A stretch of DNA of 64,000 nt, taken from contig NW_024881627.1 of the NCBI RefSeq assembly GCF_019059575.1, forward strand, positions 62,001-126,000, in the 5' to 3' direction. A program made the translations under genes and the position numbers. This stretch comes from Amphibalanus amphitrite (taxonomy: Eukaryota > Arthropoda > Thecostraca > Balanomorpha > Balanidae). The notes below the pieces were generated by a model, which did not search any database, had not been told where the DNA came from, and worked only from the letters and a program-made list of their open reading frames with translations. Within the stretch, counting starts at the first letter, position 1, and each line of letters begins with the position of its first letter. Below are positions 1 to 64,000 of this stretch, in pieces.

Positions 1-450
1 CCAGGTATGTTGGTGCAGTCCTGGTGGTATCCTATCGCCAAGCCCTCAACAAGTGTTTACCCATCATATAGTTGATGAAACCCAATATTACATAGTGAAT
101 CCAATAATTGCTGCAGCACCAATAGACATGTCGTTTAACATCCTGTTGAGTGTTGGTTACATACAGGTATCTGTTTTCTAACTCATTTGTTCCGTCTCCC
201 ACCAGCCTGCACGCCTCGCGGGCGACTTCGGTGGCGGTGCTTGTCAGCTGCAGGCGACAACAGGGCAAGCCTGCGGCCAGAGTACGTCGGCTGCCGCTGC
301 TGGCCGCTGTCCAGAGGCGGCCGGTGGGTCACATCCGTTGGGACCAGAGTCTGCTGGGAGCGCCGTCAGCCAGGTATGTTGGTGCAGTCCTGGAGGTATC
401 CTATCGCCAAGCCCTCAACAAGTGTTTACGCATCATATGTGTAGTTGAAG
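1..450 (+). repeat. Array 1 of the ~360 bp exon-cassette repeat (left end cut by window)
   Basis: The window opens on the last four bases of one cassette, followed by its GTATGT donor. A 201-nt spacer follows, then one complete 168-nt cassette at 206-373 with its own GTATGT donor at 374. The spacer ends with a CTAAC branch-point-like sequence, a pyrimidine stretch and CACCAG directly before 206. Sequence stays array-like to about 450 and then diverges. The array probably continues to the left of the window. It lies upstream of gene A in the same orientation, as array 2 lies upstream of copy B. Confidence 0.9.
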
Positions 451-593
451 GAACCCAATAGTGGATACTCAATATGGTATCCTGTAAGCATTCTCAGAAA
501 GTGCCATTGTTTAACCTTAGTAAGGTTGTGGTACAATTTCTGTTTGTGATGCTCCTTCTAAGAAGGGATATTTTAAAAAGTCATGCAATTTTA

Positions 594-1632
594 AAATCAC
601 CCGTGCCCTGCTGGGAGGGGGGATGTTTAAACACCCCCTCCCTCCTGTGGTTTTTCGCAATTATCTCAAAACGCCGCTGTTTTTGGCACACCTTATCATG
701 CATCGATTCTACACAAGTTGTGGAAATTTTAGCCCGAGGTCATTCAAGGTCAGGTCACCAGGTCAGATCAAGTGACCTCACTACATAAAAATATTCAATG
801 TCTGCCAAAGCTACACCGAGTGACGATGGCTTTGAAACTTTCAGAAATTGATAAGAGTAACATTATGTACAAAATGTGTATCTTGGAATTTTGATATCGA
901 TGACCTAAGGTCACGTCAATTTTGCTACATCCCCATTACAATAAGTCATGGGAGAAAACTGAAATGCGCCTCTTTTGGACGAAAGCCATTATAAACACTC
1001 CCAAACACTGAATTACAAGTAACTTAGACACAATGACGTGAAAATGGTGTCTGTGACCCCTGTTTATGCCCTTGAGGTCATCTCAGGTCACGAATGGCAT
1101 CAAACAGTTTTTTTCGCGAATAACTTTTGATATATGCAGCATTAGAGCGATGAAAATACCTTAGATGTGTTCAGCTCGACGATACGGATCGACTGACATG
1201 CTACATGACCCTTACTGGTCAGGTCATGACCTTAAGGTCAGAATTTCAAGTTGACTTTTCAAGGTCAAATTATAGGTCATTCGATGCGTCTTGAGAGAAA
1301 CGCGATTGTGGTGAAAGTAAGCTCGTGCAAGGCTTGAGTCAAAAGTTATTGAAAAACTGTTTCAGAAAATAATCGGCTATTTTGGCAGTTTTTGCCCCCT
1401 GCAGGTTAAACCGTTGACGTTAGGTCAAATCCGAGAGAATTACTCAGAAAGGGAGTTATAGGGATATCGAATGCGCTTTTCTGCGGCGCTGTAGTTCTAT
1501 TGGTTCCAGAGTTTTGCGTTGGCTTCTTGGAAATTGTCGACATTCGACCTGAAAATGGGCGAAATTTTGCCTTGAATGACCTCGGATTACCTGACCTTTG
1601 ACCTGACCAAAAAATGACCCAAGTGATTTTTG
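594..1632 (+). mobile_element. piggyBac-type MITE, truncated at its right end (family 1)
   Basis: The sequence from the GC-rich left end (a CCCTGCTGG-type motif, then a G-run/C-run palindrome around 615-645) to about 1632 is homologous to the complete copies at 35768-36969 (opposite orientation) and 51674-52859 (same orientation). It shares their AGGTCA-rich interior. The right terminal inverted repeat is missing: similarity stops inside the subterminal region. It has no coding capacity, so it is a non-autonomous DNA element. Confidence 0.75.
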
Positions 1633-2199
1633 AATGTACATACAAAACAATAACAAATATGAAGAATTCAGACACTTCTCAGACCAACAAAGGTCAGACA
1701 CTTCTCAGACCAACAAAAGGTCATCTTTTTTTTTTGCTTTTTTACCAAAAATAAAAAAGCAAAAAAAAAAAGATTCTTGGATGAAAGGCGCGTTAGATCG
1801 TAAAAATTCCCACTGTGCAGTGTGCACTGTTCAATCAAACATTCGCATTTTTTTTTTTTTTTTTTACAAATATGTCTTACTATATACGTTACAATTGGCA
1901 AAGGGGCATTGTTTAAAAACAAACTTAAGTTTTTTTTATACAAGGAATAGTCGACTACTTTTGACTCATTTTTTTTTCTTTTGCAACTAGTGCAAGAATT
2001 CAACTCTATGAGACCCTGACGTCGCGTAGCCCTCCCATGTCCGCAATCGAAGTCATCGATTTTTTTATGCGAACTGCAGATGCGACTCAGTTTGATTTGA
2101 GCGAATACCTGGCTACTTAGGCGTTTGCTTTGCGCAGTGTCCAGACCAGCCCCTTGAAGGCAGACTATGCCGCAATGTCACAGCCAGCGTCTATGACCG
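1633..2199. other. Spacer with A/T homopolymers, no gene seen
   Basis: Long A and T runs (about 1725-1770, 1850-1865 and 1970-1980) and a short direct repeat of a CAGACACTTCTCAGACCAAC-like unit near 1671-1710. I see no splice-flanked coding segment or RNA gene. Confidence 0.5.
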
Positions 2200-2425
2200 T
2201 GTAAGTTCTACATGCGTTACAATTTTTCAAACGGAGGTACAAGTTACCATTTTCTCGTTTTAATGAATTTTGAATGAAATTACTATGGGAGAGTCTTGGC
2301 ATGTTCCACTGTTTACTTCCAACAATGGCAAGTGAATGTAGGCTACTGTTATTTCAATCACTTTGTCAAATATCGTACAGGTGGGGGCGGCTTCTTTACA
2401 CCACCGGCCAAATTACCCCATCGTC
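2200..2425 (+). mobile_element. Fragment of the TA-flanked element also present at 62354-63593
   Basis: The block from AAACGGAGGTACAAG through GTGGGGGCGGC and CCGGCCAAATTACCCCA matches the right-hand ~210 bp of the complete element at 62354-63593. It stops just short of the terminal CTCTCCCCTA. The left half is absent. Confidence 0.65.
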
Positions 2426-2494
2426 CACAAGCCAATCGATTATGCATGGTTTTGGCAGTTAATTGGCATTTACAGCGTGTGTGTACGTTGTGTG

Positions 2495-3120
2495 GTTTGC
2501 CTATATAAAAATCAAAACGTCTGTACGTGTGTAACGCGTCAGTTCCCTTCGGCGGGCTGTTGCGAGGAGACGGTGCCGACTTAACTCGGCCGCTACTGGG
2601 CCGATTTTAATGAAAATTGATTCATTACGCTGTGCGTAATGCTGTCCCTCTTTACGCTGCGCGTAATGCTGTCCCTCTAGTTCACTTATATAAAAATCAA
2701 AATGTCTATGTATGTATGCATGAGACGCGTCAGTTCCCTTTGGCGGGCTGTTGCGGGGCGACGGCGGGGTCTAGGGGATGGGAACTTTGGTGCCGGGTCG
2801 GGCGCGTGCAGACATTTGTCGTATTAAACTTTGGAGGGGGTGCGCTCGGTGGTTTGCACGTGGCGGGCGCATCTCTGCGGCATTTTGGGCCGCGGCCGGC
2901 GCCGATCAGAGAGCACGCGCCTTAGGCTCAGTTTCTTCGCTTGCAAAACGGAGCGAAATAAGAGCCGGGAGGTGATTGACCTTTGACAATGAATACCGGA
3001 ACAGACCACCGCCCGCCGAGAGGAGGCGTCAAATTTATTCTTGCAATAACTCGGCCGTTACTAGACCGATTTTGATGAAACTTTATTTATTACGCTGCGC
3101 GTAATGCTGTCCCTCTAGAT
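2495..3120 (+). repeat. Degenerate direct repeat block
   Basis: A segment beginning TATATAAAAATCAAAA and running into CGTCAGTTCCCTT..GGCGGGCTGTTGCG occurs at about 2501-2570 and again at about 2688-2760. The phrase GCGTAATGCTGTCCCTCT occurs at about 2634, 2658 and 3100, and AACTCGGCCG(C/T)TACT at about 2585 and 3050. It looks like decayed mobile-element termini in the long intron or spacer before gene A. I cannot assign the family. Confidence 0.55.
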
Positions 3121-3328
3121 GTATATAATTTTCCAATCACGCCATTTTTGGTAGAAAACTCCAAAATCGTGACGTCACTTAAGGTTTCATATATAATAAT
3201 GCTAAATAGATTTCTTTGGTGCTTAAACACGCCCCCCCCCCATTCCTTAGCAATTAGCGTGTTAACCATTAACCACCCCAAGGCACGGTAAGATTCGTCC
3301 TTTTTACCAAACCTTTCTCTTATTCCAG

Positions 3329-6090
3329 GACGTGCTGGCGGCCCAGGTGGCTGAGCTTCTCAAGACTGGCGATTTACCGCAGCACTCTGTAGCTGAACTG
3401 GCCACCGCGCTAGGTGTAGCGCTGAACGGTAAACTTCTGGAAGAGTCATGTGACATGGCAGCTGGCTTCAAAGACCTCGACGCACTGAAGTCGCTGGTGC
3501 CATCAGTTTGGCTCTCCGAAAGAAACCCAGCCCTTGTTTCATTCCTGCAAAACTTGACGGCAAAGAAGGGGAAGGGCGATCGCGAAACCTCCGATTTGAG
3601 ACTTGTCCATGCGTATGAGCAACTCATTGGATGTAGGAACAAGAGATACGTTGGGCAGTGGAGTTTTAGCGAAAGTCTTGTGAAGAATTCGTTCCGTCAG
3701 AGCAAGACTGCCTGTGCCATCGATTCCGCCATTTCACCTTCCGGTTCAACTGCTTCACATGCCAACTTCCTGGCGGCCACCGCAGCTCATGCCACACAAC
3801 TTCAGGATGGTGATATAGAGGTGTGGTTCGACAACAACCAAATTGTGGGAAAAACTACACGTGTATGTGTTGGGGGAAAGGCTCTGATGAGTGGCTGCAC
3901 AATGCTGTGCTCGATTCAAACTGTCAGCGACAACTTGCAAGTGGAAGCGAGCCTGATGCCCGGTCTTCATGAAACCACCGATCCAAAAGAACTAAACACC
4001 GCCCTGGAGAAAGTGGAAGAAGAGGAGAGGGCGCTGCGAGAACTCTATCGGGCTCATCGCACCAAATTCTGGGAGAAAACTATCGAGGCGGTTTCCGCAG
4101 AACAAACTGACACACAATTCGGCGTTGAAGATTATGTTGACCGAATGGCGGCGCAGCTGGCAGCCGGCACTGCAAACACCATTTGCAAACATTGCTTGAC
4201 TGTGCAACCTGACCACTTCGATGTATGTCCCAAATGCGCGAAGCCATCGACTCCTTCAGTGGTCTTGCGGGAGGACCGCATGCACGGCGTGCCGTCTCAA
4301 CACGGCGGTCACGTTGACGTAGTTGTTGGCGAGGTGTACAAAGACATGCCCAACTCCTACGCCAATTGCAAAGCCATTCTTGCACATATTCGAATGCAAG
4401 CAAAGATTGGTGAAGAACGCCAGTGGGTGTCAGTTGGTTGTGATGGTCAGCCATACGATATTATCAGAAACCTTCTGGACCTGACCATGGTCTGTAACCA
4501 CTGCGGACTGGTGACAGATGCGGCGGACATGAACGAACACGTGTCAAAGGAACATCCGAACGACGGACAATGCTTCAGGAAGTTTTATGACTGGGTCCTG
4601 CTTCGTCCTGGTGCGGGGCACGTCGAGATGAACATCTGCAAGGCGCTCTTTCGTCTCCTCTGGCTACCCATCCTTCGACCAGTTGCACGGGTCCTGGGTT
4701 TCACGAGTGACGCTTCATTGTCATTCGTCAAGACATGTGGCAACCACCATGTCACGTGGCAAATCCTAAACATTATCCTTGAAGCCTTGTCCAAAGAGCT
4801 GGCCGTGACCTACGTCCGTCAATGTCTGGAAGCACATCTGGAGCTCAGTGCGACGGGAATGCTAGAATGGCTTGCGTCTGCTCAGAACAACAACTACGTC
4901 CTTCTCTCCAAGCTGTGTGACATCATGTTGGCGACATCTCTCATGCGGGCGGGTGTGAGGAGAAATAACAGTGAAGCAATGCTTGCTGGAAGACAGAGGG
5001 CCGCGTTGGTCTTCTTCACGGGACCCCACTACACGTATCAACGATTGATTGTTCGGGACATGATCCAGCGTCAACAGGTCCCGCCTGCAGTCAAGAGGTT
5101 CATCGAAGCCCGAACATCATACTCAACGTCAGGAGACACTACGAGAGGCGAAGGTGGCGACTTCGTTTTGGAGAACAAGAATCGCCAAACGAAATCGTGG
5201 ATCCCTCCAGGTATGCACAAAAATGATTGTCCATAATCCAACCATGTGTATGCTGAGACATTGCATATTATTGAGAATATAGTATGACGTTAAATTTTCA
5301 CGTCGTTCATTAGCTACTGTATTTGTGTGAGTGCTTCCTTTGCAGACAAATCGGCGTAAGAAATACGTTGGCAACAAAACCCACTAATTTATGTAGCTCA
5401 TCCGAAAGTGTATTCTTCCTCGAAATACCAACTCATTCCCTTGCTTTAAATGCCAGTTCTTTTAGGTAGCTCGCTCAACAGATCCTAATCTGGTGGTAGG
5501 ACGATTCACTCTGTGAAAGCTACGGAAATGTAATTTTGTTCCTAAAAGATTTTGCATGTTCCATTGCAGGCCAGCCGTCCGTTACCCAGTGGCAGGAGGC
5601 AGCCAGGTGCGGCGACCGTCTGGAGGGAGTCAAGGAAAGTGTGCTGGAACGGTGCAGTATCGGTGCGTCGACGTTCAGTGACCAGGACCTGCCGCAGGAA
5701 GCAAGTGTGGATCGGGTTCGAGCCGAAATGCGCGCTAAGGGACATCTTTCGAACCCCAGGGACGAGGTGGAGTACCTGCAAGGACTGGACGGTGATTACT
5801 TGCACCCCGACTTTGTTAACTTCGATGTCTCGGCAAAGCAGAACGTGCTGTCACTCAGGGGTGCGATGTCGGGGACGTTGGATCAGAAAATGACCAAGGT
5901 TTTCATAGTGCCAGACGATGCGTCCGCCGACAAAATGACAAAGGCTGAGCTATTTGAGCACGTAACGGCAACCATCAAATCTACATATTTGGGCGAGGAC
6001 CAAGCTATGCGCATGTCGATCTTGCGCCGTGCGAAAACAAAGTCGGACTTACTGGGCCTCTACCAAGAATACGGATGTGCACGTGAATAG
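3329..6090 (+). CDS. Gene A: uncharacterised multi-copy family protein with transposase-like D/D/E signature (5' end not in hand)
   Basis: Two coding exons: 3329-5210 (acceptor TTCCAG, donor GTATGC) and 5570-6090 (acceptor TTGCAG, stop TAG). The junction is in frame (G|GC) and together they give 800 codons, open throughout. No initiator precedes 3329: the exon opens at phase 0 after a good acceptor, so the N-terminus must come from upstream exons. Counting from the GTG at 3332, visible motifs are FDNNQ (Asp 167), a C-x2-C..C-x2-C zinc knuckle (CKHC..CPKC), CDGQPY (Asp 371), a CNHC..H..H finger-like motif, and GHVEMN (Glu 432). The arrangement of FDN, CDG and GHxEMN resembles the acidic triad of RNase-H-fold transposases, but that is inference. 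Motifs such as MRAGVRRNN and KTKSDLLGLYQEY match, from memory, a patchily distributed, unannotated family in cnidarians and other invertebrates. It may be a host gene or a transposon-borne gene. Function unknown. Confidence 0.75.
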
Positions 6091-9000
6091 GCCCTCGCGT
6101 GAAACGGTGTCCATCCCGGCGGCGGTGCTTGTCAGCTGCAGGCGACCGCAGTCATGCAAGCCTGCGGCCAGACGTCGGCTGCCGCTGCTGGCCGCTGTCC
6201 AGCGGCAGCCGGTGGGTCACATCCGTTGGGACCAGAGTCTGCTGGGAGCGCCGTCAGCCAGGTATGTTGGTGCAGTCCTGGTGGTATCCTATCGCCAAGC
6301 CCTCAACAAGTGTTTACCCATCATATAGTTGATGAAACCCAATATTACATAGTGAATCCAATAATTGCTGCAGCACCAATAGACATGTCGTTTAACATCC
6401 TGTTGAGTGTTGGTTACATACAGCTATCTGTTTTCTAACTCATTTGTTCCGTCTCCCACCAGCCTGCACGCCTCGCGGACGACTTCGGTGGCGGTGCTTG
6501 TCAGCTGCAGGCGACAACAGGGCAAGCCTGCGGCCAGAGTACGTCGGCTGCCGTTGCTGGCCGCTGTCCAGCGGCAGCCGGTGGGTCACATCCGACGGGA
6601 CCAGAGTCTGCTGGGAGCGCCGTCAGCCAGGTATGTTGGTGCAGTCCTGGAGGTATCCTATCGCCAAGCCCTCAACAAGTGTTTACCCATCATATAGTTG
6701 ATGAAACCCAATATTACATATTGAATCCAATAATTGCTGCAGCACCAATAGTCATGTCGTTTAACATCCTGTTGAGTGTTGGTTACATACAGGTATCTGT
6801 TTTCTAACTCATTTGTTCCGTCTCCCACCAGCCCGCACGCCTCGCGGACGACTTCGGTGGCGGTGCTTGTCAGCTGCCGGCGACAACAGGGCAAGCCTGC
6901 GGCCAGAGTACGTCGGCTGCCGCTGCTGGCCGCTGTCCAGCGGCAGCCGGTGGGTCACATCCGACGGGACCAGAGTCTGCTGGGAGCGCCGTCAGCCAGG
7001 TATGTTGGTGCAGTCCTGGAGGTATCCTATCGCCAAGCCCTCAACAAGTGTTTACCCATCGTATAGTTGATGAAACCCAATATTACATAGTGGATACAAT
7101 AATTGCTGCAGCACCAATAGACATGTCGTTTAACATCCTGGTGGTTACATACAGCTATCTGTTTTCTAACTCATTTGTTCCGTCTCCCACCAGCCTGCAC
7201 GCCTCGCGGACGACTTCGGTGGCGGTGCTTGTCAGCTGCCGGCGACAACAGGGCAAGCCTGCGGCCAGAGTACGTCGGCTGCCGCTGCTGGCCGCTGTCC
7301 AGCGGCAGCCGGTGGGTCACATCCGTTGGGATCAGAGTCTGCTGGGAGCGCCGTCAGCCAGGTATGTTGGTGCAGTCCTGGTGGTATCCTATCGCCAAGC
7401 CCTCAACAAGTGTTTACCCATCATATAGTTGATGAAACCCAATATTACATAGTGGATACAATAATTGCTGCAGCACCAATAGACATGTCGTTTAACATCC
7501 TGTTGGTTATATACAGCTATCTGTTTTCTAACTCATTTGTTCCGTCTCCCACCAGCCCGCACGCCTCGCGGACGACTTCGGTGGCGGTGCTTGTCAGCTG
7601 CCGGCGACAACAGGGCAAGCCTGCGGCCAGAGTACGTCGGCTGCCGCTGCTGGCCGCTGTCCAGCGGCAGCCGGTGGGTCACATCCGTTGGGATCAGAGT
7701 CTGCTGGGAGCGCCGTCAGCCAGGTATGTTGGTGCAGTCCTGGTGGTATCCTATCGCCAAGCCCTCAACAAGTGTTTACCCATCATATAGTTGATGAAAC
7801 CCAATATTACATAGTGGATACAATAATCGCTGCAGCACCAATGTTAAACATCCTGTTGGTTACATACAGCTATCTGTTTTCTAACTCATTTGTTCCGTCT
7901 CCCACCAGCCCGCACGCCTCGCGGACGACTTCGGTGGCGGTGCTTGTCAGCTGCCGGCGACAACAGGGCAAGCCTGCGGCCAGAGTACGTCGGCTGCCGC
8001 TGCTGGCCGCTGTCCAGCGGCAGCCGGTGGGTCACATCCGACGGGACCAGAGTCTGCTGGGAGCGCCGTCAGCCAGGTATGTTGGTGCAGTCCTGGAGGT
8101 ATCCTATCGCCAAGCCCTCAACAAGTGTTTACCCATCGTATAGTTGATGAAACCCAATATTACATAGTGGATACAATAATTGCTGCAGCACCAATACACA
8201 TGTCGTTTAACATCCTGGTGGTTACATACAGCTATCTGTTTTCTAACTCATTTGTTCCGTCTCCCACCAGCCTGCACGCCTCGCGGACGACGTCGGTGGC
8301 GGTGCTTGTCAGCTGCCGGCGACAACAGGGCAAGCCTGCGGCCAGAGTACGTCGGCTGCCGCTGCTGGCCGCTGTCCAGCGGCAGCCGGTGGGTCACATC
8401 CGTTGGGATCAGAGTCTGCTGGGAGCGCCGTCAGCCAGGTATGTTGGTGCAGTCCTGGTGGTATCCTATCGCCAAGCCCTCAACAAGTGTTTACCCATCA
8501 TATAGTTGATGAAACCCAATATTACATAGTGGATACAATAATTGCTGCAGCACCAATAGACATGTCGTTTAACATCCTGTTGGTTATATACAGCTATCTG
8601 TTTTCTAACTCATTTGTTCCGTCTCCCACCAGCCCGCACGCCTCGCGGGCGACTTCGGTGGCGGTGCTTGTCAGCTGCCGGCGACAACAGGGCAAGCCTG
8701 CGGCCAGAGTACGTCGGCTGCCGCTGCTGGCCGCTGTCCAGCGGCAGCCGGTGGGTCACATCCGACGGGACCAGAGTCTGCTGGGAGCGCCGTCAGCCAG
8801 GTATGTTGGTGCAGTCCTGGAGGTATCCTATCGCCAAGCCCTCAACAAGTGTTTACCCATCATATAGTTGATGAAGCCCAATATTACATAGTGGATACAA
8901 TAATCGCTGCAGCACCAATGTTAAACATCCTGTTGGTTACATACAGCTATCTGTTTTCTAACTCATTTGTTCCGTCTCCCACCAGCCCGCACGCCTCGCG

Positions 9001-11400
9001 GGCGACTTCGGTGGCGGTGCTTGTCAGCTGCAGGCGACAACAGGGCAAGCCTGCGGCCAGAGTACGTCGGCTGCCGCTGCTGGCCGCTGTCCAGCGCCAG
9101 CCGGTGGGTCACATCCGTTGGGATCAGAGTCTGCTGGGAGCGCCGTCAGCCAGGTATGTTGGTGCAGTCCTGGAGGTATCCTATCGCCAAGCCCTCAACA
9201 AGTGTTTACCCATCATATAGTTGATGAAACCCAATATTACATAGTGAATCCAATAATTGCTGCAGCACCAAAAGACATGTCGTTTAACATCCTGTTGAGT
9301 GTTGGTTACATACAGCTATCTGCTTTCTAACTCATTTGTTCCGTCTCCCACCAGCCTGCACGCCTCGCGGACGACTTCGGTGGCGGTGCTTGTCAGCTGC
9401 AGGCGACAACAGGGCAAGCCTGCGGCCAGAGTACGTCGGCTGCCGCTGCTGGCCGCTGTCCAGCGGCAGCCGGTGGGTCACATCCGACGGGACCAGAGTC
9501 TGCTGGGAGCGCCGTCAGCCAGGTATGTTGGTGCAGTCCTGGAGGTATCCTATCGCCAAGCCCTCAACAAGTGTTTACCCATCATATAGTTGATGAAGCC
9601 CAATATTACATATTGAATCCAATAATTGCTGCAGCACCAATAGACATGTCGTTTAACATCCTGTTGAGTGTTGGTTACATACAGCTATCTGTTTTCTAAC
9701 TCATTTGTTCCGTCTCCCACCAGCCCGCACGCCTCGCGGACGACTTCGGTGGCGGTGCTTGTCAGCTGCCGGCGACAACAGGGCAAGCCTGCGGCCAGAG
9801 TACGTCGGCTGCCGCTGCTGGCCGCTGTCCAGCGGCGGCCGGTGGGTCACATCCGTTGGGACCAGAGTCTGCTGGGAGCGCCGTCAGCCAGGTATGTTGG
9901 TGCAGTCCTGGAGGTATCCTATCGCCAAGCCCTCAACAAGTGTTTACCCATCATATAGTTGATGAAGCCCAATATTACATAGTGAATCCAATAATTGCTG
10001 CAGCACCAATAGACATGTCGTTTAACATCCTGTTGGTTACATACAGCTATCTGTTTTCTAACTCATTTGTTCCGTCTCCCACCAGCCTGCACGCCTCGCG
10101 GACGACTTCGGTGGCGGTGCTTGTCAGCTGCAGGCGACAACAGGGCAAGCCTGCGGCCAGAGTACGTCGGCTGCCGCTGCTGGCCGCTGTCCAGCGGCAG
10201 CCGGTGGGTCACATCCGTTGGGACCAGAGTCTGCTGGGAGCGCCGTCAGCCAGGTATGTTGGTGCAGTCCTGGAGGTATCCTATCGCCAAGCCCTCAACA
10301 AGTGTTTACCCATCATATAGTTGATGAAACCCAATATTACATAGTGGATACAATAATTGCTGCAGCACCAATAGACATGTCGTTTAACATCCTGGTGGTT
10401 ACATACAGCTATCTGTTTTCTAACTCATTTGTTCCGTCTCCCACCAGCCTGCACGCCTCGCGGGCGACTTCGGTGGCGGTGCTTGTCAGCTGCAGGCGAC
10501 AACAGGGCAAGCCTGCGGCCAGAGTACGTCGGCTGCCGCTGCTGGCCGCTGTCCAGCGGCAGCCGGTGGGTCACATCCGTTGGGATCAGAGTCTGCTGGG
10601 AGCGCCGTCAGCCAGGTATGTTGGTGCAGTCCTGGAGGTATCCTATCGCTAAGCCCTCAACAAGTGTTAACCCATCATATAGTTGATGAAACCCAATACT
10701 GCATAGTGGATACAATAATCGCTGCAGCACCAATGTTAAACATCCTGTTGGTTACATACAGCTATCTGTTTTCTAACTCATTTATTCTGTCTCCCACCAG
10801 CCCGCACGCCTCGCGGGCGACTTCGGTGGCGGTGCTTGTCAGCTGCAGGCGACAACAGGGCAAGCCTGCGGCCAGAGCACGTCGGCTGCCGCTGCTGGCC
10901 GCTGTCCAGAGGCAGCCGGTGGGTCACATCCGACGGGACCAGAGTCTGCTGGGAGCGCCGTCAGCCAGGTATGTTGGTGCAGTCCTGGAGGTGTCCTATC
11001 GCCAAGCCCTCAACAAGTGTTTACCCATCATATAGTTGATGAAACCCAATATTACATAGTGAATCCAATAATCGCTGCAGCACCAAATAGACATGTCGTT
11101 TAACATCCTGTTGGAACATACAGCTATCTGTTTTCTAACTCATTTGTTCCGTCTCCCACCAGCCCGCACGCCTCGCGGGCGACTTCGGTGGCGGTGCTTG
11201 TCAGCTGGAGGCGACAACAGGGCAAGCCTGCGGCCAGAGTACGTCGGCTGCCGCTGCTGGCCGCTGTCCAGAGGCAGCCGGTGGGTCACATCCGTTGGGA
11301 CCAGAGTCTGCTGGGAGCGCCGTCAGCCAGGTATGTTGGTGCAGTCCTGGAGGTATCCTATCGCCAAGCCCTCAACAAGTGTTTACCCATCATTTGTGTA
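6091..11400 (+). repeat. Array 2: fifteen tandem ~353-369 bp units, each with a 168-nt splice-flanked cassette
   Basis: The first unit is fused to gene A's terminal exon and ends at a GTATGT donor after 6261. Fourteen complete cassettes follow: 6463-6630, 6832-6999, 7194-7361, 7556-7723, 7909-8076, 8271-8438, 8633-8800, 8986-9153, 9355-9522, 9724-9891, 10086-10253, 10448-10615, 10801-10968 and 11163-11330. Each is exactly 168 nt (56 codons), starts after CCCACCAG and ends GCCAG before GTATGTTGG. The spacers come in three sizes only (201, 194 and 185 nt) and carry TTCTAACTCA then a pyrimidine tract before the acceptor, as an intron would. All three forward frames are open through the cassettes. 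Frame 1 encodes an Ala/Gly/Ser-rich 56-residue repeat without Met, phase 0 at both edges. Similarity ends just after 11400. Confidence 0.92.
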
Positions 11401-11426
11401 GCTGAACTACCTATCGTGTTTTTCTT

Positions 11427-12030
11427 TCGACCCCCTCTGTAAACGTCTCTGTGAATACAGCACGAGATTTGCGAGATGAATTGCTTGGAAATCTGGCTAG
11501 CGCACATCGCTTTTCACAGATGATCAACGTGATCAAAATTGTTTTCATTTCACTCCATTTCCCCGTCTCGTAATGAGTGTTTGTCTACATTTACAATCCA
11601 AAAGTGATGCTCGACTTGTCGTAAATTGTAACTGAACTCATCCATCAATCGCACGGTGTTGACCATTATGCTACTTGATCGGTGTTCAGAGGACATATTG
11701 AAAATATTTTTTATCTCTTCAATGAAATGTGCACCAACCAGTTTTGTTAGTCATTCTCTTAGCAAATCTCGTGCTGTGTTCAAAAAGATGTTTACAATGA
11801 GGGTCGAACTTGAGAAAAAGAACTGTAAGTTATAAATCGCACGGCGTGCACCATAACGCTATATGTGCCATTGGTGGTCAAAACTGGATTCGAAAGTTGA
11901 AACATATCATCCACACCTCCAATACAATTTGCGCTAACCAGTCTTCTGAGCAATTTAGCCAGCGGTTCTCGTGCTGTATTCAAAAACAGGTTGACTGTAA
12001 GGGTCGAACTTGGAAAAAAAGAACTATAGA
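11427..12030. repeat. Degenerate direct and inverted repeats between array 2 and copy B
   Basis: The block ending in TCTCGTGCTGT.TTCAAAAA followed by GAGGGTCGAACTTG occurs at about 11765-11815 and again at about 11980-12020. An inverted version lies at about 11427-11475. ATCGCACGG.GTGCACCAT-like sequence recurs at about 11650 and 11830. It is probably a decayed MITE cluster. No coding segment was seen from here to 12600. Confidence 0.5.
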
Positions 12031-12653
12031 ACAACGATCCCTTGCGTTGCTATTCTTCCAAAGGGCTTTCAGAGTATGTTAACATTGCCCCCCGGCGTGT
12101 TTGGCCACATCTGCCAGTTTTTGCGTGTGTGAAGAAAACCGCGGCTCGCAGCGCCGCTGGGCGCTGATGACCACTGTAGTCCGGTCGCCCAACAACCCCA
12201 ATTCATCATCATCATCATCGCAGCGCTGAAAATCTTGGTATTGCTTGTGAGACATTAATTGCGCATCGTGTGTGAAACGTTTGATCGCAGGTCGGATATG
12301 GTCAGGTATGGTCGCATATGGTCAGGCCATTCTTTCAGTAAACATCCCAGAAGTTAAGCGTTGTAGTCTAGTGGTTCGCGACTTATGCGCCGACTTGTGT
12401 GAAATCGAGGACACAAATTAATGATAATTTTACTTTTGTGACTCCCAAGCTTAGCGATGACCTCATTGAAAAATGACCTGAATGATCATGAAAATGTGAT
12501 ATTGATCTTTTTTTCCTTTTCACCTTTTCCGTTGCGAAAAGGTGGGACCATTTACCCCCCCCCCCCGCCCCTCAGCAACTAGCGTGTTAACCATTAACCA
12601 CCCCAAGGCACGGTAAGCTTCGTCCTTTTTACCAAACCTTTCTCTTGTTCCAG

Positions 12654-15600
12654 GACGTGCCAGCGGCCCTGGTGGCTGAGCTTCTCAAGACTGGCGATTT
12701 ACCGCAGCACTCTGTAGCTGAACTGGCCACCGCGCTAGGTGTAGCGCTGAACGGTAAACTTCTGGAAGAGTCGTGTGACATGGCAGCTGGCTTCAAAGAC
12801 CTCGACGCACTGAAGTCGCTGGTGCCATCAGTTTGGCTCTCCGAAAGAAACCCAGCCCTTGTTTCATTCCTGCAAAACTTGACGGCCAAGAAGGTGAGGG
12901 CGATCGCGAAACCTCCGATTTGAGACTTGTCAATGCGTATGGGCAACTCATTGGATGTAGGAACAAGAGATACGTTGGGCAGTGGAGTTTTAGCGAAAGT
13001 CTTGTGAAGAATTCGTTCCGTCAGAGCAAGACTGCCTGTGCCATCGATTCCGCCATTTCACCTTCCGGTTCAACTGCTTCACATGCCAACTTCCTGGCGG
13101 CCACCGCAGCTCATGCCACACAACTTCAGGATGGTGATATAGAGGTGTGGTTCGACAACAACCAAATTGTGGGAAAAACTACACGTGTATGTGTTGGGGG
13201 AAAGGCTCTGATGAGTGGCTGCACAATGCTGTGCTCGATTCAAACTGTCAGCGACAACTTGCAAGTGGAAGCGAGCCTGATGCCCGGTCTTCATGAAACC
13301 ACCGATCCAAAAGAACTAAACACCGCCCTGGAGAAAGTGGAAGAAGAGGAGAGGGCTCTGCGATAACTCTATCGGGCTCATCGCACCAAATTCTGGGAGA
13401 AAAATATCGAGGCGGTTTCCGCAGAACAAACTGACACACAATTTGGCGTTGAAGATTATGTTGACCGTATGGCGGCGCAGCTGACAGCCGGCACTGCAAA
13501 CACCATTTGCAAACATTGCTGTGCAACCTGACCACTTCGATGTAGGTCCCAAATGCGCGAAGCCATCGACTCCTTCAGTGGTCTTGCGGGAGGACCGCAT
13601 GCACGGCATGCCGTCTCAACACGGCGGTCACGTTGACGTAGTTGTTGGCGAGGTATACAAAGAAAAACAATATACATACGATATACGAAGATATACAACC
13701 CTTACATTAATGGCAAGGGAGTTCTGGATCACATTCGAACCTAAACTCCGCTCTAGAGAAAGTGGAAGAAGAGGAGAGGGCGCTTCAAGAACTCTATCGA
13801 GCTCATCGCACCAAAGTCTGGGAGAAAACTATCGAGGCGGTTTCCGCAGAACACACTGACACACAACTTAGCGTTGAAGATTATATTGACAGTATGGCGG
13901 CGCAGCTGACAGCCGGCACTGCAAACACCATTTGCAAACATTGCTGTGCAACCTGACCACTTCGATGTAGGTCCCAAATGCGCAAAGCTGTCGACTCCTT
14001 CAGTGGTCTTGCGGGAGGACCGCATGCACGGCATGCCGTCTCAACACGGCGGTCACGTTGACGTAGTTGTTGGCGAGGTGTACAAAGAAAAACAATATAC
14101 ATACGATATACGAAGATATACAACCCTTACATCAATGGCAAGTCGGGTGTTCTGGAGCATATTCGAACCTAAACTCCGCTCTAGAGAAAGTGGAAGAAGA
14201 GGAGAGGGCGCTTCAAGAACTCTATCGAGCTCATCGCACCAAAGTCTGGGAGAAAACTATCGAGGCGGTTTCCGCAGAACACACTGACACACAACTTAGC
14301 GTTGAAGATTATATTGACAGTATGGCGGCGCAGCTGACAGCCGGCACTGCAAACACCATTTGCAAACATTGCTGTACAACCTGACCACTTCGATGTAGGT
14401 CCCAAATGCGCAAAGCTGTCGACTCCTTCAGTGGTCTTGCGGGAGGACCGCATGCACGGCATGCCGTCTCAACACGGCGGTCACGTTGACGTAGTTGTTG
14501 GCGAGGTGTACAAAGAAAAACAATATACATACGATATACGAAGATATATAACCCTTACACCAATGGCAGGGGAGTTCTGGAGCACATTCGAACCTAAACT
14601 CCACTCTAGAGAAAGTGGAAGAAGAGGGGAGGGCGCTTCAAGAACTCTATCGAGCTCATCGCACCAAAGTCTGGAAGAAAACTATCGAGGCGGTTTCCGC
14701 AGAACGAACAGACACACAATTCGGCGTTGAAGATTATGTTGACAGTATGGCGGCGCAGCTGACAGCCGGCACTGCAAACACCATTTGCAAACATTGCTGT
14801 GCAACCTGACCACTTCGATGTAGCTCCCAAGTGCGGAAAGCCATCGACTCCTTCAGTGGTCTTGCGGGAGGACCGCATGCACGGCATGCCGTCTCAACAC
14901 GGCGGTCACGTTGACGTAGTTGTTGGCGAGGTATACAAAGAAAAACAATATACATACGATATACGAAGATATACAACCCTTACACCAATTACGAGGGAGT
15001 TCTTGAGCTCATTGGAATTCAACCAGAATTGGTAGTAAACGCACAGGTCGCACTTTGTTGTGATGGTTAGCCATACGATATTATCAGAAACCTTCTGGAC
15101 CTGACCATGGTCTGTAACCACTGCGGACTGGTGACAGAATATGCGGCGGACATGAACGAACACGTGTCAAAGGAACATCCGAACGACGGACAATGCTTCA
15201 GGAAGTTTTATGACTGGGTCCTGCTTCGTCCTGGTGCGGGGCACGTCGAGATGAACATCTGCAAGGCGCTCTTTCGTCTCCTCTGGCTACCCATCCTTCG
15301 ACCAGTTGCACGGGTCCTGGGTTTCACGAGTGACGCTTCATTGTCATTCGTCAAGACATGTGGCAACCACCATGTCACGTGGCAAATCCTAAACATTATC
15401 CTTGAAGCCTTGTCCAAAGAGCTGGCCGTGACCTACGTCCGTCAATGTCTGGAAGCACATCTGGAGCTCAGTGCGACGGGAATGCTAGAATGGCTTGCGT
15501 CTGCTCAGAACAACAACTACGTCCTTCTCTCCAAGCTGTGTGACATCATGTTGGCGACATCTCTCATGCGGGCGGGTGTGAGGAGAAATAACAGTGAAGC

Positions 15601-16713
15601 AATGCTTGCTGGAAGACAGAGGGCCGCGTTGGTCTTCTTCACGGGACCCCACTACACGTATCAACGATTGATTGTTCGGGACATGATCCAGCGTCAACAG
15701 GTCCCGCCTGCAGTCAAGAGGTTCATCGAAGCCCGAACATCATACTCAACGTCAGGAGACACTACGAGAGGCGAAGGTGGCGACTTCGTTTTGGAGAACA
15801 AGAATCGCCAAACGAAATCGTGGATCCCTACAGGTATGCACAAAAATGATTGTCCATAATCCAACCATGTGTATGCTGAGACATTGCATATTATTGGGAA
15901 TATAGTATGACGTTAAATTTTCACGTCGTTCATTAACTACTGTATTTGTTTGAGTGCTTCCTTTGCAGACAAATCGGCGTAAGAAATACGTTGGCAACAA
16001 AACCCACTAATTTATGTAGCTCATCCGAAAGTGTATTCTTCCTCGAAATACCAATTCATTCCCTTGCTTTAAATGCCAGTTCTTTTAGGTAGCTCGCTCA
16101 ACAGATCCTAATCTGGTGGTAGGACGATTCACTCTGTGAAAGCTACGGAAATGCAATTTTGTTCCTAAAAGATTTTGCATGTTCCATTGCAGGCCAGCCG
16201 TCCGTTACCCAGTGGCAGGAGGCAGCCAGGTGCGGCGACCGTCTGGAGGGAGTCAAGGAAAGTGTGCTGGAACGGTGCAGTATCGGTGCGTCGACGTTCA
16301 GTGACCAGGACCTGCCGCAGGAAGCAAGTGTGGATCGGGTTCGAGCCGAAATGCGCGCTAAGGGACATCTTTCGAACCCCAGGGACGAGGTGGAGTTCCT
16401 GCAAGGACTGGACGGTGATTACTTGCACCCCGACTTTGTTAACTTCGATGTCTCGGCAAAGCAGAACGTGCTGTCATTCAGGGGTGCGATGTCGGGGACG
16501 TTGGATCAGAAAATGACCAAGGTTTTCATAGTGTCAGACGATGCGTCCGCCGACAAAATGACAAAGGCTGAGCTATTTGAGCACGTAACGGCAACCATCA
16601 AATCTACATATTTGGGAGACTGAACAAGCTATGCGCATTTCGATCTTGCGCCGTGCGAAAACAAAGTCAGACTTACTGGGCCTCTACCAAGAATACGGAT
16701 GTGCACGTGAATA
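12654..16713 (+). pseudogene. Copy B: broken paralogue of gene A
   Basis: The long exon is re-found from the acceptor before 12654 to the donor after 15833, and the terminal exon from 16193 to the ancestral stop at 16711-16713. Identity to gene A is very high, including the ~360 bp intron between the two exons, and similarity begins before the exon, at about 12570 (matching about 3240). So this is a recent segmental duplicate. The reading frame is lost: there is a one-base loss early in the long exon, a premature stop near 13363, a small deletion between the two halves of the zinc-knuckle motif, and a shifted end of the terminal exon near 16617. Between about 13320 and 15030 a segment holding the zinc-knuckle region is present four times. 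The part after 15060 stays almost identical to gene A. It cannot encode the gene A protein. Whether it is transcribed is unknown. Confidence 0.85.
13320..15030 (+). repeat. Fourfold ~426 bp tandem duplication inside copy B
   Basis: Four tandem units spaced about 425-428 bp (starting near 13325, 13750, 14178 and 14603) each run from the TALEKVEEEERAL-coding stretch to the HVDVVVGEVYK-coding stretch. Each is followed by an A/T-rich linker beginning AAAAACAATATACATACGAT that gene A lacks. All four share the same small deletion next to the zinc-knuckle codons, so the deletion came before the amplification. The linker ends with a stretch resembling the sequence before the TALEK codons, which could have seeded unequal exchange. 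Confidence 0.85.
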
Positions 16714-17619
16714 GGCCCTCGCGTGAAACGGTGTCCATCCCGGCGGCGGTGCTTGTCAGCTGCAGGCGACCGCAGTCATGCAAGCCTGCGGCCAGACGTC
16801 GGCTGCCGCTGCTGGCCGCTGTCCAGCCGCGGCAGCCGGTGGGTCACATCCGACGGGACCAGAGTCTGCTGGGAGCGCCGTCAGCCAGGTATGTTGGTGT
16901 AGTCCTGGAGGTATCCTATCGCCAAGCCGTCAACAAGTGTTTACCCATCATATAGTTGATGAAACCCAATATTACATAGTGAATCCAATAATTGCTGCAG
17001 CACCAATAGACATGCCGTTTAACATCCTGTTGGTTATATACAGCTATCTGTTTTCTAACTCATTTGTTCCGTCTCCCACCAGCCTGCACGCCTCGCGGGC
17101 GACTTCGGTGGCGGTGCTTGTCAGCTGCAGGCGACAACAGGGCAAGCCTGCGGCCAGAGTACGTCGGCTGCCGCTGCTGGCCGCTGTCCAGCGGCAGCCG
17201 GTGGGTCACATCCGACGGGACCAGAGTCTGCTGGGAGCGCCGTCAGCCAGGTATGTTGGTGCAGTCCTGGAGGTATCCTATCGCTAAGCCCTCAACAAGT
17301 GTTAACCCATCATATAGTTGATGAAACCCAATATTACATAGTGAATCCAATAATTGCTGCAGCACCAATAGACATGTCGTTTAACATCCTGTTGAGTGTT
17401 GGTTACATACAGGTATCTGTTTTCTAACTCATTTGTTCCGTCTCCCACCAGCCTGCACGCCTCGCGGGCGACTTCGGTGGCGGTGCTTGTCAGCTGCAGG
17501 CGACAACAGGGCAAGCCTGCGGCCAGAGTACGTCGGCTGCCGCTGCTGGCCGCTGTCCAGCGGCAGCCGGTGGGTCACATCCGACGGGACCAGAGTCTGC
17601 TGGGAGCGCCGTCGGCCAG
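16714..17619 (+). repeat. Array 3: fused unit plus two 168-nt cassettes
   Basis: As after gene A, the terminal exon of copy B runs directly into a diverged cassette ending at a donor after 16888. Complete 168-nt cassettes follow at 17083-17250 and 17452-17619, with spacers of 194 and 201 nt. The last cassette ends GTCGGCCAG before GTAAAG, after which similarity to the array is lost. It is the downstream counterpart of array 2, much shorter. Confidence 0.9.
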
Positions 17620-17682
17620 GTAAAGCACGCTGTTTGGCATTGTTTAAATGTTTAAATGCTAAGTGGCCTGCTCAACAAGAAG

Positions 17683-17832
17683 TTTTTAGGGTAGATGTAA
17701 ATGTGATCAACTCGAGGGTGCTGAAAGTTTTGTCTCGCAATCGGCCGCTTTTTACTCTAGTTACGCGAAATAGCGAGGGTGTGGAGTCCGTTCGGCCCCT
17801 CCCCCCCCCCCCCCCATAGGGGCGAGGGCTAA
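17683..17832 (-). mobile_element. End fragment of a piggyBac-type MITE (family 3)
   Basis: On the minus strand the sequence reads TTAGCCCTCGCCCC, a long G-run and GGCCGAACGGACTCC, then CTCGCTATTTCGCGTAA and AGCGGCCGATTGCGA. This parallels the left end of the complete element at 54793-55712. Only about 150 bp remains. Confidence 0.6.
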
Positions 17833-18209
17833 GATTCCAAATTATTGGTACCAAATTGCAAGTGGAGGTAAAGAACTTATGACGTCATAGAAACAGCGGA
17901 GGCCCTTAAAATAAAAATGAAAGCATAATATCTTCAAACGTGGTGAAAGTTTTTCGGCGAAATTTGGTAGACATTCGTTTTTGCTCTTTGTGAACCAAGG
18001 TCTTTATCGAAGTCGTTATTTTTTTAAAGCTGTGAGAGGGCCCTCGTGAAAAGATAACCACGTTCGTGCTGATAATTTTTCATCTTCCCGGCAGACCCAT
18101 GCATAATTATATATATTTTTGTTTAGGGTGATCGTCGGGCCGTAAAAACTCTTGATTTGCGCTTGTATCAGCTGAAGCCACGGAACTGCTATTCCAGTTC
18201 AAAACCCCA

Positions 18210-18360
18210 TGTTAAAAGTGAACTATTTCCTTTAACAGATTTTGTATGTTTCATTGCAGACCAGCCGTCAGTCACCTAGTGGCGGAAGGCAGCGAGGTGC
18301 GGCGACCGTCTGGACTCCGGAGGAAGTGGAGGACAGTGTTGAAACAGTGTAGTCCTCAAA
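18210..18360 (+). pseudogene. Relic third copy of the family terminal exon
   Basis: TTTAACAGATTTTGTATG, TTTCATTGCAG and CCAGCCGTCAGTCACC, followed by a GCGGCGACCGTCTGGA stretch, reproduce the intron end and first ~70 nt of the terminal exon of genes A and B, with several changes. Similarity fades by about 18350, immediately before the MITE at 18386. It marks an older third unit of the duplicated locus. Confidence 0.7.
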
Positions 18361-18385
18361 CGAGTGTTGTGGGTTGATAGGTTTG

Positions 18386-18604
18386 GTACGGGGACCCGCA
18401 GTTGCTACTGTACAGCGACCCTGAGTAAATTGTCTCAGCACCCTCACAGTGAACAAAGATAAGCTGTCCGAGGGCACGCACAGAAAACCTCAGCTGCTCT
18501 TGTATAGGGACCGGCAGTCGATATCAATATTATCGGTTGTTACTGGACAGGACAGAGGGCTAGAGTTGGGGTTCGTGTACAGTAGCAACTGCGGGTCCCC
18601 GTAC
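18386..18604. mobile_element. MITE with 28-bp terminal inverted repeats, copy 1
   Basis: The left end starts GTACGGGGACCCGCAGTTGC and continues to 28 bases that are exactly inverted at the right end (..GCGGGTCCCCGTAC). The 219-bp element has no coding capacity. A second copy of 223 bp lies at 32017-32239. The terminal GTAC makes the exact border and any target duplication ambiguous. Confidence 0.85.
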
Positions 18605-20537
18605 GGCATCATCACTGATTTGTTACCGATGTTCCTCATACAAGCAGTTCGCGTAGAATTAAGGAACCAGGGCCCAATCTGATAAAATGTCGTACTATTC
18701 TATTTACGGTATTTGGTAACAGTCACAGTGATACCAGTGCTGACAAAGGTTTATCTGAGTCTACGAAATGATTCTTCAGACCGTCAAATTACGATGGCCT
18801 GAAATGCGTGAAAACCATTTTGCATTTCATAGTCGTTTTCTGCAGCTGAACTTCAGCCAGTGCTGCCATATCCATTCCACGGCGTTTATAAGATAAGATA
18901 TATAAGATCGCAAATGAGGTTAATGTCCCTTATTTGCGGAGTCATCAGTGTATTTCTCCAAAGTGATGTGTGAGGCTGCGTTGAGTGTAATCAGCAGCAG
19001 CTTTGCTTAATGTGAAGAATCAGACATGTCATGGGCTCAAACGAAGGGGGAATTTTACGATACAGATTTTTTCCTTGAATTGCGTCATCGCCGCTCGAGT
19101 ACTTCAGTTGCTTCATATGCGGTGACCGTTTAGGCGTATGGCCTGTCAACTATCTGCTGCGATGATATGCAACAATATCCGTGTGCGATAATCATGCTAT
19201 GAGGAGCAATATATCTGTTGGAAGCTCGGACGTCATGCTGGTGGGCATATGTTGGTCAATTTTATATATGGCCACCATGTTGGCCAATGCTACAAATGGC
19301 CCCGATCAGATTACTGGGTGCTCATTGTTATTAATGAGTAATGGCGCATGCAGTGGGCATTGGTGGAGAATTGTGCCGAACTGTGGGTGCTTGGGCGTAG
19401 CAAATCCGCCGCCGCCCTATCGGTGACCTTGACCTCCGCCGTCTGTTTCGGCTCCAGAGCCAAACCGGCGTAGAATTGGGAGAGCTCGAGCACCCACAGT
19501 TCAGCACAATTCTTCACCTATGTTGATGTGCGGTGGGGGATGAACACTGCCCGGCGGACCGGCTGTGCTCACTTCCAACAGGCGTCTTGGATCACCATGA
19601 CGAAGGGTATGCCTAAGCGACGCCAGTGTGGGTATGAAATACAAAAGAAATCAAAAACGAATCAGTGGTGAGACTGCTACAGGGCAGTAAAAAGGTAGGC
19701 ACGCGTCTGGCTGCGATTTACTTGTTGCCCCAGGATAACTTATCGGCTGCGGCTTAAAGCGAACGATAACTGATCTGGTGGCTTCACCATCGCCGGATCT
19801 AATAGTTTTCCACATGCGCCCCGGCCGTGGGGAAGGGTTGGACTCGGTACGCCCCCCCCCCCCCTCTCGCCGTCTCGATCTCGATAGAGCCTCTTGAAAG
19901 AAAACGAGCTCTTCTGGCACTGAGAGCATTGCGAAGTTGTAGCATTTTAGGTGCACAGGCTTACTAACGACGAACAGGTCAGTGACCTGACCTGACCTAA
20001 AAATGTGGTTGGTGTCAAAAGATCGGTAGCGGCGGAACACCTTCAATTAAAGGGGGGCACTGCCGACTTTTGGTCCCATTCTTTCCATGCAACGCCCAAT
20101 AGGGCTAATGTAAGGGCAGAAGACCATTGTCATGTCATTTGGCTTCTGCTGTTCGCACTCCCACCGCATCCATATTTTGATCAGCCAGCTGTTTGCCGAT
20201 CAATTTATGGAATGGCCAGCTGATTGCCAGTCAAAAAATGATTTGTCGCTGGTGCCTAGAACCTGCAGAAAAGACATTTTTTGATCGCCATTTTTAAGTA
20301 AATTCGCCGAGTTCCGTTAAGTATTCACTCACAGTCTTCGTTCCCAATGGAAAATGGAACCTAGTTCTCTCCGATGGGTGGACGCGATGCCGCAAGTATT
20401 GTCTATTTTCCCGTTAATCACCCGTAATAGCGATGGCTGCATTTATGCCCATATATGGTCATACGAAATCCATTTTTTGACCAATCCATTTTTTGACGTT
20501 CGCCTCGTAGTTTCCCCAACTGCCATTGCGTTTCAAC
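18605..20537. other. Intergenic spacer, no gene seen
   Basis: No splice-flanked coding segment or RNA gene is visible. It contains the small foldback at 19362-19518 and a C-run/GGCC fragment near 19825-19900 that resembles the end of a MITE. Confidence 0.5.
19362..19518. mobile_element. Small foldback (MITE-like)
   Basis: GGTGGAGAATTGTGCCGAAC..GTGGGTGCT at the left is inverted at the right (..AGCACCCACAGTTCAGCACA, then ATTCTTCACC) with two or three mismatches over about 35 bp. The whole is 157 bp and has no open frame of note. Confidence 0.65.
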
Positions 20538-21669
20538 TACCGTAAAATGGGGTGTTAAGGGACAGTTTTGAGGTGTTTTGTTATATAACTCAAGAAGGGT
20601 TGGAGATAGAAGCATCAAATTGTCAGCATTTTATGTGGAATTTGGTGCTTTACATGCCTGCCACATTAAAGTTTTTAAGATTTATACCTGCATATTATTT
20701 TTTATTATTTTTCATCACTGTCCCTTAGCACCCCAATGTGGGGTGTTAAGGGACACCTATACTATTCCAAGAAATGGTCATCAAATGCCCACAATTGGGG
20801 TGTGGAAGGGCACACAATTTATTTATTGAAATGTTTTGCATATTCTGTCACAAAACAAGTCAGGTTCATTCACCACTAATGACCTTTTTAGCCAATTACG
20901 TGTAATGCTGTTTACGCTTGTGGAAAATGTGCTAATTATAAGGTAAACAGAACCAAAAAGTAATCTTCTGTCATCAATAAAAACCCATGTTGAAGCTAGT
21001 CACTTGTCATTATGTTGCCCTCTTTGTTTTGGCCTTTTTATGATGACATCACATTTACCTACATCAGTCTCCATTGACCCATCATTGTAAAAGAGAGTGT
21101 CAAGATGTTTTGTTACATAACTTAAGATGTGTTAGAGATAAAAGCATGAATTTGCCAGCATTTTATGTGGAATTTGGTGTTTTTCCATGCCTACTGAAAG
21201 AAAACTTGATTAAATTATATTTAGATTTTATTTTTTCTTTTTTCTTCCCTGTCCCTTAGCACCCCACATCCACCTCAAAATATGCATGTATCCGGAAAAG
21301 AGGAAGAGGATGATGAATGAATGGGTGAATTTGCACAAGTTTTTCAGGAAACATGTGCAATACATGTGACAATACACCTATGCATTCATTTTCCCTGTAC
21401 ACACACTAGTTTATGAGGTACACACAGAGTTTTGGAGATGTTTCAATTTTGTGAAAATGTAGCATGATTTTCAAATCCATTTTTGAACCAAATCACTTGC
21501 GTGAAAAACCATAGCATTTTGTCCTATGGTCAAGAGCAAAACAGTGTCAACTACCACACTGAAGTTTTTATTGAACCTTCTCAAATTAGGAAGTTAATAT
21601 GACTCAAAGTTTTTCCCATGCAACTGTCCCTTAACACCCCACTGTCCCTTAACACCCCATTTTACGGTA
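20538..21669. mobile_element. TA-flanked TIR element with internal copies of its own terminus
   Basis: The ends are exact 29-bp inverted repeats: TACCGTAAAATGGGGTGTTA and nine more bases, mirrored at 21641-21669. If the outer TA is the target duplication, the element proper starts CCGTAAAA and ends TTTTACGG, as in Tc1/mariner-like or related non-autonomous elements. The terminal phrase GGGGTGTTAAGGGAC recurs inside in both orientations near 20728-20755 and once near 21250. The segment from TTTTGTTA.ATAACT to GCATTTTATGTGGAATTTGG occurs at about 20576-20660 and again at about 21106-21190. It therefore looks like two half-elements fused. There is no long open frame. Confidence 0.8.
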
Positions 21670-22142
21670 CTGATTTGCTGAATTATATTGTTATTGGTGG
21701 GTAGGTTGGTACTAATCAGAGCTTCCTGCTAACTTATTAACTTTGACCGTTTTCAAATTAGTGGGAGTGCATTCACATAGCTCCTTTCATTTTCATCCAT
21801 CAGTAAATATTAATATCGATCTGGCTGTTTAGGAACTCTTTTCGCGGAACATGTGAAAAATGGGGTCGCCTTATGTCTTATTTGACCAAACGTTTTCATG
21901 CCAAAAGGTCATCTTTATTAAGGCTCCTAATCTAAAATACCAAAGCAAATATGACCTAATGATCATGTTGATGAGTTAGTGAGTTATCATTATGTGCCTA
22001 GACTGCAGTGGTTGTCAGTTTACTCAAAGCTGATTCAAACCAGTTGTTTCACTGTGTCTCAGTGACTGCCTCGCTGCTCCCCAGCCCGCCGGTCGTCACA
22101 GTGGAGGGCCCTGTGCCGCTGATGCTGCCTGGTCTCATCATT

Positions 22143-24496
22143 ATGGAGGAGCGAGACGGCTCTCCGGCGCCGATCGGGCCGCGCCGCCGCCGCCGCGACA
22201 GCGGACAGCGCGTCTGTGGCTGTGTGCACGTGCGCACCGGCACCATCATGCTCGGCATGTGGCACCTGGTGAGTGGGGGCGCGCCGCGGTGGGAGCCGGC
22301 GTCACCGACTAACTCCGGAGCTGGAGGCGCTGGGTCAGCATGGAGGCTGGAAGGGACGGTTATCGGGACTGGCCGGGGATGGTGATGGTGCAGCCTGCAG
22401 TGTCACTTTGTTACTGGTAACCGGTATTCTTATTTTAGGTGCCGATCATAGACGACTAAGACGAGACTGTCAACAAGTAGATGAAGGTGTAAACAAACTG
22501 ATGTGCTCCTCATTTTCGTGCATTTATGAGCGAAATGAGTTATAGGTGTCTTCCTCCAGCCGTCCCCCTCTCCACGAATCGCCATGTGACAGTTCCTGAC
22601 GCTGCTCCCCCTCTCGCTCCGCCCTCAGGTGATGAACGTGCTGGCCCTCTCGGCGCTGGCCATGGTCATCTTCCACCCGGAGATGCTGCGCCGCGTGCAG
22701 CTGGAGGGCACTCCCCAGTCGGGTAACCTGTCGGCGGCGGGCGCCGGCGCCGACGAGCCACTGCTGCCGCCGCGCGTGATGCCCAAGTATGGTCCCACTT
22801 ACAGCGTGCTCGGGGGACAGGTGTGGAACGTGGACGACCTCAACATCGGCATCATGATCACCTTCTGCACGTTCATCATCACGCTGCTGATGGTGGTGGG
22901 CGCCATCAAGGGCCAGCCCTCCTACCTGATGCCGTTCTTCTGCCTGCAGGTGTTCGACTTTTGCATCTCCAGGTGAGGCTCGGTGGCCCGGGGATAGGGT
23001 GGGATGGTGGCGGGGAGATGGAGAAATGGAATCGTACTGCGGTGTGAGGTTAGTCTAGTCACTCAACTCGAGTGTAACGAGCGCGTGTAACTGATGAACT
23101 ACATCTGGCTCGATATATTCCGTCGAACTACCTATTTCCTCGTAGCCAACACTAGTTTTGTGTCGAGCTGCCAGGGTTGTACGTCGATGACCGGGCATGC
23201 AGCTGAGAACCCTGAAACGAAACTCATCGTTGTCGTCGTGGGTGTTTTTTATGCGGACTGATAGTACAGCCATGTGCCTGAGTCAGGTGCCAACGATAAC
23301 CGCCCGCAAGCACTCGAGCTGCCGATTAACGTAGGATAACGCCGCCCCTGTGACGAGGTGATTACGATAGGCAGGGTTTACGACGTGCGGGGTAACCAAT
23401 ATCGCTGGGGCTGGTGGACTTGGTAGGTATGCACATTGCACAACATGATGGGGATGTATGTGAATCATATGCTCCTCAGAGCTGGCAATGCGACCTCGAT
23501 GGGAACTTTCCGATACCGTGACCTTTAGACGATTATGTGAATATGTTCGCGGTTTTATTTTCGCCCGTACTTCCAACTTGCCAGCCTGCCAGTAAGTCTG
23601 TCCTCCCACTCTGTCGGCGAGTCTGTCCACCAGTCTGACCCCCATCCCCCTGGCGTTTGTCTATCCGGCAGTCTGACGATGATCAGCTACTTCTCGCTGA
23701 TGCCGGACCTGCACGTGCTGCTGCTCCAGTCTCCCAGCCTGCCGTTCCGCGACCAGCTGCTGCGGCTCGACCAGCGCTGGCTCTCGCTCATCCTGATGGT
23801 CGCCTTTCTCGTTGCCATGGTGATCAAAGTGAGTCGCTAAATGCGCGGTGGCGCGCGGCGTAGCGTTTCCATGGTAACCGGGCGACCGCAATAATAACAA
23901 TGGATCTGCGTGACGTGACGTGTATTGATATAATCTATCGATGGGTGACTGCTAACCGCGATCGGGGGCGTACTAGAACCGTGCCAAACCTGTTGACAGT
24001 GTTTTCACTGCACTATGTAGGGTTTTTTGGATGTCTTCTATCAACAAGCTTTTGTGCCTTTGATTGGGATGTAAATGACGCAAAATTGAATAGTGCCCCA
24101 AATGCGTTGTCTATACAATTATGCTAGTTATTGAAGTGTAATACCAACACGAAACACATACCTGCCGATCGCTTCCAACTTGTTTTCTCTCCTTTCCATC
24201 CCCGTTCAGGCCGCCTGTCCGTAGGTACTCTCCCGCTATAACCCATCGCTCTCGCTCCGTTTCAGCTGTACCTGATTGCCATGGTGTGGTCGTGCTACCG
24301 GTACCTGCTGCTGCGCCAGGGTGGCGGCGGCGGCGGCGGCGGTCAGTGCGCAGAGCAGGAGCCCGTGGCCTCTCTGCCGGACTACGAAGCGGCGCTCACC
24401 GACCCGCGCTTCTCCAAGGTAGATCTGGCCGGCTACCCGACCCCGCCGCCCAGCTACGCTGCGGCCACCAGCGACGCGGGCCGCGGCGGTAAATAG
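22143..24496 (+). CDS. LAPTM-family lysosomal tetraspan membrane protein
   Basis: Four coding exons join in frame: 22143-22268, 22629-22972, 23672-23828 and 24266-24496, giving 285 aa. The start is the ATG opening MEERDG. A likely acceptor (CTCCCCAG at about 22077-22084) suggests an upstream 5' UTR exon, so the earlier in-frame ATG at 22008 is probably not used. After a basic stretch (RRRRRD) comes CGCVHVRTGTIMLGMWHL, matching the cysteine and HVRTGT signature at the start of helix 1 in LAPTM4. Three more hydrophobic segments follow (around IGIMITFCTFIITLLM, YLMPFFCLQVFDF and WLSLILMVAFLVAMVI). The cytosolic tail has LPDYEAAL (residues 246-253) and PPPSY (PPxY at 270-273), the kind of motif that binds Nedd4-type WW domains and directs endolysosomal sorting. 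A Gly run encoded by GGC repeats lies just after helix 4. The family acts in late endosomes and lysosomes. I cannot tell LAPTM4 from LAPTM5 type, so no symbol is given. Confidence 0.88.
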
Positions 24497-27047
24497 ACCG
24501 GAGAGGTCGGCCATACAGAGGGAGATTGACGGGACAGGAAGAGTCGGGGGACGGAAAGACGGAGGGACAGGGGAGACTGAGATGGCGAGAGACGATGGGA
24601 CAGGAAGAGGCGGAGAGATGGAGAAACAGGGAGCGGCAGAGGAGGATAATTTCTTTAGACTGGAAGAGACGGAGACGGGATAGACTAGCAGAACTGGAAT
24701 CGGCATGGATGCAGGGGGAGGTGGATGGGAATGGGGGAGAGACTAGGAGTGACGCTAGACGGGGACGGACAGACAGGTAGTCTAGAGGGATGGACGAAAG
24801 AGGAAGGGAAATGGAGACTGGGAGAAGACGGGCGCTGTTACTTACAAAAGAGTTTGTGAATACCCAGTTGAGGAGAGCTATGAGGGAAGGTTATGTGACG
24901 GTTTAGCCCGCACTCTAGACAGATCGCTGATGTATATTCTCCGGCCGGAGCGGTGCTGATCGTGGTTCGGGCCGTGGCGGGCCGAGAACCCCGCCTGAGC
25001 TGTGTATGTTTTACGGGCAGTGTACAGAGATGTTACGGTTTGTCACACGGGAGTAATTACTGGGGACTCGCCGCGAGAGGAGATCTAATATTGAGTGAAA
25101 AACAACGCATAATGCTGATCAAACTTAGCCTGCTGGGGATAGTGCCGCTGCGGTGTTTTGAGAGTGGCTTTGATGCGGCTGAGTGCAGGCGATGTAACAG
25201 CCAGAGGCGCTAACTGAGTGGTAGTGATAAGATCGGCCGGACGGCCCGAACAGTGTGCTAACGCCGACGCATTTCTTTCTCGCTGGATGATGGCGTTCCG
25301 CCCCCTCGCTGTGCCGATATGGCTCTGGGCGCAGCAGGCTCCGTCGTAAGGCGTGACGACTCCGGCCCGGCCCGCCTGCTCAGCAGTCCTGGGACACTGG
25401 GCAGAGGCCGGGCCCGCCACCTGTTTTGTTTTGTCTTTCACCGAGCAGAGGGGCTGAGTCGCCCTAGTTTGACAGAGGCCCTCGGACACGAACCGGGCTG
25501 GGGCGCCGCCGCGAACGGGCGAGAGCAGATGGAAGCCGCACTCCTAATACGCACTGAATGTCTGCACCACTAGAAGCTATCTTGGTTCTAAATCCGCTGT
25601 GAATACACGCCAAAGAAACGCGAAATGTTTTGCTTGTGGAGCGAAGTTGACCGTGCTACGTCATCAGATTCCATGCACGAACATGGAATTCAGTACCCCC
25701 CCCCCCCCCAGCTTTACAAATGCCAGAACTTATCACGTGACCAACCGAACCGGCCATCAGCCCATAGATCCACAGAAGCTGGTGGTCCGAGTCACACACA
25801 TAGAACGCGATCATTTCTCGGGAGATGCCCACTGGAATGTGGGTCCCAGGTGGTGAGACGGGAGCAGAGAAATGCAGGCCGTTAGCGTTAGCGACGCTCC
25901 TCCCTCGGGATAGGCGCGTTACTGCAGCTGGAAGGCGTCTTCTATCGCGGCTGGGTCACCCCTCCACAGGTGTGTCGCGGATTGAATCACATGCCTTCAG
26001 ATAGGCCGAATGATGTGGCCCTACACATGAAAAAACTGATGCCATAACTGGTTGTCTATCTTGTGACTGTGGTTGTCTTGTGGTCGAGTTATGCTCATTC
26101 CCCACGCATTACAGGTTTACGTAAGAGACACAGTAGTTATCAGGTTTGTTTTGTGTTGAAAGGTGAGCCTCACCTGTGCCATCTATATTTCTCTCTTCAT
26201 AAACGCAGGAAAGAGCAACGCGGCAGGCCGACAGGCCTGAATGTAAACACACCGACATACGCCCTGCGGCCGACACGATTCGGGCCGTACAACACTCTGA
26301 CAACGCCGGACCGCACCGCGGCGGAACGGTCCTGACCTAACACCCCCTCACGGCGACCGGGCGTTCACTGAACACTCGCCCCGGCCCGCCCTCACACACA
26401 ACCACACATACAAACACAGACACAGACACACGTCGTACAGCAGCTTCACACACTAGATCACTTTTCGCTGCATCAAAACGTGCTCACAATCCGCCTGATC
26501 GCCTCCACGTGACGAACTCACGCGGGCTGCTCCCGCTGACTGCGCACCCGGCTCGGGCTGAATCTCGCGATCTGACGAGGTTCCTGTAAGAGCTCCGTTT
26601 CCTAGTGCCTGGCATTCAGTTACCCCAGCGGGGCCACTGGCGACCTACCCCGGCCCCCGTCTCGACTGCTGACCCATCCAGCCGATCGGCACTTGACAGG
26701 GCGAGCTGAGCGGTCCTGGTACTTCCACTGATCGTCGGGGGCACTCAGCGACACACGCACTCGGGGTGCCGGACTCTGGCACTCCGAGCGGTCAGCAGCG
26801 GTCCGAGCCCACGACTGTGCCACAGGCGCTAGGCCAGGTCGGTAGCGAAACACCTTCCCAGCCCGACCGACCAGTCAGTACCCTGTCCACTCACAGACAA
26901 CTTGTGGAGCTCCTCCGAACCCCAGGTTGACCCGCCGCCGCCAGGCAGCGCCACTGCGCCCTGACGGCGGCGGCGGGCGGACAGACACACGGCGCGTTCC
27001 GTACAGTCTCACAGAGTCCGCCGTACAGTCTCACAGAGCTCACTGAC
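24497..27047. other. Spacer between convergent LAPTM and CUL4 3' ends
   Basis: Both flanking genes end into this 2.5 kb, so it should contain both 3' UTRs. The first ~300 bp is a purine-rich GGGA/GAGAC degenerate repeat, there is a C-run near 25690, and a CA-rich simple repeat at 26390-26435. I found no convincing AATAAA close to either stop and no further gene. Confidence 0.5.
26390..26435. repeat. CA-rich simple repeat
   Basis: Imperfect CACA/CAGACA runs (CACACACAACCACACATACA and following) of about 45 bp in the spacer 3' of CUL4. Confidence 0.8.
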
Positions 27048-30000
27048 TCAGGCCACGTAGTTGTACGTGTTGGGACTGTCCTTGTCCCGCTCCATGTAGT
27101 CACGGTCGATGAGAGATTCGATCCGCTTCTTCAGATCGGTCGGCTGCGGAAAGGAGAGGAGTGTTTCAGGCAGGGGTAATTTGTTTTAAATATGCACAGC
27201 ATAGAGCACATATTGTGCGCTTATTTACCATTTACCCCTCTGAAAATTAAAAGATAACACCCAAGAGTAAAGTTGCCAACGAACAAGCAGCCGATAAAGG
27301 CACGTAGCTCCTCTAATTCAATCTCGCATGCAGAAGCATGCACTTCCATCATATAAAGACCGAATTATCAGCCACAACGTCGTCACGACCTTACCAGGAC
27401 GTCCCCCGCTGTACAAGTACAGCTCTTTCGAACACGTACCTTGACCTGGAACTGCGACTTGAGCTGGTGATACAGCTCCGATATGAGCAGGCTGTGGGAG
27501 AGCGACTTGCGCATCTTCATGATGCGCACGATGGCGGCGTCAATCTGGTACTGTCGGTCCTGGAAGACGCGCTCCTCCGTGTCCTTCTGTTCCTCCATCT
27601 GAGTAGAGAGGGCGCGGAGGAGTGTTAGGTAGAGTGGGGAATATTCGCTCAACCCGAATTCACGCAGACTGAGAAACGAGAAACTTCATAAGAAATTACG
27701 ACTTGCAACAATTTACACCCTCACAAGAACAAAACCGTCAGTATTATCCACCACAGTGCTAAAACTCAGCCGTTATTCCACAAAGACCATCACTCTCCCC
27801 CCCCCCGCCCGCCACTGACCGTCTCTTTGAGCTGGATCTGGTTGATTTTGATTCTGTACAGCTGGTGAGTGAACTCGCGGTTAAACACAAACTTGTCGCC
27901 CGGGTTGATGTCCTTCCCGCGCGGCACCTTCTGTATCACTCGCGCCTTGCCGCAGGCCAGCGACTGCACCGTGCGCCTCAGCTCGTCCTTCTGTGGGTGG
28001 TGGGGCAAAGAGGGGGTCAGCGGTGGAATATACCTGCGCCGCCTTCCGCGCAGAGACGAAACTGAGAGCGGCGAGCGCAGAATAGCACAGGCCGAACGTT
28101 CTCTGGTGTGCTGCGAACAAGTCCATTGCGAAAAAAGGAAATGAGAGAAACGCCATGGATAAAACGTCGGACATTTGGATGACAAAAACATGTTTGAGTC
28201 AATAGTCGTCTGCACCACAACGTGAAACTCAGTGTGAAACGGAAATAAATCTAAGGGAAGCTACGTCCTACTGCAATTTTAATGCAATCCGACATTCTTT
28301 CACAAACCATCCCGTCCCATATCGTACCTCGATTTTGGTGGAGGCCTGCACTTCCTCCAGCGTCAGCTCGGTGCTGTCGTTGAACAGCAGCAGCACCAGC
28401 GCCTGGTATAGGGACACGTGCAGCTCCTTGTACCCCTGTAACGCGAAAGGAACGAGATGTGCGAGTTGTATACGAGATTAATATGCGGACTTGGACAGCA
28501 CCGTGCGGATACAGAGACACAATATGCTCGTCGATAGATGGAGGGCATAACAATGAAAGAATACAAGTAGACCGAAGATCCACCACGATATTGAAAAAAA
28601 AAACACAGTATAGACACGGAGACATTGAGAGCAATGTCACCATCCGTCCACCGTGTCCCTATCTATACTCACTCCAGCTTTTTAAACAGCCGGTTGAATA
28701 ACCACACACCATAGGATACCCAGCCAATAGTCAATTGAACGTCCAGTGGTGTTTGGCTCTATCGGGTAGTACCCATTGCCCTGGCCGCTGCGCTACTCAC
28801 GCATTTGAAGTTTCCCCGGAGCAGGCAGTGCCCGAGCGAGGGCTGCCACTGCAGCTTCCGGCCGCTGTGCTTAGACAGGTAGAACTCGTTGAAGGTCTTC
28901 TGCAGGGTGAACATGTCTGGCGGCAGGTGCGCCTCCACCGGCGGGTACGTCGGCCAGTAGCCCATCGTCAGGATGTTGACGTTCAGGTCGAGCGACGGCG
29001 GCTTCCGCTGGTTGGCCAGGTGCTGCGGGGGAGACACGGCATAACTCAGACACGGAACGGGGTAGGCAACACAACACGCAGAGAAAACAATACATTGTGA
29101 GCTAGCATACTTGCAGTCGACTGCACGAATAGCAAATGTTATCACAATGTAGTTTTACCCCTAGATTTCTACTTTTCTCTTGGGCTACGGTCTGCCGTCT
29201 AATAAAAGAGCTACCGTCCCTCGATAGCTGATTTCCGAAAAAAACTTCTGATCTCTCAACTCGATCTCACCACGCTCGTGACACGTGGTGACTGGTGAAT
29301 GCACCAAGGAGCATCGTGTCCCCAACATTACTTTACGTGTTCCGACTCCGGCAATCGGCATAGACTGAAGAAAAACGACACTTCAAGGGGGCACCCGGAT
29401 TTGAACCGGGGACCTCTCGATCTGCAGTCGAATGCTCTACCACTGAGCTATACCCCCTCACGGACACTCACGTTCGAAAACCGCAGGGAATTCGAGTGTC
29501 TATTTGGCACTTGCCGTAGCAAGCGCACTCAAGGCAAAAATATATGTACATTCGTATTCGCATTATGTAATATCCCCGGTGCTACTTCACAATACGAACC
29601 AGTGGGCCATTGTGAAAACCCCAGACATTGCGAAAACTCAGCCCTGGCTGACCTGTTTGAAGGTGAGCATGATGTCCTTGCTGAGCTCCATGTCCTTGAA
29701 CATGCCCTCCAGCTTGGACGTGAAGCCGGCGCCGCACTCCTGCTTCAGCTTGCTGAGCATCGACTTTTCGGCGTCCACGCTGGCCGACTTTCCCAGCAGC
29801 AACCGCTTGGCCAGGTCCTGCGGGCGAGATAGGCGGGTGGGGTACGGACGGTGAGACGGGGCATGGATGGTGAGCGATGGTAAGGACGGCACAACGCGGG
29901 GCATAACCGAATCGATGGTAAAAGGTCAGACGACCGAGACCCCACGAAGGGTGGCGGTAATTGTGACAGACGAACTCAAAATGTGCGCACATAACTTTCG

Positions 30001-33000
30001 GACACAACTGCAAGACGAAAATACTTATTACGAGCGAGCGAGCGCAGCGAGCGAAGTGAGTCTTTTCAATACAATACAACCAGTGGCGCGGGAACTTCTT
30101 CCAGACTGGGGGGGCTGAACCATAATAGAAATCAACCTAGGGTACCCCCAAATCTAGTTTTCTCACCGGTTTTAGGCCACTTATTTTTCAGACCTTGGCC
30201 TTTTCAACAACAACAAAAAAAAACGAAAATATTTTCAAAAAGTGAGGTATTCCGTCTCAGCTGAGTGAAGAAACTACCGTTTTGGCAACCTGGAGTAAAG
30301 GTTTTAATCTGCCAAATGAGTTGCCGAGCCAGTGAAATAGGTGGATTTTTCACTTACATGCTTTCTTCCTTTGTGACCCATTCATTCATTCATTCGTTTA
30401 TTGACCTTGGGTATCGGGGGGGGGGGGGGGGGAGAGACACAAACGCAAACATGGCACATTAAAACGATGCAAGCAAGACAGGATAAAATACATTAAAAAC
30501 AACCCTCAGTCCATCAATGATCTCTAGCGATTCGGCGCGGCGCGGGCTAACCGCCCGTGGGACCTCGGAAGTCGGAACCATCTCGACTCCGGGCCTAGAT
30601 ATTTGTAAGCAACATATAACGCGCAATCGGCAATCGATGAGTACAGACGAAACGTTCGGCAAACGGCGGACACTACATGAAGGCTCTAAGGACGTCGTAA
30701 CAGAGTTTCGGGGCATTAACATTCGTGTACATTGATAGAACGTCGGGGAGGGAATCGGCCTCGTTAAAGCTTGAGACGTTGCGTGTCAGCCTACATTGTC
30801 GTATGACATGATCCTCATCCTGTACGAACGGACCACACGAACATAGGACCCACAACCCCTAATTTGGGGAGGACAAGCTGCCCGACGGTTCCTGGCCTCA
30901 TGAAACGTTGTGGGGCACCGCCCCCACGGCCGCAGAGTTGTGGGGGCAAGCTTCCCCCACTGCCCCCTCCCCCGGTTCCCACGCCTATGTATAAATCTAT
31001 GAAATTATGTTGGTAGATTTCCGATTTCGATTCCTCCAGCTGGGGGGGCTCAAATACATTACGAGCCCCCCCAGCCGAAAAGCTGGGGGGGCTCAGCCCC
31101 CCCTAGCCCCCCCGGTTCCCGCGCCACTGAATACAACTACAACAATTCAATACAACGGAAAAATCTCAGTATGAGCGGCCCGGCCCGGCCCGCCTGTAAC
31201 GCTTTTGAGAGGCTTATATCTCAGCAACCGCTGGACCGATTGGCCTGCGGTCTTTTTTGCTGGGTAGCCCCATCCCTTCTACCCCGTAATTGACTACTTT
31301 TGATACATCTCAGTAACCGTCGTGGCACGTGCCACGTGAAAAGTCAAGGGTGTTCAAGCAGTTTTGCAAAAGTAATGATTTTGAGAGGCCCATATCTCAG
31401 CAGCCGCTTGAGCAATTGTCTTGCGGTAATTTTTATAGGGTAGCTGCATCCCTTCTACCAAAGGTCGGATACTCTTGATCTATGTGAGTGGCCCCCACTG
31501 CACGTGCAAAATACAAAAAGAAGAGGTGCCAAATCTGTTCCCATTTCAGTAACTCGGTAATTACTGGGGCGATTTCGCTGAAACTTGGCATACAGGTAGG
31601 CACCCACCAGGCAATGCATTCCCATGTGTTGCGGTTAGGGTGCTACTGCACGTGCGCACATGCAGGGGGCGTTTCCAGATCTCGAGAACGGCTGGGCCGA
31701 TTGCGCTCAAATTTGGTACACGGTTGGGGACCGGTTAGTAGGGTGCCGTGCAAGTCATTTTGGACCCCGTTTGCACGTGCGCACGTGCAGAATGCCGCTC
31801 CCAGATCTCAGGAACGGCTGGGCCGATTGCATTCAAATTTGGCACACCGCTAGCGACCGGTTAGAAGGGTGCTTTGCACAAGCCCGTTGGAAGTACCCTC
31901 TCGCCCTTCCGCACGTGCAGGGCTCACTATCTCGCTCGCTCGTTCTTCGCCAAAAGGCGTTTTACTGGTCGTAAAACGTTACAAATCGTAACTCCATCCA
32001 ACGCCACGTTACCGCGGTACGGGGACCCGCAGTTGCTACTGTATATGCAGCGACCCTGAGCAAATTGTCCCAGCACCCTCACAGGGAACAACGATAAGCT
32101 GCCAGAGGGCACGCACAGAAAACCTCAGCTGCTCTTGTACAGGGACCGGCAGTCGATATCAATGTTATCGGTTGTTACTGGACAGGACAGACGGCTAGCG
32201 TTGGGGTTCGTGTACAGTAGCAACTGCGGGTCCCCGTACCCTAACAAAAGCATGGTATGTACTGTTTTGTTTTTTGTTTTGTTGGGTTAGGCCCTTTCGG
32301 TCCAATGAGACCATTTCAGAGCCAGGAGGATGATAGGATATAGGGGGAGACATTGGTCTGGGCAGGCACCCTAGTGAGTCGCCGGGGCTGAGCCCGTCCA
32401 GAGGACAGGCCACCCAGCCCCAAGGCACTCACTGCACCCGGCTACGGGGTGCGCTCCCTCGGGAGCAGCGGTGCCGCTCCAAGGGAGCAGCCCGCATGAG
32501 ATAAAGTTGCCTGTCCAGCCCGGAGGGGGGTTGCGGCGTGGAGGAGAAGGATTTCAGTATCCTGAGGATAGAAGCACGGAACGGTGTGATATGTACTGAC
32601 GGTGCGCACCTTTTTGTAGAAGGCCTCAAAGACGTCCTTGCCGTGTATGAAGCGGAAAAGCACCATGATTTTGTCCATGAGCCGCTCCAGTTCCTCCTCG
32701 GTGGCTTCCTTGTTACCGGAGCGCAGCTTCGTGTCGATGTACTTGGCTGAGGATGGCCGGGGAGGGGAGGGTCAGGTGCTGGGTCAGGTGCACAGTACAC
32801 AGTCAGGAGTGAGTACCTACACCGAGCGACACCGACGACATGTAATAATTTCGGTATGAATGTCAAGTGAAAAGGTCAGAATGGAAAGGTCAGACTAAAT
32901 AAACGCACTACTGCCGCTAGATTAAACCGGTGGGTGTCTAGCCACCCACACGGGACCACTCATGTTACGGCCGCCGCCCCCACTGACCGATCATCTCTGC

Positions 33001-36000
33001 CGGCTTGTTCTGTCGCTGGTTGATGAAGTTCTCGAAGGCGTCCCGCAGCAGCTGCATGAACTTGTCGTTGTTCTGGAAGCACTGGACCATGATGTTGTCC
33101 ATGTGGTCTTTGAACTCGAGCAGCTCCTGGACCATGGCGCGGTCCTTCTCCTCGTCCACCACAATCGTACGGCCGCGCTTCTGTCGAACGGCAGCAGGAG
33201 ACGCACACACGTCAGAACAGAACGACGGGTGAGGCAACTCACAGTCGATGCTCCAAACATCGACTAAACAAGGCGTATGATGAATGCCATGGATGATGGT
33301 TGCTAGAAGTGTGACATCAAATAATACATCGTAGTTGTTGTTTATTGCATATTCGTTTTCTTCAAACAATCAACGAGGGAGCCACGAAGGCCAATAGAGA
33401 AATTAAACCTTTGAAAAGTATCCTGAATGCTTTGCAGCCTGTAATGTGAAACATTTACAAACTCTTTGAGCCCAGCCCACGCCACCAGCCACTGCCGCCC
33501 ACCTTGACGTAAGTGCTCATGCCGGTGCCGAGTTCGACCAGGCCGTTTTTGACGCGGGAGACGAGGCTGTAGAGGAGTCGCAGCTCCTGGTGGCGGCCCT
33601 GCTCCAGCAGCTGGTCCAGCCCCTTCTGCAGCAGCGTCACCAGGTGCTCGCTGATCAGCTGCTTCTCCACCGAGTAGATGAGCATGCGCCGCGTGCTGGC
33701 GTCCAGGTAGTAGAGCAGCCGCTCGTGCTCCTCCTGGAGGCGGCGGTCCACGTGCGCCAGGTACTGGGGCACGTCCCGCTCGTGCAGCAGCCGCTGGCCC
33801 TCGGCCGCGTACAGCCGGTCCGTGGCCTGCAGGAACCTGCGGTGACACGGCGCACAGTGACGGTCACAGGGCGGTCATGGGCGAGGGACGGGCAATGACA
33901 GCAGCAGGGATGACGAAATTGGATGAACCCACCATTTGCCGCAGGAGGTAATGAAGTATCGCGAGTGGCTGACGGATGTAAGTCGAAAGAAAGGCAGAGG
34001 CACCTATATCCTATAAGAACACTCTGAGTACCAATAAAATTAAAAGGCCAATACATTTCCCAATAAAATGTCGTTTCAAGCTACAAAAACGCAGTACGAG
34101 GCCCCGTAATATCCACGCGAGCGGCCAGTCCGACGTTCCCAGTCTCTGGCAATGGTATCACGGTGTTCCCACCTGTCCTCAAAGGCCGCCTGGTAGATCT
34201 GCAGGTCACAGAGCATGCGCAGTAGCGACTTGAGCAAGATGCGGTCGACGGCCTCGCCGGCGCGCTCGCAGCCGATCAGGGACAGCAGGCCGGTGACGGT
34301 GCGGTTCTGGACCAGCTCGTCGGTGATGACGTGGGTCCGGAACGTGTCCAGACCCATGTCCCTACAAAGAGGCGGAGCAACGTCTCAGGAGACGCACTAA
34401 TCGACGACACTGGCGTGCCACAAAGGAAGGTGATGACTGATGAGTCAAGACTCATCACACACGCGGGAAATACTATTTGATAGTGAAATGTTACCTCTTT
34501 ATGTTACAACTTCACCATATACCGTAAGGTTCCACACTCCCTTGTCTGGCCAAGATGGACAAAAAAGCATGTTCAGAAGCAGATGCAAACCGGACTAACT
34601 AGGTGACCGTCTTCCCCTAGCAATTCCCTTTCTAAGCACGCCCCGTTTCCCGTGTTTCCACTGACCATATGCTGAGCACGGCCGGACTCTGCAGCACGTA
34701 GGTGCGGTCTAGGTAGAGGAAGATGCTGCGCACCATGATCATCTGCCGACAGTGGTTCTGCCAGCACTCGTTCATGGCGCGCAGGAACAGGTCACGGTCG
34801 GCCAGCTCGTCTCCCAGAAATCCCAGCACCTGCTGCTTCACGTGCGCCTCCGTCAGCGCTGAAATATGATGATGGATGTCAGCCGGCTGAAACCCTGGGT
34901 GAATGATCAATGTGTCAGCACTGAAACGAGGAAATATAGGTGTCAGCACTGAAAACCTATGTCGAATTGATACGCGCGAAGAGACTGCGTCCGTATTGAG
35001 ACTGAATCGGTAAATGGCGGGTCTCAGCCATTGCTGAAGCAACAAATGACCGATCTCTGTAAGTAAATAATGAACATTTAACACCTAATGGGTTTCTAGC
35101 AAATTGCGCATCCACTGACTTGCCTCAATGTGAGTTCTGATTAGGCTCTCAGCACAAGTCGAAGTTCTTCCCCTCGGGTTAGCGTACCGCCGACCATAGC
35201 CCAGATACTTTGGTGCCAGAGGTGGCCGCGGCTGCGGCCCTGCAGCCCCCAAGCTGCGTGCGGTCCGTTAAATTCAGCTCATTTTATCGTCTCTATAACG
35301 TTTCTGTGTCCGTTCTGATGTTGCCGAGTAGGCAGAGTCTCGAACGGCCACGCACGGACACCCAAGCAACACATGCTCCGGTACCGGTGTGTCCGGGCCC
35401 TCGCGGCACACCAGGCAACGCACCGCTGGGCAGGACAGGTCGCTGCACTGTGGGCAGTCGCGCTTAGGGCGGCGTCCGATTCTGTGCAGGTAGCTCTGCG
35501 AGCGGCTCCAGTGTCCCGCCCGCAGCTGGTGGATACTGACCACACCGTTCCGGCCCTCCGAGACCAACGGCACCGGCATACGGGCCTCCGTGATCGTCTT
35601 GAAAAAGCTGTCTGGCCAGCTACGACGCCCTACCTTAGTGGAGGAGAGATCAACAGCCTTCACGATAAAGCGGATATCCGTCGGTACGGCGGACTTCGCC
35701 AGCGCGTCCGCTATTTCGTTTCTGCTTTTGCATCAACTTATCATACAATAAAGCGAATTTAATTCAATTAACCCGCGCCCGGCTGGGGGTCCTGGATTTC
35801 CACGCCCTGCTGGGGGGGGGGGGGTGTTTGAACACCCCCCCCCCTTCTAACTCGGCTCCTGGGCCACGTAGCGATACGCGGAAGGCGGCGTTCGAAAGAG
35901 CGTCAAAAATAATGACGAAATCACTTCGGTCAATTTTTTGGTCAGGTCAAAGGTCAGGTCACCAGAGGTCATTGAAGGCAAAATTTCGCCGATTTCCAGG

Positions 36001-38199
36001 TCGAATGTCGAAAATTTCCAAGAAGCCAACGCATAACTCGGGAACCAATAGAGCTACAGCGCCGCGGAAAAGCGCATTCGATAGCCCTATTAACGCCCTT
36101 TCTGAGTAATTCTCTCAGATTTGACCTAACGTCAACGGTTTTGCCTGCAGGGGGCAAAAACTGCAAAAATAGCCGATTTTTTCGGAAACAGTTTTTCTGC
36201 AATAACTATTGACCCAAGCATTGTACGAGCTTACTTTTACCGGCATCGTGTTCCTCTCGTCAAGACGCATCGAATGAACTATAACTTGACCTTGAAAGGT
36301 CAACTTGAAAATTTGACCTCAGGTCAAGGTCATGACCTGACCGGAAAGGGTCATGTTGCATATCAGTCGATCCGTATCGTCGAGCTGAACACATCTAAGG
36401 TGTTTTCATCGCTCTAGCATGCCTCTATCAAAAGTTATTTGCGAAAAACTGTTAGATACCATTCGTGACCTAAGATGACCTCAGGGCACAAACAGGGGTC
36501 ACGGACACCATTTCCATGTTCAGTGTGTCTAAACCACTTGTAATTCAGTGTTTGGGAGTGTTTATAATGTCTTTCGTCTAAAAGAGACGCATTTCAATTT
36601 TCTCCCATTGACTTATAATGGGGAGGTCGCAAAATTGACCTGACCTTAGGTCATCGATATCAAAATTCTGAGATATACATTTTGTACATGCTATTGCTCT
36701 TAGCAATCGCTGAAAGTTTCAAAGCGATCAGTCACTCGGTGTAGCTATGACAGACATTGAAACTTTTTATGAGGTGAGGTCACTTCAAGTGACCTGGTGA
36801 CCTGACCTTGAATGACCTTGGTCTGAAATTTTCACAACATGTGTAGAATTGATGCATGATAAGGTGTACCAAAAACGGCGGCGCTCCGCGCCGCCGTTTT
36901 TGAGATATTCGCGAAAAACCACAAGGGGGGGGTGTTCAAACACCCCCCCCCCAGCAGGGCGCGGGTTAATTGACAGATAAATAAGGTGTTTGACTTTTAC
37001 CGACTCACGATATATTGGCAAGGCAGGGACCTCTTCTAAGAAATCAATACCTGCACTCAAAAGGGCATGTTGAGCAGGCACTGATTTCCAAGGTCAATTC
37101 AAGAAGTTTTCCCACCCTATGCTATGGAATGCCTGATCTAAAGTCTGAAGTTCAGCATTCCCATTTTCACAAAAATGCATGTATGCATTATTAACATTGC
37201 ATGCCTTCAACATACAGCATAATCTATAGGAATCTTGGCAATCACATCACCAGACATGGTTAATCCCACTCAACTGCCTTAACTGGTTGTGATGCTTTCA
37301 CCAGCTTCAGGCTAGCCCTCCCATAAGTCTTCTACCAACTAGCAAAAAATACAGGCATCAGAGATCAGGTAAAATGCAGGATTATGGAATGTATGCTTAT
37401 GTATAGCCCTTTGTGTTATCAATTCCCGGGAACTATAGGAAATAGTGAGACCCAGTTAACATTAAGAAAATTATGTTTCCTTTAGCTGTTGTAGCCTGTT
37501 TAGCTGATGTTATTATTAGGTACCTTTAGCCAAATTCCAGGCTGAGTTAGGTCAGATGAGGTTGGGTCAGGTGACGTCCCCCCAATGGATTATTATGATA
37601 CTTGCTCCACTTAAGGCGTATCATTTTTGGATTCAGGACATAGAAAACCATGGAAGGCAAAGTTTCCCTTCAAAAAGCATGTGGGCCTCAACTTCAGTAA
37701 TACTAAAAATGAGAGCAACGTACAACAGCCAGGCCCTATTCAGCACAGTACCTTTCAGATTGGCGTACAGCTGAGCGGCCATTTTATGGTTGCACATGTT
37801 CTCCACGGCCTGGTAGAGCTCCTCCAGGCTGTAGGTGATGGAACGTGACTGCTGGATCGCCAGCACTGCCTCCTTCAGCTTACTCCACGTCACCTCCTGG
37901 TAGTTCTCTGGTAGCTTTGGCCGCTCTGGAACAAATAAATAAGCATAGGCAACATGGAAATCTAACAAGAATAATTATTATTGCTCCTGGGAGTGCAAAT
38001 GCACACTCTGAAGCACGTAAAAATATTTGTACCACATATACTGATGATACTGTAACTACTCACCTCGTAGGTTTTTGATGACCAGCTTCTTTGCCGAGCC
38101 AGACTTCGACGCAGCTTGGCTTGCTCCAGCATTAATGCCATTGCCTCCCAAATTTATTGCAGAAAAATTTGGTCTTTTTGATTGGACTGTTTCAGCCAT
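27048..38199 (-). CDS. CUL4: Cullin-4, scaffold of CRL4 ubiquitin ligases (complete, 13 coding exons)
   Basis: Coding exons in transcript order: 38064-38199, 37752-37925, 34666-34858, 34173-34361, 33503-33836, 32988-33180, 32610-32746, 29653-29817, 28801-29022, 28328-28435, 27820-27990, 27440-27598 and 27048-27143. Every border is GT-AG, phases agree at all twelve junctions, and the sum is 2277 nt, giving 758 aa, within a residue or two of animal CUL4A. The start codon is in CAAATGG context. N-terminal KKLVIKN and RPKLPENY are typical of the segment that precedes the DDB1-binding cullin repeats; [16 protein letters not shown] and LYAAEGQRL follow. The cullin homology domain contains YWPTYPP, and the C-terminal winged helix carries IVRIMKMRK, whose Lys 702 is the expected NEDD8 site. 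The protein ends NTYNYVA. With DDB1, RBX1 and DCAF receptors CUL4 ubiquitinates chromatin and replication factors such as CDT1. Its introns are heavily loaded with repeats and one tRNA gene. Confidence 0.97.
29386..29457 (-). tRNA. tRNA-Cys (GCA)
   Basis: The 72-nt gene folds as a complete cloverleaf: acceptor stem GGGGGTA pairing with TGCCCCC, D-arm around GCTCAGTGGTAGAGC, anticodon loop CTGCAGA with anticodon GCA at 29423-29425, and T-arm CCCGGTTCAAATCCGGG. The A-box and B-box (GGTTCAAAT) are canonical. A run of five T on the minus strand (29371-29375) lies 10 nt downstream and can end Pol III transcription. It lies within the CUL4 intron 29023-29652 in the same orientation as CUL4. I see no sign of decay. 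Confidence 0.97.
30081..31129. mobile_element. hAT-type element with 8-bp target duplication, nested in repeat R
   Basis: The termini are exact 15-bp inverted repeats, CAGTGGCGCGGGAAC and GTTCCCGCGCCACTG. The flanks are a perfect 8-bp direct repeat AATACAAC (30073-30080 and 31130-31137), as expected of hAT transposons. Internal G- and C-runs near both ends form further palindromes. No transposase is present: the interior is occupied by a LINE 3' fragment (30379-30860) and by a second hAT-like end near 30960-30987. Non-autonomous. Confidence 0.88.
30379..30860 (-). mobile_element. LINE 3' fragment inside the hAT element
   Basis: Reading the minus strand, a short open stretch contains [17 protein letters not shown], the Cys/His motif found after the RT/RNase H region of ORF2 in several LINE clades. 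The sequence then ends at its 3' side in AATAAACGAATGAATGAATG, a tandem tetranucleotide tail typical of non-LTR elements. A G-run lies just before the tail. It is 5'-truncated; the clade is not determined. Confidence 0.6.
32017..32239. mobile_element. MITE with GTACGGGG termini, copy 2, in a CUL4 intron
   Basis: It has the same inverted ends as the copy at 18386-18604 and the same interior (AAACCTCAGCTGCTCTTGTA, CAGTCGATATCAAT). The left arm is slightly altered after 27 bp. Copies one and two differ by a few changes, so both are fairly young. Confidence 0.85.
32240..32609. other. CUL4 intron segment of unassigned repeat-like sequence
   Basis: It contains a TTTTGTTTTTTGTTTTG run, then GTTAGGCCCTTTCGGTCCAA and a GC-rich block with CTCCCTCGGGAGC. 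It looks like the tail of some mobile element, but I see no termini, target duplication or coding motif. Confidence 0.35.
35190..35725 (-). mobile_element. LINE ORF2 C-terminal fragment in a CUL4 intron
   Basis: The minus-strand frame reads [13 protein letters not shown], the end of an RNase H domain (NExADxLAK). It continues to [18 protein letters not shown] followed by CPQCSDL and EHVLLGCP, the conserved Cys/His tail of ORF2 in Jockey/I/R1-like LINEs that carry RNase H. The upstream reverse transcriptase is missing, so this is a 5'-truncated insert oriented like CUL4. The frame is open for about 175 codons, so it is not very old. Confidence 0.75.
35768..36969 (-). mobile_element. piggyBac-type MITE, family 1, complete copy, in a CUL4 intron
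   Basis: It is bounded by TTAA at both ends (35768-35771 and 36966-36969) with CCCGCGCC and GGCGCGGG directly inside. Subterminal G-run/C-run palindromes (GGTGTTTGAACACC) and a long AGGTCA-rich interior follow. TTAA target duplication with CCC..GGG ends is the hallmark of piggyBac insertion. No transposase is encoded. It lies in inverted orientation to the copies at 594 and 51674. Confidence 0.85.
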
Positions 38200-39584
38200 T
38201 TGATTGTCCCCTTCTCCAGCAGGGGAATCAAAATGAGTTGGCGTCCTGGTACCTATGGTGACTATTTAGAATTAACCGAAAAAGAACCGCCGCCGATACC
38301 AATCAGCGTCAGGCACGGCCAGCGCGGCACTTCTTGCGCAGATGATTCGATTGCTCAGTGATCGATTTGCAACTGACTCGCTGTAAAACCCTTTACTATT
38401 ACAAACTTTCTGAAGAATTTGGTGACCAAGTTATAATATATTCCAATTAGTTGCCTTTAACTGATGAGCTTGGAGCAGCCACGGGCAGAGCAATTCACAC
38501 CAAAACACCATCAAGCACGACCTGACGCAAAAGATATCAAGGATGAGATAATTTTGTATATAATAAAAGCAGTAGCTTAAAATCAAAATGACGTCACAAA
38601 TTCCATTGTCGGCGCGAGACCGCTTCACCACGGAAATATTCTAAATATTCAAAAAGGCTTTCAAATTTGTCGATTTGTTTCGAGGATGAAATAAAAGACT
38701 GATATTTTAATTCAACGGACACCATTTTCATAGTCAGTAACCATATTTTTAGGTAGAATGAGGAGGAGACAGACGAGCCGCTGACCTGGGAAAGATAGGC
38801 ACGTAGGCACTATAGTCCGTTTCATAATTCATAGACTCAGAAATGGATAGGTGCACTGCAGTCGAATTTCTAGGGTGGCGTGAATTAAAAAGCAGTGACT
38901 TTGCTTTCAAAATATTTCATTTCGTTTCAAAGACGAAGGAATAAATCATAAATCCCTTATCAATCACTCATTCGCAGGTACACCGCCACTTCCTCCGAAT
39001 GGGGAGGGGAGGGGGAAGCAAAAAAAAAAAAAAAAACAGACCTTTATACATTATTAGGCTGCATTACGGAAGTGAAATCATCCAGACTCCCATGACCCCC
39101 CCCCCCCCCCGGTCGCAGCAGCCCTGCTCTAGGTTACTTTGTTTCGCTGGGATGCGTCGAGATTCCATAGGTCAAAGAACATTTGTTGTAAGAGGGATCC
39201 GGGTTGTTTATCCCGGTTAATTCTATCCCCTGATTTGCCCCTATTCCTGAATATGACAATGATCGTCTTACAACACTTCTTGATACCTCATGATTGACAG
39301 TCCTAGCACCCCCGGTCCTCTTCGCCTCCAGTAGAAACACACGTATGGCATCACGTATGCTGATCCGACTAAGTCGATTCTACTTTTACGATTAAAAAAC
39401 ATCGCAGAAATATCCCACATGTATTTCATCTCGCAACACGGGCATTTGCAAGTCAATAATAATATTCTGGCTCGCCGAAAATTCATTAGGACACGGCGGC
39501 TGGTCGCCCGAGCGGTCCGGACCCATCGCAGTCACGGCGAGTCGGTCGCGGGCCGATTGCAGTCACGGCAGTCACAGGATGCCG

Positions 39585-42500
39585 CTAACGATACTGAGGG
39601 GAGTGCTGCTTTATGATGGACCGCACTATGTCCAGATTTCCTGCGGAACAAAGGGGGCATGTGTCACCGTCGACAAGAGTAAGTGAAAACTGAGTGCTTG
39701 AAAGGAATGCAAAACGCCGCTAAATGCTGTTCATCTACATGGCTCACAGCTTGCTAGTGATTACGCTTTACAAAATACGAAAAAAAAATGAAAGCTGAAT
39801 GTTTATCGAGCCTACAAATACACTTCGTCTGAAGATCATATGTTTGTTTTGGGCCAGTGACGTACCGTGTTTCAGCTGGAGGTAGAGGGCCAGCTGAACC
39901 ACCTGAGGCGGCACTTCAGGCGCGGCAGGGTTCATCTGTCCAAACACGGCGCACCTCGTCAGAATAACACAGTAAGAAGTAACCACAAGGCAAACAAATA
40001 CGTGCATTGAGTACATGTCATATTTAAAACATGCATTTACATCAACAGGAAAAGCTGTGCACTCCCGCCAACCAACAAAACACTTTAATCAGACATGAAA
40101 AACGCAAAAAACTCAGCTTCCTTTGAAAAAGTATCCGATCGCCGGTCTCGGAGCACCCGTCTCCCAGCCGTACCGTTCTGAGCAGGTTCCAGGCGAGCTC
40201 CAGCTCGCCGCGGATGGTCCGCACCACGGCCATATTGTACTGGAGGCACATGCGCGCCCCTACCGGCGAGTTGGGGTACCAGCGCTGCTCGACTGGCGAC
40301 GGCGCCACGTCCGGCGCGTGCAGCGACACGTCCGCTGGGGGAGCACCGGGGACGGTCAGAACGGAGCACCAGGGGCACCAACAGTCACAGCACTAGTCGG
40401 ACACCAGAACAGCGTACCAGGCGCACCAGGGGCACCAGCGGCTGTCAGAGAGGCACACGAGAAATACAGTGGGCCACAGGCGGTGCCAAAAAGGCTGATA
40501 ACCGCGGTCTTCACAAACAGAAGACGGCCGGTGATAACCAACGAAGGCCAATGACTGACAAAGACAGATCTCCAGCAAAGTGCAGTTCACCTGGTTACCT
40601 ATGTCTCACTCAAAAGCGCTAAGCTACTAATCGAGTATGAAAAACTAGGTAACCTTAATTCAGAATTTTATTGCCAAAATATCGGTGACGACAATGCATG
40701 GTTATCCCTGAGACCACCTCTCTCCCCATTCTGCCCTTCTCCCGACTACCGGCCGCTCCCCTCTCTCCCTTCCCCTCCGCCCCTCTCACCGCTGAGATCT
40801 GGCGTGAGGTGCTCGAGCGCCTCGTCGGCCCTGTCCCCCGTCCGCCCCTCTCCCCTCTCACCGCTGAGATCTGGCGTGAGGTGCTCGAGCGCCTCGTCGG
40901 CCCTGTCGAGCAGCAGGAGCGCCTCGGCGGCGTACAGGTGTCCGAGCAGCCGCTGGGCGGGGGCCAGTAGCCGCTGGGTGAGCAGCTTCCGGGCATCCTC
41001 CAGGGCCAGCACCGGGTCGCCCAGACACAGGTGCACGTAGGAGGAGGCCGAGAGCACCGAGCAGCGCAGGGTCTGGACCTGGAGACGGGGGAGGGGGGGG
41101 GGGAGGTGAGATCAACTGGTGCGGCCGAGAGCACCGAGCAGCGCAGAGTCTGGACCTGGGGGTAGGGGAGGGGGGGGGGGAGGGAGTGTGAGATCAACTG
41201 GTGGGGCAGAGAGCACCGAGCAGCGCAGAGTCTGGACCTGGGGGTAGGGGAGGGGGGGGGGGGGGGGGAGGGAGTGTGAGATCAACTGGTGGGGCAGAGA
41301 GCACCGAGCAGCGCAGAGTCTGGACCTGGGGGTAGGGGAGGGGGGGAGGGAGTGTGAGATCAACTGGTGGGGCAGAGAGCACCGAGCAGCGCAGCGTCTG
41401 CACCTGGAGACGGGGGAAGGGGGAGGGGGGTGAGAGAGGGTGTAGGTATACAGCGGACGATATGGACTGATAGGTGGAGACATGGAGATAGAAGGTCCGA
41501 AATTCGAACCCGAGGCCATTGACTGGGCCAAATTAAGGTCTGGATCATTCAGGCCCCAATTTTAGTGTGATGCGTTTGAGCCCAGACTAACTAAAATCAA
41601 GAGCCATTGGCTGTACCAAGGGCCGCTGTCTAGTGTCAATAAAGGCAAGCGGCCATTTTGAATTGGATATTCGAAATCACCATTTATCTCAGTCCATTAT
41701 TGCATCTTCCTTCGACAGTCGACATGCTCTGTACGCTGGACGCACTACCACCGAGCCCCACTGTTTTAGTCACGCCTTGGCGTCGTCTGTTTGCACGACC
41801 ACGTCTGGAGAGTCACGTCTGGCTGGGACGGCACACAGAAATAGCTCCGAGAAGGCATCGAGCCATGGCTCACAGTGACTCAGGTGTTAGCAAAGATGAC
41901 ATCATCGAATGTCCAATACAGCCAGGTACGGACGTCGGACAATCTCGTGACTACATCCACCACGGCCGAACTCACGTGTGCTATGCAGCTGCGTAAACAA
42001 CAGGCAACCTTAACCAATAAAACGATCGTCCTTCTATCCTGCCCTCACCCATGACCATCCAGTACTGCCCTGTCCTAACCCGTGGCCGTCAATCTGCAAT
42101 CTGTATCCCTGTCTTGACCTTACCCTCTCCAGTCCACTAACTTAGTCGGGTGTCACATGGTTGGCATGTGACCCTGTTACTGACCTGGTCGGGAGTGACG
42201 GGGTTGGCCGGCTCGACAGTGACGGGACTCTCTCCCTCTCCGTCCTCCCCAAGAATCAGACAGGCGTTCCGCAGAGCCAGCGAGGCGAACTCCAGCGTCG
42301 GGTTGGGGATGGCTGCCGAGATCTGGTCCGAACTGGAGGACAGACGCGGACACGGAGGTCACACAAGGTGGACGGAGAACACGGTGGACGATGGACTGAC
42401 ACTCCGACAGACAGCGTGGATGTTATTACTAAGTCTTTGTACCGCTAGAGGATATGCCTATAGCTTTCAATGTAAGCTCATGTACCGGTTTCATGACGTG

Positions 42501-45241
42501 GAGGCTTGTCAAGCTGGAAAGTATATAGTCGAATGTGTCAGCACTATCCGAGGTACAGTAGGCAGAGTATGGGACTTTCTGCAGAGGAGACTGCAAACAA
42601 TGCACACACCTGGCCGCGGTCGGCGTGGCCCGGAGTATCAGTTTTCTGTGCACGCCGGCCCCAATGCTGCCCTGAATCAGACTCTGCCTCTTCACCCCGA
42701 CTCCGGCCGCCGTGCCCGGCTCGTCGCCGTGCTTCTCCTGAGAAAAACAACACACAAAACACGTCACTTATCATTCGTCCGACCAGCCCTTCGATCGCAT
42801 ACCTGCGGCGGTGTGTCAAATGTAACGCAGCACCTTCTCCCCTTGTCTGACTCGATCGGAGACACAGCAATAACTCAGGTTTGCAGACTACGCCGGCTAC
42901 ACAGTACACAAACAACATTCTTATCGATCGCCCTGCACGGTGCAGAGAGAGAGAGAGAGATGCATTCAATTACGTAGAGAGCTGGTGCGCCGCAGCGAAT
43001 TACACCCTGCGCTAGCAAACTAGTTTTTTTTTTTTTGTTGCATCTCCTCTCGCCTAACGCATCGCCAACAATGACGATCGCAGCTGGATAGCGCCACCTC
43101 GGCAGACACTCCAAACCAAGGACGCGTGACGTCACGTGCTCAGCTCGCTCACCAAAATTCACCGCCGAGTCACAACAGTCACAGCAGAGGTACGGAGACA
43201 CCAACAGAGGTATTAACAGAGGTAACACCTTTCTACCTGCGAGTATCGGACCCAAGGCCGCCGTTCTTTTTCCATATACGTTAGACACCACTGGTAGCGG
43301 ATACTGAGCTGAACTTTTGTCGCCATGGCAACTAGCCTGTCATTGCTTCTTCGCCATGATGGTAAGCCTCAGCGTAAGCCTTGCGTCGCTGTATCGTGTC
43401 GTGGTAACACTGATGTGGCATTTTTTCATAATTCGTCATGGTGACAGCTAAGTGCTAACCATGCTAAGCTCACAGCTATGAGCTAACAGTTTTTGTCACC
43501 ATTCTGACTACCTTTGCATTGTACCGTCGCCCTGCCTACTAACCTGTCTGTGGGCGAGTATGCAGCACACTGCCAGCCGCAGCCAGAGTCATGGCCACTG
43601 ACCTGTCTGTGGGCGAGTATGCAGCACTCTGCCAGCCTGGCGTCCCTCTGTCGCCCTGTCTACTAACCTGTCTGTGCGCCAGGATGCAGCACTCTGCCAG
43701 CCGCAGCCAGAGCCGCGGGTTGGTGTGGTACACCTGGATGGCCTCCGTCAGACAGTCGAACGCCTGCTTGGGACGGCCCGCGTGCAGGAAGGCGATACCG
43801 GCGTTATAGACCAGCTCGTAGTGCCGCGAGCCGCCGATGGCGTGCACAGGCACGCCGCCGTACCGGTCACCTGGAGAAGAACGAATGGGTCAGCAGTCGG
43901 CAGCAGATGGTTTTTCAGTTCATGGGGTTACTATTACACATTACACTTAGTGAGGCTCGCAACGGAGATAGCAGCGTTTTTTTGTAATTAATCACCGATA
44001 ACCCCAACATGAAAAGATACAATACAAAACTACACCCATTGCTTCTTCCAGGCACCACTATTTAGGCCGTCCATTCCCACAGTACCCTGCTGGCTAAATC
44101 ACTTTTCAGCCATGTTACCGCTCCGTCACTCCTGCCCACCATCGGTTTTGGCCGGCGGCGCGGTGGCGGCGTCGTTCTCAGCGATGGCCCGCCGCAGGTA
44201 GTATCCGGCCACGTTGGGTTTGTTGAGGTAGTGGTGGATGCAGGCCAGGTTGTTGTAGTACATGGTGGCCACGTGCTCCCCGGTGGCCCGGTACGGGGGG
44301 AGGGTCATACCGGCCACCCGGTTCAGCACGGACACTGCCGACCGGCCGCGGCCCGACAGGTACTCCGAGTAGCTCTCGATGAACGCGCGGCTCATGTCCT
44401 GGTGGACGAGAAGGATGGATTCGAGGTGATCGCTAGTCGAATGGTAAGAGTGAATGACTAAGCACAGCTGCAAAACATAACAAATCTATCCGTTATCATC
44501 CCAAAATGAAGCGATTAATGCTCCAGAAACTGAAGACAAGCTTACGATCGTGCAGGCCACGTTCTTTTTACATCTACACATTATTTTACATTTATTTACA
44601 CCAGATCTATTATCACTGCCAAAGAACCTTTATTATAATCTCTGCCGCTGCTACCAGCCGGAGGGTCCCAAGGCCGGTGCGCAGCCCCCAGATGTGGCCA
44701 AGGATCTCACTAGCTCTGTGAGGGCCCTCAATCTGTACCCGGTCCTGCCGTACCGTGTCAGCGAGAAGACGCACGTCCGAGGCCACGTCAGAGAGGTTGT
44801 GCAGCTGCAGGCCGGCCCGCAGCCGGTACCGGTGCATCCGCAGAGCCAGGCTGGTCAGCGTGCCGTCCTGGTGACCCAGGGACGGGGTCAGACGGCGGAC
44901 GGGGGGCAGCGACCAGACAGAGCGCCCTGCACTGTGTCACACAGTGACCAGAGAGTAACAGCGGCATGGAAACAGGCACACAAAAACTAAACAGAACTGA
45001 TACGCGATAATTCTGACTTCATATTGGTTTATGGTTACAATCACCATGTACAAAAGACAGTTATACTGTCGAAAATAATGTATCGAGTTGCCATCGCACC
45101 CGACCTTTTTGCGCGCGTCCTCTGGCTTTGTGACGAACTTGGCCTCGATGAAGCGGACGGCGTCGAGCGCCTGCGCCGGCTGGTGGGCGCTCAGGCAGCA
45201 CTCGGCCAGAAGCCAGCAGATTTTTTTGGCGGTGCCGTCAT
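39585..45241 (-). CDS. CNOT10: CCR4-NOT complex subunit 10 (N-terminal exons not located)
   Basis: Ten in-phase coding exons in transcript order: 45105-45241, 44754-44867, 44140-44398, 43668-43870, 42610-42737, 42185-42332, 40862-41078, 40174-40334, 39866-39935 and 39585-39640 (stop TAG). Together they give about 496 aa, matching roughly the last three quarters of animal CNOT10. Diagnostic stretches are YNAGIAFLHAGRP then VYHTNPRLWLRLAECC, LGHLYAAEALLLLDRADEAL and VVQLALYLQLKHGN. It is built of TPR-like helical repeats. CNOT10 pairs with CNOT11 and docks on the N-terminus of CNOT1 in the cytoplasmic deadenylase complex. Two borders are less certain: the 44867 acceptor and the GTCGGG donor at 45104. 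About 170 N-terminal residues must lie beyond 45241. Three exon edges are tandemly duplicated into the neighbouring introns. It lies head-to-tail upstream of CUL4. Confidence 0.93.
40781..40861 (-). repeat. 72-bp tandem duplication of a CNOT10 exon end with its donor
   Basis: The last ~60 nt of exon 40862-41078 and the AGCG|GTGAGA donor are repeated once immediately downstream, with the second donor at 40789. The period is 72 nt (24 codons) and the frame stays open, so using the distal donor would add 24 residues without a shift. Confidence 0.85.
41099..41430 (-). repeat. Four extra tandem copies of a CNOT10 exon start with its acceptor
   Basis: The acceptor and first ~35 nt of exon 40862-41078 (coding VQTLRCSVLSA) recur at about 41125-41157, 41206-41240, 41298-41332 and 41377-41402 in units of about 80-92 bp. 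The units differ mainly in the length of an internal G-run. Each copy preserves a CAG acceptor. The units read as an open proline-rich frame, so they are potential decoy or alternative acceptors. Confidence 0.85.
43530..43667 (-). repeat. Two extra copies of a CNOT10 exon end with donors
   Basis: The end of exon 43668-43870 (GCTGGCAGAGTGCTGCAT..CACAGACAG before GTTAGT) is repeated twice downstream, at about 43598-43640 (followed by GTCAGT) and 43543-43585 (followed by GTTAGT). The three potential donors lie in tandem within 130 bp. Confidence 0.85.
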
Positions 45242-45835
45242 CTGTAACATAAATCAGCGGCGCGTTACAGGCAGCCACGGAAGGGACGGCGTAGTAAAAC
45301 AGCCGCACACGCGAAATGGGAGCAACAGGTCATCGTGTGACCTGTTACTCGTCCACGAAGTTTCCACCAAACGATATCGAGACCTAACAAGCACGCTCGT
45401 TATCCGTACGGTAACGATTGCTGCTCTGTAAGTTCTATTTGTTCAGTAAGAACAAAAGAATTAAACATTCAATAAGAATAAAAGAATCAGTTCGAGCGTT
45501 CACTTTAGAATTAAGACAAGTAGCTCCCTTCAGATACCGCATAATGTATTTCATTCTGTAAATCAAAAATCACGTGATCGATGATCGATATCCCAAGTTG
45601 AAAACGGGAATGAATTTCAATCTTGAACGATCATTATTCCGGACACGAGCCCTTGTTTGCCCCTCCGAACAGTTGATCGCAGCGAGCTGCCGCTTATCTC
45701 GTACACAGCGCTGACGCCGGCTGTGCGGCCCACGCATGTGTGCGCGGTGCAGCCGGCGTTCGCTGTCCGCAGCGCTGATTAGCATTTCGTGTAAACAGGT
45801 TGTGCCGCGCCTCTCTCTCTCCTCTCTCTCTCTAA

Positions 45836-46048
<213 letters not shown>

Positions 46049-46317
46049 CTCTCCCGCTATCCTCCACATCACATTGTGTGCATAGTGACAGGCGGCTGGG
46101 CGACCTCCGCCCGCCCATGTGTCGAGTCATTGTCTGATAGTGGGACTGAATCAGCCTGAGGCCTCCCGCAGCCAGTCGCCACTCGGGGCACGGACAAAGT
46201 GCGCCCGTCCGGCCTCACCTGACAGCTCCCTGCTCTGCCCTGCGGCTGCAGACGCGCTACCACTGAGTGCAGTGTCGGCTTCAGCGGACCAGACCGGGTG
46301 ATCACCAATACTCAGCC

Positions 46318-47310
46318 ATGGCGACCACCGTACAGCTCAACAGCGGCCACAAAATGCCGCTGCTCGGCCTCGGCTGCTGGCGGGCCGTCGGAGACGAGAT
46401 CTCCACCGCCGTGGAGACCGCCCTGCTGGCCGGGTACCGGCACATCGACACCGCTGAGCTCTACCACAACGAGGCCGACGTAGGACGCGGCATCAAGGCC
46501 GCCATCGCCACCGGCAAGCTCACCAGGAGCGACCTGTTCGTGGTGACCAAGCTGCCGAGCGTGGCGATGCGGCCCGAGCGCGTGGAGCCGAGCCTGCGCC
46601 GCTCGCTGGCCGCGCTCGGGCTGGACTCGGTGGATCTGTACCTGGTACACAGCCCGGTGGGGGCGCTGGAGCGCAGCGAGCTGACCTCCCCGCCACCAGA
46701 GGACGGACGGATGCCGCTCCATCACGGCACTGACCTGATCGCCGTCTGGAAGGAAATGGAACGCATGGTCTCCCTGCGCTTGGCAAAGTCCATCGGCGTG
46801 TCCAACTACAACGAGAGGCAGCTGCTGAAGACAGTGGCGATTGCTACCATCCCACCGGCCGTGCTGCAGGTCGAGTGTCACGTCTACTTTCAGCAGCTGA
46901 AGATGCGCGAGGTCTGCAAGAAGCACAACATCGCCATCACGGCCTATGCGCCTCTGGCCTCTCCCGGCAGGAAGGTGCTCTATGAAAAGCGCGGCGTCAA
47001 GATCGAGCTGCCCGACCTGCTCAACAATCCCGTGGTACGTCTGGTGGCCGAGAAACACAAACGGACGGCGGCCCAGGTGCTGCTCAGGTTCCTGGTCCAG
47101 CAGGACATCATCGTCATCCCCAAGTCAACCAACGCTGGTCGCATCAAAGAGAACGGCGACCTATTCAGCTTCAAGCTGGATGAGGTGGACATGGGGGCTC
47201 TGCGCCTGTTGGACCAGGGAGAGGCCGGCAGAAGCTTCAAGTTTTACGATAGTTTTCCGGGAGTTGACGAGCATCCCGAATTTCCATTCCCGGTTAAGTC
47301 AACGGCGTGA
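46318..47310 (+). CDS. Aldo-keto reductase, intronless, catalytically complete
   Basis: A single uninterrupted 330-codon frame begins at an ATG in strong context (AGCCATGG); the more upstream in-frame ATG at 46267 is weaker and adds a non-conserved extension. The (beta/alpha)8 barrel signature is full length for the family (about 315-330 aa). The tetrad is present: Asp 44 and Tyr 49 in HIDTAELYHNE, Lys 78 in VTKLP and His 111 in YLVHSP. The NADPH-binding IPKSTNAGRIKEN segment has the Lys and Arg that contact the 2'-phosphate. ECHVYFQQ and AYAPLASPG supply the Gln and the nicotinamide-stacking Tyr. It should be a cytosolic NADPH-dependent carbonyl or sugar reductase of the AKR1 type; the substrate cannot be told. 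Lack of introns beside intron-rich neighbours suggests origin by retroposition or lineage-specific intron loss. Confidence 0.9.
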   Translation: MATTVQLNSGHKMPLLGLGCWRAVGDEISTAVETALLAGYRHIDTAELYHNEADVGRGIKAAIATGKLTRSDLFVVTKLPSVAMRPERVEPSLRRSLAALGLDSVDLYLVHSPVGALERSELTSPPPEDGRMPLHHGTDLIAVWKEMERMVSLRLAKSIGVSNYNERQLLKTVAIATIPPAVLQVECHVYFQQLKMREVCKKHNIAITAYAPLASPGRKVLYEKRGVKIELPDLLNNPVVRLVAEKHKRTAAQVLLRFLVQQDIIVIPKSTNAGRIKENGDLFSFKLDEVDMGALRLLDQGEAGRSFKFYDSFPGVDEHPEFPFPVKSTA

Positions 47311-48278
47311 CTGTCAAAAGGAGAAGTTGTAAAGTTTATGTTCATTTTAGCGATATCTGTCGTGCAATTCCACTTGAGTATTGCGCACATCGGAGTGTGC
47401 GCATGGAAGTTTTCTGTTAAATTGTGAATGTCCAATACAATATACGCTCCCTAATCCCTATTCTGTCTGTTGTTTATTCCCAATTCACAAATCACATTCC
47501 CCTATGACGGTAGATTGTAGCTTAAAGAAAAACTTGAAGCCATCACCACTCAAATGGAAAAGTTTTCATTCAGCACACTGGCATCCATCTTAAAAAGCGG
47601 TTAAAATCCTAGGAGAATAAACAGCGGTTTCCTCTCTCCACTCACGCTACAATCGGTGTTCAAGAGAGGCCGCTGCCGCCGACCTTTAGACAATGGTCCG
47701 ATACTCGCACCATCGTCGGTCACGTGCACTCGGGCAGGAAACGCCACTTGTAGATCCCGTGTCTTGCGTTGGGTACTCCAAGGCAGGCACTCGAGCCAGA
47801 TGATCAGACAGTCCTCATTCCCCTCCCAATACCCTCTTCACATTACGTGCCAGTTTGTCCTCTCGTATCGAACGCGATGTCGTACTCGAGTGGGCAGCAT
47901 TTTCTGCTTTGTATGCTACCAAAGTGAGAAATATGGGAATTCATGACCAGGATATTCCAACCGACCCCCGCAGCTTAGATAGCTGGCAGGGGGCAATTTT
48001 TGCCCTTTAGGTACGATCTCTGAGAGTTCCTACCGGATGCGGAATTCAAACGACATATCAAATACCTAGGTCAATGTAAGATTCGGGTTGGGTCAAAGTC
48101 AGATAGGGTAGAAGATGGCAAAACGCCCATGCTAAGGGAAACTGATCATAACTCGCTTATCTTGGTACGCAAAGAGTTTTTATTTTGCCAGCACCTCATT
48201 CATTTGCATTTTTTTTTTTTTAGCAGCGAGAGTATGAAAATCTAGCTTGCTTAATATACCATATTTTTCTTCACTTTC
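47311..48278. other. 3' flank of the aldo-keto reductase, then spacer
   Basis: After the stop there is A/T-rich sequence with the polyadenylation signal listed separately. Beyond about 47640 I see no gene, no termini and no splice-flanked open frame; a T-run lies near 48210. Confidence 0.5.
47616..47621 (+). promoter_or_regulatory. Candidate polyadenylation signal AATAAA
   Basis: A canonical AATAAA about 300 bp after the stop of the intact aldo-keto reductase. It is the first such hexamer downstream on this strand that I see. Confidence 0.5.
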
Positions 48279-49423
48279 TTAACCCGCGCCCCGTAGGGCT
48301 ACCGGCGGACCCACCCGTAGGGGGGGGGGGGGCGTTTCGGCCCCCCTTAGATCTCGGAAATTTACCGGCCGATTTTCAAAATTCAAACGGCGTTCTATAG
48401 CCCCACCGGGGAACTACCTTGTGACCAAATTTCATTGACCTAGGTCAAACCGATGACGTCACAGGTCAGGTCAAAGGTCGGATTTTCACCGTTCACAGGC
48501 ATTTCAAGAAATGTGTTGTGAAATCGAGTAAATTGGTAAGTTATTGAAAACCATCGATGGTACATTGTTCGTCAAACACATACTTCGCTATCTAAGGTCA
48601 CTGTTACCAGGTCAGGTCACAGAGGTCAGGTCACTGGGGGTCACAATATGAAAGTGTCGTGTGATACATGTTTTATGGTCCATTTTACATGACAAATGCG
48701 ATTATGTGGGTCAGGCAGCTTTTGGGGCCAGCTTAGGTCACGTTTTGGTGAAGGTCAGGTCAAGGTCAGGTCACATTAGGTCAAATTTCAAAGTTGATAT
48801 TTTTGCATAAAATGGGTATCGATTCGATGCAGCTCGTCACGGGGAGTCCAATGGTGGTCTCTGTTTTGCCCTACGTGGTGTAGAATTGCCAAAAATTGCG
48901 TTTGAAAATTTGACGTCATCATTTTTGAACAGTTTTTTTTTTCGCTATAACTTGGCCAAAAAACAATATATCGATCTGAAATTTGGTATATAGATAGAGG
49001 ACGGTAGGTACTATCACATATATTCCGTTTTTTTTTCGAAATACAAAAAACTTTTTGGATTTTTTGGCTAATATATCCAAAAAATTGCTTTTTTGATTTT
49101 TGAGGGTCAAAACTAAGAAAATTCAAAAATCCGAGATAGCCACCTTTTATGTCTTGATCATTTTTCTGTATCTTCAAAGCTGTAGGCCTGACAGCTCTTC
49201 TCGCGAAGGTCTTTTTTCGGTCGAAAATGGCAGAACATGACGTCATTCTGACGTCATTTGTGGCCAACCTATCATAGCCTCTGGAAAAAGTTTTGGTCAC
49301 AATGTGTAAAATTGATGCCCGGAGGGGTCCTGAAAGTTTGGTGGCGATATCTCCAGCCGTTTAGGAGATATCGACGGAAAAGGACAGGGGGCCGTTTCGG
49401 CCCCCCTACGGGGCGCGGGTTAA
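48279..49423. mobile_element. piggyBac-type MITE, family 2, complete
   Basis: TTAA at 48279-48282 and 49420-49423 encloses CCCGCGCCCCGTAGGG and its inverse CCCTACGGGGCGCGGG. Subterminal GGGCGTTTCGGCCCCCC and GGGCCGTTTCGGCCCCCC stretches form inner palindromes. The interior carries many AGGTCA half-sites. A related interior, from GTCACGG.GAGTC to TGACGTCA, recurs inside the element at 55963-57132. No transposase. Confidence 0.85.
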
Positions 49424-50238
49424 CGTTTACAAAGGCGCTTCTTACCCATGGTACTGGGTAAAACGCCCGGGCAAAAAGGTAATTAAACGGACTGATTGGC
49501 TTCCACTTTTTTACTGTTGTCCGATTGAAGCCATCGGAAGTTGAAGTAGTGCATGAAGTCCAACATAAGCATAAAAATGAAACGTCGAGCTCAACGATGT
49601 CAAGATCAAAGCCCAAAGGTCACTCACAATTCCGAATGACCCGCATATGCATCTTATCAAGACCTGCAGAAGTCACAAGTGTATGACGGTTGCTTGGCAT
49701 CGGCACCGGTCCTGGGAGTGGGAGGCACGCTCAACAACATGGGCCTGTCTCCCAGCCGAGCCTAACCTATTGGCGTTAGGTAAGACTACCCAACCTGAAT
49801 TAAGGATAGTGACGTTTTACCCTCAACTGCCGATGAACGTTTTGGCCGCTTGCACCGAATGAACATTAAATGAAGTGCAACGAAACTACGAGCCATTGTG
49901 GTGCAGCGCAATCACTCACGGCAAATTCAAACGTGATGTGAAATAGAAGAACAGCATATAAGTCACGCAGGTCGTACACAACATGAATTTTTAAATGAAC
50001 TTTTGAATGAGCTTTTTTTTTTTAGCATGAACTTTTAAATGCAGCTTATATTTTAAGAACTTCACGAAAAACAGACTCGACCTCACTGCAGATGTAGAAC
50101 ACATGCCTGTTCCACCTGGCCCTGGCGTTGTTATTTCGAAAAGACTTCTGCTGCGTAAAGAGTTCTCATAGTTTTGAAACAGTGGTGCAGTGGGCATCTT
50201 ACTTGACTGGGCATCTTAGCACCTTTTACCCTAAACAT
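49424..50238. other. Spacer, no gene seen
   Basis: No coding exon or RNA gene is evident. It contains short tandem phrases around GAACTTTTAAATG / GAACTTTTGAATG near 49990-50040 and a T-run at 50013. Confidence 0.45.
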
Positions 50239-51483
50239 TTAACCCTCGCCCGTATTGGTGTTTTGCCAGCCGCGAACGAATGGGGGGGGGGGGGGGTCCG
50301 TTGGACCCCTTCTTGCCGTTTCGCCCATAATCGAGCTAGAGCTTCGCAGAAAAAAACGAGCGTGTTGCCCGTGACGAGAGGAAGCCGATGATACCCAATT
50401 TTAAAGTCCTAGCTCATTGGTTGACCTTCCAGGTCAGGGCAATGACCCAAAAGTCGGGAAAATCGGGACCTATGAGAAAAAAAAACACTTTTAAATGGCC
50501 TCCTTTCCTTACAACGAAATACCAAATGATGAAATAATGAAATAATTATTGATGATTTCGACCACAGGTCATTATCAAAATAAGCCAGACAGAACTTTTG
50601 TCAGACACAAAGTTCAAACAAAAGTTCTGACAAAAGTTTGTCCGTGTCTGACAAAAGTTCTGTCTGGCTTATTTTGATAATGACCTGTGGTCGAAATCAT
50701 CAATAATTATTTCATTATTTCATCAATTGGTATTTCATTGTAAGGAGGCCATTTAAAAGTGTTTTTTTCTCATAGAACTTATACCTATGCCTTACATACA
50801 GCAAGTGCTTCAACAAAATCGGGACCTGTTAGAACGTCGTAAAGAGTGGTTGCTAAAGGTTTTTTCGGGGTGCTGATCACGAATATAATGCTAGTTATGA
50901 TCATAGATGATGTCTTCATGCAATTAGGCCAGGTCAGGTCAACCAGTAAGGGTTTTGCCGGGTATTCGTAGTAGGTGGCAACCGCCTCTGAAAGCTTCGT
51001 AACATCGAAAATATTCACAAAGGCACCAAAACTACATCGTAAATATTCACATGGTTGCTTAATTCGAATTCAGCTAAAAAACTAGCCTAGAAACATGTAA
51101 AATTTGAAAAAGTGAACCAAAGTCATCAAAGGTCAATGACCTGACCTGACCTTCCGATGACCTTGACACCAACCCTAATGCATGGGAGCAACATCATATC
51201 CCCTGTTTGAACGCTTGAAACCACGAAAAGACCACAAACGCGCGGCTAATGCGAGCCGACACACGCCGAATCGCGATTCCGGCCAAACATGGTCTTGAAA
51301 AGTAGGTCACATGTCAAAGGTTATTAGGATCAGGGTCATGAAATTATCAGGGTAGGTGTAAAATTGATTAACGCGAAAGTTCTGAAAGTTTCGTCGCAAT
51401 CAGCCACTTTTTACGCGAGTTATTCGCAAAAAACCGAGGGGGGGGGGTCCGTTCGACCCCCCCCCCCCACCGGTGAGGGTTAA
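50239..51483. mobile_element. piggyBac-type MITE, family 3, with an internal insertion
   Basis: TTAA lies at both ends (50239-50242 and 51480-51483), with CCCTCGCC and GTGAGGG inside and G-run/C-run palindromes next to them. It is collinear, in opposite orientation, with the copy at 54793-55712. Comparison with that copy shows that 50472-50814 is a later insertion. Confidence 0.82.
50472..50814. mobile_element. Long-hairpin insertion with 13-bp target duplication
   Basis: AAAATCGGGACCT occurs directly on both sides (50459-50471 and 50815-50827). The related MITE at 54793-55712 has only one copy at the equivalent site, so the boundaries of the insert are supported by an empty site. Bases from about 50471 to 50774 form a near-perfect inverted repeat with arms of about 130 bp, followed by a ~40-bp unpaired tail. 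There is no open frame. Confidence 0.8.
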
Positions 51484-51544
51484 TGTATTGGATGGCGTTT
51501 TTTTTTTGCCATGATAATCGTTAATACAATGGGAAAGAAATTGA

Positions 51545-51655
51545 TAATAAACATTACACAAATGTATTATTTTAGCACTTGAAAAAGATCAAAACACCGA
51601 ATCCTGTGTTTCGATCTCTTTTAAGTACCACTAAAATAATACATTTGTGCCATGT
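51545..51655. repeat. Imperfect palindrome
   Basis: The stretch from AACATTACACAAATGTATTA to the GATC near 51590 is inverted with a few mismatches across TAATACATTTGTGCCATGTT. It lies in the ~190 bp between two piggyBac-type MITEs. Confidence 0.65.
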
Positions 51656-51673
51656 TAACGATCATTTTTCCCA

Positions 51674-52859
51674 TTAACCCGCGCCGGGACGGGGGTGTTT
51701 GAACACCCCCCCCCCTCCCTGCGGTTTTTCGCCGATATCTCAAAAACGGCGGCGCGGAGCGCCGCCGTTTTTCGCACACCTGTTCGTGCATCTTTTCCGC
51801 ACATGTTGTGAAAATTTCAGACCCAGGTCGCCCAAGGTCAGGTCACCAGATCACGCCAAGTGACCTCACCTCAGAAAAAATAGGAATGCTCGTCATAGCT
51901 ACGCCAACTGAACGATTGCCTTGAAACTTTCAGCGATTGATAAGAGTAACAGTATCTATAAAATGTATATCTCGGAATTTTGATATCGGTGACCTAAGGT
52001 CAGGTCAATTTTGCGGCCTCTCCATTATAAGTCAATGGGAGAAAATCGAAAAGCGTCTGTTTTGCACGAACGCCATTCTAGACACTCTCAAACATCGAGA
52101 TGCAGGTAAAATTGACACACTGAACCGGAAAATGGCAACTGTGACCCCTCGTTATGTCCCCGAGGTCATCTCAGGTCACGAATAGTATCTGACAGTTTTT
52201 CGCTAATAACTTCTGATAGAGGCATACTAGAGCGATGAAAACGCCTTAGATGTGTTCGGCTCGACGTTGCCGATCGACTGATATGCAACATGTCACCGGT
52301 CAGGTCATGACCTTGACCTGAGGTCAAATTTTCAAGTTGACCTTTCAAAGTCAAATTATAGTTCATTCGACGCGTCTCGACGAGAGGAACACGATGCTGG
52401 CAAAAGAAATGTCGTGGCTCTTATGAGTTAAACGTTATTGCCGAAAAACACTTTTCGTAAAAACGGCTATTTTTGAAGTTTTTGCCCTCTGAAGGCTAAA
52501 CCGCTGACCTGAGGTCAAATCTGAGGACATATTAGCGAAAGAGCGTTAAAAGAACTATCGAATGCGCTTTTCCGCGGCGCTGTAGCTCTATCGGTTCCCG
52601 AGTTAGCCGTTGGCAGTTTCCAAAATGTTGAAATAGCCAACATTTTACCTTTGGTGACCTCTGGTGACCTGACCTTTGACCTGACCTAAAAAATGACTAA
52701 AGTGTTTTCGTCCTGATTTTGGCCGTTCTTTCGAATGCCGCTTACCGCGTGTTGCTATGTGGCCCAGGAGCCGAGTTAGAAGGGGGGAGGGTGTTCAGAC
52801 ACCCCCCCCCCCCCCGGCCCGGCGCGGAAGTCGCGGAGCACCGGCCCGGCGCGGGTTAA
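51674..52859 (+). mobile_element. piggyBac-type MITE, family 1, complete copy
   Basis: TTAA lies at 51674-51677 and 52856-52859, with CCCGCGCCGGG and CCGGCGCGGG inside. The interior is collinear with the copies at 594-1632 and, inverted, at 35768-36969. The right terminus carries a short extra GGCCCGGCGCGG duplication. Confidence 0.85.
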
Positions 52860-52990
52860 AGTCAGGTAAAACAGGATTACATACTTTTAACATTGCAATA
52901 AGATTGTTTGAAATGCACTCAAAACTTTATCATACCTTCATTGCGTGAACAATTTACATTCAATAGCAAATCAAGTCGACTGCGACCGAA

Positions 52991-53185
52991 TTATTGAAGC
53001 AGCCGGGCAGCTTTAAACAGATTCATGTACCGGAATAACTTGCTTTCAAACCAGTGCAGTTGGCTGAGTGTGCCAATGCCAAACATCTCAACATTTGATA
53101 TTCTACTACGCACGATCTGTAAGCTAAATTTAGCTGCGCCGGCACTGTGTTTGTACCAACCGGTTTGTGCAGAGGCATCTGAAGC
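52991..53185 (-). other. Possible terminal coding exon of an unknown gene
   Basis: On the minus strand, after a T-rich stretch ending CTTTCAG, about 60 codons are open and end in TAA at 52991-52993. The residues include QTGWYKHSAGAAKFSLQ and MFGIGTLSQLHWFESKLF. The composition looks protein-like, but I do not recognise it. It may be a relic of a mobile element. Confidence 0.2.
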
Positions 53186-53190
53186 AACAC

Positions 53191-53710
53191 TGAAAGAAAA
53201 AAATACCACCCTAGTTAGTTTTTGGGTGGTGGTCATATTTTGAACAGCCTTTTACTTATGGTAAACCAGTTTACGATCCAAATACTAGGCCCAATATCAA
53301 AGGAATACTATGCAACTACCAATGCTCATCAAAATACCATGGTCTTAGTACGGTAATATTTTTTCATCATACTACCTTGAAACTAAAGCATAACTAATAA
53401 GAAACCAAAGCTCTACTAACGCTAGTATTATCCTGGTACCGCCTACTAAGAAAAATACCACCCTAGTTAGTTTTCGAGTGGTGGTCATATTTTGAACAGC
53501 CTCTTACCTATGGTAAACTAACTTACGACCCAAATACTAGGCCTAATATGAATGTAAAACCATGTGAATACCAATGCCAGTAAAAATTACCATGGTATTA
53601 ACACGGTAACTATATGTCGTCATACCATGCCCAAAAACCCACGTGATACTAGCACGAAACTAGGACTTTACTATCGTTAGCTACTCCCTGGTAATGCTTA
53701 CTAATGACTT
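53191..53710. repeat. Two tandem ~260 bp units
   Basis: AAAAATACCACCCTAGTTAG begins units at about 53197 and 53452. Both continue with GTGGTGGTCATATTTTGAAC and end in a CTACTAA.A or TTACTAATG phrase. Identity is moderate, so the duplication is not recent. ACC/GGTA-rich palindromic words recur throughout and again at about 58700-58940. Confidence 0.75.
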
Positions 53711-54554
53711 ATCATGGTAAAACCATCCTTTTGTCATCTGGATACCAGCTTTGCTTTGCTGGCCAACCATCGTAAAACAATAGTTTACTATGTGACATTT
53801 ATTGTGATATTACCAGTCGGTTAACAGGATCTTACTAGTCATCAACCAGCATGCTTCATATGCTGTGCTTTAGCCTATCCATGCCAAATTTGTTTATCAT
53901 TACGACAGCCACTTACTGATGCACAACAGCATGCATGACAGTATCTACCTAGCAGTCGACAAAGCAGCTCTTCACTTTTCCAAAGCATCTACCTAGTAAC
54001 CTACATGAAATATTTCACACATAAAAAGCATTTGGCCACAAACAAAGTTACGTCTGCACATAACCAAACAACGCGCATGAACAACAATTATTACAGTTCA
54101 CTTTATCATCACAATGCAATCGGTCTCTTTTCACACAATCGTTGAATGTCGCCCTTCCAGCGATTTATCACGCAACACCTTCTCCAAGGGCATTGGTAGC
54201 CATATACCGAAGGTTCGAACTTCGAAAGCCAGCTCTGGAAAAGAGCAGGCATTGATATAAGATAAACCAATGGAAAGATTGATTGTGTGTGCTGCAGTGA
54301 CACTCTATCTCCTACCCCTCCCACCTTGACTCGCAGTGTCCCGTGACCTAGCTCCCAGTTTGATGAAACAAGGATTTAAGATAAGTTGTTTTAAAAAAAT
54401 GGCAGCATCTAATAGAACAGGGGATTTGTAGGGTGAGGAATTTAGCAAATTTGGGACATTAGGCCAGAGGCTGGTTCAGGTAAAATGCCCTATAATGAAT
54501 TAATTGCCATGAGGTGCAGTGTTGAGTGTTGGCAATAATTCAAAAATTCTACTC
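53711..54554. other. Spacer, no gene seen
   Basis: A/T-rich sequence without recognised exons, RNA genes or element termini. Confidence 0.45.
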
Positions 54555-54792
54555 TTAACCAGCGCCCCATTGGGGTATGTTCTGTAACGCACTCCACTGG
54601 GGGAGGCGGGGGCTATTTATAGAACCCCCCCCCCCCGCTCCAACTCCGAAACTACTGGGCCGATTGTCAAAACTGAAACGGCGTCTGATAGCCCTGGAAA
54701 AACTGTCGAGCAAAACCTAATTTTATTGACCTCGAGATCACCGTTGACGTCACAGGTCAGATCAAAATAAAAATTAGCAACGTTTTGGCTTG

Positions 54793-55712
54793 TTAACCCT
54801 CCCCCGTATAGGGGGGGGGGGTCGAACGGACTCCCCCTCGGTTTTTCGCGAATACCTCGCGTAAAAAGCGGCCGACCGCAACGAAGCTTTCAGTACCCTC
54901 GAGTTATAATCAATTTTACACCTACCCTAAAAAATGTAATGGCCCTGACTAATGACCTTTGACCTGTGACCTACTTTTCGAGACCATGTTTGGCCGGAAT
55001 CGCGATTCGGCGTATGTCGGCTCGCATTTGCCGCGCGTTTGCAGTCCTTTCGTGGTTTCAAGCGTTCAAACATGGGATATGATGCTGCTCCCATGCATTA
55101 GGGTGGATGTCAAGGTCACCAGAAGGTCAGGTCAGTTCATTGACCTTTGATGACCTCGGTTTACTTTTTCGAGTTTTATCAGCATCTTTCTAGGCTAGTT
55201 TTTTTTAGCTGATTTCGAATTTATAAACAACCATATATGAACATTTACGAAGTAGTTTTGGTGCCTTCGTAACATGTTACGAAGCTGTCAGAGGCGGTTG
55301 CCACCTAGTGCACCTACTACGAATACCCGGCAAAACCCTTACTGGTTGACCTGACCTGACCTGACCCGACCTGGCCTAAATGCATGAAGACATCATCTAT
55401 GATCATAGCTAACATGATATTCGTGATCAGTTCCCTAAAAAACCCAATAGCAGCCACGTTTTACGACGTTCTAACAGGTCCCAGTTTTCCCCACTTTTGG
55501 GTCATTGACCTGACCTGGAAGGTCAACCGATGACCTAGGACCGACGACCTAGGATAAAATTGGGTACCATCGGCTTTCTCTCGTCACGGGCAGCACGCTC
55601 GTTTTTTCCGCGAAGCTCTAGCTCAATCAGGGGCGAAACGGCAAGGAGGGGGTTCAACGGACCCCCCCTTAAACGTTCGTGGCTGAAAAACACCAATACG
55701 GGCGAGGGTTAA
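54793..55712 (-). mobile_element. piggyBac-type MITE, family 3, complete copy nested in family 4
   Basis: TTAA lies at 54793-54796 and 55709-55712, with CCCTCCCCCGTATA at the left and CGGGCGAGGG at the right. It is collinear in opposite orientation with 50239-51483 but lacks the hairpin insertion, so it serves as the empty-site reference for that insertion. Confidence 0.82.
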
Positions 55713-55962
55713 CCCCCACCCTACTGTGGGGAGGGCTATTCATAGCCCCTCTCGTGTTTACGCAATATCTTTAAAACCGCTGGACGTATCAAAACAAAGC
55801 TTTTAGGACCTTCGGCTGCATCAATTTATTTGACACCTTGTGCACTAATAAAATTTTCGTAGCTACTATAGATCGGCCGGAAATGACGCCAGAGTGACAT
55901 CATGTTCGGCCGATTTTGATGCAAAGCATTGAACAACGGTAATCGCTCTCAAGATCTGAGTT

Positions 55963-57132
55963 TTAACCCGGCAAGCGGTGGGCCTCCCGGCTACCTTCCG
56001 CGCGGTGGGAGGGGGGGGGGATTTTTGACCCCCCCCCCCGAATCTCCGAAGCTACTATGACGGATCGGTAAAATTTAAATGGCGTTCGATAGCCTTGTTA
56101 AATTTGTCGAGGGAACTTCAATTTCATTGACCTCGGGGTCACCGATGACATCACAGGCCAAGTCAAAGATAAAATGTTTCACCGTTCACGGGTCTTTTAA
56201 GGAATGCGCTGCAACATCGAGTAAAGGGCATTTTGTCAAAAATCAGCGATAGGGCGTGAGTTGCCTATTATACGAGCATATGTTGCTATTGGAGGTCACT
56301 GATAATACCAGGTCCGATCACCAAGGGTCAGCACATGAACCTATCTTTACTAAGTAGGGTTGTGCGATGCATGTTTTATGGCCAATTTTTCATATTCGCC
56401 TCAATGGTGTTGGTTATAAGACCATCAGGGACGGTTTTTTTGGTCACTTTCTGGTGGAGGTCAGGTCAATGTCAGGTCAAAAAGGTCAAATTTCAGGTCA
56501 AAGTTGATAGTTTCGCATAAAATTGGTATTGATTCGATGCCACTCGTCACGGCGAGTCTAATGGTGGTCTTTGTTTTGCGCTTTGTGGTCTAGAATTGCC
56601 AAAATCGAGTTTGAAAATTTGACGTCATTAATTTTGAACAGTTTTTTTTGTTATAACTTGGCAAAAAGGAGTTATCGATCTAATACTTGGAATGTGAATA
56701 GAAGTCCATAGTGGCTATTACATATATTCCGTTTGTTTCGAAAATCGAAAAACTTTTGGGATTTTTTGGCTATTATATCTATTTCTTTTTATTTTTGGGG
56801 TCAACTTCAAAAACAAAATCGAGAGAACAGTATAGTAGCCCTGGTAATTCTACACATTTCATGTCTTGAACATTTTTATGCATAATCAAATTTATAGACC
56901 TGACAGCTCTTCCCGCGAAGCTTTTTTTTTGGTCGACAATGGCAGAAATGACGTCACTCCGACGTAGCGGCCAACTTATCATAGCCTTTGGAAAAAAAAT
57001 TTGGTCACAATGTGCAAAAGGGTACTGAAAGTTTGGTGAAGATCGGCGCAGCGGTTCTGGAGATATATCGAAAAAAAAACTAAAGATGGATGCAAAAAAT
57101 GCCCCCCCCCCCCCCACCGCCTTGAGGGTTAA
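55963..57132. mobile_element. piggyBac-type MITE, family 2-like, nested
   Basis: TTAA lies at 55963-55966 and 57129-57132 with CCCGGC and GAGGG inside. A C-run near each end is followed by a loosely matching inverted subterminal segment. The interior resembles the element at 48279-49423 (GTCACGGCGAGTCTAATGGT, TGACGTCA, ATCATAGCCT.TGGAAAAA), though the termini differ. Confidence 0.65.
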
Positions 57133-57292
57133 GCTAGATCCTTTTTTTTGCATGGGTGGACTCTACAGGGCTACCAAACTGATTTCGGACTTTCGAAATG
57201 TTGAATATTTTGAAAATTATAAATATAAAAACTCAGAAATTGTATTTTTTATTTTTTTACATATACGTTTCTGAATGAAAAAAGCAGAATAT

Positions 57293-57505
57293 GACCACGT
57301 TTCCATGGGCATCACTGATCCGGATCAGTAAAAATGGATTAGCTAATCCAGTATAGTTAGACAATATATGAAAATGAAAATAAGGGATTAACTGATTATA
57401 TAAGCCTAATCCACTTGGAATTATATCATGTAACGAAGAGTTCGAGAAATATAATACGATTTAAGTTTGCTGATCCGGATCAGTGATGCCCATGGAAACG
57501 GGGTC
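57293..57505. mobile_element. Foldback MITE with ~36 bp inverted ends
   Basis: GACCACGTTTCCATGGGCAT continues to GATCCGGATCAG and is mirrored at the right (CTGATCCGGATCAGTGATGC, then CCATGGAAACGGGGTC) with one mismatch. It is 213 bp, A/T-rich inside and non-coding. Confidence 0.8.
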
Positions 57506-58114
57506 TATATGTGTTTGAACACATATGCGTTGAATATATGTGAACCTCATCTGACAAACACCTTTTTTGTTGAAAAATGTCAACTTCAAAATTTGACCAT
57601 TTTTGACCTAAAGTGACCTGACCTGACCTCAGCTATATTCAGCTAAAATGGCCTAAACTGACACATACAACACTGATTTCGATATATATGGCCTACATGA
57701 ACCATAAAACATGTCTCACGTCACCGATGCACGATATAAAGCTTTCGTGACCTGGGATGAGATGGCCTTGACCTGAAAAATTCGAAGTACAAGTTCGGTA
57801 CCCTCAGGTTATGTTACGCATATATTCACGAGTGTGCAAACAAAAAATGAGCCTGATCTGATTTGTTGGCCGGCGCCCAGAGTGCCAAGACGCTGATATT
57901 TTTACTTTGACCTGACCTGTGACGTCATCGATGACCTCGAGGTCAATGACATTAGGCTTCGCTCAACAATATTTCCAGGGCTATCAGGGGCCGTTTGAAT
58001 TTTGACAATCGGCCCAGTAGTTTCGGAGTTAGGAGCCCCCCCCCCCCCACTGTAACGTGCTGTAACGTGCTGTGGGGCGCGTTAGAGCACATACCCCAGT
58101 GAGGCGTGGGTTAA

Positions 58115-59585
58115 CAAATAAAAAAACACGTTGATTTCCGACGCTGGGAAATGCCCGCAATGATACCCACCCCACCACCCTCCCCCTACCCGGTCCAACA
58201 GGGTCTCAAGGAAATTCAACAACATGAACCGAAACAAAGGCTGCGATCTTTGCTGGAAATGGCACTCGTGAGATAAGTATTATTATGCTGAAGATACAAC
58301 GACTTACTTGTTATTTCCGAGTATCCTCCACCGTCAGCTACGCTAACCACCCACACAATCACCGTTCAAATATTTAAAACCACGGAGCACCTTCACAACG
58401 CCGGCGCGCGGCCGGAACTGACATGGCGGCGCCGCTGCAGCAGGCACGTGGATTGTTAGTAAGGGTGTAGTGTTGTCATGGTGTTGCCATGGTATACCTT
58501 ACCATAGCAGCAGAAGCACACCCAGGGAACTGTTGCAAGAAATTTCTGGCCTTTCGTCCATAAAACTATTAATTGCTCAGGGTCTCAGCTAGTCCTTGGA
58601 TGACGCTCCTTCCAACATATCAAAAATTGGCAAACACCTCTATGGAAAGGAGGAGACTTGATCGCCGAATTCACCTGCTGGATCCGCCCGTGGAAAGGTT
58701 GATTTTACTATGGTAGGGAATATTAGCTTACGAGGGTATCTACTAGCCTCAGGTGGTTACCACCTTGTAAACTGGGGTACAAAACCACCCCTGATAAATG
58801 TAACCATGGTAATATCAACATGTCAAGGCAGGATAGTATTCAGCACCATAGTAGGCTGGTAGTAATATGATGGTAGGCTGATGGTAAAATTTACCAAAGC
58901 TAGTAACTTAGTAAATTGATGGTAAAAACTTTTTTCAGTGAACACATGCCCAAAGGCGAACACACCTTGCAGAGGTGTACAGCTAAGCATTAAGGCAGGT
59001 GTGCAACAACAACAAAAACTAGGAACCATTCCAAACCGACCAACAGACAGCATCCTCGACACGAGATACTGTCAGCAGCCGCAAGAAAGCTAATAAGGGC
59101 CGATAAGCCACACAAAGAGCCACAAGGAGTCACACTGATCTCCGACGGGGGAGCCGCCAAGGTGACCTCGGGTGGAGGCACAGCGGCACGCACAAGCAGC
59201 TCCGCTGCAGTCAGACGGTGGGTACCGCGCGCGGAGGGATGCACGCAGGCGCTCCGCGGTGTGTGCGAGCTGCGGGCTGACCGCTGAGCGTTGCTGACTG
59301 CTCCGGGGAGAGTGGGGAGCATCTCTGTGAAGCCGACCAGCGCCGGCTGGTGCCTCCAGTGTGCACAGCGGCAGATCCTAGCCGGAGAGGGGTGCGCAAA
59401 CAGCAGCCCGGTGGTCGGCAAGGAAAGCACGGACAGTCATTGGAGATCGAGAGGCGACGGGACAGTGGCCAGCGTCCATCGCACCGGCTGCATTCAGGAG
59501 CCGAGGCATTGGATGACCGGAACCAAGGCCCGGAATTGTATAAGACAGCGTATTGTATTGTATTGTAAGACAGCGTATTGTATTT
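58115..59585. other. 5' flank of the divergent aldo-keto reductase
   Basis: It contains a short GC-rich stretch at about 58400-58450, a GGTA/TACC-rich segment at 58690-58940, and GC-rich sequence from 59100. On the minus strand, AACAA|GTAAGTCG near 58307 would be a good splice donor downstream of the GC-rich stretch, so a minus-strand 5' UTR exon is possible but unproven. Confidence 0.35.
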
Positions 59586-59642
59586 GAGACGTCTTATACA
59601 ATTGTATTGTATTTATACAATTGTATTGTATAAGACGTCTCA
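59586..59642. repeat. Hairpin-forming palindrome upstream of the divergent aldo-keto reductase
   Basis: TTTGAGACGTCTTATACAAT is mirrored by ATTGTATAAGACGTCTCAAA around a short TATTGTATTTATACAA-type centre. A related GTATAAGACAGCGTATTGTA phrase occurs twice just upstream (about 59538-59580). It lies about 90-140 bp before the start codon, in the promoter or 5' UTR. Confidence 0.75.
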
Positions 59643-59727
59643 AACGGAAACAACCGCAACAGCCGGCCGCCTGGCTGACGGGAACACTGAGCAGTGAGAA
59701 GCAGTTTGCCAGACGTACCGTTCCACA

Positions 59728-61287
59728 ATGAAGACACACAGTGTGCAGCTGCGGGGCGGCCTCAAGATGCCGCTGCTGGGGATCAGCTGCCCGGCCGGCG
59801 GAGAGCGCCGGGACGTCGGCGCCGCCGTGCGGGCCGCCCTGCTGGCCGGCTACCGGCACATCGACACCGCCTTCTCACACGGCCACGAGAGGGAGGTGGG
59901 CGCCGCCATCAACGCCGTCATCGCGTCCGGCAGACTCAGCCGCAGCGACATCTTCGTGGTGACCAAGCTGCCCATGACGGGCATGCAGGCCGGCCGGGCC
60001 GAGGCCTACCTGCGCAGATCTCTGCAGCTGCTGGACCTCGAGTACGTCGACCTGTACCTGATCGAGCACCCGGTTGGTCTGGTAGAGAAGCACCGAGAGA
60101 ACGGTAACCACGGCGAAACACCATGCAGCGTGACTCCAGCAGCGGACGAGCTTCAGCGGCGGAGAAAAGGCTTCGCACTCAACAGAAGCATCAGTCTTCA
60201 ACATGATGCCCTTATGACTTTTGGAGCCAGGTACAAACCCAACATCACTACGGGCCGCAGACGCAGCGTGTCCCTTCAAGCCGAATCCCACGCGGACAGA
60301 GAGCTAAACCTGGCCCTGTGTCTGTCACCCACGGACACCGACCGTCTGGAGCTGGACCTGGGGACCGACCTGCTGGCCGTGTGGCGCGACATGGAACGTC
60401 TGGTTCGGCTTGGTCTGACCAATAACATCGGCGTGCGCAACTTCAGCGTCCACCAGCTCACCAAGGTGGTGGCGGCGGCCGAGATCGCGCCGGCCGTCCT
60501 TCAGATCGAGTGTCACGCCTACTTCCAGCAGCGCGAGCTGCGCCGGCTCTGCCAGAAACACAACATCGCGCTGACGGCGTTCGGCGCGCTGGGAGAGACT
60601 CCCGGCCAGCGGCAGGCAGAGGTGAACGGCAACGGACTGTCCGAAGTCCAGAACGGGAAAAGCGTTGTTCAGAAAGCTCAAAACGGTACCAGAGTGGTTG
60701 AGGTGATCCAGGATAGAAACTGCGTGGACAAAAATATGTTGAATGGCAATAGTATCGTCAAGTGGCTGCAGGACAAAACGGCCGAAATGGTACAGAAGGG
60801 AAACGGAACGGCTGAAAAGATCCAGAACAGAAACGACATAGTCGATAACATGGTGAACAAGAACAACATGGCCAATAATATGTCAAACGGGCACGACGCG
60901 AGCAGGACGATTTCAGACGGGAGCAGCGTGACCAACAAGACACCGAACGGGATTGGTGAGACGGATGATGTACTGAGCGACGACGGCGACGGCGAGGAGA
61001 AGACGCCGGACCTGCTCCACAACCCGGTGGTCCGGCTGGTGGCGCTCCGACACAAACGGACTCCGGCGCAGGTGCTGCTCCGCTTCCTGGTGCAGCAGAA
61101 CATTGCCGTCATCCCCGCGGCGGCCAGCGACATGGCCGTCAAGGAGGACAGGAGCATCTTCAACTTCCAGCTGGACCAGGTGGACATGGAGGCGCTTCGC
61201 TCGCTGGAGCGCGGCCAGGCCGGCCGGCGCTTCTACTTCCGCGACGCGTTCCCCGGGTACGAGAACCACCCCGAGTATCCGTTCTGA
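59728..61287 (+). CDS. Divergent aldo-keto reductase, likely pseudoenzyme with two loop insertions
   Basis: A single open 519-codon frame, about 190 residues longer than the family norm. The barrel is recognisable (LKMPLLGI, GYRHIDTA, FVVTKLP, IECHAYFQQ, HKRTPAQVLLRFLVQQ, ENHPEYPF) and is closest to the reductase at 46318. The active site is altered: Asp 46 and Lys 80 remain, the Tyr position is His 51, and the His position is Glu 113. The cofactor motif IPKS..R is IPAAASDMAVK, lacking the 2'-phosphate Lys and Arg, and the stacking Tyr is Phe (LTAFGAL). Insert one, after IEHPVG, adds about 70 residues in loop A. Insert two, after GETPGQ, adds about 130 residues in loop B, made largely of ~10-residue repeats (VVQKAQNGTR, VVEVIQDRNC, VDKNMLNGNS, IVDNMVNKNN). 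The frame is intact despite low-complexity sequence, so selection on the protein is plausible. Probably not an NADPH reductase; the role is unknown. Confidence 0.85.
   Translation: MKTHSVQLRGGLKMPLLGISCPAGGERRDVGAAVRAALLAGYRHIDTAFSHGHEREVGAAINAVIASGRLSRSDIFVVTKLPMTGMQAGRAEAYLRRSLQLLDLEYVDLYLIEHPVGLVEKHRENGNHGETPCSVTPAADELQRRRKGFALNRSISLQHDALMTFGARYKPNITTGRRRSVSLQAESHADRELNLALCLSPTDTDRLELDLGTDLLAVWRDMERLVRLGLTNNIGVRNFSVHQLTKVVAAAEIAPAVLQIECHAYFQQRELRRLCQKHNIALTAFGALGETPGQRQAEVNGNGLSEVQNGKSVVQKAQNGTRVVEVIQDRNCVDKNMLNGNSIVKWLQDKTAEMVQKGNGTAEKIQNRNDIVDNMVNKNNMANNMSNGHDASRTISDGSSVTNKTPNGIGETDDVLSDDGDGEEKTPDLLHNPVVRLVALRHKRTPAQVLLRFLVQQNIAVIPAAASDMAVKEDRSIFNFQLDQVDMEALRSLERGQAGRRFYFRDAFPGYENHPEYPF
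60630..60960 (+). repeat. In-frame ~30-nt tandem repeats coding decapeptides
   Basis: About ten degenerate units of nine to eleven codons, consensus hydrophobic-hydrophobic-x-x-hydrophobic-Q/L/S-N/D-G/R/K-N/T-x, lie inside the loop-B insertion of the divergent reductase. Unit lengths keep the reading frame throughout. Confidence 0.75.
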
Positions 61288-61899
61288 GCCGAGTTTGAAC
61301 GCTCTCTCGGGAGTCGCGAGTGATGGTCGACTGATGTATAACTATCTTTTGCACGGTGCACAGTGCACACTGTGTGTTGCAGGTGCTATCTACAAGTAGT
61401 TTACGGGAGTGTATTTTTGTTATTAGTGTAACCCAGAGACACATGAGTAGGCAATTATTGTAAGGAGGTAGAAACTACACAATCGTACATTTTACCACAT
61501 GGAAATTGGGAAATGGTTCAGGAATCTTGAGGCAGAAAACATCGATCCTGCACTTTACTGGCGAATTTGTAATGGTCTTGTAAGTTGTATTCAATTCCTT
61601 CCAGCCACACCCTCTTTCTTAACTTAGTTTATACTTTCGAAAGCGAAACGGGAGGACAAGTGTACGTTACCATGTTACGTGCAGAAGGGATAATACACGA
61701 GTTCCATCTGTGACAAACTCAGCCGAAATTGGCCAGTTGTTTCATGCAATTCCACATTTGGGTAACCCGCTGTGTTGACTGGTATTGCTATGGTTGCTTA
61801 TTGCTCCTGCCAATGAATGGGCTGCCGTTGATAATGTCTGTTGCATCAGCATGACTATCCGATGCTTGGTAAAAGGGATCCAGCTCCACAAAAAAAGAC
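61288..61899. other. 3' flank of the divergent aldo-keto reductase
   Basis: No further gene is seen. GGTGCACAGTGCACACTGTG near 61354 is a short palindromic word. No canonical AATAAA close to the stop was found. Confidence 0.45.
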
Positions 61900-63985
61900 C
61901 GCATGCGAATGGGCCCAACGGTTGCTGAGATATAATAAACCAGTATAGCGCCTTTTGGAGCGACTAACGGAGCGAGCGAGGGGGTGAGTCTTGCACGTGC
62001 GAAATTTCGAAGGGGTACCTTCAACTGACTTGTGCACGGCACCCTACTGACCGGTTTCTAACGATGTGCCAAATTTGAGCACAATCAGCCCAGCCGTTCT
62101 CGAGATCTGGGAGCGGCACCCTGCACGTGCGCACGTGCAAAATGGGTCCCAACTGACTTGTGCACGGCACCCTACTAACTGGTCCCTAACCGTGTACCAA
62201 AGTTGAGCGCTATCGGTCCAGCCGTTCTCGAGATCTGGAAACGACTCCTGCACGTGCGCACGTGCAGCAGCACCCCAACTATGGCACATGGATGTGCATT
62301 GCCTAGTGGGTGCCTACCTACATGCCAACTTTCAGCGCAATCGGCCAAGTAGTTAGGGGAGAGTGGGGTAATTTGGCCGCTTTTTTTAGAAAACGATGTA
62401 ACTAAAAATCGACAACACATTTCTGCATTTTCTCAACGCTGACAGGTGTGGCATACATTTTGCTTTCTTGGACAGTAAACTTGAAATGATAAGAGTAACT
62501 ACCTATATTGAAATTGTGACGTATTACAAAGGTCTGCAAAGCGGCCAAATTGCCCCACTAGCAGGGTTATTTGGCCGGGGGTGTGGGGCAATTTGGCCGG
62601 TGTTAGTTTGAGGCCATGATTTTTGTTATAGGCGAGTCAGCTTCACATCCAGCAATGACGCGTGTCCTACGACGCATTTGAAGCATTTTGGAGGTTGACT
62701 CAGCCGTCACAGGGGTCGAAAATAGTCAAAATAACGGCTCTAGATGCGATGACAGTTTTTTACGAATATCTTTTGAAGTAATTAAGCTAGGCCAAAACTA
62801 AAAGTACCATCGTAATTATCTCGTCATTCCGCATCGAAACATGTATGTGTTGACCTCGAGAGGTCAAGGTCAAAGGTTGGCTTCAGGTCACGTTACCTCA
62901 GGTCGCTTGACCTCAAGGTTACGTGAGTTCAAGGTCATCATGTATATCATTCGATGCGCCTTGACGAGCTGAAAACAATGATACCATTTGCGCGGCTGTA
63001 TCTTTTTTTCTGTAAGTATTTATTCGCAAAAAAGCGTTAGGTAACCTTTGATGACGTCACATGCCCTTACAGCTGTCCAATAGGAAATATGGCATCAAGG
63101 TAGTCAAAGTTGGTCATGAATTATGTCATTTATGGTATAATTGACCATGACAACTCAGCCGTCCCAGCATAGTGACTCTGAGCGCACCGGCCAAGTTGCC
63201 CCGCTAGTCCCGGCCAAATAACCCCACATTGCCATTCTGAAATTTTTTGTCTATAAAGTCGTCATGGCTGTACAGAACGAGATGAAATTGCTCTTGGAAC
63301 CGCTGAACACCCTCAAAAATGGCGCTATTATGTTGGAATTCGTTTACAGCCCAAATACTACATGTTATACAAATTTTTAAACGGAAGTAAAAGTTACCAT
63401 TTGCTAACGAAATTCACCTTTTATTAATTTTGAATAAAACTAAGAGGGGGAAAGTTTTGACATTTGTTCTCGAGTTAGTTCTGCCGACGACAAATGAATA
63501 GAGACTGAAGTTATTTCATTCACTTCTATCAGCTTTCGTGCAGGTGGGGGCGGCCAATTTACACCACCGGCCAAATTACCCCACTCTCCCCTACCGAGAT
63601 ATTGCAACAATTACAAAAGTGACACCTCTTCGTTTTGCACGTGGCACGTGCATAAGGGGTCACCCACATGCGTCGGGAATAGTCCAATACTTGGTAGAAG
63701 GAATGAAGCTACCCTACAAAAATTACCGCGTGTAAATCGGTCAATTGGTTGCTGAGATATAAGCGTCGCAGAATCGTGACCACGGCCGGCCGGCCGGCCG
63801 CTCATACTCAGAAATTTCCGTTTTTCTGCGTAAGACTCCGCTCGTTTCGCTCGCTCCGTAATAAGCCTCTCAAAAGCGTCACAGGCCGGTTCGGGCCGGA
63901 CCGCTCATACTGAGATTTTTTCCGTTATATTGAAAAGACTCGCTTTGCGGTTCGCGCTTGCCCGTAATAACCAATATATAAAGCA
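61900..63985. mobile_element. Repeat R, copy 2 (interrupted by a TA-flanked element)
   Basis: It is the reverse complement of 30027-31990 minus the hAT element, with the same CACGTGCGCACGTGC stretches and ~120 bp units (GTTCTCGAGATCTGG, GGTACCAAA/GTGCCAAA phrases) at 61980-62350 and the CTCATACT.AGA.ATTT.CCGTT end at 63800-63935. It is split at 62354 by the element listed next. The outer borders are approximate. Confidence 0.65.
62354..63593. mobile_element. TA-flanked TIR element inserted in repeat R
   Basis: The terminal inverted repeats begin TAGGGGAGAGTGGGGTAATT, about 26 bp and exact. The flanking R sequence reads continuously if the element and one TA are removed, and copy 1 of R (near 31556) shows the uninterrupted site, confirming a TA target duplication. 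The phrase GGCCAAATT.CCCC and its inverse recur inside (around 62530-62605 and 63185-63230). It has no long open frame. Non-autonomous Tc1/mariner-like or related. Confidence 0.85.
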
Positions 63986-64000
63986 TACAACCAAGTAAAT

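Follow-up and report, generated by a model that had tools for sequence, protein, structure and literature searches.

Tandem copies of a candidate linker exon in a transposase-like gene inside a 28.7-kb TIR transposon of Amphibalanus amphitrite

Genes and mobile element at the locus

The window analysed here is a stretch of 64,000 nucleotides from Amphibalanus amphitrite (contig NW_024881627.1, here C130, positions 62,001 to 126,000). It begins inside a 28,740-bp terminal inverted repeat (TIR) DNA transposon located at C130:53783-82522, whose right end, C130:82522, corresponds to window position 20522. The inverted ends of this 28.7-kb element read CAGTTGGGG..., with the left TIR at L009:1783; the two 41-bp TIRs are 95% identical and CCAT is duplicated on both flanks. 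Nested repeats are common in the region of the element. The features of the window are as follows.

1..20522, +, right-hand 20.5 kb of the TIR transposon; TIR pair, CCAT flanks, ends common to three shorter elements
206..373, +, sixth cassette, the last one in array 1; 168 nt, phase 0, GTATGT donor
3329..5210, +, main exon of gene A, intact, 627 codons plus 1 base, starting at phase 0; open frame with weak DUF6589 similarity (Pfam E 0.0038, below cut-off)
5570..6090, +, last exon of gene A, stop TAG at 6088-6090; junction ...KSWIPP/GQPSVTQW matches uninterrupted coding sequence in C293, C1102 and C1083
6091..6261, +, cassette-like stretch directly continuing the last exon of gene A; GTATGT donor, without acceptor
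6463..11330, +, array 2, fourteen 168-nt cassettes separated by 185, 194 or 201 nt; block duplications 1077 bp apart
12654..15833, +, main exon of gene B, broken; frame shifts, stops, 425-bp repeat four times at 13316-15017
16193..16714, +, last exon of gene B, frame-shifted near 16620
16715..16888, +, second cassette-like stretch, continuing the last exon of gene B; GTATGT donor, without acceptor
17083..17619, +, array 3, two cassettes (17083-17250 and 17452-17619), the last with a GTAAAG donor
18261..18391, +, third last exon, reduced to a remnant and located in the element's 3' part; also in the C131 short copy and C175, with a short piece in C165
20482..20522, -, right TIR of the element, 41 bp, 95% identical to the left end; CCAT duplication at 20523-20526

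The transposase-like gene A comprises a first exon to the left of the window, the cassettes of array 1, the main exon and the last exon. The first exon (C130:59896-60111), upstream of array 1, encodes 72 residues and ends at phase 0 before a GT. Its relatives elsewhere in the genome are one at 90% on C526 and 35 weaker matches, 6 of them with E below 0.001. The main exon has 66 matching pieces in the genome, genes A and B counted in, several of them long and open, and its longest relatives are 44-58% identical. Gene B matches it at 95-97% identity in the two longest alignments of its main exon; a search for a first exon of its own found none. No relative of the gene was confirmed on viral contigs. 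Array 1, with six cassettes that lie mostly to the left of the window, would be the only array able to feed gene A. Array 2, located between the stop codon of gene A and the broken gene B, appears to have no intact gene to serve; this location does not support the exon role that a previous reading, made from the sequence alone, had proposed for the interval 6091..11400.

Could this instead be a gene of the host, or a domesticated transposase, that has an exon array of its own and lies between TIRs of other, nested elements? In its favour, the main exon is under strong purifying selection against its paralogues (210/151/391 differences to C861 at the three codon positions), and nested repeats are frequent at this locus. 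We nevertheless consider this very improbable and dropped it in view of the TIR pair, the matching CCAT flanks and the shorter copies. The same two ends border single elements of 3.3-5.3 kb on C4, C131 and C211, which match at 96% over the left end and at 88-97% over pieces of the right 1.9 kb; C9 carries the left end at 85%. In the C131 copy, the one whose middle was examined, 1.0 kb of the left end and 2.4 kb of the right end are joined across about 150 bp. Among the 35 weaker first-exon matches, a similar TIR precedes six of the eight fetched by about 1 kb. Ten further TIR pairs, taken from 21 counted with C982 excluded as irregular, all show exact 4-bp target duplications of varying sequence, so that the length is 4 bp in 11 of 11 elements when the 28.7-kb element is included. 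The locus is thus best described, from its ends and copies, as the inside of a TIR DNA transposon and not as an ordinary host gene.

The cassettes and their predicted splice signals

Twenty-two complete cassettes are present in L009 and the window together, each of exactly 168 nt. Seventeen lie wholly inside the window (one at 206-373, 14 from 6463 to 11330, and those at 17083-17250 and 17452-17619), and the other five begin to its left, at C130:60380-62004, the fifth ending at window base 4. The cassettes are separated by 201, 194 or 185 nt within the window, and also by 190 and 193 nt to its left. The number, the single length, the division into three arrays and the three window spacers are all as the sequence-only reading had described them. 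The acceptor ...CCCACCAG is present in 22 of 22 cassettes, also as claimed; it served as the key by which cassettes were located, so that evidence comes solely from the sequence before it. There, TTCTAAC occurs within 40 nt of 21 of the 22 cassettes, and as the single miss is outside the window, its presence before every window cassette holds. The GTATGT donor, likewise found in 21 of 22, had been attributed to each cassette and is correct for 16 of the 17 in the window; the last cassette, 17452-17619, carries GTAAAG, a donor also seen in the cassette relatives on C9, C175 and C165. These three are single, diverged relatives found in a whole-genome DNA search (counts are lower bounds), and among the matches listed, cassette arrays occur at C130 only. 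The junction at 6091 between last exon and cassette-like stretch recurs at 16715 and in C9 (L010).

Frame 1 is open in all 22 cassettes and fits both neighbours, as the first exon ends and the main exon (3329) opens at phase 0; the cassettes thus look like real exons of phase 0, in support of their description as symmetric. The open frame alone is weak evidence, because frame 1 stays open in 35% of 5000 shuffles of one cassette at the same GC content, and all three frames do in 3%.

Tandem repeat analysis of 6117-11393 with TRF gave a period of 362 with 14.6 copies and 95% matches, far beyond chance. In two pairs of units spaced by 1077 bp, a single base in 362 is different, which bears out the earlier caution that recent amplification could explain the uniform length. 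Diversity is 0.025 in exons and 0.031 in spacers, and cassettes differ by 2.5% on average. None of the five indel events among array copies falls in an exon (P about 0.04), and one of the five spacer indels is a multiple of 3. With such counts, the constancy of 168 nt is a weak argument for selection. Recent duplication of whole units or blocks would explain the uniformity of the cassettes well, and their uniform length would then reflect recency plus at most mild frame-keeping selection.

The comparison by codon and frame that had been proposed as a check was run on the cassettes. Changes in frame 1 are 12 nonsynonymous and 3 synonymous, with 29% synonymous expected, and show no sign of codon-level constraint. 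In frame 2, one of three frames compared, 9 of 15 changes are synonymous against 30% expected, which would favour another frame. Frame 2 was rejected as the coding frame because it is incompatible with both the first exon and the main exon, and its excess is retained as counter-evidence. Differences between the cassette consensus and its relatives are flat across codon positions (6/4/7 to C9, 8/8/9 to C175) and give no positive sign of frame-1 coding. Between loci, six of seven indels have lengths divisible by 3 (P about 0.007 at a chance of 1/3 each), which we read as a coding history; this is our count on an alignment of cassette, terminal copies, C9, C175 and C165 from which the initial 30 nt, of unclear homology, are left out.

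Probable place of the cassette in the protein and proposed origin of the arrays

The C1083 relative encodes, in one open frame, an N-terminal Cys domain, a Ser/Thr/Glu-rich linker and the main region up to its residue 256. Since this linker (about 74 residues within limits that we set) lies between the Cys domain and the main region, the cassettes sit where a linker belongs, and the cassette is probably a duplicated linker exon read in frame 1. Residues A, G, S, T, P, Q and E make up 79% of the cassette and 70% of the C1083 linker, against 42% of the main exon. Several observations run against this assignment: the first exon and the C1083 N-terminus are weakly alike (26% over 70 residues, E 0.75), C1083 is frame-shifted within the main region, and the cassette relative on C165 has an 11-base frame-breaking gap. 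In C175 and C165, moreover, the cassette comes after, not before, the main-exon remnants and is followed by last-exon sequence, which leaves the ancestral order of the exons uncertain.

Taken together, we favour, with a probability of roughly 0.7, an origin of the cassettes by tandem copying of a single genuine linker exon that belongs to a transposase-like gene of the 28.7-kb TIR transposon; they probably lengthen a floppy linker in the encoded protein. Unequal exchange between cassettes flanking the gene could have produced arrays 1, 2 and 3 together with the duplication into genes A and B. Transcripts starting at the first exon would splice through array 1 and so gain a flexible, Ala/Gly/Ser-rich linker of n x 56 residues, 336 at most with six cassettes, which would separate the N-terminal Cys domain from the catalytic-like body. 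As skipping a cassette would keep the frame, copy number might drift at little cost.

The same unit might have been derived from 3' untranslated sequence after the last exon and spread as a non-coding minisatellite with inherited, unused splice signals. The presence of cassette-like sequence behind the stop codon at three places (gene A, gene B and C9), the flat codon-position differences and the ease with which shuffled cassettes are open in frame 1 all point that way. Such an origin is improbable given that conservation extends to acceptor, branch-point-like sequence and donor alike, that phases are compatible on both sides of array 1, that indels between loci are mostly multiples of 3 whereas spacer indels mostly are not, and that C1083 has a linker at the cassette position. 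A selected reservoir, in which the cassettes are kept as exons, alternative or variable in copy number, that adjust the N-terminal linker through alternative splicing or array length, would account for the symmetric phase-0 exons, the splice signals conserved in 22 copies, the open frame and the exons free of indels. We hold it to be unlikely: frame 1 lacks a synonymous excess, the cassettes are near-identical and not diversified, the block duplications are recent, the largest array serves the broken gene B, and the arrays are found in one transposon copy among the matches listed. We found no evidence for the cassettes as a regulated set of alternative exons. What stands of the previously proposed variable N-terminal repeat or exon reservoir is the linker position and the fitting phases; the lack of codon selection in frame 1, the recent blocks and the transposon nature of the gene tell against the remainder. 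For an array of linker exons, it is a doubtful but conceivable extension that array length or exon skipping acts as a tuner, setting the linker at 56 residues per copy without loss of frame between a DNA-binding-like N-terminus and the catalytic-like body, possibly for self-regulation of transposition.

Relation to known transposases and exon arrays

A weak profile match to DUF6589 (PF20231) surrounds a conserved D...E region, with a best E of 7e-5 in the C1083 relative and scores of 16.4, 18.1 and 22.1 bits, all three under the Pfam cut-off of 27 bits. D372, D377, C389, C392, H404, H409 and E433 are invariant in gene A and four relatives, with C-x2-C and H-x4-H between an invariant D and the invariant E. 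These sub-threshold matches and conserved acidic residues, the catalytic ones being putative, weakly suggest a transposase; that of a TIR transposon would be a DDE/D enzyme with an RNase H-like core. Single-sequence AlphaFold2 prediction on the main exon gave a mean pLDDT of 36 and no usable fold. Literature searches of limited extent found nothing on DUF6589 or on exon arrays in transposase genes.

The target site of piggyBac and Kolobok is TTAA, and the AcademX nuclease is XPG. A TTAA duplication was seen in 0 of 11 elements, unlike these two groups, and a Pfam scan of 10 protein pieces (the four parts of gene A, relatives and two other exon-like stretches of the element) gave no match to XPG. 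AcademX duplications are 3-4 bp long, with a nuclease present (PMC10045372), and the 4 bp of all 11 elements match that length. In CACTA/Mirage/Chapaev/Transib-type (CMCT) transposases, C(2)C and H(3-4)H lie between the second D and the last E (PMC12730594), an arrangement similar to the one here if the invariant D and E are indeed the catalytic residues; the present element differs in ends that read CAGTT and not CAC, a 4-bp duplication and no Pfam match to any CMCT transposase. The same text gives an 8-bp duplication for Zisupton and a Dileera family of the KDZ (Kyakuja-Dileera-Zisupton) group, against 4 bp in 11 of 11 elements here. The element resembles class II TIR transposons with shorter non-autonomous copies in its shared inverted ends, fixed-length duplication and transposase-like gene. 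Unlike them, it spans 28.7 kb and contains two tandem gene copies and 22 complete exon copies predicted to be splice-competent.

Dscam cassettes are complete exons in tandem, each bordered by splice signals of its own and placed before a constant part. In this organization the arrays described here are reminiscent of the 5' cassettes of chelicerate Dscam (PMC4835542), and they differ from them in a mean difference of 2.5%, a location inside a transposon and no known choice among cassettes. They offer an example of whole exons multiplying with their splice signals within a mobile element in a short time, before selection sorts the copies. They also advise caution, as a tandem array that looks like exons in raw genome sequence can be part of a transposon gene. 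If the protein linker is truly lengthened, the element would be a natural test of the effect of linker length on a transposase.

Architecture of the element

A block from the left part of the locus is repeated in the genome, and an inverted copy of its end, CAGTTGGGGAAACTACGAGG, lies at window position 20522. The element is 28,740 bp long with CCAT flanks on both sides. Twenty-one other TIR pairs were counted, omitting the irregular pair on C982 (C numbers denote contigs of the same genome), and exact 4-bp duplications were observed in all ten that were fetched at both ends. Three shorter copies on C4, C131 and C211 (3.3, 3.3 and 5.3 kb, respectively) match the left end at 96% identity and parts of the right-hand 1.9 kb at 88-97%. 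All three lack query bases 72-417 of the right-end comparison, and C211 carries additional DNA inside its right end. In C131, the only copy whose middle was read, about 150 bp separate the first 1.0 kb from the last 2.4 kb. A family of ~730-bp elements, e.g. C80:44194-44920, has its TIR in common with the 28.7-kb element, and the seven short elements read at both ends all show exact 4-bp duplications.

Genes and cassette arrays (window positions unless C130, the contig containing the window, is named)
C130:59896-60111: first exon, left of the window; ATG start, phase-0 end before GT
206-373, + strand: sixth cassette of array 1; the other five start left of the window
3329-5210, + strand: gene A main exon, phase 0, downstream of array 1
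5570-6090, + strand: gene A last exon, stop TAG at its end
6463-11330, + strand: array 2, 14 cassettes
12654-16714, + strand: gene B, disrupted by stop codons and frame shifts and by four copies of a 425-bp repeat
17083-17619, + strand: array 3, two cassettes

The junction between the main and last exons of gene A is confirmed by relatives on C293, C1102 and C1083, in which both parts are continuous. In their two longest alignments, genes A and B show 95-97% identity. A search of the genome with the first exon gave high-identity matches at this locus and on C526 only, so that no first exon of its own was found for gene B. The C526 exon (C526:320680-320895) is 90% identical to that of gene A; no main exon was found there among the matches listed (70 of 88 candidates scored), with downstream sequence fetched to 1.5 kb. 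The 425-bp units of the gene B main exon (13316-15017), which contain stops, show that tandem amplification took place a second time, independently, within this element. Weaker first-exon matches number 35 elsewhere, six of them below E 0.001. A similar TIR lies ~1 kb before the match in six of the eight loci fetched (L055, L058, L059, L060, L061 and L062), and none was found with the pattern used in L056 and L057. From the gene A main exon to the right element end, AATAAA occurs once on the + strand of window 1-20600, at 17910, which leaves gene A without a nearby canonical poly(A) signal.

Several other stretches were observed within and near the element. Further exon-like open stretches lie inside it at C130:56338-58504 (4338-6504 of L009, the stretch left of the window). 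One begins MALYVDEEGK and has a donor; another ends in a Cys/His-rich pattern that we take to be PHD-like. A Pfam zinc-finger match was sought in these stretches and none was found. Near the right end, 18667-18894 (~228 bp) matches ~35 listed places at 88-97%, is absent from the three shorter copies and is probably a nested repeat. A nested repeat is also probable at 599-1629, the ~1 kb that lies after array 1 and before the main exon of gene A, where stretches close to the C293 and C861 relatives match at 76-77% identity. The C9 relative (L010, minus strand, ~4880 to 1860) is broken near CCCTTTAA by a stretch that has GGGACTGTCCCACC as its inverted ends and is likely to be a TTAA-type transposon nested there. 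Outside the element, the open frames at 46267-47310 and 59698-61287 presumably resemble aldo-keto reductases.

The encoded protein

Pfam matches of the protein to DUF6589 are sub-threshold (16.4, 18.1 and 22.1 bits, cut-off 27). D372, D377 and E433 are invariant in gene A and four relatives, as are C389, C392, H404 and H409 between them; these residues, together with the element, suggest a DDE transposase. In C1083 the open frame extends upstream and comprises an N-terminal Cys-containing domain, a linker of ~74 residues (limits set by us) with abundant Ser, Thr, Glu and Ala, and the opening 256 residues of the main region; beyond these, the C1083 copy is frame-shifted. The gene A first exon resembles this N-terminal domain weakly (26% over 70 aa, E 0.75), the clearest common feature being a CxxC near the end. 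The cassettes of gene A sit at the linker position seen in C1083.

Cassettes and the origin of the arrays

Together, L009 and the window hold 22 complete cassettes, all of 168 nt, separated by spacers of 185, 190, 193, 194 or 201 nt. The 17 wholly inside the window agree in number and length with the sequence-only reading. Of all 22, 21 have TTCTAAC upstream of the acceptor and 21 have a GTATGT donor, the donor of the last cassette being GTAAAG. Two further cassette-like stretches, without acceptors, lie behind the stop codons of genes A and B.

In array 2 the ungapped repeat distance giving the most matches is 1077 bp, or three units (0.635), with one unit, 362 bp, barely behind (0.625). Units 6832/7909 and 7194/8271, each pair 1077 bp apart, differ by 1 base in 362, the next best pair by 4 in 369. 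This amounts to block duplication, as expected of unequal exchange. Since the cassette-like stretch behind the stop has one junction common to gene A, gene B and C9, the simplest origin would be a tandem gene duplication with its breakpoint within a cassette; later exchange between cassettes on the two sides of the gene may have given rise to all three arrays and to both genes. Copies on C175 and C165, with main-exon remnants followed by a cassette, GTAAAG and a last-exon fragment, would fit main-exon deletion in an older second gene copy but are compatible with more than one ancestral order. Array size could partly be an assembly matter.

The gene A main exon differs from C861 at 210/151/391 sites by codon position 1/2/3 (626 codons) and from C293 at 278/193/379 (579 codons), a third-position excess that indicates purifying selection. 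Among the 22 cassettes, 14 columns vary (6, 5 and 3 at first, second and third positions of frame-1 codons), with 12 nonsynonymous and 3 synonymous changes (29% synonymous expected); their consensus differs at 6/4/7 positions from C9 and 8/8/9 from C175. Variable columns make up 27 of 194 in spacers versus 14 of 168 in cassettes (Fisher P 0.10). By our count on the cassette/spacer alignment, five indel events fall in spacers and none in exons (P about 0.04). Between loci, again by our count and omitting the first 30 nt (irregular gaps, doubtful homology), six of seven cassette indels have a length divisible by three; the seventh, in C165, does not (P 0.007). Frame 2 has 9 synonymous changes out of 15, an excess that counts against the linker-exon reading and for which we have no explanation but chance.

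The description made from the sequence holds, and the surroundings of the cassettes, a transposon gene, change their meaning. Array 2, the interval originally singled out, has no intact gene downstream, and nothing here favours a regulated exon reservoir, a possible but unlikely reading, over recency. A literature search of limited scope, which is no proof of novelty, found nothing relevant on such exon arrays or on DUF6589. The cassettes were amplified recently, are probably near-neutral and probably represent true linker exons of the gene carried by the transposon; of the three arrays, it is array 1 that could make the protein longer.
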